Made by a program: the position numbers and the translations under genes. A stretch of DNA of 64,000 bases from Oidiodendron maius Zn (Eukaryota > Ascomycota > Leotiomycetes > Myxotrichaceae). This document shows, one piece after another, positions 1 through 64,000 of the stretch. The DNA lies in contig KN832891.1 of NCBI GenBank assembly GCA_000827325.1, positions 186,001-250,000 of the forward strand. The letters run 5' to 3'. Below the pieces are notes generated by a model. The model ran no database searches. It had not been told where the DNA came from and saw only the letters and a list, made by a program, of their open reading frames with translations. Each line of letters opens with the position of its first letter. Positions within the stretch are counted from its first letter, which is position 1.

Positions 1-994
1 TGTTAGTTAACGGTTCGATAGCCTACTACTCGCAATGTCTTTAGATTCGTTAAGTCGCGGGGACAAGACAAACAACGTACATATTAACACAGGAGAGATT
101 ACTCATAGTAATAGAATCAAGGTCGCCAAGCGTTCGTGAATAGGTTTTATGAAGTGTGCAACTTGAACCCACTACTAGCAGTTAGTCTTTGGTGCGAAAA
201 TAGGCCGAAACACCTACTATGACACTGAAGGTTGTGCGTGATATAACATAAGCGGTGTTTTGTAACCCATGACCTTATAAGGAATGTGCCAGAGCAACTC
301 TGGCTTATACAGTATTATATCTCGTGCGTGCGTAACGGGCGCACCAACCCCTCGACGTATCGTGTTGTAGATTTTTACTCTAATATTAGATTATAACTTA
401 CCCACCCTATTAGCTTTATGATATCTCAATGCTTTACTACGCAATCTCCTCTTGAGGTGTCTGTTCATGATTTCTTATATAATACAATATATAGAAGGTT
501 CCTAACTTATCTCTATAACTTAAAAACAGATAAATTTTACTAAACACAGATATTTAAGAAGGCCGAAGAAACTGAGAAATTTCCTGCAGATACCTAGGTA
601 GTGGCACCCCTACTTTGTATAATCGGACTAACATATCGAGTTATGGAACGAAGATGCCGGAATTGCTTCTCCTTACGGTCGTCACGCCAGTTGTGACAAG
701 TGTAAAGATGAAGTCGTTACAAACTGAAACATCGCGTATAAACGGAATACCAATACCCTTAAGCATGTCCATGAGGATATAGGGTGATTGGGCCGGATTT
801 ACTTTATTTAAAGAAAGGCGCTCTCTCCTCTTCCAAGTTCCGTCTCTCAAAGCTTTCAGCTCATTTCTGAGGCATTTCATGCCCACTTCGAAGGTACAGC
901 CTCCTCCAATTGTCCTCTTCCTTGGGGTACGATCACTTTCACAACCCCCCGCCCCGGAAAAACACAAGCAGCATGGCCCGGGGGATAGCAAAAC
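1..994. other. AT-rich spacer at window start
   Basis: No gene could be supported here. The first 640 bases are AT-rich and broken by stops in all frames. The short open stretches from about 641 to 991 on the minus strand lie just 3' of the GH5 gene and show no recognisable protein family. It probably holds the 3' UTR of the GH5 gene plus decayed intergenic DNA. Confidence 0.6.
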
Positions 995-2678
995 CTAAGT
1001 GCGCTTGAAACAAGCATTCACGAGCGACGTATCCGTCCAACCATTCCCATTCTGCGTTGGCACCAGATCTAACGCATAGTTCCAGCTTGGTTGCCACGCC
1101 CCGGCGGCCCAAGCTACATACCCCAAGTACACATCCGAATTTGAGTTCAGTGTCGCCACCTCTTGGCATACATAAGTTATGCAGCTCTGTGTATTGCCGC
1201 CCCCAGTCTCTGTGACCATGGCTTGACGCCCCGCGCCCCGGAGCGTCGACGCCAGGTTGTTGAACACGTCGACGTTGGCCGTCACGCAATCAGTGTGCGT
1301 ACCAGAGCCGTCGCTATCGAGGTACTTGTGGACGTCGAAGATAAGGTTTGTGGTACTGCCATCGATGTTCTTAACATTACTGAGGGCCGCAAACGAGCCG
1401 TCCGACACGAATGTTGCAGCACCAGTCCAATCGTTGCCGGGGAGGAGAATAATTTGGGATGTAGCACCAGCTGTGCGGATGGCGTTTACGCAGGCTTGGA
1501 CTGTGGCAGCCCAGGTGGTTATGCTTGGTACTTGGTTTTGGTTAGCTACTCTGATTTGGGAGGCAGGATTTAGGGGAATTACCGTCGTGGGGTTCATTCA
1601 TGACGCCGAAGATAATCTGGGATCTAGAAGCATACTTTGACGCGAGTTGTGACCAGATATTTGCGAGTTGGTCGTTCGAAGGCCCGCCTTGGCCGACAAT
1701 GGCGCCGTTCCATCTTGCATCTATCCGATCAGCAAGTGCTCCCGGAATCTCCCTCTTCCCCAGTCTGGAAATAATCACTTACAGTTATGGATCTAAAACA
1801 AAATACCAGTCAGCATTCCATTCGCAGATTGCGCAGAAGAAATGGGGGAAGAGGAGTCACCGACATCAAGGATACAAGCAGCACCAGTACTCAAGCATGC
1901 TTGGACAAGACTATCATATCTAGCAAAGTCGCCTGTGTTGAGTTGTGCACCGGGGCTGTCGACTAGAAATTGCCAGCCAACTGGTAAGCGAAAGATATTC
2001 ATCTTGTCATCGTTGACGAAGTGTGCCATTTGTTCACTACATTTAAGCATTAGGGAAGAGCCTAATTGGGGGACAAGAGGCAGGAGGAGCGCACTTAGGA
2101 GGTGTTAGGATCTGAGACGCGTCTTGTGTTCCCTATGCGGCGCCATGTTAAATCACTTTGGAGGATGACCAAGAGAGAAGAATACAAACAGTAGTGGCCA
2201 TTCCAAAGTCGAACCCTGCCATATTCACACCCGCTGCTTCCATTACTACTTTTATCCAGTCAGAGGCTGGTAGAGAAGTGCACATACCATACTTTGTCTT
2301 ACCACCTCCGCCAGGATTGCTTGTCTGAGTCGGAGTCGGAGTGACCTGCGTGCCTAAATTTACCATATCATTAACATCTAATCCAGTTATCAAAATAGAT
2401 GGAAGACGGAAAGGACATACTTGTCCCAGGAAGACATTGTGAGTACCACTGGTTAGAATAAACGCACGTATACCCGGAGACGCAGCTTGTTGCTCCCGAC
2501 CAACCCTGACCTCCGCCTATTTGAGAGAGATTAGTTAGATATTCAAAGTTCTTTGTTTGTTAAATGACGAAGGAGAGGAGGGATATGGAAGGTTACATTG
2601 AGACCATGGACCACCCTGCGCCGAAACTGCCCTTCCAAGCAGAATAGCACAGCCGACGATAGCATATAAAGGTGTCAT
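995..2678 (-). CDS. Secreted endo-beta-1,4-glucanase, GH5 subfamily 5, with N-terminal CBM1
   Basis: Hydrolyses internal beta-1,4 bonds of cellulose outside the cell. My model has eight exons: 2678-2597, 2516-2421, 2353-2288, 2233-2186, 2061-1865, 1792-1783, 1720-1583 and 1530-995, giving 390 residues in frame. Order of parts: signal peptide (residues 1-20); a CBM1 beginning W-S-Q-C-G-G-Q-G-W and ending Y-S-Q-C-L-P; a Thr/Pro/Gly linker; then the GH5 barrel with F-R-L-P-V-G-W, I-H-N-Y-A-R-W-N-G, the acid/base Glu in N-E-P-H-D (about 209) and the nucleophile Glu in T-E-T-G-G-G (about 318). The sixth exon is only 10 nt and the donor before it is GTCGGT, so that join is the least certain. The exon 4/5 join gives a loop about 20 residues shorter than usual for the family. 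Family assignment is firm; minor exon edges are inferred. Confidence 0.9.
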
Positions 2679-4335
2679 TCTGAAATATATAAGATTCAGA
2701 GTATAATGGACAGAATACGCCGATGAATCAGCCTTATATCACTTTTCCATCACCTCGACCGCGGAAACATGTGAGGGTACACGAAAAAGTCAAATGTCAC
2801 CTCTCATTTAACCGCACCACTAGACAATGTAAAATATATGAATAATTTAATTCTTTACCCAAGGAAAATATGCTACGGGCAGAAAAGATCCACGGAGCCT
2901 AAAGTAAAGCAAACAGCATAAACAGTCAATCCAATTATAACCGATCGTCGGCAGATTCGGACCAGGTTCCGATTTGCGGTTGATAAGGTGGGAGACAGGA
3001 CAAGATCAAGAAGGGGGAAAGTCGGTAGGCATACTTGTGATAATTGACGATAATGGAAAAGGAAGTGCTGAAAATGTGTAAATATTAGCCCATTCAGAGC
3101 TAGTTAGTCAGATCTCTTGGGTAGCCACAGCCTCAACCCTCCAATTTAGAGAGACCGGGATCGGCTACAAGCTAGGGCATTCTGAAGGGGGAAAAAGCGT
3201 CTAGTGTCAACGATTTAATCGTACTTATTGACAACGTGAATTGAAGTGCTCATTAGACGATTGCTAGTAGGATAGAATTTTCTAGACATCATCTCTTATA
3301 GGTCTTCATTAAGCCACTCCGACTTCATTTTCACAGAATAGCTCGAGACTGTCCACGCTAGAAGCAGTCACTGGAGAGATTCCTTCAGTAAGTGAATTTT
3401 CTCTCCTATAATCTCCTTGCTTAAAGTCTATAGCTTCTCTACATTTACCATGCTAGAAGCATAGTCTAGAACCTTTATCAGATTGCAATTATCTAAAAAC
3501 ACCCTAGATGGGGGTTTTACTCTACTGTATAGGATACAGAGTACAGCGCGAACGAGATCGTATAGGCTACGCACGCTATACAGCGGGCGAGTGGAGGCCT
3601 GTAATCCCTCATCTCACAGGAGCCTTGGTTGTGGGGTACTAGTGAGACCTAGCGTCAAATCCTGTTGTGCAATAGCTTTTTGCCGTGACCGCCGAATATT
3701 TAGCGGAGCTTCTCTTAATTTTGTTTCTGCCTTTCGGAAATTTGAAGTAGGATGAAAAACATGGCTAAAATACATAGGCACCTGCCTAAATCATAGCTCC
3801 GTAGAGTAATATTGCTAGGACACGCGCACTGAAAGTAGTGATTATTCACTCCGCCATTGGCGCGCATAGATGAAACGTCCCGTTGTTTTAAAGTCACTTA
3901 CTGCTAATTACCGGGCTATTTAATCGGACGAGCCCCTGCTCTGATCAACTCCACTAAGCCCCTTTTGCCCCATAGAACCCAGCATTTGTATCATTAACCT
4001 TAAATTTCATCTACCACATCTCCCTGTTTGTGTCCGTGCGACTTGAGATAGAGTAGAAAAATTTCCACTGTGGCGCAAGTACACCGAGTGCAGCCTAAAA
4101 AGGCCTTAACGTTGTCGATTTAGCTGGTCCCGTAATTAATTCTCGCACGTAGACGGGAAGACACCCCACATTTGGAGCCAGTTCGTCAGCCAGTGGGCTA
4201 TTAGAGGGCTTAAGCTCCCTTCATATGTACCAAGCCATGCACTTCCCATATCAAGATTCCTTCTTTAACAGTCCTTCCTTCTATTTCAGTCACGTACACT
4301 ATCGTTCATAATTCTCTCTTGTACAACAAAGCAAA
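2679..4335. other. Intergenic: divergent promoters of the GH5 and GH12 genes
   Basis: About 1.66 kb between two divergent cellulase genes. No gene is supported. Open stretches at 3483-3755 (+) and 3715-3897 (-) resemble no family I recognise. A TTAGCC (reverse of GGCTAA, the core bound by XlnR/Xyr1-type regulators) lies at 3085-3090, about 400 bases upstream of the GH5 start. The 80 bases before the GH12 ATG are pyrimidine-rich, as in many fungal core promoters. Confidence 0.5.
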
Positions 4336-5181
4336 ATGAAGTTTTCTCGAACTCTCCCAATGCTGCTCCTCGGGGCCGTTCAGCGCACAGCTGCAAGTCC
4401 TGCTCTGTCTAAACGCGAAACCTGCGAAGCGTGGGACGTGATCGACGCTGGGGGGGCGTATACCCTTTACCAGAACCAGTGGGGTAAGAGCCAGGCTACA
4501 TCCGGATGGCAGTGTACTGGATTAGATTACCAAAATGGAAACGAAGTGTCCTGGCATACCTCTTGGGACTGGCAGGGAGGCCCTGGCCAGGTAAAGAGTT
4601 ATTCAAACGTCGCATACAAGCTCAATGCTAGACAACTAGGTTCAATCTCAAGTATTCCGACTTCTTGGGATTGGAGGTAAGAGAAAGAACCCTTATCTTT
4701 TAAGAAAGCACCTTATTCATTCTCTACCTTTCTTGTCGTTTTTGCTCCAGATTCAGGAAGATAGCTAATATGGCATAGCTACTCGGGCTCGAATTTCATC
4801 GCTGATGTTTCCTATGATATTTTTACCAGCTACTCTGCCAATGGTCCTAACGCGTTTGAGATTATGATCTGGCTTGCAGCTGCAGGCGGTGCAGGTCCAA
4901 TCTCCAGCACCGGCTCGCCTATCAGTACAGTCAATATTGCTGGCACAAACTGGAATCTGTTCAAGGGCCCGAACGGATCGACTACCGTCTTCAGCTTTGT
5001 CGCCGAAAATTGGCAGACCAACTTCAAGGCGGACCTTAATGATTTCTTTAAGTATCTGATCAACAATCAGGGTTTGCCTAGCAGTACATATGTCAGCGAA
5101 ATTGGGGCCGGTACTGAGCCATTCAGTAGCAGTGGGACCGCACAATTAACCACGACTTATTTCAGGGTTTCGGTCAACTGA
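4336..5181 (+). CDS. Secreted endoglucanase / xyloglucanase, GH12
   Basis: A retaining endo-beta-glucanase of GH12, a family acting on soluble beta-glucan, cellulose or xyloglucan. Two exons (4336-4676 and 4779-5181) separated by a 102-nt intron encode 247 residues, the usual size. A signal peptide of about 20 residues is followed by a short propeptide ending Lys-Arg, a likely Kex2-type site. GH12 landmarks are Y-T-L-Y-Q-N-Q-W-G near the N terminus, the nucleophile Glu in F-E-I-M-I-W-L (about 141), the G-P-I-S-S-T-G-S-P segment, and the acid/base Glu in G-A-G-T-E-P-F (about 227). There is no CBM, unlike four of its neighbours. The ATG sits just after a C/A-rich leader and no upstream in-frame ATG competes. 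It is divergent from the GH5 gene. Substrate preference within GH12 cannot be read from sequence. Confidence 0.93.
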
Positions 5182-5620
5182 AGTGCGAAAGAGAGTTAAA
5201 CTCGACGGGTTCCTTGGGGATCTCACTTTTTATTTTGCCAGAATATTCTTGCCTACATTGTCTAAGTCTGAGGGGGTTAGAGATATGGACCAGTAGATTT
5301 ATCTTGTTACAAATAGCCATTTTTATTGTAGTTTAAATCAGCCAACATAACTAAAATCAGACTGCTTATGCTTAACCCCAAAAGCCCGAGAGCTACTCCG
5401 CAACCTCTTTCTGAATTCGCAATTGGGATCTTCCCAAAACTATGTTCGGCTAGATTTGATATTGGTTAGGATACATAGGCATCAGAAATGGAGATACGAG
5501 AACATGATCGGGGCGCTGATTTATGAGCGTGCGGGATTATAGGGTTCCAACCGCTATTGCAGATACAGATGCCTTAGTTAGGAAGCTTTACTCTCAGGGG
5601 GCAGGATTTGAGTATGTAAG

Positions 5621-5649
5621 GGACCTGTCCGGGGACCTGTCCGGGGACC
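5621..5649. repeat. 12-bp tandem repeat, 2.4 copies
   Basis: The unit GGACCTGTCCGG occurs at 5621-5632 and 5633-5644, followed by a partial third copy. The unit is itself nearly palindromic (GGAC..GTCC). No function is evident. Confidence 0.8.
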
Positions 5650-5922
5650 ATACCAACAGTCGTTGACAGGATTATTTACGCACCGGCCAACACCACTAAA
5701 ATCAACGGGACAATAATATTAACAATATATTAATGTAGTATCTGGAGACGGCGCAGTACCATAAAATAGGCCCGAAAGGAGTGGACGCTTGCTGCACAGT
5801 TATGTTCTAATGCCGTTTTTGTTGTCTTTGTGTGCCTGGATAAAGTTTGTGTGGGGTAAAAGATGGAGCAGATGCGGGGATATCAAAGGCCCGAGGTACT
5901 ACAGTGAGAGTTGAAAACGGCG

Positions 5923-5959
5923 TCGGCGCTCCGAACCGTGCATCGGCGCTCCGAACCGT
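5923..5959. repeat. 17-bp direct repeat
   Basis: TCGGCGCTCCGAACCGT is present at 5923-5939 and again at 5943-5959, offset by 20 bp. It lies about 400 bases upstream of the carboxylesterase start. A regulatory role is possible but not shown. Confidence 0.8.
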
Positions 5960-6353
5960 TGCGTCGGAGAACGGATCCGTGAATAATAGCACACGTGAGG
6001 AACCCTATTTGCCAATTGCAATAACTACCCCGCCGACTTTGCTCCACACTACCAAGCACAGGGAATAATTCGGTAGTTGACTGTCGCCTGGCAAGCGTTC
6101 TGAAGTGGAGAAGCATGCCTTTCTAGAAGGGTGAGGCTGCCTGAATACGAGACTTCTCCGGTGTAACTAAATATCCTAGCCGTGGACCATGCATGCTGCA
6201 ACGGCAATGCTCTCTCGATATCGTTGATTCCACTATTAACTGAACTATATATACAGGTGCAAATCTTGCTGAAATAGTGATCAGCTTTAGGCCAGGACTC
6301 CTTCAATTTTCAACATTCCACTTTCCAAAAAGCACGGTAGCTTCATACTTTTA

Positions 6354-8141
6354 ATGCTGCTCCACACGTTCTACATAGGTGCTTTGGTCTGGGCCACTGC
6401 CGTCCTTGCTGCCCCTGCAGTAGAACAGAATAGCCCAGCACCAACGGCTACGGTGAAGAATGGGACATATACCGGGTTACATTCCGTACAGTACAATCAG
6501 GACTACTTTCTAGGTATCTCTTTCGCTCAACCGCCTGTGGGAAACCTTCGTTTCCAAGTCCCTCAGTCTCTTAATTCCTCCTGGGTCGGCACCAGATCCG
6601 CAGCAACATACTCTGCTGCCTGCATCGGCTATGGCAGTGATGACTCAGTATATCATGAGATATCAGAAGACTGCTTATATCTTAACATAGTGAGACCTTC
6701 CGGATATGCTTCCCAGCAATTGCCTGTGGCACTTTGGATCCATGGGGGGGGGACTCACTGAGGGCTCGGGTATTGATCAGAGATATAATTTATCTTTTAT
6801 TGTGAAGAAATCTGTGGACATTGGGAAGCCCATCATGGCGGTGTCTATCAATTACCGGTTGAGTATGTGGGGGTTTATAACAGGTGACGAAGTGTTGCAA
6901 AGCGGGGTTGCAAACTTGGGACTCAGAGACCAGAGATTGGCGATGCATTGGTTGAAAGAAAATATTGCTTCGTTCGGGGGTAAGTGGTTATTGCTCTATT
7001 TCAAGTATATCCCGATCTTTAATCCTTACCAATTTCACATAGGCGACCCAAATAGAATCACTATTTGGGGGGAATCAGCCGGTTCTCTTTCCGTGGGAAT
7101 GCATCTTACAGCATATGGTGGGAGAGATGATCACCTATTCAGTGGCGCTATCATGGAGAGCGGCAATCCCGTATACTATGGCAGCTTCGGCAACTGGGAT
7201 AGGACCTCCTTTACCACCGCTGTTAATTCCTTAGGATGTAGCTCGGCATCCAACAAGCTGCAATGTCTACGCCAGATCCCATTTGCAACACTTAATGGTT
7301 GGATCAATAGTACGCAGTCAGCCCTCGGTTGGCAGCCTCTTGTAGATGGCGATTTTATCCAAGGCTATACAAGTCTGCAGCTCGAACGAGGACAATTCGT
7401 CCACGTGCCTATCATATCAGGAGCGAACTCAGATGAAGGTACTTCTTTTGGACCAATAGGAATTAACTCTGCGCAAGACTTCCTCAACAGCCTTGAATGT
7501 AAGCTCTCAGACTCCAAGTCCCACAATTGTGTCTTCAAATAGTAAATTAACTTGCGACAGCAACTTTACCTGCGCCAATCGCTTCTGCAGTTCTCTCTGC
7601 CTATCCTGCAACTATCACTTATGGGGCTGTTCCTACAGGCCTACCTCCTTCTGAAGTCTTTCCTGAGCCCTTTGGATCAAGTTATCGCCGCAGTGCAGCC
7701 TACTACGGGGATGAAGTCATGATCGCTCATCGCCGACTCACTTGTCAGACTTGGGCTAGCAACAACGTTGCTGCGTACTGTTACCGTTTTAACACAATTC
7801 CGAATGGAGTACCGTCATTTATTGGGGCCACACACTTCCAGGAGGTAGCCTTTGTATTTAACAACAAGGCTGGGTTGGGATACCCGCCGGTATCAGTCGA
7901 CCCTTTCAGTGGAGAACCCCAGAGTTACTTGGACCTTAGTGACAAAATGAGCGCGGCTTGGGTAAGTTTCGTGCATGATAGCAATCCTGGAAGCTTTTGG
8001 CCTAGGTACTCTCCTTCGGTTGGGCAAAATTATGTTTTTGACGCAAATGTAACAAATTTGGGATATGCAGAGCTGGATTTGTGGAGAAATGATGGTATAT
8101 CGCTAATCAATGAGTTGAACGCGGCAGTATACTTGAGATAA
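6354..8141 (+). CDS. Secreted type-B carboxylesterase/lipase, carrying an apparent +1 frameshift
   Basis: An alpha/beta-hydrolase of the carboxylesterase type-B family, which cleaves ester bonds of lipids, aryl esters or plant phenolic esters. Exons are 6354-6979, 7043-7498 and 7561-8141. A signal peptide (about 20 residues) is followed by family landmarks: F-L-G-I-S-F-A-Q-P-P-V-G, E-D-C-L-Y-L-N, W-I-H-G-G-G (oxyanion hole), the catalytic Ser in G-E-S-A-G, the acidic residue in N-S-D-E-G, and His in G-A-T-H-F-Q-E. Reading phase breaks at the H-G-G-G codons: a run of nine G (6744-6752) where eight would keep the frame. Both sides of the run are well preserved and both introns remain spliceable, so this is either a very recent inactivation or a base-count error. 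Function as an esterase is firm at family level; substrate is unknown. Confidence 0.82.
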
Positions 8142-8811
8142 CCGTTGTTTAGTGTCCGGTGATGGGATTAGGTGTTCTGCTTTGAACTCCTCCGTGTGCT
8201 GGTATCTTGGCATGAGTCACAGAACTTATTACATGATGATTGGTATTTAGCCTTAGTCTATTACAACCAGCTCGTAGCAAAATATATTTGAAAGTCATAT
8301 TTATAGCAGCCACACGAATTTCGCCTTCTCAAGTAGGGGCCTCATAGAATTCCGAGGAACAAGTGCGCCGGAAATCTCGTGAATAATTAGTAACTAAAAA
8401 GATAAGTAATTGTGAAAAAAGTGTAACCGTCACTCGTAGGCGCGTTTGCATGAAAGAACCAGAGGCTTAGTATGGAGTCCAGAGTACTGCACCCTGTAGT
8501 TGTATTTATAGACCCCTTACCACGTGACGTGGGAACTGGTGCGGTCAAGTAAAGGAGGGGCGTACGAAGCCAGGTTGCTGTAGCATGTGTGGGAAGCCTG
8601 GGCATACTGCACGCACTTATTAAGAGGGTGTAAGATCATCTAGTGTAATTAATTAAAACGCTACTTAGTCAATTCTTAGTGTTGTTGTATTATAATTAAA
8701 GAAGATGGTTGTGGTATTTCAGGGAAAAGTAGTGCACTCGCTTATTGTATGTGTTATATACTTGCTATATGCTTGCTTCACTTGATTTTCCCGTCCTTAA
8801 GCTAAGGCTGC
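8142..8811. other. Intergenic between convergent esterase and GH62 genes
   Basis: 670 bases of 3' flank for two convergent genes. Nothing coding is supported; 8600-8760 is AT-rich. Confidence 0.5.
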
Positions 8812-9997
8812 TTAAACTAGTGTTAGCAGACCAGGCTGGTAAGGCAGGAGGTTGTATGAGTCGCCGTTAGAGTTAGGGTTCCGTCCCTGGTAGAGGAATT
8901 GTAGGTTGCATGGATCAATAGTCTGCGTCTGGTCAGGGTTGTTCCGAACCAGGTCACCGCTACTAATATCATCGGTCCAAGTGGCACCACTATTAGCCTT
9001 CCCTGCAAACGGTGTTGCCTCACTTGTAGCCTGCGGTATCCACGCCCCGTCTAGACTAGTGGCTGTATATGAGCGGAAGTACCGCCCGTTTGCTCCAATA
9101 GCCTCAACAATCATGAGGTATTGGTTCTGTCCCTGGATAGTATAAACCTCAACAGCTTCAAATAGGTTATAGGTTGAGTCGGTTAGGACTACTGTATATG
9201 ATGTGCCAAAATCGCCTGGGAAATTTTCGATAGGCATACTAGACCGGTAGATCTGGCCGTCGTCCCCTGCAAAGAACAAATACATATTCGTGCTATCGCC
9301 GATAAGTGTCTCGTCAATAGGGGCATGACCGGCAGAGAGGCTTCCAGAGAAGAGCGGCTCTGGTGATGACCATCCATTTGCATTGGTAGGATCGCTTGAT
9401 GTCATGTAGCAGAATGGAGTTGCACACCATTCATAGGCGAGTACCCAAATATTCTTTGGGGCAAAGTAGATAATAGTGGGCGCAACGGCACCCGTGTTCA
9501 TAGTGTTCTGGCTTGCTGAGGCCATGCTAGACCAGTCTGAGAAGGAGCCGAAGTTCATAGAGCCGTAGTTGCCTGCCGAGTTAACGTATGACCCATATAC
9601 GACATGCCGTCCATTATAGACGACATCAGTAAAGTCCTTGAGCGAGACCCACCCGGACTTCGGGTTCGCCAGTGGGCCGGTTGATGACCATCGGTATGTC
9701 GACGGAAGAGTGCATGTTGTTGTGGACGCTGTCGTCGTCGAGCTCTCCGAGGCTATCATTGAACTAGATGAAGTTTCACCACTTCCAGTGCATGGAAGAC
9801 ATTGAGAATAGTAAGGATTAGAGTAGGTGCAGCACGATCCAGAAACGCATGTCATTGCTCCAGCCCATCCAATTCCACCGCCTGAAGCTATTAGCGTTAT
9901 CATTAAAAGATATTTTCTACATACATTGGCCCCAGAGCGTCGCTTGGCCGGATACAACTGGTAGCATAGCAAACAACCAGGTAGCAAAATAAACCAT
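8812..9997 (-). CDS. Secreted alpha-L-arabinofuranosidase, GH62, with N-terminal CBM1
   Basis: Removes arabinose side chains from arabinoxylan. The true start is hidden behind an intron. Exon 1 (9997-9925) encodes a signal peptide beginning M-V-Y-F-A-T-W-L and the first half of the CBM1 (L-W-G-Q-C); exon 2 (9881-8812) continues with G-G-I-G-W-A-G and Y-Y-S-Q-C-L-P. The two exons join in phase to 380 residues. A Ser/Thr linker follows, then the GH62 five-bladed propeller beginning Y-R-W-S-S-T-G-P-L, with the catalytic-region Asp in [13 protein letters not shown], and the Glu in L-F-E-A-V-E-V-Y, ending L-P-Y-Q-P-G-L-L-T. Extending the main frame upstream to 10029 without splicing would give a non-secretory N terminus and break the CBM. 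A TTAGCC (GGCTAA) lies 170 bases upstream. It acts with the nearby xylanase and acetylxylan esterase. Confidence 0.92.
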
Positions 9998-10720
9998 GGC
10001 AGTAAATCACTCAAAAAAAGTATAGGCAAAGTCTGGTATTATTCAGCTCTGTAGTACAGTACATCGTACCGTCAACCTCACTCTTTTATATTATCGCGTT
10101 CCATCTGACAGGCTCTAGTCCCGTTGTGAAATTATCCGCGGGGAAGTAAGCATAAATTAATTCCACTTAGCCGCTACAAATGGTAAAAGGCTGAATGGAG
10201 ATCCTCCCCCCCAATTTTATCCAGGCCGAGTCTATCTCCATTAAATGTGTATTTAGATTTGAACACTGCTCTCCGTACTATACCGCTTAATTGTAAGGTA
10301 TTGGCTAATAAGAGGTTTAGGTCTGCAGAGTGCTATCCTTTTGTCTAGAGGCTTACTGAGTATTCGAGTTCAGCGTATATCTTTACAGTTTACAGACTTT
10401 GAATTCCTTTACATAAAACGAACTTTTGTTAAGAAAATGAATTTATTGACAGAAATCTTCAAAATACAAAGTTAAATGCAACGATTCAAGCTGCTATGAC
10501 AGATATTCAGTGGAGATTCATGTTCATTCCATAAAATATTGTCTTTTTCGAGATTGGTAAATATAAATGCGAAGCCCTTCAGCAAACCTGTAGATATCTA
10601 CATGTAATGCGGCTTGAATAAATACGTGAAGGTATTCTCTCATCTCTTTCCCTTTTACTTAGGATAATCGTGAGTGATGTTTCCACCTTCTTGCCTAGTT
10701 TCTGGTAAAGTAGGCGTGGT
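9998..10720. other. GH62 promoter and AT-rich spacer
   Basis: The proximal part is the GH62 promoter. GGCTAA-type motifs occur at 10167-10172 (as TTAGCC) and 10303-10308. No gene is supported. Confidence 0.45.
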
Positions 10721-11060
10721 ACAGCCAAAACGACCATTTCAGCCAAAACGCCCGTCCCTATACAATTTTACTGGTAATTTAATGCTAGCACCATTATAAC
10801 TATTTCAAATTAACCTTTTGTGATTTTTGCCCGCTAATTTAATATTAAAGATATAGGGATACCTCTAGCTAAAGAAGAGGGTTATATCTAGCAGGCTATC
10901 TAAGCTATATAAAGAGGTTAATTTTATTATAAGAGGTATATTCAAGCTAGCTTAAATCTAAAGTACTAGTATATATAAGCTAGGCAAGAATATAGAAACC
11001 TCACGACTAGTATTAAAGCGCGCTAAGCTTTGCCAGCTTTCCGTTGTTGGATAAGACTAT
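10721..11060 (+). mobile_element. Decayed pogo-like transposase N-terminus with flanking direct repeat
   Basis: A near-duplicated motif CAGCCAAAACG(A/C)CC lies at 10722-10753. From about 10860 a reading frame resembles the helix-turn-helix start of pogo/Fot-type transposases (K-E-E-G.., Q-A-I, A-I, R-G, Q-A-S, A-R-Q-E), but at least seven in-frame stops are TAG or TAA at places where CAG or CAA (Gln) would be expected. This pattern fits C-to-T decay such as RIP. No catalytic domain remains because the CE1 gene begins its 3' end at 11077. The assignment rests on partial similarity by eye. Confidence 0.35.
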
Positions 11061-11076
11061 AGCGTTTGGAGATTAC

Positions 11077-12381
11077 CTATAAGCACTATATTGGAGGTAA
11101 AGTTAGCTCGATCCTCGGTACTTATTCTAAGAAAAGAAAAACGGGATATCTAAATAATGAACGGTTATAGAGAGGTAACTTTACCTGAGAATAGTAGGGG
11201 TTCGAGTACGTGCACGTATAAGGTGATGCACAATTGGTAGGACCTGTCCAGCCTTGGCCACCACTGTAAGGAAGGTTGTCAGCAATATTCCGTGAAGTCT
11301 TTTACGAAATATTCTCTAGACTTGCCATTGTTCCCAATGTTGTGCAGTCCCAGTACTGGAACTTATACTAGACGACGTAGTGGTAGTGGGTGCCGTAGTG
11401 CTAGTAGTGATAGGAGTGGTGGTACTAGAACCAGGAATACCAAACCAAGCGAGATCATCATCTACACGTACGGGTGGAGTGTGTCCTACATTGTAGCACG
11501 AGATTCCCACCAACTCCGTGCCGTCACCATATACTATTTTTGTGTAACCTGGGATAGGAGTATTGGTTTCATTGTGGTTGAATGATACACCAAGTACGTT
11601 AGACCATTGTTTCAACTCCTCACCAAAGTTAGCATAGTAGAGAGTTGTGTCGATGGTTCCGTGAAAACTGTTGAGACAAAGTGTTAAATAAAAATCTAGG
11701 ACGGAATAATATGAAGACATACATCAACATCCTTGGACGACTTCCACTGTATCCAGGATAGTATGAGCGAGCTTGATCACCCCACTGCTGGGCCGTCTTT
11801 ATCAGATTTCCACTAGAACACTCGCCATTCCAAGCAGGTGTCGTCCCAGGAGTGGCACCTGCGACATAGAAACAGCCATCAGGAACACCTCCATAGAGAG
11901 TGCCGGCCTTGAAAATATCAGGGTAAGCTCCAGCTAAAACGTTGGTCATCATTGCTCCTGAACTGCTGCCAGTCATGTAGACTCTGTTAATATCGCCACC
12001 GTAGTGAGTTTCAGCGTATTTGACCATGTTCACAATCGTTTGGCTATCACCACCGCCATCGTGTGTGAGCGATGCAGTGGAAGAAACATCCCAACATCCG
12101 CCACTAGATGGAGAACTTGGGTAGATCACAATGTAACCATATTTATCCGCATTTTGAGCATATCCCTGAGTTTCACCAAAATAGCTTGGTCCAGTGCCGT
12201 CGCAGTGGTGTATAGCAACTATAATCGGCGGAGAGGCTACTTTGCTGGTTGGAATGTACACGTACATCTTGGCATTCGTGGGTGTCGAGTTGAAGTCGGT
12301 GACTTGTTGAAGGGATGATGAGAGGGCGTGTACTCGAGGTAGTACAGCCGTAGCTGCCATCAATCCCAAATGCAATAACAT
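11077..12381 (-). CDS. Secreted acetylxylan esterase (CE1 type) with C-terminal CBM1
   Basis: Removes acetyl (possibly feruloyl) groups from xylan. Four exons: 12381-11723, 11667-11326, 11263-11185 and 11085-11077, giving 362 residues. After a signal peptide comes the CE1 alpha/beta-hydrolase with [15 protein letters not shown], the nucleophile Ser in T-G-S-S-S-G-A-M-M (about 137), and [11 protein letters not shown] Thr/Ser linker leads to a CBM1 (H-W-E-Q-C-G-G-Q-G-W ... Y-S-Q-C-L). Two splicing features are unusual. Intron 2 uses a GC donor (G|GCAAGT ... ACAG), and only this restores the Cys of the CBM. The last exon is nine bases, Cys-Leu-stop, after a 99-nt intron; it completes the expected Y-Y-S-Q-C-L terminus. 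A GGCTAA lies at 12524-12529, about 143 bases upstream of the ATG. Confidence 0.9.
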
Positions 12382-14283
12382 ACTGACAACTGAGACTATT
12401 TATTTATTTTTGTTTTTGAGAACAATGTAAAAGCATTGAATATCGTCTTAACTTTCAGGAGTTCAGGATGGATGAGAGTTCGCAGAATCGACGATTCCAT
12501 TCCTTATATACTAAAATAACCACGGCTAATCAACCTTACATTCATCTAGTTGTATGATTTACGAAGTATAGTTTCCTAACTGCCTATTACAGGGTGCCCA
12601 TAATAAACTATATATTCCTTTAGAAAACAGAGAAGTTATTATAAGAGCCAGGTTAAATATCTACTAGACTTAGCCAAATATTCATTAGCTATCCTCTTTT
12701 AAAGGTCCTATTGTATTAATATTAAGCATCGATTTAATTTACTAAAGAGAAGGGTTTTAATATTAAGTGCCTAATTATGTAGAGAATAAGGAAGCCTTAA
12801 ATATTACTATCTTATATATGTGCCTTAGTGTAAATATCTTAAAAGGCTTGAAAATCTCGATGGTATGATATATTCGTTTTTAGAAATAGCATATATAAAG
12901 TCAAAATTCTCGGCACTAGTTTCAAGTACATTGTCAACCTAGTTGATAGGATCTTACTGGGTACATCATTTATCCACCTCGATCGCCCGAGTTCGCGGGG
13001 GTTGCAGTGCATGGTTAGTTACCGTGGGAACGCGGGGTAAATCAATCATCATCTAAGCAAGATAGGGGTTTCGGGTAATTTATTAATTTACCGTAGGAGA
13101 AAATACATATTGGGCCGTAAGACTTACTATGCGCAACCACTCGGGCACCTCAGCTCTTCCAACTTTTTAACCCAGATGCTTCAACACTAAGAGGTAGGCA
13201 TTTTTCTTCCCTATTTTCCTTCAGTAGCGGCTAGCCACAACGCACGACAGATACCACGTACGATTGGCCTAGGTGTTCACAGTCCTTTTACCCCTCTCAA
13301 TTCTTATCGTTTGGCTAAATGTCGCTCTCGTTGTTGGCGACGGTTGCTGAGGGCCATAGCGGGAACTGTCATCTGCTTCCTTTACGCGGCGGAAGCTGAG
13401 AAGCAAGCGTACCTGTGACAAATGCAGCCTCTCACAAACACGAGGCAGTGGTGAATGGCCATGGATAGTCGCAACATGCCGTCCCAAGGGGTGTTGATAC
13501 TTCTCTATATATCAAATTTGCTAATTTGTACGGCGTTATAGCCGTCGCTACACCGGTATGTTAAGCTCTAGCATATTAGATGACTTATTCCACAGAACCT
13601 AGAGAATAGCGTACGTCCATGCTTGCTGACTTTCCTTGTCTAGTTCATCCTACATTTTAAAATTGAAGGAGCGATAAGCGCTTATACTATGCAAACAAGA
13701 ATGCCTTCGGTCGTAACGGTGCTGCAGCATCATCAGCTCTTGTTAACTCAAGCTTTATGTGATTTATATGGTGGCTTCGCAAGTTTATAAACTAACCTGG
13801 CAATGCATCATACTCAACTAAATGCAAGTAAATGTAGAACACAATATCTCTGCAATATATTTTTCACAGAACAAACCCCCTAAATTGAATTTGCAACATA
13901 ACCAGCATTGGATTCTGAATTTCGTGACCAATCTATATACAGGTCACTTGTAATATAATGTGTGGAAGAACTCTTAAGTATGAACAGAGTCGAGCTTGTG
14001 ACAGACACCGAGAATAATATGGATTCGAATACCGGCATGTGTACGGGCTAACGCAAACTGTCGGCCCTATCAAGCCGATGCCGCCACATTGTCCCCATTC
14101 TTGTGCCTGGCTGAAATCAATACCTGTTGGAGAGCTTGCTAAGGTTGAAGTAGCAATATTTTCATGGACGTGGGGTCGGTCTTAGTAATTTGCCATTTAT
14201 TTCGTCTACGTCCCCGCGCACCTTAAGCTGTTAGGTCTTAAGCAATATGCAGTAGCATCAGACCGTTAGCAAAGCATCAGACC
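12382..14283. other. Long AT-rich intergenic region
   Basis: The proximal 200 bases are the CE1 promoter. From 12600 to 12900 the DNA is strongly AT-rich and looks like decayed repeat sequence. From 13000 to 14283 no gene is supported; the open stretch at 13269-13487 (-) shows no family signature. Confidence 0.5.
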
Positions 14284-14285
14284 TT

Positions 14286-14514
14286 GCATAGCGCCGTCGC
14301 GCATTTTAAGGCATGCCCTATCAAATTAACGCATCCAACGAAGCGCATTCCATGGACAGAAGAGGAGGACAAGACTTTAGTGAAGATAAAGGACAAGGAT
14401 GGCTATTCATGGAAAAAGGTCTCTGCTGCACTGGCCTCCCGTACCCCGGGCGCGATCCAAGTACGCTACTTCACAAAGTTGAAGAATCGTTGTGCAAGAT
14501 TGAGAAAATATTGA
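14286..14514 (+). pseudogene. Myb/SANT-like DNA-binding domain fragment
   Basis: A 76-codon open stretch encodes one Myb/SANT-like helix-turn-helix: I-P-W-T-E-E-E-D, then Y-S-W-K-K-V, then R-T-P-G-A-I-Q-V-R-Y, then K-L-K. There is no in-frame ATG (the frame opens at a TTG) and no evident upstream exon. It stops shortly after the domain. A second, similar decayed copy sits about 5 kb downstream (19410-19879). Most likely the leftover of a fungal Myb-like gene, though an expressed small protein using an unseen upstream exon cannot be excluded. Confidence 0.5.
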
Positions 14515-14561
14515 CGGCTATGAAAGGTTTATGTGTAGAGGCTGCATCTTCAGCTGACTAA

Positions 14562-15836
14562 ATACATTAACTTTGAATTTAATCAATTTCCTCTACAAAT
14601 CAAATGGAGATTGTCCTATAATCCTCATGTCAAAGAGACCTCCCTCTCTCCTTCCCTCTCTACTAGCTCTCTCAATCAACCTCTGCTCAACCATCCTCGC
14701 CGCCTCCTCCACTTCTCTACTCGCATCAGCCCTTATCTTGTCTTCGCTAGCCAGCTTCCACCCGCCTAGCCTCCTCAATTCTCCACCATCACTAACTCTC
14801 AACATCTCATACTATTACTAGACTGACGCTAGAGGATATTTTGATGAACATTGCGAGGCGGGGTGAGGTCTAGCTGGGGGCGCTGTCATCGATTGACCTA
14901 GATACCCTTTACACGTACTGATGCTATAGTATCTTTCTGGGAGCGAATTATAATTGCATACTTTTCAGAAATTGAACTATGGACCCAATCATGAGTGCCG
15001 AGACCCCCTTGGGCATTTTTACAATCGGGGTTGATTGATTTTCATTTGAAAGCAATTTAGGGGCGCGAGGCAGCCAAGTGAGGAGTCTTACTGCGAGTCG
15101 TGTCTTTTTGTGCACCACAAGAGCGCCGCATCCATTCGATATCGGCTTAAGCTAAGCTATATACAATCGGTGCACAAATCACCCAACTGCCAACACATTG
15201 CCTTCTACATCTTATTTGATAGCCAATGACCAACGGAAGTATTCACTAAAAGGCATTTTCCCAGCCAATGATAGGGAACTACACCCTCGATATTAGGAAT
15301 GGGCCTTGTATAGTTGAGAGCCGACATCATTTAGCCGAGTCCAAATTATTGCAAAATGTATATGTGCTTGCATTTACCAAGGTAAGGCGGCAGCAACTCG
15401 ATCAAGAGATATGAGAAGTACTAGTAGTTTAGGGAAATGAGTAGCTTTATCCATCAATATACGAGGGCGAATTTGAACAACGCATACTTGCATATTCTGC
15501 AGCGTCACGTGCAACGCTTTAATCCTGGCGATACTCGAGTTGTTGCGAGGCGCGCCTGTAAGTACTAAGTCACTTAAAGGTGCTGCACCGCTGGTTCCTC
15601 TACAGTGCTTTTGTTTTGTAGAAACCCTTTCGGAGCTGATCTATAATATCAACAAGAACTTGGAACCACGAATGAGATTGGCTGATCTAGCATTCTTCGA
15701 TATCACAGAATTAATATTATCATCAGTGTGACGATAGGGAGAGATTTAGGTTGGAAGACTCAAAGCAAAGTATATATGTAAATTGAATCTGAATATATAC
15801 TATGGTAAAGATCATTGTCGAAAGTGTTCTCTATAT
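14562..15836. other. Intergenic 3' of the GH11 gene
   Basis: No gene is supported. A pyrimidine-rich block at 14630-14800 gives a Glu/Arg-rich 70-codon reading frame on the minus strand (14593-14805), which looks like low-complexity bias rather than a gene. The rest is AT-rich. Confidence 0.45.
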
Positions 15837-16808
<972 letters not shown>

Positions 16809-18304
16809 GATCTTTGAATCGAAGAGTTCCTTGGGAAACAATGGTTTTGGAAAGGAGTGTAGCTGAAGGGCGAAAGTGTTTGCCTGAAGAGCGCGAGAAC
16901 GATGCCACTGAAATCATCTTATATCTCTTTTTTGCCGTCGATCCCTATGGCTAAAACTAAAGCAACAAGGTGTCGCTTAATAGGCTTAAAAGCAATATAT
17001 TCCTTTCAAATAGCCTAAACGATAGTTACAGATTTATACTTTAGCATACATGTAAATCGTTCTAGATAAATTAAGCAGCGGTAGCTATACGGGCGCCAAT
17101 AGTTAATTATGCGGCGCTGCAGAGGGAGCTATGCCCTTAGCTGCGACGAAATCACACGTCTAATATTTACTGGGACCAGCTAAATCCCGACCACTTGGTG
17201 TAAAATCCCGACCACCTTTCTGCTTTAGGAACAGATCACTCAGCGCATCTCTTATACCTGCGTCACAGTGCTTTTCCGGCGCGATCGCATGTACCTCTTA
17301 TGCTCTGTACCATCAACATTAAACACCTTGATTGTTTTGAACCCCACTACCACCACCACCACACTTCGCTTTGCTCTAGCTGTCGAAGGTTACAGGATCG
17401 AAGGAGTCATCAGTATGTGTGTGGAATCGTTGCTATTGAGTTGACTGAGGTTCTAAGCTGCATATAACCACACAATATATATGGTGCGCCGCCACTCGCT
17501 ACGTTACGGATATTCAGATCACCCGTTCAGATCCGAGTGGCCGAATATCCTTCACAATAGCCTTGCCTAAAGAATGTCTCTTTTACTACTACTTGAGGCT
17601 ATATATCCTGACCCTAATATAGCCTTTACTGCAGTTCAATTATATACAAAAGACTACGGTTACTTGATTGCTAATGTAAGAGCACGTGTTGGCAACGTCA
17701 GATGAGGAGCCCAGCTTCTGAGTACTAAAACACACCGTTACGTAGCCAGCCGTACCAATTAGGACCATCATGGGAGTGTGTTTCCACTTGGCTTGGTTTA
17801 TGAAAGCCCAATCACTGTGCAGTTGTCGTCACTGGCGAGATCATCCTGCGGGCTTCCTAAAAGCTAAAAATGAGCATAGAACTCAAGGAACTCCGGTCTT
17901 TCAAAATATTGACAGGCATCACAATTACCTACCGACTTCTGTGGAAAGATCATGACCATCTCGCCAAGTGTCCGATACCAATACGCGACCAATATTAAAA
18001 TCCCATCTAGAAGTTTTATTTCCTCTAGAGAGCAAAACTTGGAGCCCCAGATAGATAGTGAAGATATTCCGGTAGAATTGGAGAATAGCTAACTATTTTC
18101 TGTGCTATCAGATCCACTTAGACTACGGCAGAAGCGCTGAAGGGGTTAAAAATGTGGAGGATTTTTCACATATTGGTTTTCAACCATGTGTGATGGATAG
18201 CCCAGCTGAACAAGTTCAAGTAAATCAGCAGTGACAACATCATCGCGAGGCAACTATTTCAGATAGCAGTGTTATCACGATTAATCAACCCGTGCTCCAG
18301 GTAC
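16809..18304. other. GH11 promoter and intergenic DNA
   Basis: The proximal part is the GH11 promoter with GGCTAAA at 16949-16955. A 13-bp direct repeat AAATCCCGACCAC lies at 17182-17194 and 17203-17215. An imperfect inverted repeat with GGATATTC (17508-17515) and GAATATCC (17543-17550) as arm tips is also present. No gene is supported. Confidence 0.5.
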
Positions 18305-18715
18305 CCCGGGAGTTGGCGTCTCCATATCCGGACTCCAAGCATTCAAAATCTCTCCGAGCTCGTCAGGAAAAGGTTTATACCACTTGAGAAGGCCTCCTGT
18401 TGAGCACTAGTGGGGGCAAGTCCAGTCAAGGCAATGATTGTAGCAGGCTTCTGCCCTAGTTCAGCCTCCAGGTTTCGAATTGCCCTCGCGGACTCTATCT
18501 CGTTCATGACAGGCATTGATATGTCTATTTTTGTTCCGATGCTATAACATCGAGGGGCAATGTTTGCTTGCCCATAAAATCGATATCATATAGAAGCCGC
18601 GTATTCTGAAATGTCTGCAAGGCTTGAATGCCATTTTCTGCCTATCCATACTCGCAGTTATTCTTCTTTGTAAAAGCTTTCAGAAGCTTTATCATCAATT
18701 ATTACACGATGGATT
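18305..18715 (-). pseudogene. Decayed response-regulator receiver domain
   Basis: Reading on the minus strand, pieces of a two-component receiver (REC) domain follow each other in correct order but in different frames: an I-I-D-D start (expected D-D acidic pair); N-N-C-E-Y-G-stop-A-E-N-G-I-Q-A-L-Q; D-I-S-M-P-V-M-N-E with the phospho-acceptor Asp; and A-T-I-I-A-L-T-G-L-A with the switch Thr; then F-S-S-G-I. The conserved Lys after the last strand is lost at a frame break. At least two stops and two frameshifts make this a dead fragment, probably of the C-terminal receiver of a hybrid histidine kinase. No kinase part is visible upstream. Confidence 0.7.
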
Positions 18716-19409
18716 GAGAAACTATCCGATACTTATCAAGAGCTAGACTTACCTTCGGCTTGATGTGATTATTTTCGACTAAGAGCATTATAACATTAGA
18801 CTAAGTGTTATAAGTAATAGCTTTTACATTTCTTTACTTAAGTTATATACTACTTATAAATAAGTATTAAGACTTTATATAGCTTGTTTATAAGTTTAAT
18901 AAAGCAGTACTTTTGTTAGGAACCTATCGTACAGAGTAAGACGGACGACTAGCTGGTGGGTATACAACAGGATGTTAGAGGGTTGAAGGAGCCTCGTTAG
19001 TGCGTTGCTTGAAGCTTGAAGTACCAAATTATATTTCCCCCAGAGGAAGACTAAATGCTGCTCCTCCCTAAAAAGTAGACTTGCCACCTTATATATATAA
19101 TAACTCACTAATATTGTTCTTGATTCAAGTCACGTGAAACCCAGTCTCCTACCCGTGACCCCTCCATTTAGTCACCTGGCAACTTTATACTCTTTAAGAT
19201 ATTTAAAATATATTGTTATCTTATTTGATATTACTAGTTGCACAGCACATTTCGCAAACATTGCGAAGTCCCTCCGCAACTGGAGAGTCGGTGCCTTTCG
19301 CGGAGTATCAAGAGTGGCCTTTCTAAGGCTTTCTCAAATGCACAAGGATCGGGACTGAAACAACGTACAATCTTGAGTTCAAAATTGCCATGTATGTCAA
19401 AGCTCATTA
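18716..19409. other. AT-rich intergenic region
   Basis: No gene is supported. 18780-18900 is strongly AT-rich with repeated CTTAT/ATAAG-type words. Confidence 0.4.
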
Positions 19410-19879
19410 ACCTACCAACTGAGGCATGCGATGAGGAGAACGTGCCAACAACGCCTACGACGTGTCCTAACGCGGGTCGGGTGGAAGGCGGAAGATGATA
19501 CAAGATTAGTCGATATGAAGAGAAATGGATGCTCGTGTGGAAAGAGATCTACGCCGCCTTCCCCGACAGGACTCCAGGGACGATATATGAACGGTGTTCT
19601 ACGAGGCTCAAAACCGTCTTGCTTAAAGCAACCTCAATCATACCACGGTCAGTAGCGCCTGCTTCTCTCACAAAACCCCAACTGTGTCTAGAAGTGAACG
19701 ACAATAGCCGGGGGTGGGATGTCCGTGAATTCATTGGCAAGGAGTATGTTGATGTGCTACACTACACTGTGGAATGGTGCCCGACGTTGGAACCTGTGCA
19801 CTCGCTTGAGCATGTGAAGGAGCTGGTGGACGAGTTCGAGGCGCGACTATTAGCTCTGTGTAAAGACAAGAAAGGGTGA
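19410..19879 (+). pseudogene. Decayed Myb-like gene with chromo-like C-terminal segment
   Basis: A Myb/SANT-like domain (G-W-K-A-E-D-D, then D-M-K-R-N-G-C-S) runs in one frame and continues (K-E-I-Y-A-A-F-P-D-R-T-P-G-T-I-Y-E-R, then T-R-L-K) in another. The break is an apparent two-base TG duplication near 19533-19537. The second frame (19529-19879) ends in a segment G-K-E-Y-V-D-V-L-H-Y with V-E-W-C-P-T and S-L-E-H, resembling a chromo-type fold. It parallels the shorter Myb fragment at 14286-14514. Probably a non-functional remnant; an expressed 116-residue product from the ATG at 19529 is possible but would lack most of the Myb domain. Confidence 0.5.
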
Positions 19880-22167
19880 GTAGGGAGTGAAGCGAGACAG
19901 GCAGGTAGTGATTGAATACGACGTATCAGGTGGCCTGCAGAAGAGGAGGCGGCGAGGCTGGTCCTGAAAGCAAAAGCAAGGCCGGGTATGCAGAATGGTG
20001 CTCTTCACCACTGTAATATACACACCAACTACACTCTCACTGTACATGGCATGTGAAGCGAATCGAGACTCTAACCTCTTCGGGCTACACTTACATAGGC
20101 AGGTCATGTGCCAGAGCCGGTGTGTGGCTTCTTGCAGCTTTGGCCAGTTCCTGCAAGCCTTTGAAGCCCCACGCCGTGTAACTGGCCGAGCACATGCACT
20201 AGATTACGCCCGAGCTCAGGGGCCATCCTTATTTCCGGACCAGTCACCGGCCCGAATCCGATTCGCAGAGGCCGTGCCGCGCAGTGTATGAGGAGGCCGT
20301 GTCACATCTCGCTGCCCCCTTTGCGGCTCTGAGCTCTTGTCCGAGCAGCGAGCAGGAGTTGTTGCCAGTGCAGGAGTTGGCAGTGCTGACGGCCTTACTT
20401 GCAACCTGCTCATCTCCGATCCCGGATGGTCCCCACGAGGCTGCTCTCCAGTATTCATTCACACCCCAATGAAAAGTGCAGGGCTTGGGTTCGCCAACCA
20501 ACTTCTGCCCTCACTCTTGACATGTTCTTTCGTAGTATCGAAGTCAACCCTTTTGGGATTACGCAGAGCGAACATCAACTCGAAGTGTATGCTAGACCAG
20601 ATGACGACGAGTTGCGACGACAGGCCGATGCTGCTGTCCCTATGCGCCGACCACCGCATCTCGCGGGATAGGCGTCTAAAACAGTGTGCTATGGGTGGGA
20701 GCCACGTCTAGCCACACCAGCTACAGGAAACGAGCTGGGCAGGCAGCCGTGGCTCCCTAGTGCTGGATTAATCACGAGTTGTGTCGGTCCTTTTGATCGC
20801 GAGAAGTCGCTGGCGGGACAAATATGCCAGACTCTCGGGATTAGAACACCGATTGCTTCCTCAGGGGTCTAAGGCTCGCGTTATGTTTAACCCAGCCTCC
20901 CACCCTCTACCTTGGCCACAATTACGCGCCGTGCCGACGCCAGGTAAAATAGCCAAACGCCACGCTCCAGACAGCTTGAGTGCATCTGCACCGGTGGGCG
21001 AACGTCTGTCGTGGTTTTCTATAGCGTTGGAATATGAAATTTTAATTATAATAAAGTCGCAAAATCCTCGGAAGAGGGGTCGACGCCGCCATGGAGTTGG
21101 TCCACACGATGAGAAGTGAATGGTTGATTTCTCTCATTCCTGCGACGGCCACGCTCGGGTGAGGTGGAGGACCACGGACTGGCCATGTGGGACAGAATGT
21201 GACAGGAGCCTTAATCCTAGGCTCTCAATGGCATATTGTACGTGAAATGCTGTCCGATAATCGCAGTCTTCGGCTGCAGTAAAGTATACTTCCCCCAAGC
21301 GGCAAGGTACCAACAGCTCCAACTTCGTACACACGACAAACAATTGTCTACATAGGGCATGTACTGTACTCTGGGGAGCTGCGCCCCTTGCTGCTCGTAT
21401 CTTGTTGCATCGCGCCCACTATATTATTCTCGGTTCTTTCTCTCTTCTCCCTTTCTACAGGCCACAAATAGCCCCGGTAAGCCCGAAAAGGGCCGGCCGA
21501 ATGGCGCTAGCACAAGCCTAGGGCCCCCTTCCTGCTTCGGGGTCATCTCTTGCTTGGAGGAATTATAGCGGTCCACGCGTCTCGGGGTCTTCTCTCCTTT
21601 CACCAAGAGCCTCCCATTAAACCTTCCAGGTCTATCACCCACAAGCTACCTCCTCTAGCTCAAATCATTTGTCGAAAGCGGGATGAAATCTCCCCCCAGA
21701 TGGCTTCGGCTTCGTCCTCTCTGCAAAGGACCCACAGAAATTCCAGAAACCGGTCTCCCTCTCAAAATAAGCGTCGGTGGTACTTGGTAGCAACCACGAA
21801 GGCTACCAATCTTCTCCACCTCCAATGAGTCCTGTTTTTTTTCCCCCTGGACCCCAGACCCCAGCCTATCCTCTTGAACCGTCTCAAAACAACGTAATAC
21901 GACTTGTTAGTACAAGACCCCGTCTTATTCCCTGTACATTGAGATGCTAGGATGAATGTGACACCCCGCATTCTCGGGGCGCAGATGGTCCGTACAACGT
22001 AGTATACTACGGTATGTATGCACTTGTGTTGGAATCTAAGATTTCAGCTGCTCTTTGCTGGATGAAATATAAGTTTCGCCATCTCCCCCCGTCCTTGTAG
22101 GGTCCGTCGTCCTCTTCAACGATAACACCTATTCGGATCCCCTCCCTGCCCCAATACATCCTTCACA
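19880..22167. other. Long spacer upstream of the sugar transporter
   Basis: 2.3 kb with many short overlapping open stretches on both strands but no recognisable family. GC content is higher than in the neighbouring AT-rich spacers. The last 550 bases are pyrimidine-rich, typical of the promoter and 5' UTR of highly expressed fungal transporter genes. Confidence 0.45.
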
Positions 22168-23936
22168 ATGCCTGGAGGCGCCGTCATTGTCCATGGCACG
22201 GCCGATATCAATCGGATCGAGGCCCCCGTTACAATGAAAGCATATCTCATCTGTGCTTTTGCTGCTTTCGGAGGCATCTTTTTTGGTTACGACACCGGTT
22301 GGATGTCGGGTGTGCTCGCCATGCCCTACTTCATCACTCAATATACCGGCCTCCCTAACCCGCCTGCTTCAGACACAGCTGCTGTAGCCGCATTCCATCT
22401 TTCAGCCCGGGATCAATCTCTGACCACTTCCATTCTTTCTGCCGGTACATTCTTTGGTGCTATTATTGCTGGTGACGTTGCCGACTTCATTGGTCGTCGT
22501 CTTACTATCATCCTCGGTTGTCTCATCTTCACTATTGGATGCATCATGGAGATTGCTTCAACTAGCCTTGGACTCATGGTACCTGGTCGTTTCATCGCAG
22601 GTCTTGGAGTTGGTTTCATCTCCGCCATCGGTAAGTTTTCCACCTGATTTCCTGGCATTGGCCCATGATTCTAACTGACTCGAATAGTCATCCTGTATAT
22701 GTCGGAAATTGCACCTCGGAAAGTTCGTGGGGCTCTTGTCTCTGGATACCAGTTCTGCATCACCATTGGCATTCTTATTGCCAACGGAGCTGTCTATAGC
22801 ACCAAGTACCGAAACGATACGGGTTCATACCGTATTCCGATCGGAATTCAATTCGTCTGGGCTCTTATCCTTGCCCTTGGATTATTCTTCCTTCCCGAAT
22901 CACCACGTTACTACGTTAAAAAGGATAGACTCGATGATGCGGCAAAGGCACTTTCTTCTGTTCGTGGGCAGCCAATTGAATCCGAATACATCCAGGACGA
23001 ACTTGCTGAGATTATTGCCAACCACAAATACGAAATGTCCGTCATCCCGAACACGTCCTACCTTGGCGGTTGGGCAAACTGCTTCACGGGATCTATCTTC
23101 AACGGCGCCAGCAACCTTCGCCGAACCATACTCGGTATTCTTCTGCAGATGATGCAACAGTTGACCGGAATCAACTTTATTTTCTACTTTGGAAATGTGT
23201 TCCTAACCTCCCTTGGCACAATCCACAACCCCTTTTTAATCTCTATCCTCAGTGCTCTTATCAACACTCTCTGCACTCCGCTTGCATTCTACGCGGTCGA
23301 TAAATGGGGCCGCCGAACGCTCCTGATCTGGGGCTCGATTGGCATGATCACATCTCAGTTCATCGTCGGAATCGTCGGTGTTACAGCGGGAAAACTTGAC
23401 GCACACAACAATCCTGCTGTTTCCTCCATGATTGCCTTCATTATGATCAATGTCGCCATCTTCTCATTCACCTGGGGCCCTGTGGCGTGGGTCTCCATCG
23501 GCGAAATCTTCCCTCTACCTATCCGTTCGCGCGGTGTTGGTCTTTCGACCGCCTCTAACTGGATGTGGAACTGCGTAGGTTTTCTCTAGACACCTAACTC
23601 TTTGCTATGCTTACTAACAAATCATAGATCATCGGTGTCATAACCCCATACCTCGTCGGTACCGCCAAAGGCGACGCGAATCTCGGCGCCAAGATCTACT
23701 TCATGTGGGGTTCTCTGTGCGGAGTTTCTCTCGCCTTCTCTTACTTCCTCGTCCCCGAGACCAAGGGTCTTACCCTCGAGCAGGTTGATCGCATGTTGGA
23801 GGAGACTTCGCCTCGTACATCGTCCAAGTGGGTGCCGCACTCTACTTTTGCAGCGGATATGGGTCTTGTCGATAAGATCCCAGGCAGCAGCACCGAGGTC
23901 GTGCAGGTCGAAGCCAATGAGAAATCTATAGTTTAG
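22168..23936 (+). CDS. MFS sugar transporter (hexose / monosaccharide type)
   Basis: A plasma-membrane sugar:proton symporter of the MFS sugar porter family. Three exons (22168-22630, 22688-23574, 23628-23936) with 57- and 53-nt introns encode 552 residues; the second intron has a textbook TACTAAC branch site. Landmarks: G-Y-D-T-G in TM1, D-F-I-G-R-R between TM2 and TM3, P-E-S-P-R-Y after TM6, Q-Q-L-T-G-I-N in TM7, D-K-W-G-R-R between TM8 and TM9, and P-E-T-K-G-L-T-L-E-Q after TM12. The look is that of Aspergillus high-affinity glucose/monosaccharide transporters, but substrate cannot be fixed. It lies at the edge of the hydrolase island and would import the released sugars. Confidence 0.95.
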
Positions 23937-24239
23937 ATCCGCTGTTAGATCTTTGGTTAGATCTGTGATTGATATCTTAGATTAGGCCTTGATGAGATAG
24001 GGCCAGATGCCTGAATAAATATATAATTTAAGACCCCCTAAATTTCTCCTGAATGAGTGTTGTGCTAAGTAGGGCTCCTGGAAGTCCTGAAAATTATTAG
24101 CAATTGCTCATGCGACATCGTGTTTAGTCCATTGTGTCCGCTCCCTATTATGTTGCCTGCATTTGTGCCAGCTTTTAGGTATATATAGACATAGCCGGGT
24201 TGTCTAGGAGCATATTCCAGCTACTCCAAAATGCCTGAA
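23937..24239. other. 3' flank of the transporter gene
   Basis: Short spacer between the sugar transporter stop and the transposase remnant; nothing recognised. Confidence 0.4.
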
Positions 24240-25020
24240 ATTGAGGGTGGCGCATGACCCGTTCACCAACCTTCACTAGCCGTGGAATGAGCTTCCTAGT
24301 CTCAGCTAAGATATTCATATTGACATGCCAGCAAAGGAAGGGTCGAGAGGAAGAAAAGTTTGTCCGAAGAGCCTTGATTAAGGCAATCTCTCGATCTGTG
24401 ACAGTCGATAAAGGCTCCTAAATTGACTTCCTAGCCATAATATTATGAAGGAACTCAAAGGACCGGCTATGGTCCACCTCTCTCTCCTGGCAAATAAAGG
24501 CTAGTCCAACCTGAACCACCAGTAACAGCACAGATATTCAGTAAGGGCATACTGAATCGGGTGGTTTTATATGTACAATCGAGGAGTAAGACATCACGGT
24601 GCTGCTTCCAAAGGGCAAGAGCAGAAGGGTGGATAAAGGCTGGCGGTTCTAGACGCCCAGTTCAGGGAAGTATATAGGTTGAAGTTCAGTATTTTGAAGC
24701 CCCTAAAGCAGTATTGGTTAGTAAATGAGCCTTAAAAAACCAAATACTCACTTCCAAAAGCCACTGAATTGGAGTTCTACCATTCAACTCGTCAGCTCCA
24801 TTTAGCTGGAAAATATTGCTAATATCCTTCATAATACTGGGTATTTCAGGGTCAGCTTTACGGAGTGTCGTAAGGATTTGACTAGTTGACAGCCCGTCCC
24901 GTGATAAGTTACCAATCTCAGCACGAGTATCTGGTGTTAGGGCAGTAGACCGGTGTTCAGGACGGGTTGTAGCAGCTGTAGAAGGGCCATGGTTATGTGC
25001 CCCTTGAAGCGCGACGGTCC
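24240..25020 (-). mobile_element. Degenerate Mutator-like (MULE) transposase
   Basis: On the minus strand, in order: H-N-H-G-P-S; a helical segment with L-T-P-D-T-R-A-E-I and K-D-I-S-N-I-F-Q; R-T-P-I-Q-W-L-L; then the DDE part with the first catalytic Asp in L-L-L-D-C-T-Y-K-T, a second acidic site in V-T-D-R-E-I-A-L-I-K-A-L, and C-W-H-V-N-M-N-I. This is the order seen in fungal MULE transposases (Hop-like). Stops and several frameshifts interrupt it, and the third catalytic residue and terminal repeats are not seen. A 40-80 base gap near 24690-24760 may be a former intron. Confidence 0.7.
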
Positions 25021-25385
25021 CGGAAGAAGTATTGTTCCGTCAGCGGCGCTATTCTGTTTTCGGCCTCATCAAACCCGTACATTTGTATCAAAAAGTTATT
25101 ATACCCCGAGATAGAGGGGGAAATAGTTGATGCTTTACGAAATATTATGTAATTTCTGGCGTACAGTTAAGTTATGCTGTAATATTATTGGTAGATTGAT
25201 CCGTAAGAGGAAAGGTGGCTACGATTTAGCCCCTAAATGTAACAGTGGGTCTACAGAGTAGACATTCTACCATACAAAATCCCCCAGCCAACAAGGCCCA
25301 CTATTACATTTATTTAGGGTGGGGGAGAGTAGAGACTGCGTCTGGTCTTTCTTCCAGCCTTTTCGAAATCTTGGCGCTGCCTAAA
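25021..25385. other. Promoter region of the FAD-linked oxidase gene
   Basis: AT-rich upstream of 25250, then the likely core promoter. An in-frame codon path extends upstream of the chosen ATG but lacks signal-peptide character. Confidence 0.4.
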
Positions 25386-27181
25386 ATGTCTCTCCTTATC
25401 AGCTCCTCTATTCGATTGGTGGCTATCGCGTTTTCTCTTATTCACTTTTCGTGTGCGTATCCAAACATCACCAAAGAGCTCGGACCTCTCCTATCTCCAG
25501 GCGCCGCAATCGTATTCCCGGGCTCACCTGAGTTTCTTATCGCCACGGACAGGGACAATGAAGAAGACCCGCCGACCTTTTCTGTAATTGTGGAGGTGGC
25601 TACCGAGAGCGATGTGCAAGAAACTGTGAGTTTCTGCTTGAGATGGATTCACCCCTTTGCTCACCACAAAATAGGTACGATATGCTAATAGCAACGATAT
25701 ACCCTTCTTGGCAACGACTGGCTTGCATGGGGGAACCATAACTTTAGGAAACCTGCAGCAGGGGATCAATATCTACATGAGGAAGATGAATTCCACCACC
25801 ATTGCCGCAGACGGACGCAGTGCTACGTTTGGAGGCGGCATTCTTGGGCTTGAAGTCAGGGATGCTTTATGGGCAGCAGGCAAACAGACAGGTATATACC
25901 TCAGTGTCAAGGACCGTACGTGGAAAGAAAGACTGACGCCATCTAGTTACTGGAGCATGCGAATGCGTCAGCTTGCTGGGCCCTCTCCTTGGCGGTGGTC
26001 ATGGATATCTCCAAGGCTTCTACGGTCTTATCTCTGACAACCTCATTTCGGCTCGCGTGGTGCTTGCAACTGGAGATGTGATTTCTGTCTCTGCTACGCA
26101 GAATTCTGGTACGTCTGAAGTTCTCGGTCTTAATAGCGAAGTCTTGTGTCTAACTCCACGTAAAATATTTCTGTCTTCCTCATATTGTGCTTACTTCATA
26201 GCAAAGATCTCTTCTGGGCCCTTCAAGGAGCAGGCCACAATTTCGGAATCGTCACGGAGGTTACAAGCCGTATATACGATGTCCCATCAACAAATTGGGC
26301 TTATATACAATATATATTCACGCATGACAAGGTTGAGGCTCTCTTCAATTTGATCAATACCTGGACCGCAAATGGAACGAGAGACATGCCTGTCGAATTT
26401 ATCAACAAAAACGTCTTCGCGCGCATTCCAGGTATCGATGCTAATAACGTAAGTCGCAATCAGTACAAGAGGCTTGGTGCTGACGTTCAATAGGCAGTCA
26501 TAGTCTTCAACATCTTCTACCAAGGTGTCGATGCTGTCCCAAGCGAGTACACCGCGCCACTTTTAGCCATCGGTCCAGTTGTAGCGGCAGCGAACGCAAC
26601 AGACTATCCCGGACTCACCATCATCGACGCTACTACTATAAACGATACTGTGTGTACGCAGCATGACGCTGTCAATATGATGTTCCCACTCAGTGTGAGG
26701 TCTTACAACACCCAAGCTCAAGTAGCTGCCTTTGATTCCTACAACGCATTCACGGCAGATGCAAGATTCCTCAACTCTGCTGTTCTGTTCGAAGGATACT
26801 CTACGCAGGCTGTGAAAGCTGTGCCGGGTAGCTCGACGGCGTTTGCTTATCGCGAAGACAACTTCTTGATGTATGTTCAACCCTACCTTTGATTTCGTGG
26901 TTTAGAGCTAATCTGTTAGAACCCCGGTCGTCAGTTATCTTGTGAATAGCTCATTGGACAGTCACGCTACCGCCTTTGGCGAAAACCTCCGAGAAGCTCT
27001 GCACAATGCTTCTGGGAGCGCTGAGATGCACGCGTACGTGAACTATGCGCATGGCGAAGAGACCTTGCAGGAGCTGTACGGGTATGAGGCTTGGAGGTTG
27101 GCCCGGCTGGAGACTTTGAAGACTAAATATGATCCTGAGGGGCATTTCGACTTCTATTCCCCAATTCCCCAATCTAACTAG
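25386..27181 (+). CDS. Secreted FAD-linked oxidase (BBE/VAO superfamily)
   Basis: An oxidase with a PCMH-type FAD-binding domain and a C-terminal berberine-bridge-like segment; relatives oxidise sugars, alcohols or alkaloid-like substrates. Six exons (25386-25625, 25675-25891, 25947-26108, 26207-26448, 26494-26870, 26920-27181) join in phase to 499 residues. A signal peptide starts at the chosen ATG (M-S-L-L-I-S-S-S). Landmarks: I-P-F-L-A-T-T-G-L-H-G-G, where the His is at the usual flavin-attachment site; T-G-A-C-E-C-V-S-L-L-G-P-L-L-G-G-G-H-G; L-F-W-A-L-Q-G-A-G-H-N-F-G-I-V; and a C-terminal Y-V-N-Y-A-H-G. The fourth exon is entered through GCAAAG rather than the nearer CATAG, which alone keeps frame. 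It may be an oligosaccharide oxidase serving the hydrolase island, but secondary-metabolism oxidases look similar. Confidence 0.87.
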
Positions 27182-28020
27182 AAGCCTAAGTGTTGGTGGT
27201 AATTGCGCTAACTAGACCCAGTTGTCTGTGTCAAGTGCAAGATGTAACTAGGAGTTAATAAATACCTCTGCGTGTTGGTGTAGCACTAGCATCTCATGCT
27301 ACAGCCTCTCTAAAATTTATACTCGAGCGAGTCGCCCTACCGCAAATAGTGCTGCCAGGGTAGGCGTCACCCGTATTCAGTGCGTGTTATAGTAGCCGAT
27401 CCCACCCACGTCGCGCAGTAATATTAAGGGCATTACCTCCCTAGATGACATTAAGATAGCAGAAGCTGATGGATCTCGACTGCCTCACGCATCATTCTGC
27501 CAACCCCGCCCTACGTCGCCACACCTTCCAAATCTCGAAATTATCAGCAAAACCCTCACACTCAACTCTAATAAAAGAGGGAAACTCTAGTGTGACGTGA
27601 TAAAGCCAGTGTCTAAAATAGACTCTAGAAGGCTCTGGAGAAAGTGCAACTATGCACGGCAAACAAAGCAGAGACAGAGGCAACCTAAGGCCCTAAGATA
27701 GGTGGATAGTGTTTAAAATTAATATACTTCGGAGTGTAAATACAACTCCTACTAGGTACGATATCAAGTATCAAAGTGGCTCCAAATAACCAGGCCAAGG
27801 TATGTGAAAGGAGCTGACCCTCACTAAATAATCCTTGCGTCAATCACCAGAAAAGGGCAGGAAGGTTCGGTGAGCGATAGCCTTATTGAGTGAGAAAGTG
27901 ATTATCTATTAGCCAGCTAAGATCTAGGACTTCCTTGATCATATGTGTAGTCACGAGACTGACTGTGACGACCCAGTCTATCAATTTTAGGGAAAAGGAG
28001 TATGGAATTCCTGGTGGCCT
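27182..28020. other. Intergenic, no gene recognised
   Basis: An open stretch of 63 codons at 27492-27683 (-) contains a plausible protein-like segment (V-E-C-E-G-F-A-D-N-F-E-I-W-K-V-W) but I cannot place it in a family. Otherwise nothing is seen. Confidence 0.35.
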
Positions 28021-28819
28021 TTTTAAAAGGGCCAGCTAAATCGCACCCGGACTTAGCTACATTACACCCGCTAGGGGCTGTATTTGGATTAATTACTCCG
28101 CGCAGCTCAGAAACACGCGCAACAGTACATTTTTACACGCAATTGCATATACCTTTTCTTCAGCGGTTGATGTACGAGCAACTACTACTTGTCGAGAGCC
28201 GTCCTTATTCGAGATCCCTTCTAATTCAGCACCTCCTGGACTAGTGGAGGGGACTTGATTGAAGGGATTGAGGCTGAGGTAGAGAATTAGTGTTTACTTT
28301 AATTGATGCTATTTGGCAGTACAGTAATCTCTTTCTATAACGTAAGGCTTTATTCAGACCTTTTTTTTTTCGCTATAAGGAGGTTCGCTACATAAGATGT
28401 TCGTCCTCTTCCATCTAGTCAATAATATCGCTAATAATCCCCTACATTTTAATAACCCCCCCCCCCCCGGTTGTCTATTTTGGAACCCCTAGAACCCCTT
28501 AAAAATTAGTTCCAACAGGGCAAAATTACCTTTTTTTATAGCGAAATCGTCTAAATTCTTTCGTTATATCATTATAACGAGAGATTTCGTTATACCCATA
28601 CTAAACTCAGTAGTTTTCGCGAACTCCTTAGTTAAAAAGGGAGATTCGTTCTAACAGGTTACGTTATAGAAAGAGATTACTGTAAAGGTACATGCGATCG
28701 CGTGTAAAAATGTGATGTGGCGTATGTTTCTGAACTGCGTGGAGCAATTAATCCAAATACAGCCTTAGCTGTGTAACATAGCTAAGTCAAGGCGTGATTT
28801 AGCTCTACTCTCCTTAAAA
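28021..28819. mobile_element. Non-autonomous element with long (about 135-bp) terminal inverted repeats
   Basis: The left arm (about 28021-28158) and right arm (about 28685-28819) are imperfect inverted copies. Shared stretches include CAGCTAAATC, GGCTGTATTTGGATTAATT (28076-28094 and its complement at 28746-28764), CAGAAACA and TTTTTACACG. The loop, excluding the inner element at 28320-28684, is about 160 bp and has no supported gene. This is a foldback or MITE-like transposon remnant; arm ends and target-site duplication are not resolved by eye. Confidence 0.75.
28320..28684. mobile_element. Pogo/Tc1-like MITE nested in the long-TIR element
   Basis: A perfect 26-bp terminal inverted repeat, starting TACAGTAATCTCTTTCTATA at 28320 and mirrored at 28659-28684. 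The repeat proper begins CAGTAATCTC, as in pogo/Tc1-mariner elements, with the TA on each side as the expected target duplication. The 361-bp body (28322-28682) has no coding capacity, contains poly-T (28371-28380) and poly-C (about 28457-28470) runs and internal TATAACG words. Its perfect TIR against the imperfect arms of its host element implies the later insertion. Confidence 0.88.
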
Positions 28820-29371
28820 GAGACTTGACGACCCCCTGAGGACGGCTCTACTGCCGTATGCGTCCCAAACCTGGGTTACCGTAATAGTGAGATCACCGCT
28901 CGAAAGTATTGGCGAACCCTAGACGGAGTGCTGGAACATGCATCATATGCAGTAAAGCGGTGGCGATCTCATCTAGTTGCAGCCCGCCCGAATCTGCCGG
29001 AGGTCCTTGCGTCTCTCTCACCTCGCCAATAAACAGCACGCTTACAGTAATCCAGGCCTCGCCCAGGATTATATGCATAAGCATCTTAAACCTAGCCAAA
29101 GAGAGTTCCTAAATTACGAAGTCCTCCCTGCTCCGTATATACTTAGGAGCTTCCCCGCTCACGATACATTTAACTGGCCATACCGTCCTTGCCCGGCGAC
29201 CGCAGATCTATGGAATTAATTATTGCTGTTTAATTCAGCGCGCGTCAGCCGGGGAGGAGGGGGGTTACTAAGGGGCAAAACATATAATGTTAATCTCACT
29301 AACGACAACATAGCAAAAGCTTGCATGCAAGTTTGTGCTGCCACTCCTTTGGATGCGAGTCCCGGTTTAGG
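28820..29371. other. Promoter region of the CFEM receptor gene
   Basis: Spacer between the nested elements and the receptor gene. No gene is supported. Confidence 0.4.
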
Positions 29372-31015
29372 ATGCTACTTTCCACGTGCTTCAGCTTCGT
29401 GTCTCTATTGTCAATTGTGCTGGCACAGGTCAATCTTCAACTCGCCCTCCAGGAACTTCCTGTTTGTGCTGTCGGCTTCTCCATACCTCTGCTTAGCCAA
29501 TCCATCCCTCTAATACCTCCCAGGTAAAATGTGCAGGGCAGACGCTTCCGCCAGCTGGATGCGCCTTGGAAGATATCTCCAGCTGCCTCTGCACGAATAC
29601 TACCTTGCAGAGCCAGCTCTCCATCTGCGTACAAACATCTTGTAATCGCACGGAGCAATATTGTAAGCCTCCCTAGACTATATCTCCGTTGTGCACTACT
29701 GAGCGCTCCTAGCTACAATATCTGTCTCGCAAAACCTTATATGCAAAGGTGCTCCACAACAATCTCGAAGTGCCGAGGTCATTCGAATCACCATTATTAT
29801 ATCTTCGGTTGCCTTCCTAGTTGTCATACTACGGCTCTGCTCCCGCTACTTTGTTGCAAAGATCTGGTGGGATGATTGGGCCATCATTGCAGCTGCTGTG
29901 CGTCGTAAGCGGGAGAATTGTTTTGGCTATAGGCTGACTTTGATCAGGTATCTATACTGTCGATGACCGTTTGCGCCATATATTGTATGCTCCCCTCTTC
30001 CTCCGTCGTGTGCTTCTGTGGAGAGACAATAATGAGGTTTTAGGTGCCGCTAATGGCTTTGGAAAACACGCGTGGGACATTCCACCAGGGAATATAGATA
30101 CCATACTAGAGGTACGCATACGAGCACAACTTCCTAAAGCATCCTAACAACAAACAGCTCTACTATATAGGTCAGATCCTCTACGTGCTGGCCCAAAATC
30201 TAACCAAGATCTCGATTCTCCTCCTATTCTTGCGCATATTCCTAGATGAACACTTCCGCCTTGTCACCAAGATTGCTATAGCCTGGATGGTCTGCCACAT
30301 TATCGGATTTTTCATGGCCGTTACTCTACAATGTATCCCTGTGAGAGCAGTCTGGGATCCGACACAGAAAGGAAAATGTGTCAGCTCAAGCATGATGGTT
30401 GCTGCGGGGGCTGCGTGTAGCATTTTCGAGGACGTTGTGATTATCCTTCTCCCGGTGCGAGAGATAAAGTATCTCAATCTTGGTCCAAGGAAGAGATTGG
30501 CTATCATTCTCATGTTTTCTCTAGGTTCATTGTCTGTTTCCCTCTCAACCGCCCTACTGTCAACTGGACTTTGGAAGGCTCCTCTCTTGTTTCTAGCAAT
30601 TATTGACTTCCATCTAGCGCATGCATAACCAGTATGATCCGATTGAAATACTTAACCTCCTACTCAGTCCGGTCCCTCGACCCATCATGTACTTATCCTT
30701 ACCTTCCTAAAGCCTCCAAATGCTAACACCGACACAGGGGATAGCGTCGACATTGTGATCTGGTCCATCATCGAAACCTACACCGCCTTGATCTGCGCCA
30801 ATATGATTACCATCAAACCTCTGTTGGCCAAGTACATCCCCTCAATCTTCCAGAACACGCCCGCGGACAGCCAAACCCCCAGCTTCAGCTCCTCGCGGAC
30901 CAAAAGCACCTGGGACCCGTTGGGGCAACCCCTTTCAGAGGACATCGGCAGCCCTCGGACGGACCTGAGTTTATCCCCGAATCGGCTGCAGGGTTCAAAG
31001 CCATGGAGAGCGTAA
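29372..31015 (+). CDS. CFEM-domain Pth11-like seven-transmembrane receptor
   Basis: A membrane protein of the fungal Pth11-type GPCR-like family with an extracellular CFEM domain, a group linked to surface sensing and host or substrate recognition. Eight exons: 29372-29470, 29524-29662, 29713-29897, 29948-29984, 30044-30111, 30158-30531, 30633-30688, 30738-31015. They join to 411 residues with all phases correct. A signal peptide leads into the CFEM domain (L-P-V-C-A-V-K-C, A-G-C-A-L-E-D-I-S-S-C-L-C-T-N, C-V-Q-T-S-C), then the rhodopsin-like 7TM part (V-I-R-I-T-I-I-I-S-S, W-W-D-D-W-A-I-I-A, G-K-H-A-W-D-I, Y-V-L-A-Q-N-L-T-K-I-S-I-L, I-W-S-I-I-E). The cytoplasmic tail is Ser/Thr-rich. Exon 1 uses a GTCGGC donor and exon 4 is 37 nt; the seventh exon (56 nt) is the least certain. 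An upstream in-frame ATG at 29321 would bury the signal peptide. Confidence 0.85.
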
Positions 31016-31407
31016 AGGCGTAGATCGACGGGGAGACCTCGCACGGTGACAGGTATAAGAGGAAGGGATCGCTGGAAGTGTGGGCGACGAAGAGTGTCAG
31101 TGTGTAGGGTTCGGGGTGATGAAGATCTTCTCGTCAAGTGATTTTGACATCTATCTTCGTGTGATAGCAGAAGCCGTATTAATAGTTCTCATACTGCCCC
31201 CTCATTTCATGGCAGCATATTAAATTACTTGTCAGTCACTGTACTAGTTCCGGACAATACGGCTTCAGAGAAACCGCCGAATTTCGGCCAGATTCTTGCG
31301 GTAATTTATCCATTTGATGTTTTAAGGATAGCCTAATTCAAAGAGAAACGGAGCATCGTCCAGGAATGCTCGGGGTTTGCCGGAGAAAGTGGCTACCGTA
31401 GGCAGCG
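31016..31407. other. 3' flank of the receptor gene
   Basis: No gene seen. Confidence 0.4.
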
Positions 31408-31716
31408 CTAGCCTGGCTTCTTGTCAATCAGTAGAGCAATGATCTCGTGGTCTCGACTATCAGGTGCCAAGTGCAACGCCTGGCTTTCCTGCAGGCCCCG
31501 AGCAGATACCATGGTTAGTTTCTCTAACAAAACTCTCACCATCTCAACGAGCTTGCTCTTCACTGCCAAGTGTAGGAATGTCTGCCCCATTTTATTTGGA
31601 GGTGAGATGTCCGCTCGTTGCGAGAGAAGCTCCTCCGTTGGCTCCGCGTGACCATGCACTGACGCCGCATAGAGCTCTGTGCCGATACCCATCCCGGTCT
31701 GATATTGATGCACCAC
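31408..31716 (-). pseudogene. Ankyrin-repeat fragment
   Basis: About 100 codons encode three degenerate ankyrin-type repeats: L-Y-A-A-S-V-H-G-H-A with L-L-S-Q-R-A-D-I; Q-T-F-L-H-L-A-V-K-S-K-L-V-E-M-V-R-V-L-L-E-K; and A-L-H-L-A with I-A-L-L-I-D-K-K. The frame opens at GTG with no strong start (first ATG 31692) and stops within what should be a longer repeat array. Likely a fragment of an ankyrin protein rather than a complete gene. Confidence 0.5.
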
Positions 31717-33002
31717 TCTTCAGCAGGAGACATATGATTCTCGATGGCCGTGCTCCTCCTACTAGCGTTTATTAGCTAGGGACTGTGCCAACCTGCTAGC
31801 ACATCACCCTAACCGCCGACCCTCCCAACTCACGCCTATGATCCTCTCTGCCTACGTCAATATTTGAATATGGATGTTTAGACTGCCTTAGACCGCCGAG
31901 CGTAGCGAAGGAGTGGGGATGTTACAAAACTCCCACGGGACGTCTAATCTATAGTAATAACTTAGTTAAGGACTAATCCCGATTAGTAACTTTCACGTCC
32001 TTAAAGGGGACGTTTTCTTCGTCGGATAGTGTTGGGTACTATATTATATAAGCAATACTTGACAATCGTGGAGGAATTAACCCACGGCATGTGGACTGCA
32101 TATGCCTCATCATCGGCAACCATTCCATTTTGAGTGTTAGCCCTATCGTTGGTCCAACCAGATAAGGGTCCGCGGTGAACCAGCGAGCTTCTCTTATTAC
32201 TGTACAGACTAGTATACAGCCCCTGAGGCGCTAGTCTTAAGTTGATTTTGTGGAACTACCTAATTTACGCTAGAAAATCCTAAATCTCTGCCCTATCCCT
32301 CTTCTGGACTATGTTGCGAGTGGAGGTTGTATACCACATCCACTCGCCTGCCATGAAACTGCCGATGCTAACTCAGCCAACGCTGATATAATAAATAGTC
32401 TTTCTGTATAGAATTGCTCTATTCCTCCTTCCTCCATGTCTCAATATTTTTCGGCAATTAAATTATATATATCTAGTTTATTTAAAGCTATAACGTCCAG
32501 CCCTGCGTAGCGGAAAACCCTACGTGCCGGAAAAAAAAATAGGTACTTTGACTTCAAGTATCTTAAAATCTGTGCATACCTTAATATCTCGTATATTTTC
32601 TTATAAGTTATATTCCATGGCCACTCCCGGACACCCCAACCCCCCCCCTCTAGAAAATCACGTTTGCATCATCGCTCTCACGCCTGATTTACAAAGAGTC
32701 TCCTCTTATAGCGTAATAGACCTTCTTCACCACAGCTCCACCACCGACCTTATACCATCCCTAATACTCATAGAGGAGTCTCATCCGAGCTCTAAGGCCT
32801 CACTGCGATGCAGGAATCGTTATCAGACTTGTGGCTGCTGTGGTGTGCAGATTTATGCAAGATCGCCACGGGGTCGTTACTTCGGACCAAAGCGAGTGAC
32901 GATTTTGGTTAGTGCACAACAACCACGTTGTAATTTCAATTATAGACATTTAGTCAACAAAGTTTCAAAGCCCCATTATCCAAAGCTGAGGTCCCTTAAG
33001 TA
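31717..33002. other. AT-rich intergenic region 3' of the HET gene
   Basis: No gene supported. AT-rich around 32380-32520. The large plus-strand open stretch from 32524 has no family signature and runs antisense into the HET gene's last exon. Confidence 0.4.
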
Positions 33003-35464
33003 TCAGATCAAAACGAACATTTGCTCGTTCAATTCTCCAGCGCTGCGCATCGAGATGGCCTCCCCATCCATGATACCATGCACATCTAACACAATCAGTT
33101 CAGCCGAAGCGAGATATAGTTTTTAAAGGGTGCTAACTTACAGCACTCTCCAAGAAAAACGTTTTTCGAGCCAACCGGGCGAAGAATAAAGGGGACGTTT
33201 CCTCCGTATAGCACGCAGACGATGTCCCCAGGCTTTATGCAATGCTTCCCTTTGCCCATGTAGCCTGCTTTCGTGATAAAAAAGCGATGTGACTGACTAG
33301 CGCAAAAAGCAAGTGCAACCTTCTCTATGGCGCCACGTAACATGCCATTTGCCGAATCTTGCTCCCATCCCAACAAAGTATTCAGTATCCAATCTCGAAA
33401 ATCCCTCAGCTCCTGGGATTGTCTGAAATACCCAAGAGCGACGGTATCGCGGAACGCCTTTTGCTGGTCGCACAGCGGTCCGTACGGATTTTCGTGCCCG
33501 AACGAGGTTGACCTCACCCAGAAACCCCACTCGTCCCGTAATCGTGGGGAAAAAGGATCCAGGTCGAACAAGTCGGGGGAGTTGAAAGAGTCGATATTTT
33601 CCATATCGATATGGGGAGGCTCCGGTGGGAAATCTGCAACCACATCTACTACATCAAAGAAGATACCCTCTGCAACGAGCTCACGGTCAATAGAGAGAAA
33701 TTGAACTCGCGGGGGTAATCCAGCAGCTGCATGGTCATCTGAGGACCTTATTGGGTGGAGATGAAAAGAGTCCCACTCTCTCGCAGGTAGATGATCCCAG
33801 CGAGGAACCCAGGAAGGCAGGGATTCCAACCCTGCCTTAGTCCATTCTGGTAATTCGTCTGGACCTAATTCAAAGAGTGGGTTGTCATATCCAAGGGCGA
33901 TCGTGCGGCAGGCCAGCTCGAAGAGAGCCCCTTTATGTTCAGTCTGCAATTGTGTCTTGCAAAAATATGTCAGGAGAGGCCTAAAATCGTTCAATATTGG
34001 ACAGTCATCCGGGTCAAGTATATAACATGCCGAAAGGATATCTAGGCTTCCACCTTGAAGGATTGTGTTGCGTGCGAGCTGTTGGTATAGCGCTGGGACA
34101 GGAACGTTGTAGTTGATGGTGATGGGTAAGCCTTTGGTGATACCAGCAATTCCGAAGACGTAGTCGTGTAAGTCTGTCGCTTGGCGACGTCGACTATGCA
34201 TCAAGGCAGCGAGGGTGGGTATCTCAAGTCCGACGCATTTCTGGAACCAGAGAGATGCCAGTGTTGCAGCTCCGTCAGCAGCGGTGGCCCTGACAGCAAT
34301 GTATGGTTTAGCATCACGAATCCCAAGGTGATACCACGCTTCGCCGACAAGAAGAAACAAAGCGAGGGTAGTCCACATGACGCCGTATTGACCACAACAG
34401 ACAAATGGGCTTTTGGCATTTAAGACTTCTTGCATTATCCACACCCGTGACCAATAATTCCTCTGAATGAGCATCCTAAGAGCGAGCAAGTGCGGTATGA
34501 ACTCCACCGAGAGGATAATGTTAGCCCAGCCTTCTCTGTTTCCTTCGAGTCGCAGTAGAAGCTCCATGGCAAGGTGGCTATTATCCTCATCTTCTCCCAA
34601 CCACATGAGCACAGCCGCTGCTTGTTCGTATATGAAGCACATCTGGCTGACCTGATGATTCCGCTCTTCCATGTCTGCTTGATTAATACAGATAGCGTCT
34701 ACCCACAGATATCTGTTTTGGGATCTATGTCGGAGATTCTTGAGCGCGGAGTAGAGATTTGGAGTCACTGTGAAGGATCTCCCTTCCAACTCTATTGTAG
34801 CGGGGGCCCCAGATCCACCCCAAACATACGACAAGGCCACATATAGTAGCTGTGAAATAGAATTACTATGTATCAACCGACACTTCACCACCGCGGAGGA
34901 TTCCGTGCTTGGCATAAGAACAAGTAGCCTGAACTCTTTTATGGTGTGGTTGAGTGTCCGATACGGGTAGCCGGGAGTCCCAAGAGAGAGGGCATTCTGA
35001 AGAATGGAGTGAAATATAGTATGCTCGCACCCCTCTAATATCGACATTATACCTTCCAGTAGCTTCAGGGCCAGTCTCGATCCAGCACCATTCTCGGGGA
35101 GCGCGACTCCACTTTGGAACGCACAAAGGCGGATGAAAACCTCCTGAAAAGCATGGCTCTTAGTGGAAGACTCCAGATTTTGTGCCTCTGCTCTGAGCCC
35201 TTCATATATTTGTTTTGCTTCTGGGATTACATCCTTGAGGTTCTCGAAAACGACCTTGGTTTCTGGTTGCTCTTGGAACTGTCGATCGACGAGGGACTCG
35301 ACGTCTGGGAAGAGCTCCTCAATAGAGAGAGACAACCATGGTCCTCCATTTAGACAACATCCCAGTGCTAGTTTCGCTTCGTTGTTAAGGCTGCCTAAAT
35401 CGAGATGGGCTGAGATGATCTGAAGGCAGGCCTCCAGGCAAAGATCGGCTTCCTCGTAACCCAT
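33003..35464 (-). CDS. HET-domain (heterokaryon incompatibility) protein
   Basis: HET proteins act in non-self recognition and trigger programmed cell death on hyphal fusion. Two exons: 35464-33142 and 33085-33003, with a 56-nt intron. The second exon supplies the expected C-terminal signature: spliced, the end reads G-E-C-Y-V-H-G-I-M-D-G-E-A-I, whereas reading through gives an unrelated tail. Total 801 residues. The HET domain lies at about 205-360 with Y-V-A-L-S-Y-V-W-G, Y-L-W-V-D-A-I-C-I-N-Q and R-N-H-Q-V-S-Q-M; downstream come L-H-D-Y-V-F-G-I-A-G and G-D-I-V-C-V-L-Y-G-G-N-V-P-F-I-L-R-P. The start is the ATG at 35464 (M-G-Y-E-E-A-D-L); upstream in-frame codons begin only with GTG. An N-terminal helical extension of about 200 residues precedes the HET domain; I do not recognise it. 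Divergent from an ankyrin gene, with 505 bases between. Confidence 0.92.
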
Positions 35465-35969
35465 CTTGCTTGGGCGCTGAGAATATTTCAGCTGAGAGCC
35501 GCAGACTAGCACCCAGGTCACAGGGACCGCCGATCGTCCAGTTATTACCCATAATAGTACTAGTGCATTCGTCTTTCACGTGATGTAACCGCACTGAGCT
35601 ATAAATACTACATTATGTAAGCACCTCCTTCGCTTGGTGCTTATTAAGATGCTTGGCGTAATATGTACCCTGATATTTTGACTCAACTAACTAACTACAG
35701 AGCGCATGAATAGCCTCCTTGTATATTCGAATATTCAGTGGTTACGCCGATATTCGACGCCGAATATCGGTATGTCCTGCCCTTGAGTTCTGGTGCTGAA
35801 TTCATATTATCACCACCGAATCTGGCCGTATTCAGATGCCAGATGCCAGATGCAACCCTTGCCACCTTAGTCAGCATCCATCAACATTTCTGGTGATTCG
35901 TAATGCGCACTTAGAATCGCGACGCGAGCGATAGCGAGCGATTTACCCTGCCAATAACACTTGATATTC
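35465..35969. promoter_or_regulatory. Shared HET/ankyrin divergent promoter with palindromes
   Basis: Contains a perfect 10-bp stem (CCGATATTCG at 35747-35756, CGAATATCGG at 35761-35770, 4-base loop), a 12-bp palindrome ATATTCGAATAT (35723-35734), and a 7-bp unit CAGATGC in three tandem copies (35833-35853). A TATAAAT lies near 35600. Whether the palindromes bind a regulator is unknown. Confidence 0.55.
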
Positions 35970-37439
35970 ATGGCTGCAGATCTGAGTACTTATATCCTTA
36001 CAGAAGATGACCTCAGCTACTGGGAGAGTGAGGATCCGCCAGAGATTCGCGCGACCCGGAATCCAGACCCTAGGGTTCTCATCGCTCTTCTCGATAATGC
36101 CCCCGCAACATCAAGACGGACGTATTCTGCAAACGCTTTCATCCCGGGACATATAACACAGCGTATCCAAACACCTTTATTAGCAGCTATCAAAGCGCAG
36201 TTGCCGGATAACGTGCGTACTCTTCTCAGTCGAGGCGCAGATCCCAATGGACTGTCATTAGCTGCCATATCTGCATATGCCGGCGATTTCTTGCGATTTA
36301 GAGACCAGTCTGGTCTGATATCTGCACCAAGGGAAGAAGTACTCAAGCACATATCCACACCACAAGCATGTCCAATTACGGTTTCGGAGATAGAGGCGCG
36401 AAACAACACCATCTGTCATTTCTGGAGTGGCTCAGACTGCGTTCCTTTGGATCACTACAAAGGCGGAGATGGAATAACTGCTCTTGAAGAGGCTTGCAAA
36501 CACCCTTCAACGGAGATATTGGAGATGATTCTATCTTCATTGCCTGACATCTCCTTCTGGACAAGTATGCAGGCGGATATCTCCCACCCAGCTACGCCTT
36601 CGTCGCTATCTGTGTCAAATCCACTGCTTTGCGCCATCAAATATGGCCAGACTCATCATCTACGACGGCTTCTGGATTTAGGATTCAATCCAAACTCAAT
36701 GCCCCTAGCCTGCTGCGAGCAGTGCTATTCCCCTGTCATGGCCACGCTGATGTGTTGCGATCCTCCGAACTGGAATGCATTTTCTCTGCTCCTCGCCCAT
36801 CCTGCCACAGACAGGAACCTCCTGACGCCAGTAACCAAAGTTCACGCCCTCCACATTGCCGTCGCAATACTCTCCTCACCAATCCTCAAGCGCGTGCTCG
36901 ACTCCGGCTTTAGCCTTTCCGCTGTAGCCCCCACTGCCCTGGGCCATACTCTTCTCCACCTTGCCTGCCTCCCGCTCGACATCACCCACGTGAATATTTT
37001 CCAAGAAAGTATCTACAACTCAGCGCATGAGTTCCGACAACTCTCCCCCCTCCGTATGCAAAACTACATCCTCTTCGACGCGGACGAAGCGCGGCCTCAG
37101 CCGACGGATTTCTTTGCCGCGCAGGCCGAGTTGGTTCATTACCTCCTATCGCAAAGCCCCGATCCGGACGCCTTACTCGCCGCCCAGGACTGCCACGGGA
37201 ATACGGCATTTCATTACCTGGCCATGCATCGGACGGTTAATCATGACCTTCTCGAGTCCCTGATAGCTGTCTCGGAGAAGGCGGAAGACGTCTACTACGA
37301 CGCCCAGAATCATTGGGGATGGGTGGCGGAACGGCTGGTGCGCCATGGTGAGGTGGCCGAGGTGGATGTCAGCAAGAAGTTTTGGACCACATCCCACACA
37401 GCCAGAGCGGTGGAGAGTGGAGCGGTTGTGCCATATTGA
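35970..37439 (+). CDS. Ankyrin-repeat protein
   Basis: Single-exon gene of 489 residues starting M-A-A-D-L-S-T. At least four ankyrin-like units are visible: T-P-L-L-A-A-I-K-A with V-R-T-L-L-S-R-G-A-D-P-N; T-A-L-E-E-A-C-K-H-P-S-T-E-I-L; N-P-L-L-C-A-I-K-Y-G-Q with L-R-R-L-L-D-L-G-F-N-P-N; H-A-L-H-I-A-V-A and H-T-L-L-H-L-A-C-L; and near the C terminus G-N-T-A-F-H-Y-L-A-M-H. No enzyme domain or membrane segment is seen. A TTG nine bases upstream is in frame but an ATG is the normal start. Ankyrin genes next to HET genes are common in fungal accessory regions and may act as partners, but that is inference. Confidence 0.85.
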   Translation: MAADLSTYILTEDDLSYWESEDPPEIRATRNPDPRVLIALLDNAPATSRRTYSANAFIPGHITQRIQTPLLAAIKAQLPDNVRTLLSRGADPNGLSLAAISAYAGDFLRFRDQSGLISAPREEVLKHISTPQACPITVSEIEARNNTICHFWSGSDCVPLDHYKGGDGITALEEACKHPSTEILEMILSSLPDISFWTSMQADISHPATPSSLSVSNPLLCAIKYGQTHHLRRLLDLGFNPNSMPLACCEQCYSPVMATLMCCDPPNWNAFSLLLAHPATDRNLLTPVTKVHALHIAVAILSSPILKRVLDSGFSLSAVAPTALGHTLLHLACLPLDITHVNIFQESIYNSAHEFRQLSPLRMQNYILFDADEARPQPTDFFAAQAELVHYLLSQSPDPDALLAAQDCHGNTAFHYLAMHRTVNHDLLESLIAVSEKAEDVYYDAQNHWGWVAERLVRHGEVAEVDVSKKFWTTSHTARAVESGAVVPY

Positions 37440-37593
37440 TGAGGGACTGGGTCAAAGGGGAGAGGGGAAGGGTGAAAGAGGATATCGCAAAGAGAGCGGC
37501 TTTGTATTGATATGGGTGTGACCATTGATTACATCGCTAGAGATACCGAGCAAAACACTATTATGAACCGGAACTGATACCCCTCCCTCTCCG

Positions 37594-38532
37594 TCATATC
37601 CCTACACAGTACCACTCATCTGCCCACAGCGCGGAGCACGTGCTTCCAGCATCAGGATTCCACGTGTAGAATTGGGTCAAGGTGATATCATATTCTGTCG
37701 CGATTCCGGAGCACGAGTCACCACTCATAGCCTCATAGAAAGTCTGGCAGCCCCTTACCATATTCGGCTGGTGCGGCGTCGGAGTGACGATAGCCGTGGA
37801 TGTGGCTGTCGTGGATGTGGTTGTTGTGGTCGTGGTCATGGTCGTGGTTGTAGCACTGCCAGTTGGACCCGCCACGCAGTACCATTCGTTAGCCCAAAGT
37901 GCCGAACACGAGCTCCCCACGTCGGGATTCCACAGGTAGAACTCATCCAGCGTGATGTCGTAGTTTGTAGCCATTCCGCTGCACGAGTCACCGCTGACTG
38001 CCTCATAAAAGGCTGTGCATCCGCTGACCATGTTGGGCTGATGCGGCGTTGGCGTGACGATGGCGGATGACGTGGTGGAAGTTGATGAGGTCGTAGTTGT
38101 TGATGTGACGGAAGAGCTGATGGACAATGTTGCTGGACATGAGGAATTGTACCCATTCACACAGTATCTGTTGTTGTTCGCTGGTCAGAATCTGGGAGAG
38201 CTGGGGGGAGTTCGGGAGGGAACTCACGCATCACCTTGGTCTAAGTTACCGCAGGTGGAATTCAGATTAGGGTTCCACGCCTGCAGTTGGGCAAATGTGA
38301 TGTCGAATTCGATCTCAATCACGGAGCAAGAGTCTCCGGACTGAATCGTGTACCACCCATAGCAGGGTGAAATTGTTCCAGGTGTGGTTGGCGCTGGTGC
38401 TGAGACGGCAGTCAGACTGGCGCAGGCTATGCTTGTGGAGTTCCATTCGAGAGTAGGATATATGCAATAATAGAATCCAGGAGAGAGGTTAGTGCAGTTT
38501 GCATTTATGGATGGATTCATCGCTTCACAGAC
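37594..38532 (-). CDS. LysM-domain protein, 5' end missing or unresolved
   Basis: LysM domains bind chitin or peptidoglycan-like glycans; secreted fungal forms can mask chitin or bind bacteria. Exons 38532 (acceptor)-38228 and 38167-37594 are joined by a 60-nt intron that restores D-Q-G-D-A-Y-C-V-N-G-Y-N. Visible: the second half of a first LysM (V-C-E-A-M-N-P-S-I-N-A-N-C), then three complete LysM units (Y-T-I-Q-S-G-D-S-C; F-Y-E-A-V-S-G-D-S-C-S-G-M-A; F-Y-E-A-M-S-G-D-S-C-S-G-I-A) each followed by a W-N-P motif and separated by Thr-rich linkers. The last two units are recent near-duplicates with the same P-T-P-H-Q-P-N-M-V lead-in. No signal peptide or first half of LysM-1 can be found upstream, where AT-rich DNA and an aminopeptidase fragment appear. 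The ATG at 38520 lies inside the LysM motif, so the gene is probably 5'-truncated. Confidence 0.75.
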
Positions 38533-38689
38533 CTGTTATTACGTCAAACTTCCATCGGCTTAAGTTGATAGTCCCTCTGAGAAACAGGCGACTAGCCAAA
38601 GCTAGCCTAGCTAAACCCTAGCTATTTACTTACACGCAATTGATATTAAGAATTTAGAATAAATTAATCAATGTTGACTGATATCAGGG

Positions 38690-38980
38690 CCACAAGCATA
38701 TGGAAGGCGATACAGCACTGATACACGTACAGAGCTAACGCCTTTGTCTGGAGGCAGGCAAAAGATGCTCTGGATATGATCCGCTCGGTATTTGGAGGAG
38801 GCGCAGAATTGTATAATAGACTCAGAGCATTTATCCTTAATATTATTGCTGACAAGATACACAAAATCAGCTGGGATCGTCAGCCGGGAGCCTCTGACCA
38901 AGATGAGCTGCGAGACGCGCTGCTGGTTGAAATAACAAGTGCAGTCGGCGAGCATAGGAAAGTACCGATAATGACCTATA
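38690..38980 (+). pseudogene. Fragment of an M1-family aminopeptidase (C-terminal helical domain)
   Basis: An open stretch encodes T-N-A-F-V-W-R-Q, I-R-S-V-F-G-G-G, L-R-A-F-I-L-N-I-I, K-I-S-W-D and L-R-D-A-L-L-V-E followed by G-E-H-R-K-V. This order matches the ERAP1-like C-terminal domain of fungal M1 aminopeptidases (Aap1/Ape2 type). No zinc-binding H-E-x-x-H catalytic part is anywhere in the window. It is an isolated piece, apparently placed here by rearrangement. Confidence 0.55.
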
Positions 38981-40028
38981 TATTTATTCTCTCTAATTCT
39001 CCTACAGTGTCATATTAAAAGCTCAGAATCAATTCCAATCGTATTCTGACTCGTCGGATGACCGTATGATTAAGCCCTCCTTGCGTCTGCCCATATATTC
39101 GATAGTTGTCGCAAAGGGAGGCCACCCTGGATACCAAGCCCTCAAGAAAATGTAGGCTTCTTCATCCTCCATCCGCGAGAGGGAAATAATTATCCGGGCG
39201 CTTTGCTGTATCAGGAGTGAAGAGCAACTTCCCGACCTTTTCGAGTTTCTCCTACTGCAGTCCCTGTACAAGACAAACCCATTGCCGCAACCGCGTTTGG
39301 CAACAGCCTTCAAATAAGAAAGGCGTTCTGGAACTTGATCAAATCGAATTTCGAGTAAATTACTTCCGCCATGAAAGGAAATACGACTTTGACTGGGAGG
39401 TTCTTGAAGGGGGCACTAGAAAATTTACGGAAGACGAGATTGTGGACGAGAGGGGTATGTACTTTCGAGGCAAAGGCACAAGAGGCTATGATAGAATTGT
39501 AAGAAACATTCAGGATGTTATATTGGCACGGCCATTGTATAAGGAAAGGGACGTCGAAGATATTAAGGCTGGCTTGCTTCGCCCTCGCGCACAGAATAAT
39601 GACATGGCGAACGTCCTTATTTCCTCCCTTGCTAGCCAGCTTCATGCATACCCTATATCTCTGTGAACGCACTGGATATCTCAGTAACAGATTCTGCTAC
39701 TCGAAGAGAAGCGCTCTGGAATCTATATCGACCTCTTGAGGAAATATAGTATATTATAATCAATAGATAATAGCCCTAGTATCTTTCTTTGGCGCTAGAC
39801 TATCTGTGTAGTCGCTTTTCAGTAGGGCATTGATTGGATTCAAGGGGTTGAGCAAAGCACGGGACAATGTTCACACGAGAAGACTAAATCGGACTGAGAG
39901 TAAGAATTCAGTAATACCCCTATTAGCAGTTCCTGAATACAGTTCATGTTTTACCGCATTCCAAGGGGTCTCAACGGTCTAAGAAGACGACGGAAGCGCC
40001 CCACAAATGAATTCAAATTACCCCAGGC
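38981..40028. other. Intergenic with an unassigned protein-like stretch
   Basis: On the plus strand at 39330-39666 an open stretch with acidic, protein-like composition (Y-D-F-D-W-E-V-L-E, T-E-D-E-I-V-D-E-R, G-Y-D-R-I-V-R-N-I) lacks an ATG start in frame and a recognised family. It could be another gene fragment. The remainder is 3' flank of the MFS gene. Confidence 0.3.
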
Positions 40029-41771
40029 TTAAGCAACTTGACCCTTGGTTTGTTTGATACCAATGACCTTAATGTCTCGCAACATCAAGACAGCCAGAAT
40101 ACCTATAGCCCAAACGGCAGTTCCCGCAATCAACAGGCCTCTCTGCGCATCTCCATACGCATGCTGAATTGCCAGACGCTCAGGCGAGCCGACTGGAAAC
40201 GCCAGCTGCGTCGGGAGGGACTCGTAAATCAGAAGCAGGTTCTCTTGGTCCACCGCAGGAAGGTATTCGGCCAGCTTCTTTGGAAGGATGCCCTGCCAGA
40301 TGGCAGCGGAGATGGTCAGACCAATGGCGGACCCGATGTTCCCAAATAGCCCCAGCACAGCCAGACTGACGGCAAAATACTGCTGCTCGGCAGCGGCTGC
40401 CATGATAGCAATCTCGTCGCAGATGACCAGGACTCCCTCAGCAAACGATAGAAAGATCATACACATGACGATATACCCGATGTTCTGGTCAGGCTGGCGG
40501 AAGTAGATCAGCAGGCCCATGCCCAGGACTGTCAGGGGCACGCCGAAATAGAGCGCAATTGGTTTATAGCGGCCCGTGTAGCTGATAACACTGCCGGTAA
40601 TGAGGGAGAAGATCACGCCGCCAACGGTATACGTCTGCATGACATAGCTGGCATTGGTAATGGTGAGGTTATTAACTACCTGGAGGAAGGAGGTAAAATA
40701 GCTAGCCCAGCAGGCATAGCTGATGAACAGTGTGAAGGAGAGGAGACAGGCGCCGAGGACCGTACGGTCCTTTAGGAGGCGCCAGGGAATAAATGAGACT
40801 CGGGCAAAGAATCTCTCCCATATGGCAAAAGCGATGATTAGGACGATGCCAAAGACCAGGAAGCAGATAATGAGGGAAGAACCCCATCCCTTCGCCTGAA
40901 TAGTGTAGAGGTTGAAAGGGAGGAGGAAGAACGCAACTCCTGCAGATACCAGAATGAGACCAACGGCGTCGAACTCGTGACAGTAGTAAGTGACAGACTG
41001 CCAGGGCGTGTGCCCACCGTTGTCGCGCTTCGGGAGGAGGCCGCGCTTCTTTGCATTGAAGAACTGCAGCAAAAAGAGGCCGAACAGCGGAACAGTTACG
41101 CCCGGGACGAGAATCGAAAACATTCCAAAGGCCCAGCGCCAGCCAGCTCCATTCAGGAAGGCCGTAGAGATTGGTCCAACAAGCCAGCAGGTGATTAAGT
41201 TAGGGGAACTAACAAATGCCTGCATCAGGCCGCGGTGGCGTAGCGACGATGTATCGGCGACGAAGACGCTCAGACTGTATCCGATGCCATTGATTCCAAC
41301 TGTGTAAAAGACCTGAGAGGCGGCATACGCTTCGACATTATTACAGCTTGCCGACATGATGAGGCCCAGAACGCAGAGCACGACGCAGAGAAGGAATCCT
41401 TGGGGCCGACCAAAGATATCCAGGACCTTCGCAATGCTAAGATTTGTGACGCCGCCGATGACCGAGCTCAAGATGCTCGTGGTAGGCGTGAGCGAGTGTA
41501 AAGCGAAGTCGGAGGTGACGAAGGGGAGCAGGGAGCCGCTGACGCCAGAAACCAGGCCCTGGACGAAGTATGTGAGCCAGATCAGGATATAGGCAATGAT
41601 GAGCCATGTCTTCGACCATGTAATGGTTACGGCCTCGATGTCCTGGATACCTGGTTGAACAGTGGTATCTACGTGCTCATCGTCCTCCGAGTTGTCGTGA
41701 ACTGCTTCCTGGGCAGCGTTGATCGCTTTCGTATTCTCCTCTGGTCGAAAGTCTGCCTCCCGAGATGCCAT
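40029..41771 (-). CDS. MFS transporter of the siderophore-iron transporter (SIT) type
   Basis: Single-exon, 580 residues. After a hydrophilic acidic N terminus comes the SIT signature: T-W-S-K-T-W-L-I-I-A-Y-I-L-I-W-L, H-S-L-T-P-T-T-S-I-L-S-S-V-I-G-G, A-K-V-L-D-I-F-G-R-P-Q-G-F, N-N-V-E-A-Y-A-A-S-Q-V-F-Y, A-D-T-S-S-L-R-H-R and G-W-R-W-A-F-G. Hydrophobicity suggests about 14 membrane segments, normal for SIT proteins, which import ferric siderophores by proton symport. Its position next to an isocyanide-type assembly gene suggests it could instead handle a metal-isocyanide complex or export the product; that is inference. An AATGTGCTCA motif lies 339 bases upstream (42110-42119). Same strand as the A-T-transferase gene, 1.2 kb downstream of its stop. 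Confidence 0.92.
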   Translation of the reverse strand: MASREADFRPEENTKAINAAQEAVHDNSEDDEHVDTTVQPGIQDIEAVTITWSKTWLIIAYILIWLTYFVQGLVSGVSGSLLPFVTSDFALHSLTPTTSILSSVIGGVTNLSIAKVLDIFGRPQGFLLCVVLCVLGLIMSASCNNVEAYAASQVFYTVGINGIGYSLSVFVADTSSLRHRGLMQAFVSSPNLITCWLVGPISTAFLNGAGWRWAFGMFSILVPGVTVPLFGLFLLQFFNAKKRGLLPKRDNGGHTPWQSVTYYCHEFDAVGLILVSAGVAFFLLPFNLYTIQAKGWGSSLIICFLVFGIVLIIAFAIWERFFARVSFIPWRLLKDRTVLGACLLSFTLFISYACWASYFTSFLQVVNNLTITNASYVMQTYTVGGVIFSLITGSVISYTGRYKPIALYFGVPLTVLGMGLLIYFRQPDQNIGYIVMCMIFLSFAEGVLVICDEIAIMAAAAEQQYFAVSLAVLGLFGNIGSAIGLTISAAIWQGILPKKLAEYLPAVDQENLLLIYESLPTQLAFPVGSPERLAIQHAYGDAQRGLLIAGTAVWAIGILAVLMLRDIKVIGIKQTKGQVA

Positions 41772-42989
41772 GTTGGCAAGTGATCGTCAGCGTCTCTAGT
41801 TGAATATGCCGGAAGAGAAGCTCATGAAGTGATTTCGACGGAGCGAAGATGGCAAAACAACTATGCCCATAACCAAAGATCACGCTGGCGGTTGGAAAGG
41901 AGTTTGGAGAAGAGGTGAAATGGACTCCGGCAAGGCAAACCAACAGCCCAGGCGGGTATCCAACTCAAACCGCGTCCGAGGCATCATGGCCAGGGCCATG
42001 TTTACCACTGCACTAGGCGTGCGGTGCGACATCGTAGTACGTGGTAAGAGCAGAACCTTCGCATGGGAGTGACGGGGGGTTGCCATGCTAGTGAAATGAT
42101 ACTTGCGCTAATGTGCTCAACTGCGACAGAGTAAATGACCCTTTTCCGGCCGCGCCTTTGCTTTGCACGTGCGGCACTAACAACGAACCTAAATAATTTT
42201 AAGGTAAGATTGCCGTATTACATACAGTACCACTACCTCCCATGGGGTTCTGGTGGCAGGTACGCGGTCCCATACGAGCCCCTCAGCCGCCAAGAGAATA
42301 GATATCGACGGACGGGATGGTGCAGTAGTTAGGCCTGTCACGGAACCGCTAGTGTAGGATGGTGCAGAAGAACCTCCTCAAACCTGCTCACGCCTCGATG
42401 TCTAGCAATCGGGCTCGTCCTGTCCTGCCTAGACCTTGCGGGAAGGTAGGCCTAGGCAGTTTAGGCCACTCTAAGCCTCCACTCTTCTTCTCGCGCTTCA
42501 CACGGTTTCTACATAGGTACTGGCTTCTACAAGCCCTTTCGGGCGGCTAAGGGGAATGCCTGCTAAGCAGAATACTGGCATGAGATGCTGTAAAATGGGA
42601 AAATAAGGTCAAGGATCTGCACTTTACTTAGAAGAGTAAGATCTCTCCATAGCAGACTGGCTGCTCCATCGAGGACCCGCACTTGTCGTAGATATACAAG
42701 CAAAGCGAAGAAACCCTCACAGATCCCCTAGGAGTTAACTGAGGAGGGTATTGGTAATGTACCACATGGTAATCTCGTCATCCCATGTTGCTTTTATCGC
42801 CATCCTAGCCGCTGTCCTGGCCATCAGAGAGTCAAAGGGTGAAGGCACCGGCACCTCCACCTTGCTATGCACTCGTGGATATTACCCCTTGTGATAATTC
42901 GCGTAAGAGTCTCCTTCATCATCCGATAAGCAGATGGGAAATGGCTGCTGTACATCAATCCCTCTACTCTACCCCAATCTAGTCTACGT
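41772..42989. other. MFS promoter and 3' flank of the A-T-transferase gene
   Basis: 1.2 kb without a supported gene. It contains the AATGTGCTCA motif (42110-42119). Short open stretches at 42135-42550 show no family. Confidence 0.5.
42110..42119 (+). promoter_or_regulatory. Candidate copper-response motif upstream of the MFS gene
   Basis: AATGTGCTCA contains TGTGCTCA, the octamer described for Mac1-type copper-starvation activators in Aspergillus. The same 10-mer occurs in the A-T-transferase/ICS promoter (47640-47649). One further TGTGCTCA-type octamer, as TGAGCACA, lies inside the HET coding region. About two octamers are expected by chance in 64 kb on both strands, so the placement, not the count, is the argument. 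Confidence 0.45.
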
Positions 42990-45900
42990 TTACACATTAG
43001 GTTCCTGACAATCCACAAGCTTCGCATACTTGGTGAACTCCTCGTCGGCGTTGAATACCTCCATCTCCTCAGGCAATGTTCCGATCATCAGTTCCACGCC
43101 GCCATCGCTTCGCATTGGAGAGATGACTAGAAATCGAAACCTTCGGGAACCCCGTTCGATCTGTGGCCGCATGGCTTCGGGCGAACCTTTGCTGCCAAAG
43201 AATGCGTCGCCAAATGATATATCGCTCGGTTGGAACAACATGAGATTGGAAATCATGGCATTCATATGGTCAAGACCCATATTGGCGGTGGCAGGCTTGC
43301 TATAGTCAGTCATGGATTTCAGAAGCGTAAAGGCGTCGTGGACCAGCGAGGGAGTGACCCTGGCGGTTGCCTCTCGGAGGAGATAGGCAATGCGTCCAAC
43401 ACTAGTGGTGGGGGAGCACAACGTCTCGATGGGCATAGTGGCTCGGTTCATAATAAGCATGCTGCCCATATACGACGATGGCAACGAAGACGAGAAGTAA
43501 GGCCGGCCGTCAATGGGCAGCTCCAAAATGGAGATTTCGTCAGTTCCAAATGATCTCCCATGGATCTCTTTGGCTACTTGATAGCGGGCCCTAATAGCAG
43601 AGCGCCAGAAGAAAGCCTGCACGATATCACTGACGGATGTGATGATCCCCTTAGCAGCTGGGTCAGCGAGCACCTCTTGCTTCAGCTTCTGTACGTTCTC
43701 TGGTGGAATTAAGAATAGAGTTGTATTTAGAGATCGCTCGGCGGGAGCAGCCGGCCAAACGGGTTGACGAGGGTAAACAGGCGCTGGAGGGAGAGCTTTC
43801 CTTTTGGGGGTAGGAGACTCGTCCAAAGTGCCTTGTACCGGGGTTCCAAGGTCGGCGAGATCCGACTTCACTCCTGAATTGCCGCTCTTTGCATGGCCGG
43901 CGTGGACGGCGTGGTCTGGAGGGAAGAACGGTAGAAATCCCCAGACACCTGGATCTACCTCATGGGCTGGCTTGGCGTACCCTTCCTGCTCATAGATGAT
44001 TTCCGGCAGGCTGTGGTTAAAACTCTCAGGGCTAAACCACTGATACGTCGCTGATTGATCTCCTTGCAGGTATCTGCAGCTTTCCGCCCAGAGCCTCAGG
44101 GCCACCATGACTCCTATGCCATCAAGGCATGTATGGATGAAGTTGGTGGCCAGGATGCACCCGCCCTCGACGAAGTTGGCTTGCGCAACCAGGACATCGG
44201 CGGGCATCGTAGGGAATGGGTTACAATCGAGGACAGTTTCATCCCTAAACAGGGAGGGGACGAATTTGGACTCTCGCATCTTCTCGAATGAAGGAAGTAC
44301 GTGAGATAGGTCTTTGTAAACAAGTTGCCTCGGATTCGAATGGGCGGGCAGTGAGGGAGGGGGGATCGTGATGCGATATTCCCCTTTTTTATAGCCGAAT
44401 TCCTGTTCCGAGGCAAGCATCATCTTGCCATCGAGAGCTGGGACAAGTTGCAGGGTGCGACGGAGACCCTCTTGCAGTCTCGCAAAAGCTTCTTGGAAAC
44501 TTATTCCCGGACGTAGAGCAAAGAAGAAATTTAGGCCCATGTAGTGATTAGGGTTCACCGCATCGAATGGGTTCATCTTGAATCCAAGTCGCCGCTTATG
44601 CTCGACTATCATTCTTTCCATATTGGCCGATTCATCGTTGACAGGGTTATCTCCGTAGATAGATCCAGGGGTAGATCCGCCGGCTATTTCATTGGTTACT
44701 CCATTGCTTCCATTAGCTGCCGTATTGTCCGCCCTCCTGGCATCCGCCACTATTTTTGCAACGGCGGCCGAGAACTTGGTGAGGGTGGGGTTCGCATAGA
44801 GATATCGAGGAGCCAGCTGCTCCTGTAAACCCGTGGCCGCTCGAATGATCTTGACTGCCCGAAGCACGAGAAGCGAGTCCAGGCCCAGGCTGAACACATC
44901 GGCATCGGGCGAAGCCTTCTCTATCTCGGGCAATACGGAGCCAAGGATGCGGCGAAGTGACTCGGTAATCGTCTCGATCGAGCTGGTGTCGACCGTAAAT
45001 GTACCCCGCGCCTCTTGACTTGTCTCGTCGTCTCGTGTGCCATAGAAACGGTCAATGTAGTCGGTATAAAGCTGCAGCGTCGCATTTCGCTTGATGGTTC
45101 GCTTGTCCGTCCGGATAAATGGCTTGTCTGGCTCTGCAAAAGTGATATAGTCCCTCTGCAGGCGGCTCTTCTGGAGAGACAGCTCATTGGCTCGCCCGAC
45201 CGTTGACCATATGCTATCAAAGAGCTCATTACTTCTTGCGGTCGCATCCTTTAGCTCAATAAGCAAGCCCGCTTGAGGTTTCCCAGTTCCGATCATGAGG
45301 CATCCTTCAACTGCAGGGTGCGTCGTGATCAGTGCCTCTACGTCCAAAGGCGATATTTTGTACCCATTGGAAAGGACAATCACATCGTCACTTCTTCCCT
45401 TGAAAGCCCAAAGATTTGGTTTCGTGGGATGCCTGATGTACAAGTCTTTGAGGTTGACGGATTCCTTGTCCGGAAAAGTGTAGAATAGGCCCTGAAACAA
45501 GGCCCAGTTCTCGTTGCGGTGCACCCAGTGTTCATACACACCAGGTTCCACCTCTTTAAACTCGAAGCCCGAGAAAGGATGAAATGCGAACCAGTGCCAG
45601 TCTTGTCTTTCAACCCAGAGATTACCAATAAACAGACCCTCCGTTGTGCCTGTTAAGTTTAAGACCCTGACAACATCATTAACCTTCGAAGCAATAATTG
45701 GACTAACCGGTCCTAGGAGCAAATTGTTGGTCAATCCCGACAAGTTTTCTAACGGAGACATGACACTTACCGCCAGAGGCACAAATGAATTTTGACGATT
45801 TGAACTTTGCAAGGACATCGGGCGTCTCTCCGAGCTCATCAACAAGTGACGGAACCATACTCCAGATGTCAATTTTCCCGTGGTCAGCAAGAGACTCCAC

Positions 45901-46963
45901 GAGGCCCATGTTCGGTAGGACATCCGGGGGTCCCAGGATGCAGTGTAGGTTGTACAAAGCAGGCATGAGGATGTTCATTATTATACCCGCACCCTGTAAG
46001 TTCCGACGTCAGTAGATCGGCTCCACAATGATTCTAATGCATTTAGACAAAATACGCACGTGGCTCATAGGGAATGACGAGTAGATTCTATCGCCTTCGT
46101 TCCAATCCTTTGACCATGGGGCCAACCCACCGTCACCTTCAGTAGGTGGAAGTAACCGTATAGCATCCATTGTGCCGATCAGGCCGTGAGTCCATGAAAT
46201 GGGTTTCGGTACCCCCGTGGTACCCGAGGTATGTAGAACGCAGAACGGCTCGTTGATAGCTTGGTCAAACGTTTTGTTATATGGAAACGGCTCTGTACCA
46301 TCACAATCTAGAAGCTCATCTACCCCTGGAAGTTCCAGCACTTTCATCTCTCTTTGCTGGAGGAAGCCTTTAGCCAGCGGAATCATCGGCAGCTCATTAG
46401 GCTTCACCCATATACTGCAGTTTGCTGCATTGAGGACTGCTAATGCTCCCTCGACGTTATTTTTAGGAGAAAGAAACAAGGCCTATGGGGAAGAAATCAG
46501 TACCCGTTATGCACTGTGACAATGAACTTAGACTTACAGCGCAATCAGCTTTCGCTGCAGCATATGTCAATAGGATGTGTCGAATATCATCTTTGTATAG
46601 TCAGCAGGCAGTCTAGAGCACACGCCTAGAGCTTTTCCCATTTAACTTACGAGGTCCGATATAGCCTATCATTTGCATGGGCGGTGATCTCTCATTCTGG
46701 GAGCCTCCATAGTCTCCATTCTGGACTTCATTATGATTGCTCTTATTGATTCGATGTGTATTTCGGGCCTTGTCGCGGAGCCACCACGCGGTTTTGTCTA
46801 CGGCCTTGGCAAATGTGCCAGCTGAAATGTGTCGAAATTCATACGAGGTGTCAGAAAATTGCACAATTGAAAATATAATACGATTCGGTTCGCTAGCAGC
46901 TAGATCATCCAGAATCTGGGGGATAAGTCTCCTCCCATATTCGGGCGGTGTTTTAGACAACAT
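42990..46963 (-). CDS. NRPS-like enzyme: adenylation - thiolation - acyltransferase
   Basis: Activates a carboxylic acid as adenylate, loads it on a carrier and passes it to an acceptor through a BAHD/trichothecene-acetyltransferase-like domain. Exons 46963-46651, 46590-46538, 46482-46060, 45993-45771 and 45712-42990 give 1,244 residues. A domain: H-T-S-G-T-T-G-V-P-K (about 207), N-L-T-G-T-T-E-G, G-R-S-D-D-V-I-V-L-S-N-G-Y-K, K-R-T-I-K-R-N-A. Carrier: F-S-L-G-L-D-S-L-L, phosphopantetheine Ser at about 615. Transferase: H-T-C-L-D-G (about 865), with F-G-D-A-F-F-G at the usual D-F-G-W-G site. There is no condensation or reductase domain. Divergent from the isocyanide synthase gene across a 1.6-kb shared promoter. 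In A. fumigatus, as I recall, an ICS domain is fused in front of exactly this A-T-transferase order in CrmA. An amino-acid-derived isocyanide acid is the inferred substrate. Confidence 0.88.
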
Positions 46964-48562
46964 TTGGGCTTACAGGTAGTTGACTACCTTTACAACAGCG
47001 ATACATGAAATTGAGGATTGGAGATGTAAACACTCAAAGATGTCTTGAAAGCGTAGCTGCAACTACAATCAAAAACCACCTCTAAGCTATCTAGTACTGG
47101 TAGAGTACCCTCGTGGCCCCCTTCCATGGGTCCCTGGAGGACGGAAATGACCCAAGCCTCGTAGTATACGAAGCCCTGTATCCACCTAGTCCGTGCAGCC
47201 GCTTACCTCTGTGCTATGGCTGGCGGGAGTGACGGTGTGCGGGTGGTAGCCGTCTGGGAGTTCGTCTGACATATAGGTAAGCAACCAACAAGTATTCTGC
47301 GAGTTTTGCCGATCTCAACGGCCTTCAATTAGCAATTCTCTGGAGACAAAAACCAGCAGCATGTTAAAATCCATGGGTTCAGGCTGGATAACTTTGGATT
47401 TCACATGAGCCTGCGAGCTGAAAGGTAAAGGAACTGGAGGCTGACGATAACTTGCTCATCTAGGCCGCTACAATGGGAAGGTCACCACTTGGTATTCGAA
47501 CGTGCCGTAGAGGGTACCATCAAAGCATTTTACTTGTTAGTCTCTCAGGTTACAGATCCCTGACTCTTTCTGACGCCGAAAAAAACGGAATAAAAGTTCG
47601 CTCTGCCAAGAAAGCCTACGTAGTAGTTTGACTAAAATAAATGTGCTCATAATCCCGCTCACTAGCCCGCTTATGCACCTGTTTGTTGCAGGTGTGAAAG
47701 ACCTTTGACATTTGAACCCTGCACGAATCTCTGTTACGATCCCGTACCCCAATCAGATCGCGGTTAGGGTTTCAAGGTCGTATGGCCTCGAAGTTTGTTC
47801 TAAAACGGGGGCTTGGGTTTCCCTGGTCTCATGGTTGTCTAGAATTGCGTGCTTTATCTGGTCATGACACCCATCCCTTAGCCTTCCACGACTCGGCGTT
47901 CAGCAGAGAGAATAATAACCCTCTTGAAATTTCATGAGCTCAGAGTGCTCGGATCCAGGACTGCATCAAGGTTTATGCATGTACTGCGCTCAATTTGCTT
48001 CTAGCCTCCATTTAGATCTTTAAATGATCATTTGCCCTTAAATGACAGGATCCTTCTATCTAAATTTAACCACCCCGTATCATTCGACTCCATCCATACT
48101 GGGGTGCCTCCTACTATCTTGTTCTTTTCCAGGAGGCAAGGGACTCGGTCAAGGTCCGATCATCAGCATGCGACTAGGTCCTACTAAATAGTATCTAGAC
48201 TGGATCTAGTAATAATACATTGCAGATTTTCGTGTAGGAGTGACATGATGTAGAATGGCACAGTCTGACTACCTGCCTGTCAGGAAAGGCCTAGTAGGCG
48301 CGCCAAAAACAATAATTTCTCTCTCTAGCCTCATAGTAATAGACATGCGCAGCAAGACTTTAACAGATTCTGACCACAGTGCAGACTCCTTTTTTTGCCA
48401 CTCCCGCACTCCGACTGCGATAATCTAGGCTATTTGCGTGAGTATTATAGAACCCGGCCCGCTTGTGCCCCATTCGTACGCACAGGGTCTGATTTGGATG
48501 AAGAAAACTCGCTCTGTCATCTACATTAAGATACTACTGTGGAGTTTGCAAAGACTGCCATA
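46964..48562. promoter_or_regulatory. Divergent promoter of the A-T-transferase and isocyanide synthase genes
   Basis: 1.6 kb with no supported gene. It contains AATGTGCTCA at 47640-47649, a near match TGCGCTCA (about 47985), and TTGCTCA (about 47453). A shared regulator for both enzymes is plausible. Spacer length is generous, leaving room for a small undetected transcript. Confidence 0.5.
47640..47649 (+). promoter_or_regulatory. Candidate copper-response motif in the ICS/A-T promoter
   Basis: AATGTGCTCA, identical over ten bases to the motif upstream of the MFS gene. It is 677 bases from the A-T-transferase ATG and 914 from the ICS ATG. Confidence 0.45.
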
Positions 48563-50155
48563 ATGGAGACTCCTGTCATCGATGTCTCTATAGAAGAGAC
48601 TGCTAACAAGATTCTTGAAATTATCTTGGATTATGCCCTCAACAAGTTCGACGACACCAAAGATCAACTCAATGCAGGCAGGCCCAAGTTCTTGTCTGTC
48701 ATCGGAGAGTTTATCCTTGCCGGAACACGCGTGGAAATGTGCCTGCCAGCATTCCCATTTAAGTCGGCAAACAAAGTCTACAAAGTATTTGGTATTCTAC
48801 CCGATAAAGCGGAGGAAATTGCCCTCGATCGGCTGAACACTATGTGTTTGCGCATAGGAGAGATTTATCAGCCTGGGGCTAAGTGTACGATTATTTCGGA
48901 TGGACTTGTTTACAATGGTATGTCTATCTCCACCAGAATCGTGTCCATTATTCTAAATACCTGCTAATTTCAACTCTAGATTTGTTATGCATATCTGATC
49001 GTGATACTTGGGCATACGGGCAGGCGTTACGTGAAATGGCTGTCGAGAAGCGGTTTAGCCATATTGGATTCTCCAGACTCAAAGACTTCGTCAATCTTCC
49101 ATTGCCAGAGAAGCTGGACGAGATCACTTATGTTGCCAATGCCACTAACTTTCGCCGCTGTATGATGAACAATTTCGGCAAGGAAGACCTCGACATCGAA
49201 AATGAAATTGCTAATAGTCCTGATACAAAACTGACTTACCTCGGATATCGAAGATTTCTCGAGTCAGATTTGCGCTACATCTTCCCACTCGGCACAGGTC
49301 GAAGTAGCCATAGCTATAAGAAAGACGTGAGATACCTGGCCCAACAGATGCTTATTCGAGGACATGTATGTAAAATATATTGTGCGTCTAAGTCAATTGG
49401 GAGTACTAAAATTTGACAACCAGGCTTTTGCTAGGGCGGTTAAATATGCATTTCCAAATCATTTACGCCTGTCTATCCACAAGTCTACCAATGGCCACAA
49501 GATATCCATGAGCCTACTCAATACTAAAACCGGCTTTACAACTCCTTGGCACTGCAGCGTTGCTTTAATGGCGGATGGTGAATGGCTGAGTGCCCCCATG
49601 GGCGACTTTCAAAAAGATCCCCGATTTGAAATCGTGTATGAGCATGGTCGATGTAGCTACTTTAAAGAAGTGGTGGATCAAACTGTTGATGGCGAAATAC
49701 CAGTGGAACGAGCCACAGGGGTGTCAGAAAAGCAGAAGAAAACTCGAGGCAGACATGAAGTACCCCCACTAGTCAGTTCATCTATGTTGAGCCCAGATTC
49801 TAGCGACTTTACAATCAAGTCATGGTTCCCGACAGCCACGAGCTATTCAACCTATCTCGCTCTATACATTGAACCGTTTGGCAGCTACATTGTAGCTGAC
49901 AGCCTAAGATCAATCGCTGGGTACTTCCTCTTCTATAGGGGACACGATATGCGTATGACTTTGGAAGGCAGCGGTGCATACTATACCAGTTGGTGGGGGG
50001 ATTTTAGCACATTCTGGGCTTATGTGATATTTAATATTGGAGCAGCTGCAGCACTTTACTGGCTTACTAGAGTGTTGGTAGGGAAGAGAGGGGGGAAGGT
50101 GAAGATGGTTAAAACGGCTTCAAAGGGTGAAATAGGTATAAGACCGGCAAACTAG
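48563..50155 (+). CDS. Isocyanide synthase, Dit1/PvcA family, with C-terminal hydrophobic extension
   Basis: Dit1/PvcA/IsnA enzymes turn the amino group of an amino acid into an isocyanide (isonitrile). Three exons (48563-48917, 48980-49365, 49424-50155) encode 490 residues. Family landmarks: I-L-D-Y-A-L-N-K-F near the N terminus, F-I-L-A-G-T-R-V-E-M-C-L-P-A-F-P-F-K-S-A-N-K, D-G-L-V-Y-N-D-L-L (restored only by splicing intron 1), D-T-W-A-Y-G-Q-A-L, I-G-F-S-R-L, L-R-L-S-I-H-K-S and T-P-W-H-C-S-V-A-L. The first ATG in frame is at 48563; upstream codons offer only GTG. After about residue 340 the protein continues with about 150 residues not typical of the family, ending in a predicted membrane helix (Y-V-I-F-N-I-G-A-A-A-A-L-Y-W, about 445-468) and a basic tail. 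It lacks the fused dioxygenase or NRPS-like parts known in other fungal ICS proteins. Substrate amino acid is unknown. Confidence 0.9.
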
Positions 50156-50276
50156 ATTGTGAGGCTTGTCAGTGATTTTGGTAGACGAAGAGAATATTAT
50201 ATTCTTCGAAGAGACTGAGCATCTATTGCTCACACAGTACCCTCTTCCTACATAATAGAGCCTCTTCATGTCTTGT

Positions 50277-51314
50277 TCAGGGCACCATAATCCTTTTAAG
50301 CCAATTACGCTTTGCCACGATGGCTGTTTGAACAAGAGGCATGTTCGGGTTCTCCAACATATCAAATCCATGCCAGGCACCTGGCCAGACATGCAATTCG
50401 CACGTAGACCCACAGCGCCACATATTCCCAGCGAAAAGCACGGCAGGATCACGAAATACCTCGCACTCGCCAACGTCAATGTACGATGGTGGAAGATTCG
50501 ACAGATCTGTTGCTCGTGACGGTGATTGATAGGGTGTAACTCTGTCTGTTCCCCGATAGTCTCCTATGATACAGCTCCACGCCATGCGATTCGAGATTCC
50601 ACTCCATGGGCTGCCGTATTCGAATTGCTTGTCTGATAATGTCTCGCACCGATCGTCCAGCATGGGCGTAAGCAGCATCTGAGCCTTGATAGGAATGGTA
50701 GGAGAGTTCCTATCTCGGGCCATAAGGCAAGTCGCTGCGGCCAGAGCACCACCACCGGACAAGCCGAACACGACTATATTTGAAGGATCGATGCCCAAAG
50801 TGCTGGCATTCTGGGACATCCATACAAGACCAGCATAGCAGTCCTCAGCCGGCCCAGGAGCACGAGTTTCTGGCGCAAGGCGGTACTCAACAGTCACGAC
50901 GATGCATTCGATATCAGCAAGGAGGTCGATCAACGGGGTGACGGCGGTAAAGCGATCCCCAGAAATCATACCACCGCCATGGATATGATACAATGCCGGC
51001 AGGGCGGCTTTTGATGGCTCCCTTGGCGTGAAGACAGAGAGGGTAATTGTGTTGTTATCAGGTCCAGAGACGGAGTGCTCTGTGTGCTTCAGGAATTGTT
51101 TCTCCTTGGTGATAGTATCAGCATTGTAGACCCATGGGCTATCCTCTCCACCCGCCGCCACACCGCGCATAAAGTCGACATCCAGCTCTTCAGGAAGGGA
51201 CCCAGAATCAACTAGGGGCGCGAGGGCGGGGTCAATGATTGGACGAGGAATCTTGATCCTCGGATCAAGCTTGGCGGCTTGGGAATAGGGGAACGGGTAC
51301 GGAGACTTCGACAT
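50277..51314 (-). CDS. HSL-type alpha/beta-hydrolase
   Basis: Single exon, 345 residues, no signal peptide, so probably cytoplasmic. Hormone-sensitive-lipase family: H-I-H-G-G-G-M-I-S-G-D (oxyanion hole), V-E-Y-R-L-A-P-E, nucleophile Ser in G-L-S-G-G-G, Asp in G-E-C-E-V-F-R-D, His in P-G-A-W-H-G-F-D. The nucleophile motif departs from the usual G-D-S-A-G-G by Leu and Gly; the catalytic triad itself is complete. Convergent with the isocyanide synthase (121 bases apart) and divergent from the acyltransferase at 52170. It could hydrolyse or transfer an ester or amide in the cluster product; that role is inferred only from position. Confidence 0.9.
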   Translation of the reverse strand: MSKSPYPFPYSQAAKLDPRIKIPRPIIDPALAPLVDSGSLPEELDVDFMRGVAAGGEDSPWVYNADTITKEKQFLKHTEHSVSGPDNNTITLSVFTPREPSKAALPALYHIHGGGMISGDRFTAVTPLIDLLADIECIVVTVEYRLAPETRAPGPAEDCYAGLVWMSQNASTLGIDPSNIVVFGLSGGGALAAATCLMARDRNSPTIPIKAQMLLTPMLDDRCETLSDKQFEYGSPWSGISNRMAWSCIIGDYRGTDRVTPYQSPSRATDLSNLPPSYIDVGECEVFRDPAVLFAGNMWRCGSTCELHVWPGAWHGFDMLENPNMPLVQTAIVAKRNWLKRIMVP

Positions 51315-52169
51315 TTTGCGGACGATGTACGCGCTACTGGTGCGTCTCCGGGGGTAAAACGAAATAGTTGCAAACTTCGCTTTTCAGTTTCGATTAATGG
51401 ATAGAGCTTGCATTGGCAAAAACTTCGCAGCGAGTGTCATGACAGGCAACTGAGCAGGTTTGAGCTCTTTACACTTGTTAGTTTGTCAATTCGCTCAGCA
51501 CGGGCCGTTCTCGCCCACAGTTTACTACAGCGCGGTATTACTGCGTTCTGTACCCACACCGATGCGGCGATGCCACTGCATTCGCAGCCTGCACCAAGGA
51601 TTCGAAGCCCCTAAGCCGAATGGCGTAGGATTCTTTTTCTTTTTGTCTGATGGCACGCATGAATATGGATCCATACCTGTTGTTCCGCTTGGCTGCAGGA
51701 AGCCTAGCAGGGCCAAAGAGGCCGAGCTTGACAGGGTTCTGTTGAATGTGCGGACCGCACTGCGTAGGAAGAAGTAGGTAATAATCTTACAACTTGTAGG
51801 GTCTGTGCCATACCGCATATGTATTGGCTTGATAGAGGGTATGGTGTAAGGTTTTGGCCTGAATTTGTGCAGTAGCCCTTCTCTCATCCGTGTTGGCACC
51901 TTTCCAGCTGATCAGCATTGATTCTAATGTTAGCGAACACTCTGTGGGATAACTCCTAGTCGGGATATACACACATATACACTGAACAACTTAGGCAGAA
52001 AATATAATCAATGTATGCTCGGTTTTGTTTCAATCTGTTGCCTCCTCTCAGCTTCGTCTAGTGACATTCTAACCAAAACCTTGACTTCCCACCAGAACAC
52101 ACTTGTCTTGTCTCGTGAGGCGAGTTTTATACAATCCCCACAAGCATTCAGCCACTCGTCGTCAGCAGT
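51315..52169. other. Divergent promoter of the hydrolase and acyltransferase genes
   Basis: 855 bases. No gene is supported; open stretches at 51408-51899 on both strands overlap and lack signatures. No perfect TGTGCTCA was found here. Confidence 0.45.
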
Positions 52170-53680
52170 ATGCCTTTGCTTAAAAAACTACGGCCACTAG
52201 GTGTTTAGTCTTTGATTTACTATCAATCTGATTCCCTAACGTGTTACAAGGCAAACTTGAATCAATCTCAGCCGCATGTCACCACCTAGGCTTCTTCAAC
52301 AATGCGGCGGTGTCTGCCAACTACAAACTATCTAAATCCTCCGCGGCAGAATTAGTCTCAGATATCCAGCCTACCATATACCGTGCGGTAGCAGAAGTCA
52401 TTCGCAGACATCCTATATTGTCTGCTATTCCAGTTGCTGAAGATACTCCGGATCCTTATTTCGCCCACCTGCCTTCAGTTAATCTTCAGCGAAGCATTCT
52501 GTTTTTTAAACGTTCCAAACTTTACCCGCCTCTATCTAGTAGAGAAAACAGCTGGGAAGACGAAGAACTTGATTGGATTCTTGAGAATCAACACAACGCC
52601 GACTTCAAGCTCGATTATGGTAACCTGCCATTTTGGCGTCTAATAATCCTGCAAAATCCTGGAAGAGAGAAGATATCACTGGCGGGGCAAAATGGATTAT
52701 CCAAAAATGAAGACCAACTGAGCGAATCGAATGAATTCACCGCTTGCTTCGTTTTCCATCATGCCCTTTGCGATGGGATGTCTGGGTTGATTTTCCACAA
52801 CACGCTTCAAGATGCTCTTAACGCTGGTTTATCAGTGCCTCAAGCTTCGACCAAATGGGTTACCCCACCAAACGATAGCCTACTTCTTCCATCTATCGAG
52901 GAGTTGCATTCTCTCCCAATCAACCCTGAGCCGCCTACCACAACAGTAACAAAAGCATGGACAGGAAATACCATCCACGCCCCTTGTGAGACCCGTTTCA
53001 AGTCGCTTTCAATTGCTCCAAACTGCTCAAATGCCTTCATACAGGCGTGCAGGAAGAATGACGTAACAATCACATCAGCTCTTCCTGCTCTCATAGCCAC
53101 GGTTCTATACAGCGTCCTCCCAGAAGGTACAGAGTCACTGAATTGCAACATCCCGGTCAGCTTACGGCGATGGTTACCCCAAGATGTTGTTGACGGTGCA
53201 ATGGGAAATTGGTTCGATGCATTCCAGGTTCGATTCCTCTTCTCCGACCAAAACAGTGAAGATTCGACAGATATATGGCCTCAAGCTCAAAAAGCCTCCA
53301 AGGCAATAGCGAATTATCTGAACGCCTCACCTTCGGGCCCGTATACCAATATTGGTATTTTCAAACAAATTCCAGATATCTCAATAGTCTTCAATTCTCT
53401 CCTCGGGAAAGAACGTGATACAGCAATAGAAGTATCAAATCTTGGAGTTTTCACAAATCCGACAAATCGGGAGAATGTTTGGCAAGTAGAGAGAGTTGTG
53501 TTGAGTCGAAGTGCCGTTGTCTCTGGGAGCGCAATTACCATTACTAGTGTCGGTGGTGGAGATGGGAGTATATCCTTGGGGTTTACCTGGCAGAAAGGTG
53601 TGATAGAGGAAGATTTTGTTGATTTAGTTATCACGGGTGTTAGAAAGTATTTCGAGGCACTAACAAAAGCTAACAAATAG
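52170..53680 (+). CDS. Alcohol-acetyltransferase-like acyltransferase (AATase family)
   Basis: Transfers an acyl group from CoA to an alcohol or amine. The start lies in a tiny first exon: 52170-52200 encodes M-P-L-L-K-K-L-R-P-L, and after a 50-nt intron exon 2 (52251-53680) continues K-L-E-S-I-S-A-A-C-H-H-L-G-F-F-N-N, the usual AATase N-terminal motif (R-P-x-G-x-x-E ... R-H-x-x-G). Total 486 residues. The catalytic H-H-A-L-C-D-G sits at about 180, and the C-terminal part has the expected N-W-F-D-A region. No signal peptide or membrane segment. It is the second CoA-type acyltransferase activity in the cluster besides the fused domain of the A-T-transferase enzyme, so the product may be acylated twice or this gene may lie outside the pathway. 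Confidence 0.85.
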
Positions 53681-54780
53681 CCTGGGCTATTTTACCACGT
53701 GTAAATAAAAGCGGAAGCGGATTGATAAATTCATCCGGCGACGATCACCATGACTTTGCGCATCATAGGGTGCTGTCAAATTTCTTCTACGCCACAGCTT
53801 GTTTTGCTACAAGCGAAGTTGTAGCCCCGGCGCAGACACGTCTCTTTGAATTTAGATATGCACCCGTGAAATTTAAATTTTCCTGTGATTCATCCATTGC
53901 AGTGTATGTTATATATTGCGGCGAGGACAGATAATACAGGAGAGAAGCCATAACTGACATCATGCAGCTACATCATCAGTCAGCTCGAGGTGGTTGGTGT
54001 GCCCGAAGGACTCAATATACGCAGGCATACAGTACATTTGGTACTGCTTATGTATTTAAGAGGCTTCTCCCACTGTGGTGGCAATTCAAGGCGTCAACTC
54101 CAGATCGAGTGTTGCAACAATAATGTCAGGTTTACGAGCAATGCAGCGCTAAACTTAATATGGCTACAACTACAACGTATCGGTAATATCCTCTATAGGT
54201 TATACTGGCAGAACAATAAACCGTAAAGGGCACGTAAATACAGCTGTAAAGGACGTGTAAAGTGCTTCAATTAATTAAGGATATAACCCTCTGGCTTAGG
54301 GGTTTATATGCTTCTAGGGTTGGGCTTCAATCCACCGGATTGGGTATCAATTATATAAGCAAACTCTGACAAATAAGGTTATGCCTACCGCCCACGTGCT
54401 CTCGTCCGGTTGGTAGTGGACTCCAGAAAATCGCACACACTCTTCATTCTAATGAACCCACCTTACCGACGTTTCCATCTCCAACTGAGCTTAGTAGTAG
54501 TAAACTTTATTGTTAGAATTGTACTATATTCAGTAATGAAACGTTTTGTGATGGAACTATGCCATTGGCATTAAGTTGGATCACAGCCTCGATATTTTGC
54601 AATTTACGGCTATGTTAACAGCTTGTCGTTCTTCAGATATCAGACAACCCACCAGTCCTCTCAAATACATGCTTCGTATTTGTCTTGTCATCAGAAGAAC
54701 GGTAATATTTGAAACTGCCCAGGCTCTAGTAGAGGAACATCTGCATGAGCAGTTGTATCCAGACGGAGAAGAACAGAAGT
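53681..54780. other. Intergenic between acyltransferase and GH92 genes
   Basis: 1.1 kb, AT-rich from 54200 to 54560. No gene is supported. Confidence 0.5.
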
Positions 54781-57442
54781 ATGGCGACAAGACGCTGCCG
54801 CGACCGCAACTTGCGCGATTACTTGATCTCCTGGCTTGTCACCGCAGGTCCATTCTGGCTAGGTCTCATTACCATCCTCATCTGGGCCTACATAGTGAGT
54901 ATAGAGAGGCCATGTGATATTACTTTAATCCAATCATGACATATAAGATGCTTCCTAGAACCCAAGCAGGGAGTTTGCTGAAATCGTGTAGATCATCAAC
55001 GAGACGAGACTCATGTCACTGACTTTGCCTATTCTGGCATTCACGGCAGCTGCCCAAACCGTTGATTACACTAAATATGTGAATGTCTTGTAAGCTCCCC
55101 AGCCATTTTTCGTACCTCAACTGACTAGGAAAGTACCGGCACACGACACAGGGGCAATAACTTCCCCGGTGTCGCACGACCATTCGGAATGGTCAAGCTC
55201 GGTCCCGATCTTCTGGTTAATGGCACCGAGTCTTACTCGGGCTATCTACCCAATGGCAATTTCTCTGGTTTCAGTATGATGCATGAGCAAGGAACTGGTG
55301 GTGCTCCAAAATACGGGACAGTTGCTCAGCTGCCGTTGGTTGGAAATATCAGCGATCCTTTGTCAAGTATCACTGTCGGCCGAGCAGTTGCAGATCAAGC
55401 CTCAGTTGGCTACTACAAAGCTGAGACGAGTGATCAGGTTATTGTAGAACTTGCTGCTACGTCCCGTGCGGGGATGTACCAGTACACCTTCCCTGCTGCA
55501 AGTGATGGAAACAACATCTTGGTGGATATAAGTCACGTGCTGCCCTCATTTAAAGGACAAGGGCTGAGCCAAGGTTATGAAGGGGGCACATTCAATCTCT
55601 TCCCAGATGGGCATTACGAGGCTTCTGGGATCTATAACAATGGATGGAACAGGTCCCCAGACTGGACAATCTACTCGTGTATGTCTGGCACTTGTATCCT
55701 TTATCCGGATACTGACTGATATTCAGGCGGGCATTTCAATGTCACATCGAAAGCGGCTCATGCGTATACCGGGACTGCAGCTGGGGGCAGCGTGTTGCAA
55801 TCTAGTGGATTGGCCACCTCGAATTCCACAAACACCTATGTCGGTGGATTGTTCACCTTTGATAGCAGTACAGTTTCATCTCGAGTTGGAATCTCCTGGA
55901 TCTCTAACGAGAAAGCTTGCCAAAACCTCGCTGACGAGATTCCCGAGGGTACAGCATTTTCCACTGTGGTTGAGAATACCAAAGATGCATGGAACTCGCA
56001 GATTCTCTCCTCGATTACAACAACTACCACGAACACAACGAATCTGGAGTTGCTCTACACATCTCTCTATTTCATGAATCTTTTGCCAACTAATCAGACA
56101 GGTGAGAATCCAGGCTGGAACTCAACGGAGCCATACTACTCTGATATTTTTACACTTTGGGATCTATTCCGATGCTCGACAGCTTTGTTGCATGTTTTGC
56201 AACCGACCGTCTATGAGGAATATGTCCGTTCTATGATTGATATTTGGCGATTTGAAGGATATTTGCCGGACGCACGGTCTTCAAACTATAATGGAAGAAC
56301 GCAAGGAGGATCCAATGGTGACAATGTCTTAGCCGATGCGTATGTCAAAGGTGTCCGTGGTTTGATCAACTGGGATGATGGGTATGCAGCTGTGGTTAAG
56401 GATGCTGAAGTCACACCTGTGAACAGTGATCCTGATCCCCAGGCACCGGACTCGTCAACCAGAGAAGGCCGAGGCGCTCTTCCAGACTGGCTCACCTACA
56501 GTTTCATCACACCCACATTCAGCCGAGCAGCTTCCCGTGCTGTGGATTATGCATACAATGACTTTGGGCTATACCAGGTTGCGAGTGGACTTGGGAACAC
56601 AGCTGATGCAGAAAAATATCTCAATCGTTCGAGAAATTGGAGAAACCATTGGAATCCGGATCTCAAGTCCATTGGCTATTCAGGCTTTATTGCGCCACGA
56701 GATATTTTCAGCTTTATCGACACAGATCCTTTGACTGACAGTGGATACTGGGATGATCCATATTATGAGGCAAGCTCGTGGGAATACTCTTGGGGCGATA
56801 TTCACGATATGGCAAAGTTGGTGGAATGGATGGGTGGGGTCGACACGTTCCTTTCGCGACTGGAGACAATGTTTACAGTGGGTGCAAACTCCAATGATCC
56901 TACTGGTATCATCTTCGATTCTAGAAATGAGCCGTAGGCCACTCTCTTCGTCCGGGGAAAGCAGATACTGACCAAATAGAACTTTTAATGTACCATATCT
57001 CTACAACTTTATTAACCGCCAAGATCGGTCAGTCTATCAATCCCGCAAAGTCGCCAAAGGAGACTACAGTTCAGGTGTCGCTGGACTCCCCGGCAATAGT
57101 GATGCAGGAGCGATGCAAACTTGGCTTCTGTGGAACATGATTGGTCTCTATCCCGTAACTGGACAAACGACTTTCTTGATCCATTCTCCTTGGTACGAGT
57201 CGATGACGATCAATCTTGGTGACGGCAAGACTCTAGTGATTACAAGCACAGGGGGCGATGGAAATGGAGACTCCGATTTCTACGTTCAGAGTTTGAAAGT
57301 GAACGGACAGATATGGACGAAGAATTGGGTCGTATACAGCGACGTCTTCGCGAATGGCGGAACCATGGAATTCGTTCTCGGCCCAGAACCTGTGCAATGG
57401 GCAACGGGCGACCTCCCACCAAGCCCGGCAACTGAACCTTGA
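54781..57442 (+). CDS. GH92 alpha-1,2-mannosidase
   Basis: Calcium-dependent inverting exo-alpha-mannosidase, acting on mannoprotein or N-glycan mannose. Exons 54781-54894, 54992-55089, 55152-55678, 55727-56933 and 56980-57442 close in frame at 802 residues. Landmarks: A-R-P-F-G-M-V-K-L-G-P-D, G-F-S-M-M-H-E-Q-G-T-G-G, Y-S-D-I-F-T-L-W-D, G-S-N-G-D-N-V-L-A-D-A, W-E-Y-S-W-G-D-I-H-D, R-N-E-P-T-F-N-V-P-Y-L-Y-N-F, and G-N-S-D-A-G-A-M-Q-T-W-L-L-W-N with the D-A-G-x-M signature. Start choice matters: the ATG at 55013 gives a plain signal peptide, while the upstream exon from 54781 (strong GTGAGT donor, phase-0 join) adds a basic N terminus and a membrane helix, a signal-anchor layout. I prefer the longer model with moderate confidence. 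The gene lies between two biosynthetic clusters with no evident link to either. Confidence 0.88.
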
Positions 57443-58347
57443 CCTGTGTAGGTATTCCGAATCCTGGCCTAATAAAAATTTGGCCTAATCTCGTAATGAT
57501 CAGCGATAATTGCCTCGGAAATCCGAGAGATTCACAATACTCAGTATCCGCTTCCTCGTTCTGCATAACATATCTCGAAAGTGCGGTTACAGCAACAAGC
57601 GCCATCCCGTACATATATTCCGCAAATGGAATCCTCCAAGGCATCATTCTAGCCATTTCAACAGGGGGTACACAAATTTGGGAAGAAAACTGCGTCGAAA
57701 TCAACCAGCACCGAAGGAACTCTTTTACCAGGTAACCCCGAAATTAAGGCAACGAACCGAGAACCAAGCTCTCAGGTTCTCAGGTTATGGCTCGGGATCT
57801 GAATTTTATGCTGTAACGACGAAGTATGCAGATGTTGTGGGAATGGTTATGAGACAGACAGGAGCAGTTGATCATACCTTCCCGCCTGTTGAAGCTGGTA
57901 TGATGATGTCTCTGGTTATACATGCAGGATACTAAAGCCCCCCAACACAGCACCGGCTACTTTGACTGGTCTCTCAGTGACACCATAACCGCAGTTTGCA
58001 CCGAACCTTTCGGAGGCGACGAGGCAAATTTCTTGGAATAAGCACTGAGACGCTGCTCCAAGTGATGTTATATACATGCCCGTTGTCATTACCACTGGTC
58101 TGGTGTCAAATACTAGGGCAGCAGAGACAGGGACGGTAACTTCAACGTCAACGATGAGGGGAGGACCTGCAGCCTCGAATACATCGGGCACAGCTGTCAA
58201 GACTGGAAGTGGAGCCGGGACTTGTACGGCGCAGACACTTGACAACGCGCGCTAATTATTTTGCATTTCCCTTTAACTTAAGTAAGGTGCCGTATAGTAA
58301 TGTTGGGCCATTATAATAGTAGGATTGATATATAGAGAGTAGCCTAT
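57443..58347. other. Spacer between GH92 and PKS genes with unassigned open stretches
   Basis: Open stretches at 57439-57735 and 57510-57935 (+) and at 57240-57704 and 57916-58245 (-) overlap each other. None has a family I recognise. The minus-strand piece at 57916-58245 is hydrophobic, has no ATG at its 5' end and could be a fragment. No gene is claimed. Confidence 0.35.
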
Positions 58348-61300
58348 CTATTCAGCTAAAAATCCAATCTTTTTCCAAGCTCGGATATACTTCATTACCA
58401 AATCTCTGCTTAGTGGCCTAGAATTCCTCAATGTTTCTGAATGTTCGGTGGTATGGGCAGTGTCTAGGATCAGATCTCCACATGACATTCGTACGAAGTG
58501 AGAATCTAAGAACTCGGCAAGCCGGGCTGCCGGATTGTCAATATCTGCGAGGCTGGGGGGAAATTGTCGCACCCGGTCAATCCAAGCATTAAAGGGGATG
58601 ACATTCTCTCGTGGAATACCGAGCCCCTCCGCAAGCACCTCGACCATATCGCGCCATGGTTGTCTGGCGGGATTTTCAATGTGGTAAATCTGATATGGGG
58701 TTATTTCATTCAAAAGCAGCTCTCCAAGACTTGCAGCAACGTCATTGACTGGGCACCATGATAGATTCCGCAGGCTCGTTAGCATGTGATTGTTACTGGC
58801 GATAGAAACACTCACTCCTTCAAAGTTGGGTAGAATCCTGAGTACATGTGAGGACTTAATCAAAAAAGCGAGATGCTCCACAGGGTTCCAATATCCACTG
58901 GTCTTTGACCCTGCAATCTGACCAATTCGTACGACCATAGGGCGGAAGTCATTGGGATATTTGTGTAAAGTCTCATCAAGTATCCTCTCGCATATTAGCT
59001 TAGCATCACCATAGCCAGTTGGAAGAACAGAGTCAACTGTCATTTTATCCTCCGGAATTATTGCTCTTCCGCTCCAGAGAGGATAATATCCCACAGTAGC
59101 AATCGAGGATATAAACTGAAAGCCAATCCTAGGCTCATTTTGATGGCGCCGACCGGAGCATTCGCGGGCTAACTGGATGAGGTTCCGCATTGCCATAAAT
59201 TGAGGCTCGAATGCGTTAACAGGCCGGGTAATGCTCATCGGCCAAGCATTATGAACAATACTAGTTACTGAATTAACAAGTTTGGTATATTCCATATTGG
59301 AAAGGCCCAACATAGGTTTGGAGGTATTGGTTTCGAGCACCTTTAGTTTCGACAGAGTTTCAGAATCGAGAAAAAGCCCTCTTGACTCAAGTGCCTGGAT
59401 CTGGCGAACCATACACTCCGTGCTGTTATATCGATTTAGGCAAATTACCATCTTGACAGTGGGCTGCAAAGCGAAATAGGCCACAAGGTGGGAGCCCAGG
59501 CTTCCAGTGGCACCAGTCAGAAGCACACATTGGCCAAGGTTACTGGATTCGTGTAATCGATGCGAGTATTCTGGGGCAGAGAATCCGTGGCTGTACTTTT
59601 CGATGAACGAGTCAACTACTAGTTGACGAGCAGCAAAGTCAGTTATGTGGTTCGGGAGAGGTTTTGGGGGCTTAGGTACCCGGTCATAGCTTGGACCAGA
59701 AGCAAGCGCAATGATGATACGCTGAATCGCGGTCTCGGGGAGGTTGCCATCAGTCCAGTCCACATGCCCGAACCCAACGGACTTTAATGTACTTTCCCAT
59801 TGTGTCGGAGAAACTAACGCGTGGCGTCGTCCATCATCAAAGAGCCACCACCCCTCAAGAAGGCCAAACGCCAAATCTATCCAAGGAATGGACTCCGTCA
59901 TCTCCAACATCATAAGGAATCCGTCTGGACGGAGAAGGTCGTGGATATTTTTGGTTGACTTCTCCAGACTGTGTGTCGCGTGGACACAGTTCGTGGCGAT
60001 GACGAGATGTTGGCTCTGTAACAATTCTGCAGTTGGAGGCTTTTCGATATCCAAAACTTTGTATTCCATGAATGAATACTCTTTAAATCTTTTTCGAGCC
60101 GCTGCCACGAGTGACGAGGAAAGATCCGTTACAGTATATTGGAAAGGTATGCCCAGGCTGGCAAGGAGAGGAACAAGCCTTGCCGTTGTCCCTCCAGTTC
60201 CAGCTCCCATTTCAAGTATTTTAATTGGTCCTCCTTGTTTTGGAAGGCACAAGAAAAATTTCTTTAGGAAGTGTTCCATTTGCTTTATCCACGCCACGTT
60301 AATAGGTGACTTGCCGTACATTCCGGAGACAATCTCCCTGCCTTCTGCAGAAGCGAAGATTATTTGCAGACCATCCGCCTTTCCAGTCAGGCAATCTGCC
60401 AGCCTGCAGCCCGTTAAATATGTGAGTTTATGGTCATACGCATGGTCAGGAGAGTCACGAAGGAGTTCCTGCAATAGAGTCTCAGCAGACCTTCCTGGGA
60501 CTGCAATTGCCGTTCGCGTGACCCTGGCACCATCCACATCTATGATCCTAGCCCTTTCTAATAAGCCGTAAAGAAATTCAACAAACTTTTCATGCCTGGG
60601 GAGGTATTTGATTCGATCTAAGGCTTGACCGGGCTTTGCGGTTCGGATTGGACATCCCAATTCTTCGAGACCGTCGACAATGTGAACAATGCATAGCTCC
60701 GTTGATTTTGGTAGTACATGGTGAGCATAGTTTGAAAATTTATATTCCTCAATGAATCGGTCTGTTGCTTGCTTGGCCTCAGCAAATGCGTCAAGGATGG
60801 CTGATGTGGGAACGGCGATACCAGCTGTAGAAGGAGTAATAGTGCCATTCGTAGAGGACTTAATTCCATTCGTCGTGAACGATGCCCCGTTCGCCGGCCC
60901 TGCAGCGCCATTCAATTGTGGTCCAATTCCATTGACGTAAGACTTATTGTCAATAAAGTCTCCTGGTTTAGTTTCATCTTCCGATTCTGGCCCATCTGTT
61001 ATACCCAAAGCAGCTTGAATACAATTTATAAGACTCTGAAAATCTGTCAAGTCTAGAAGGTCTGAAGTATTCAGGGTAATTTTGAACATTGCTTCAACTT
61101 CGCGCGCCAACTCCATGCCCATGAGAGAGTCAATCCCAAGATCAACAAGGTCCGAGTCAAGCTTTACATCGTCAGACTCAAGCCCAGAAAGGTTACATAA
61201 TAGGCCCTGCACTTTTCCAGAGATATTGAGCCTTGACGATTTCTTTGTGGCTTTCTCTTTCTTTTTCGGTTGGGTCTGCTGTACTGGGTCTGGAGATGAC

Positions 61301-64000
61301 TCGGAAGGTAACTGATGCACTCCATTTGTGAGCGGTATCTCAACAGGTGCTGAGGGAAGAGCGGATTGGGAGCTTTTTGATTGTGGTGAAAGCCTTGACA
61401 ACAACTTCCCCATGCCAGCTTTCGAGACCTTGATGTAATGAATTCCCAGAATGACTTCAACCAGCTGGCCATTCGAATGATCAAAGGCAAATACATCGCT
61501 AGTACATTCTTTATCTGATGGTCGATGGTGGCATGCAAAAATCTCCCAGGTATGTGGATAGGAGTCAACCGAGACCTTTGGAGAGCGGATCCACTGGTCA
61601 ATCCTATCGGAGATGTACATATCATTCTCTGCATGATTCACCATGCTGTTCAAATAGATGCCTGCAACCTGACAGAATGAATCAGCAAGGCCTAAGTCGA
61701 GCCAGGTTTCTCCTGAGTGGCTCAAAGTGACGCGACCGGCTGACTCGGCGCCTTTGCCTGCAATTTTCTGTAAACCTTTGTATATGTTGTCTTTGTAATC
61801 CACAATGTCTGAAAATGCCTTGTAGATATTTCGCTTGCCTTGGATTACTTCCTCTGCTTGATTTCCATCAAGGAGACTTAGGTATCGCTGTCGTCCGATA
61901 AGACGTTCGTATTTTTCGAAGTCGTTTTGACGAAGAGTGTAACTCGCAGACCTGAAACCAATTTTGCCAGAAACATGTAGTGTTTCATCAGAACCAACAC
62001 TACTTCCTGCTGTGCTAAACATTTTCCAGTCCCATATAATAACTTCACTCCCTTTCTTCTCTGCTTCAAGCCATACATATTTAGAGGCATCCATGCACAT
62101 GGGGGCATGGCTGTCCATCCCACGCAACTCTGGTAGCAGGTCGGATTTCTCTACACCTGTCATAAGACTCATTAAAGCATCTACTGCAATGACAAGTTGG
62201 AACGTGCTTGGGCAGATTGGCGCGGTACCGGCGATAACATGAGCAGAGACTAGCTTCTGGTACTTGTCCGTCATTGTATTCACTCTGAACCGAACGCTGT
62301 GCTTCTCGGCGTCTTGGTAGCCAACAAATGTCCACAGACCCTTCGGCGCTTCCGATATTTCAGGGTAGAGTGTGGCTTGGGCGATGATCTTCTGCGGCTT
62401 CTTGAGCTCCATCCAGTGCTTAGATTTCTCAAACTGGTATGGTGGCAATAGTAGCGGGGAATAGGCTGACGATTGTTTCGAGTGATGCGCCCAGAATTTT
62501 ATGTTCAACCCTTCTTTCCACAGACTCATGGTTGCATCAGTCAAAGCTTGGAATGCTCCATTTCCAGTAATATAGACGGGCTGGAAATGTGAGTCCTTTG
62601 GAGAGTCCAGTGCACGACTTGTCATGTTAGTAATAGTTGAATTAGAGCCTGATTCGAGCCAAATGCAAGACCCATATCGCTGGGATAGCCTCTGGATGGC
62701 ATGATTGAAATATACTGGGTTTCTCATGTGAGTGGCAACGAAGTTGGGTTGAGGGACGTTGGTGCTTTCTTTCTCCGTGGCTTTCTCAAATGGAATGATT
62801 GGCTCTTTGAAGACAAGATCCAATCCAATGGCCTCCAATTCAGGAACGAGAGCTTCGACAAGTTTAGAGTGAAAGGCATTCGTAACATCTAGTAGCTTCG
62901 CTTTCACCGGCGAGGAAAGTTTGTTGCTCGCGATGATTTCTTTTATTCCCTGGATTGCCTTGGCTGACCCGGCTAAGGTGAAGCTCCTTGGGCCATTGAA
63001 GCATGCAATATTAACGGGAGACTCTCCGGGGTATACTTTTTGCGCTTCGGAGAGCAACTTTTCCACATCATCCAGGTCGGCTTCAACTGCCATCATAGAG
63101 CCCCTTTCCGGCCCCCAGCTATCTCTAATGATGCGTGCCCGTGTAGCAATCATTTTCAGAGTTTCTTTTGGAGTTAGGATTCCCGAAACACACATGGCCG
63201 TCAACTCTCCAAAGCTGTGGCCAACGACTGCCGCCACTTTGACCCCACACTTTATCCAACTCATTGCGCATGAGTACTGTAAAGAGAAGAGCATTGTTTG
63301 TAGTTTAACAGCATCGAAGATCGGAGAACGTTGGAAAATGCCTGGGTAGATACTCTCGAGACCTAAAGATACGCAGATCTCATTGCATTGGTCAAGGTGA
63401 TTTCGCAAAATCTTAACGGCACAGTAAATGTCTTGATCCAATCCAATATACGTAGATATCTGTCCACCAAAACAAAGTACAACGGGCCGAGTCGATTGGG
63501 CTCTAGGAGCTCCTACCGCGCCCTCTTGGTTGTTAGCTATAGCCGTTAACTTTTCTTCCAGTTCCTGGATTGAACTGCAGCCAAATATCAATGCCTGGTT
63601 AAGTGTTCTATTAGACTGGAGAGACACTTGAAAAGATAGGTCGGCCACAGAAAGATGCTCTCCGCGGGATTTGCTGGACTTTAAGTAGTGGAGTAGCCTA
63701 GATGAGTACGCTCGAAGACTCCGGTCATCGAATCCGCAGAGCCAGAAGGGATGCTTTGCAGTAAATGGCTGCTTTGGAATGCTACTAGCCATTTCCAATT
63801 CAGGAGGTGGTGCCTGAGTAACCACAAGAGAGGCGTTCGAGCCCGATGCTCCGTAATTATTAATAAGAGATGCCCGGAAGTCGGCATCCCAGCGCCTAAG
63901 CTTGGTAGTAATCTCAATATTGTCTGACAGCAATGCATTTACTGCGGGATTAATGGCTAGGAAGCTGGCTTGAGGAGGAATTGCTCCTTTGATGATCATT
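58348..64000 (-). CDS. Non-reducing polyketide synthase, 3' part (KS end - AT - PT - ACP - CMeT - R)
   Basis: Iterative type I PKS; the 5' part (starter and KS domains) lies beyond the window. The visible 1,880 or so residues form one exon. Numbering from the window end: KS C-terminus (1-75, with N-N-Y-G-A-S-G); AT about 165-480 with G-H-S-F-G-E (Ser about 258); product template about 545-870 with S-A-H-V-I-A-G (His about 586) and a second Asp in D-S-F-C-Q-V-A-G; one ACP with L-G-I-D-S-L-M (Ser about 958); C-methyltransferase about 1120-1430 with E-M-G-A-G-T-G-G-T-T (about 1265); and a terminal NAD(P)-dependent reductase from about 1490 with T-G-A-T-G-S-L-G and a Y-x-x-x-K (Y-G-D-A-K). There is no thioesterase. 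Reductive release should give an aldehyde of a C-methylated aromatic polyketide, as in citrinin, azaphilone and tropolone pathways. The product cannot be predicted without the rest of the cluster. Confidence 0.95.
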   Translation of the reverse strand, partial: MIIKGAIPPQASFLAINPAVNALLSDNIEITTKLRRWDADFRASLINNYGASGSNASLVVTQAPPPELEMASSIPKQPFTAKHPFWLCGFDDRSLRAYSSRLLHYLKSSKSRGEHLSVADLSFQVSLQSNRTLNQALIFGCSSIQELEEKLTAIANNQEGAVGAPRAQSTRPVVLCFGGQISTYIGLDQDIYCAVKILRNHLDQCNEICVSLGLESIYPGIFQRSPIFDAVKLQTMLFSLQYSCAMSWIKCGVKVAAVVGHSFGELTAMCVSGILTPKETLKMIATRARIIRDSWGPERGSMMAVEADLDDVEKLLSEAQKVYPGESPVNIACFNGPRSFTLAGSAKAIQGIKEIIASNKLSSPVKAKLLDVTNAFHSKLVEALVPELEAIGLDLVFKEPIIPFEKATEKESTNVPQPNFVATHMRNPVYFNHAIQRLSQRYGSCIWLESGSNSTITNMTSRALDSPKDSHFQPVYITGNGAFQALTDATMSLWKEGLNIKFWAHHSKQSSAYSPLLLPPYQFEKSKHWMELKKPQKIIAQATLYPEISEAPKGLWTFVGYQDAEKHSVRFRVNTMTDKYQKLVSAHVIAGTAPICPSTFQLVIAVDALMSLMTGVEKSDLLPELRGMDSHAPMCMDASKYVWLEAEKKGSEVIIWDWKMFSTAGSSVGSDETLHVSGKIGFRSASYTLRQNDFEKYERLIGRQRYLSLLDGNQAEEVIQGKRNIYKAFSDIVDYKDNIYKGLQKIAGKGAESAGRVTLSHSGETWLDLGLADSFCQVAGIYLNSMVNHAENDMYISDRIDQWIRSPKVSVDSYPHTWEIFACHHRPSDKECTSDVFAFDHSNGQLVEVILGIHYIKVSKAGMGKLLSRLSPQSKSSQSALPSAPVEIPLTNGVHQLPSESSPDPVQQTQPKKKEKATKKSSRLNISGKVQGLLCNLSGLESDDVKLDSDLVDLGIDSLMGMELAREVEAMFKITLNTSDLLDLTDFQSLINCIQAALGITDGPESEDETKPGDFIDNKSYVNGIGPQLNGAAGPANGASFTTNGIKSSTNGTITPSTAGIAVPTSAILDAFAEAKQATDRFIEEYKFSNYAHHVLPKSTELCIVHIVDGLEELGCPIRTAKPGQALDRIKYLPRHEKFVEFLYGLLERARIIDVDGARVTRTAIAVPGRSAETLLQELLRDSPDHAYDHKLTYLTGCRLADCLTGKADGLQIIFASAEGREIVSGMYGKSPINVAWIKQMEHFLKKFFLCLPKQGGPIKILEMGAGTGGTTARLVPLLASLGIPFQYTVTDLSSSLVAAARKRFKEYSFMEYKVLDIEKPPTAELLQSQHLVIATNCVHATHSLEKSTKNIHDLLRPDGFLMMLEMTESIPWIDLAFGLLEGWWLFDDGRRHALVSPTQWESTLKSVGFGHVDWTDGNLPETAIQRIIIALASGPSYDRVPKPPKPLPNHITDFAARQLVVDSFIEKYSHGFSAPEYSHRLHESSNLGQCVLLTGATGSLGSHLVAYFALQPTVKMVICLNRYNSTECMVRQIQALESRGLFLDSETLSKLKVLETNTSKPMLGLSNMEYTKLVNSVTSIVHNAWPMSITRPVNAFEPQFMAMRNLIQLARECSGRRHQNEPRIGFQFISSIATVGYYPLWSGRAIIPEDKMTVDSVLPTGYGDAKLICERILDETLHKYPNDFRPMVVRIGQIAGSKTSGYWNPVEHLAFLIKSSHVLRILPNFEGVSVSIASNNHMLTSLRNLSWCPVNDVAASLGELLLNEITPYQIYHIENPARQPWRDMVEVLAEGLGIPRENVIPFNAWIDRVRQFPPSLADIDNPAARLAEFLDSHFVRMSCGDLILDTAHTTEHSETLRNSRPLSRDLVMKYIRAWKKIGFLAE

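What the first reader, a model, noticed from the sequence alone, without database searches (positions are those of the whole stretch)
40029..53680. Isocyanide gene cluster in which the CrmA-type functions are split over two divergent genes
Seen: a Dit1/PvcA isocyanide synthase (48563-50155, +) stands head-to-head with an adenylation-thiolation-acyltransferase enzyme (42990-46963, -), flanked by a SIT-type MFS transporter, an HSL hydrolase and an AATase-like acyltransferase. Known, from memory: A. fumigatus CrmA carries ICS, A, T and transferase domains in one polypeptide, makes valine-derived isocyanides and is induced by copper starvation. Inference: this locus makes a related isocyanide acid ester or amide with separate, co-regulated enzymes, either the ancestral unfused state or a secondary split. 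The extra hydrolase and second acyltransferase suggest a product different from the known ones.
Basis: partly seen in the sequence, partly recalled or inferred. Interest (0 to 1): 0.88.

Follow-up and report, generated by a model that had tools for sequence, protein, structure and literature searches.

The report
Split crm-type fungal isocyanide gene cluster
A fungal genome carries a five-gene set that probably makes a copper-related isocyanide ester with two separate enzymes in place of the single fused enzyme known from Aspergillus fumigatus; the same gene order has been described in a Fusarium, so this is mainly a new occurrence of a known arrangement.

Summary
Five intact genes lie in order: MFS transporter (-), adenylation-thiolation-acyltransferase enzyme (A-T-Tf, -), isocyanide synthase (ICS, +), alpha/beta-hydrolase (-), AATase (+). 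ICS and A-T-Tf are separate, head-to-head genes. Of three ICS loci found in the genome none is joined to A-T-Tf domains. So 'CrmA functions split over two genes' is supported. 'Extra genes, hence a new product' is not: AATase (crmB) and alpha/beta-hydrolase occur in published crm clusters. A split was already proposed for Fusarium (GCF 8, PMC10153163), and F. oxysporum has the same five-gene order, bound by Mac1 (PMC11563359). The host here is probably a Eurotiomycete (recalled TEF1 features), so the new points are the wider distribution of the layout and a 160-residue ICS tail with a marginal hydrophobic stretch. Best mechanism: ICS makes a free isocyano acid (valine-derived by analogy); A-T-Tf activates it in trans and esterifies a polyol; hydrolase and AATase tailor; MacA induction has weak motif support. 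No fungal sequences were available for gene trees. New member of a known kind, moderate interest.

The parts
40029..41771 (-). MFS transporter, 580 aa, one open frame; crmC-like by position (SIT subfamily label is recalled)
   Evidence: MFS_1 9.9e-19, TRI12 1.6e-7; start; nearest paralogue pieces in this genome, on C4, are 41-51% identical
41772..42989 (.). upstream region of the MFS gene with Mac1-like sites at 42111-42119 (ATGTGCTCA) and 42382-42390 (ACCTGCTCA)
42990..46963 (-). A-T-acyltransferase enzyme, 1244 aa, exons 46963-46651, 46590-46538, 46482-46060, 45993-45771, 45712-42990
   Evidence: gene model; Pfam; transferase part matches trichothecene 3-O-acetyltransferase structures (2zba 6.9e-15), HTCLD aligned with HGAMD
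46964..48562 (.). shared divergent promoter region (1599 bp) with Mac1-like sites at 47450-47458 (ACTTGCTCA) and 47641-47649 (ATGTGCTCA)
48563..50155 (+). isocyanide synthase without further known domain, 490 aa, exons 48563-48917, 48980-49365, 49424-50155
   Evidence: gene model; DIT1_PvcA 5.2e-99; PvcA structure 3e59 1.3e-27
49673..50152 (+). C-terminal extension of the ICS (residues about 331-490) with a hydrophobic stretch at residues 448-466 (about 50024-50080)
   Evidence: no Pfam match at E up to 1; best 19-residue hydropathy 1.67; frame scores like coding sequence while the other five frames do not
50277..51314 (-). alpha/beta-hydrolase, 345 aa
   Evidence: Abhydrolase_3 7.5e-48; start
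51315..52169 (.). shared hydrolase/AATase promoter region; no TGTGCTCA, one looser Mac1-like match at 51451-51459 (-)
52170..53680 (+). AATase-family acyltransferase (crmB-like), 486 aa, exons 52170-52200 and 52251-53680
   Evidence: AATase 2.1e-12

Best explanation
This is a crm-type isocyanide cluster in its split form, in a fungus that is probably not Fusarium. The ICS turns an amino acid (valine by analogy with CrmA) into a free 2-isocyano acid. The separate A-T-Tf enzyme adenylates that acid, holds it on its carrier domain, and its TRI101-like transferase domain passes it to an alcohol, most likely mannitol. The hydrolase and the AATase add or trim further acyl groups (acetyl, hydroxyisovaleryl), as suggested in print for the heterocicolins and brassicicolin A, and the MFS protein moves product or metal complex. 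The genes would be switched on by MacA/Mac1 under copper starvation. Shown here: the genes, domains, some catalytic motifs, the split state, and no fused copy found. Inferred: substrate, polyol acceptor, in-trans transfer, tailoring, transport, copper control.
For: Domain content. ICS residues 44-298 align with PvcA and 8-325 with isonitrile synthase structures. Transferase domain matches TRI101 structures with the H and D of the HxxxD motif aligned (motif recalled). The A domain reads FPMSH where amino-acid-activating domains have FDxS (protein; motif recalled), which fits an acid without a free amino group. Three ICS loci were found in the genome: one alone (C14), one with a dioxygenase-like part (C1), and this one. 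Of 12 Transferase-family places found only this one lies in an A-T frame. F. oxysporum has the same gene order; Mac1 bound the cluster by ChIP-seq, crmB and crmC were significantly induced without copper, the other three genes were reported up but too variable for the main list. Loose Mac1-like sites in the two promoter regions serving the MFS, A-T-Tf and ICS genes: 4 against 0.75 expected from the window rate, Fisher p 0.0056.
Against: No sequence of CrmA or of the F. oxysporum genes could be compared. The F. oxysporum text calls crmA ICS-NRPS-like and Won et al. list Fusarium among genera with CrmA homologs, so the split there is likely, not proven. The motif test is post hoc: the whole window holds 17 sites against 24.1 expected in shuffles; for the bare core TGCTCA Fisher p is 0.041; with other loci of this genome as background it is 4 against 1.03, P 0.021 (three stretches counted twice). 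The strict TGTGCTCA is upstream of 0 of 5 copper-transporter loci here, though the looser motif is enriched there, 9 against 2.75. In A. fumigatus none of the other crm genes is needed for the CrmA-dependent metabolites, so tailoring by hydrolase and AATase is a guess.
Confidence: 0.67

Rival explanations
1. The split is old: separate ICS and A-T-Tf genes in this gene order are the ancestral crm state, kept here and in Fusarium, and fused CrmA arose by inversion and fusion elsewhere.
For: Same five-gene order in two probably distant lineages (for this host, for F. oxysporum); Nickles et al. favour fusion of an ICS with a nearby NRPS gene. No ICS remnant precedes the A domain: Pfam finds only the five A-T-Tf matches in the 1244-aa protein.
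Against: Horizontal transfer of the whole cluster would give the same picture; the F. oxysporum text read does not give the orientation or the domains of FOXG_09770 and calls crmA ICS-NRPS-like.
Confidence: 0.4
2. The cluster reached this genome, or Fusarium, by horizontal transfer, so the shared layout is recent.
For: Shared gene order; ICS cluster families are discontinuously distributed in several cases.
Against: No test was possible; the G+C of the cluster (0.449-0.536 in 2-kb steps) lies within that of the rest of the window, 0.404-0.538.
Confidence: 0.3
3. Secondary fission of a fused crmA in this lineage alone.
For: CrmA homologs are reported from Eurotiomycetes.
Against: It would have had to produce the F. 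oxysporum order independently; the ICS carries its own 160-residue tail without Pfam match.
Confidence: 0.15
4. Two unrelated pathways lie side by side: a stand-alone ICS and an unrelated A-T-acyltransferase ester pathway.
For: Divergent neighbours with a 1.6-kb spacer can belong to different pathways.
Against: Gene types and order equal the published crm cluster of F. oxysporum.
Confidence: 0.1

Closest known systems
F. oxysporum crm cluster (FOXG_09769 to FOXG_09773; PMC11563359)
   Same: Order crmC - transferase gene - crmA - hydrolase - crmB; hydrolase and crmB divergent; Mac1 sites reported in every promoter except the shared hydrolase/crmB one
   Different: Different host lineage (probable); here one loose match lies in the hydrolase/AATase promoter (51451-51459); domains of FOXG_09770 (annotated Transferase) and crmA not checked by sequence
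GCF 8 of Nickles et al. 2023 (PMC10153163)
   Same: Single-domain ICS beside a separate NRPS gene that shares a domain with the crm fusion
   Different: GCF 8 is called Fusarium-specific and holds 89.5% of the 95 ICS clusters with both NRPS-like and terpene synthase genes; none of 8 terpene synthase matches lies on this contig
A. fumigatus crm cluster (CrmA; valine isocyanide, fumicicolins, fumivalines)
   Same: ICS, A, T and transferase domains; predicted AATase (crmB); MFS-type transporter gene (crmC)
   Different: CrmA is one fused protein; crmD copper transporter has no counterpart here (no Ctr match on C22); a hydrolase is present here
Dothideomycete crm clusters (C. heterostrophus, A. 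brassicicola, L. maculans; heterocicolins, brassicicolin A, maculansins)
   Same: Hydrolase between the ICS gene and the AATase gene
   Different: There CrmA is fused and carries an additional transporter domain and no crmC or crmD homolog was identified; here the transporter is its own gene

Membership tests
crm-type isocyanide cluster | ICS domain of the DIT1_PvcA family | tested here: met
   5.2e-99 over residues 48-315
crm-type isocyanide cluster | AMP-binding, carrier and transferase domains with the ICS in one protein (CrmA proper) | tested here: not met
   domains all present but in a separate divergent gene; so this is not a CrmA protein, though it may work like one
crm-type isocyanide cluster | AATase gene (crmB) and MFS gene (crmC) nearby | tested here: met
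   families found; orthology to crmB and crmC not tested
crm-type isocyanide cluster | ICS closest to crm/GCF 8 ICSs in a tree | not testable with these tools
   no fungal sequence collection; 37% and 39% identity to the two other ICSs of this genome
crm-type isocyanide cluster | MacA/Mac1-dependent induction by copper starvation | tested here: inconclusive
   motif enrichment p 0.006 to 0.04 in chosen promoters; no expression data
crm-type isocyanide cluster | valine-derived isocyanide product | not testable with these tools
   needs metabolite analysis
GCF 8 (Fusarium split type) | single-domain ICS next to a separate gene with crm-like NRPS domains | tested here: met
GCF 8 (Fusarium split type) | terpene synthase in the cluster (reported for many members; whether for most is not in the text read) | tested here: not met
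   0 of 8 PF19086 matches lie on C22
GCF 8 (Fusarium split type) | Fusarium host | tested here: inconclusive
   no match to the MGKEDKTH TEF1 start; TEF1 here starts MGKEKTHIN with an intron after ATGGG. Fusarium and Eurotiomycete comparators are recalled, so this speaks against Fusarium without proving it

The most novel reading that the evidence does not exclude
The split, five-gene layout is the ancestral crm state across Pezizomycotina, kept in Fusarium and in this probable Eurotiomycete; the ICS is a membrane-tethered, tail-anchored enzyme that hands a reactive isocyano acid to a soluble A-T-acyltransferase in trans, and the fused CrmA arose later as a way to channel it.
Probability: 0.2. 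Interest if true: 0.55.

Novelty: new member of a known kind. Interest (0 to 1): 0.36.

Why it matters
A split crm cluster outside Fusarium would make the published fusion hypothesis (separate genes first, fused CrmA later) testable with two independent lineages. It also offers the ICS and the A-T-acyltransferase as separate proteins, so the unknown acylation step of the fumicicolin/brassicicolin-type esters could be assayed directly.

Tried and rejected
Looked for ICS relatives in viral contigs (2 pattern matches, none confirmed), A-T-Tf relatives in viral contigs (none) and ICS relatives in prokaryote genomes (234 pattern matches, none confirmed). The patterns were specific to these fungal proteins, so this is not evidence that bacterial relatives are missing (PDB shows that they exist). 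A 5.8S rRNA search to name the host found nothing, with 39 of 1307 candidates scored. A fused CrmA elsewhere in the genome was sought and not found. Terpene synthase as a GCF 8 marker: no match on the contig. No structure prediction was run. PMC12113139, PMC11509074 and PMC11457142 were looked at by passages and hold nothing on a split.

Rejected: one gene misread as two (the genes are divergent); extra acyltransferase and hydrolase mean a new product (both occur in published crm clusters). The ICS tail as non-coding sequence is unlikely: its frame scores 0.03 bits per codon against -0.20 to -0.37 in the other five frames and 0.13 for the ICS core.

Corrections made on the way: the first AATase model had a one-base error at the exon junction and was replaced. 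An earlier count said no site in the hydrolase/AATase promoter; that holds for TGTGCTCA, but the looser motif has one match there.
Full report
What is there. The window is part of contig C22 of a 45.9-Mb, 58-contig genome with introns and fungal genes. Between 40.0 and 53.7 kb lie five genes: an MFS transporter (41771..40029, -), an adenylation-thiolation-acyltransferase enzyme (46963..42990, -, five exons, 1244 aa), an isocyanide synthase (48563..50155, +, three exons, 490 aa), an alpha/beta-hydrolase (51314..50277, -) and an AATase (52170..53680, +, two exons, 486 aa). Pfam matches for the spliced core enzymes: DIT1_PvcA 5.2e-99 for the ICS; AMP-binding 8.1e-21, AMP-binding_C_3 4.6e-30, PP-binding 9.5e-07, TRI-like_N 1.2e-12 and Transferase 8e-10 for the A-T-Tf enzyme. 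The others match MFS_1, Abhydrolase_3 and AATase.

The enzymes look functional. The ICS aligns with solved PvcA (3e59, 1.3e-27) and with isonitrile synthase structures 9dhm and 9dh4. The transferase domain aligns with trichothecene 3-O-acetyltransferase structures, and its HTCLD lies on HGAMD of 2zba (HxxxD as catalytic motif is recalled). The carrier domain has LGLDSL. In the A domain the segment FPMSH stands where amino-acid-activating domains have FDxS (recalled); loss of that aspartate fits an acid without a free amino group, such as an isocyano acid. This is an inference from one motif.

Split state in this genome. The DIT1_PvcA family has 7 matching pieces in 3 loci: this one; C14, an ICS alone by its gene model; and C1, an ICS followed by a dioxygenase-like part (proteins; the dioxygenase label is by reading and recall). 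The 994-residue frame of the A-T-Tf gene has 13 matches in the genome and none is a second A-T-Tf protein. Of 12 Transferase-family places, only C22:229035-229709 is in an A-T frame, and none of the others lies near an A-domain match. Counts in these tools are lower bounds.

Literature. Lim et al. 2018 (PMC5974471, passages) describes three eukaryotic ICS architectures, the ICS-NRPS fusion being CrmA. Won et al. 2022 (PMC9381783; sections 6, 11 and 13 read) reports that CrmA makes valine isocyanide, that crmB is a predicted AATase and crmC a siderochrome-iron transporter, that Dothideomycete clusters have an alpha/beta-hydrolase between crmA and crmB and a transporter domain on CrmA, and that mannitol esters are products; it lists Fusarium among genera with CrmA homologs. 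Nickles et al. 2023 (preprint PMC10153163; [quoted passage not shown] The F. oxysporum paper PMC11563359 (sections 6 and 7 and passages read) gives the cluster crmC, FOXG_09770 (transferase family), crmA, FOXG_09772 (hydrolase), crmB, with hydrolase and crmB divergent and Mac1 sites in all promoters except that shared one; crmB and crmC are significantly induced without copper, the other three genes were up but too variable for the main list. The order is the same as here. That paper calls crmA ICS-NRPS-like, and the text does not give the orientation of FOXG_09770 (annotated Transferase in PMC5112587, passage), so identity of the split is likely, not proven. Searches in which I saw no other report of a split, judged from the listings and from the papers named here: 30 of 45 listed; 15 of 325 listed; the library holds open-licence PMC papers only, and the published NAR version is not held.

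Host. A 5.8S rRNA search found nothing, with 39 of 1307 candidates scored. The pattern for the TEF1 start MGKEDKTH gave no match; the gene found starts MGKEKTHIN with an intron right after ATGGG. From memory this fits Eurotiomycetes and not Fusarium. This is a lead, not a proof, since no named fungal sequence was compared.

Copper control. The MacA motif TGTGCTCA (PMC6514546, passage) occurs 3 times in the window, 2 of them in the promoters of the MFS gene and of the A-T-Tf/ICS pair; the looser F. oxysporum motif occurs 17 times, 4 in these two regions against 0.75 expected (Fisher p 0.0056 in both cases; 0.041 for the bare core TGCTCA). Against a background of 19 other loci of this genome the expectation is 1.03 and P 0.021 (three stretches are counted twice there and one locus overlaps the window by 2 kb). 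The looser motif is also enriched in the 1500 bases before the match in 5 copper-transporter loci (9 against 2.75, P 0.002), one of them (L027) with stops in the match, but the strict motif is absent there (0 of 5). The regions were chosen after the motif was known, and the whole window is not enriched (17 against 24.1 in shuffles). I count this as weak support. Five copper-fist factor places exist in the genome, so a MacA-like regulator is possible; which one it would be was not examined.

ICS tail. Beyond the ICS domain the protein runs on for about 160 residues with no Pfam match at E up to 1 and a hydrophobic stretch at residues 448-466 (mean hydropathy 1.67, only a little above the best stretch of the A-T-Tf enzyme, 1.56). 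The frame behaves like coding sequence. A C-terminal membrane anchor is possible, not shown. Whether GCF 8 enzymes share it is unknown.

Mechanism. Most likely the ICS releases an isocyano acid, the A-T-Tf enzyme activates it in trans and transfers it to a polyol, and the hydrolase and AATase tailor the ester. Steps shown: genes, domains, motifs, split state. Steps inferred: substrate, acceptor, order, export and regulation.

Verdict. A real, intact, split crm-type cluster. The layout is already described, or nearly so, for Fusarium; its presence in a probable Eurotiomycete and the ICS tail are the new points.

Noticed in passing
window 62002-64000 and beyond (C22:248001-258000, L018): A polyketide synthase frame (ketoacyl synthase and acyl transferase domains) on the minus strand runs from beyond the window into its right end; an FSH1 hydrolase, a TRI101-like acyltransferase and an FAD-binding monooxygenase-type protein follow: probably a separate polyketide cluster.
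   Followed up: partly
L021 (C1:447001-457000): The ICS-dioxygenase locus is flanked by two DJ-1/PfpI proteins (the family of isocyanide hydratases, as in the literature); an MFS-like frame upstream was read by eye only.
   Followed up: partly
C11:729327-733367 (L034, L028): A copper-fist transcription factor match and a Ctr copper transporter match lie about 3.5 kb apart; four loose Mac1-like sites lie in the 1500 bases before the transporter match.
   Followed up: no
L027 (C4:2035832-2036284): A Ctr-family match with nine in-frame stops, either rich in introns or a pseudogene.
   Followed up: no
window 8812-10038 (-), 11629-12399 (-), 995-1597 (-): Plant cell wall enzymes in the left part of the window: GH62 arabinofuranosidase with CBM1, an esterase of the PHB-depolymerase family, and a GH5.
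   Followed up: no
window 33095-38184: HET-domain protein, ankyrin-repeat protein and LysM protein side by side just left of the cluster.
   Followed up: no
window 55720-56937 (+): A GH92 family protein lies just right of the cluster, which helps to set its right border.
   Followed up: no
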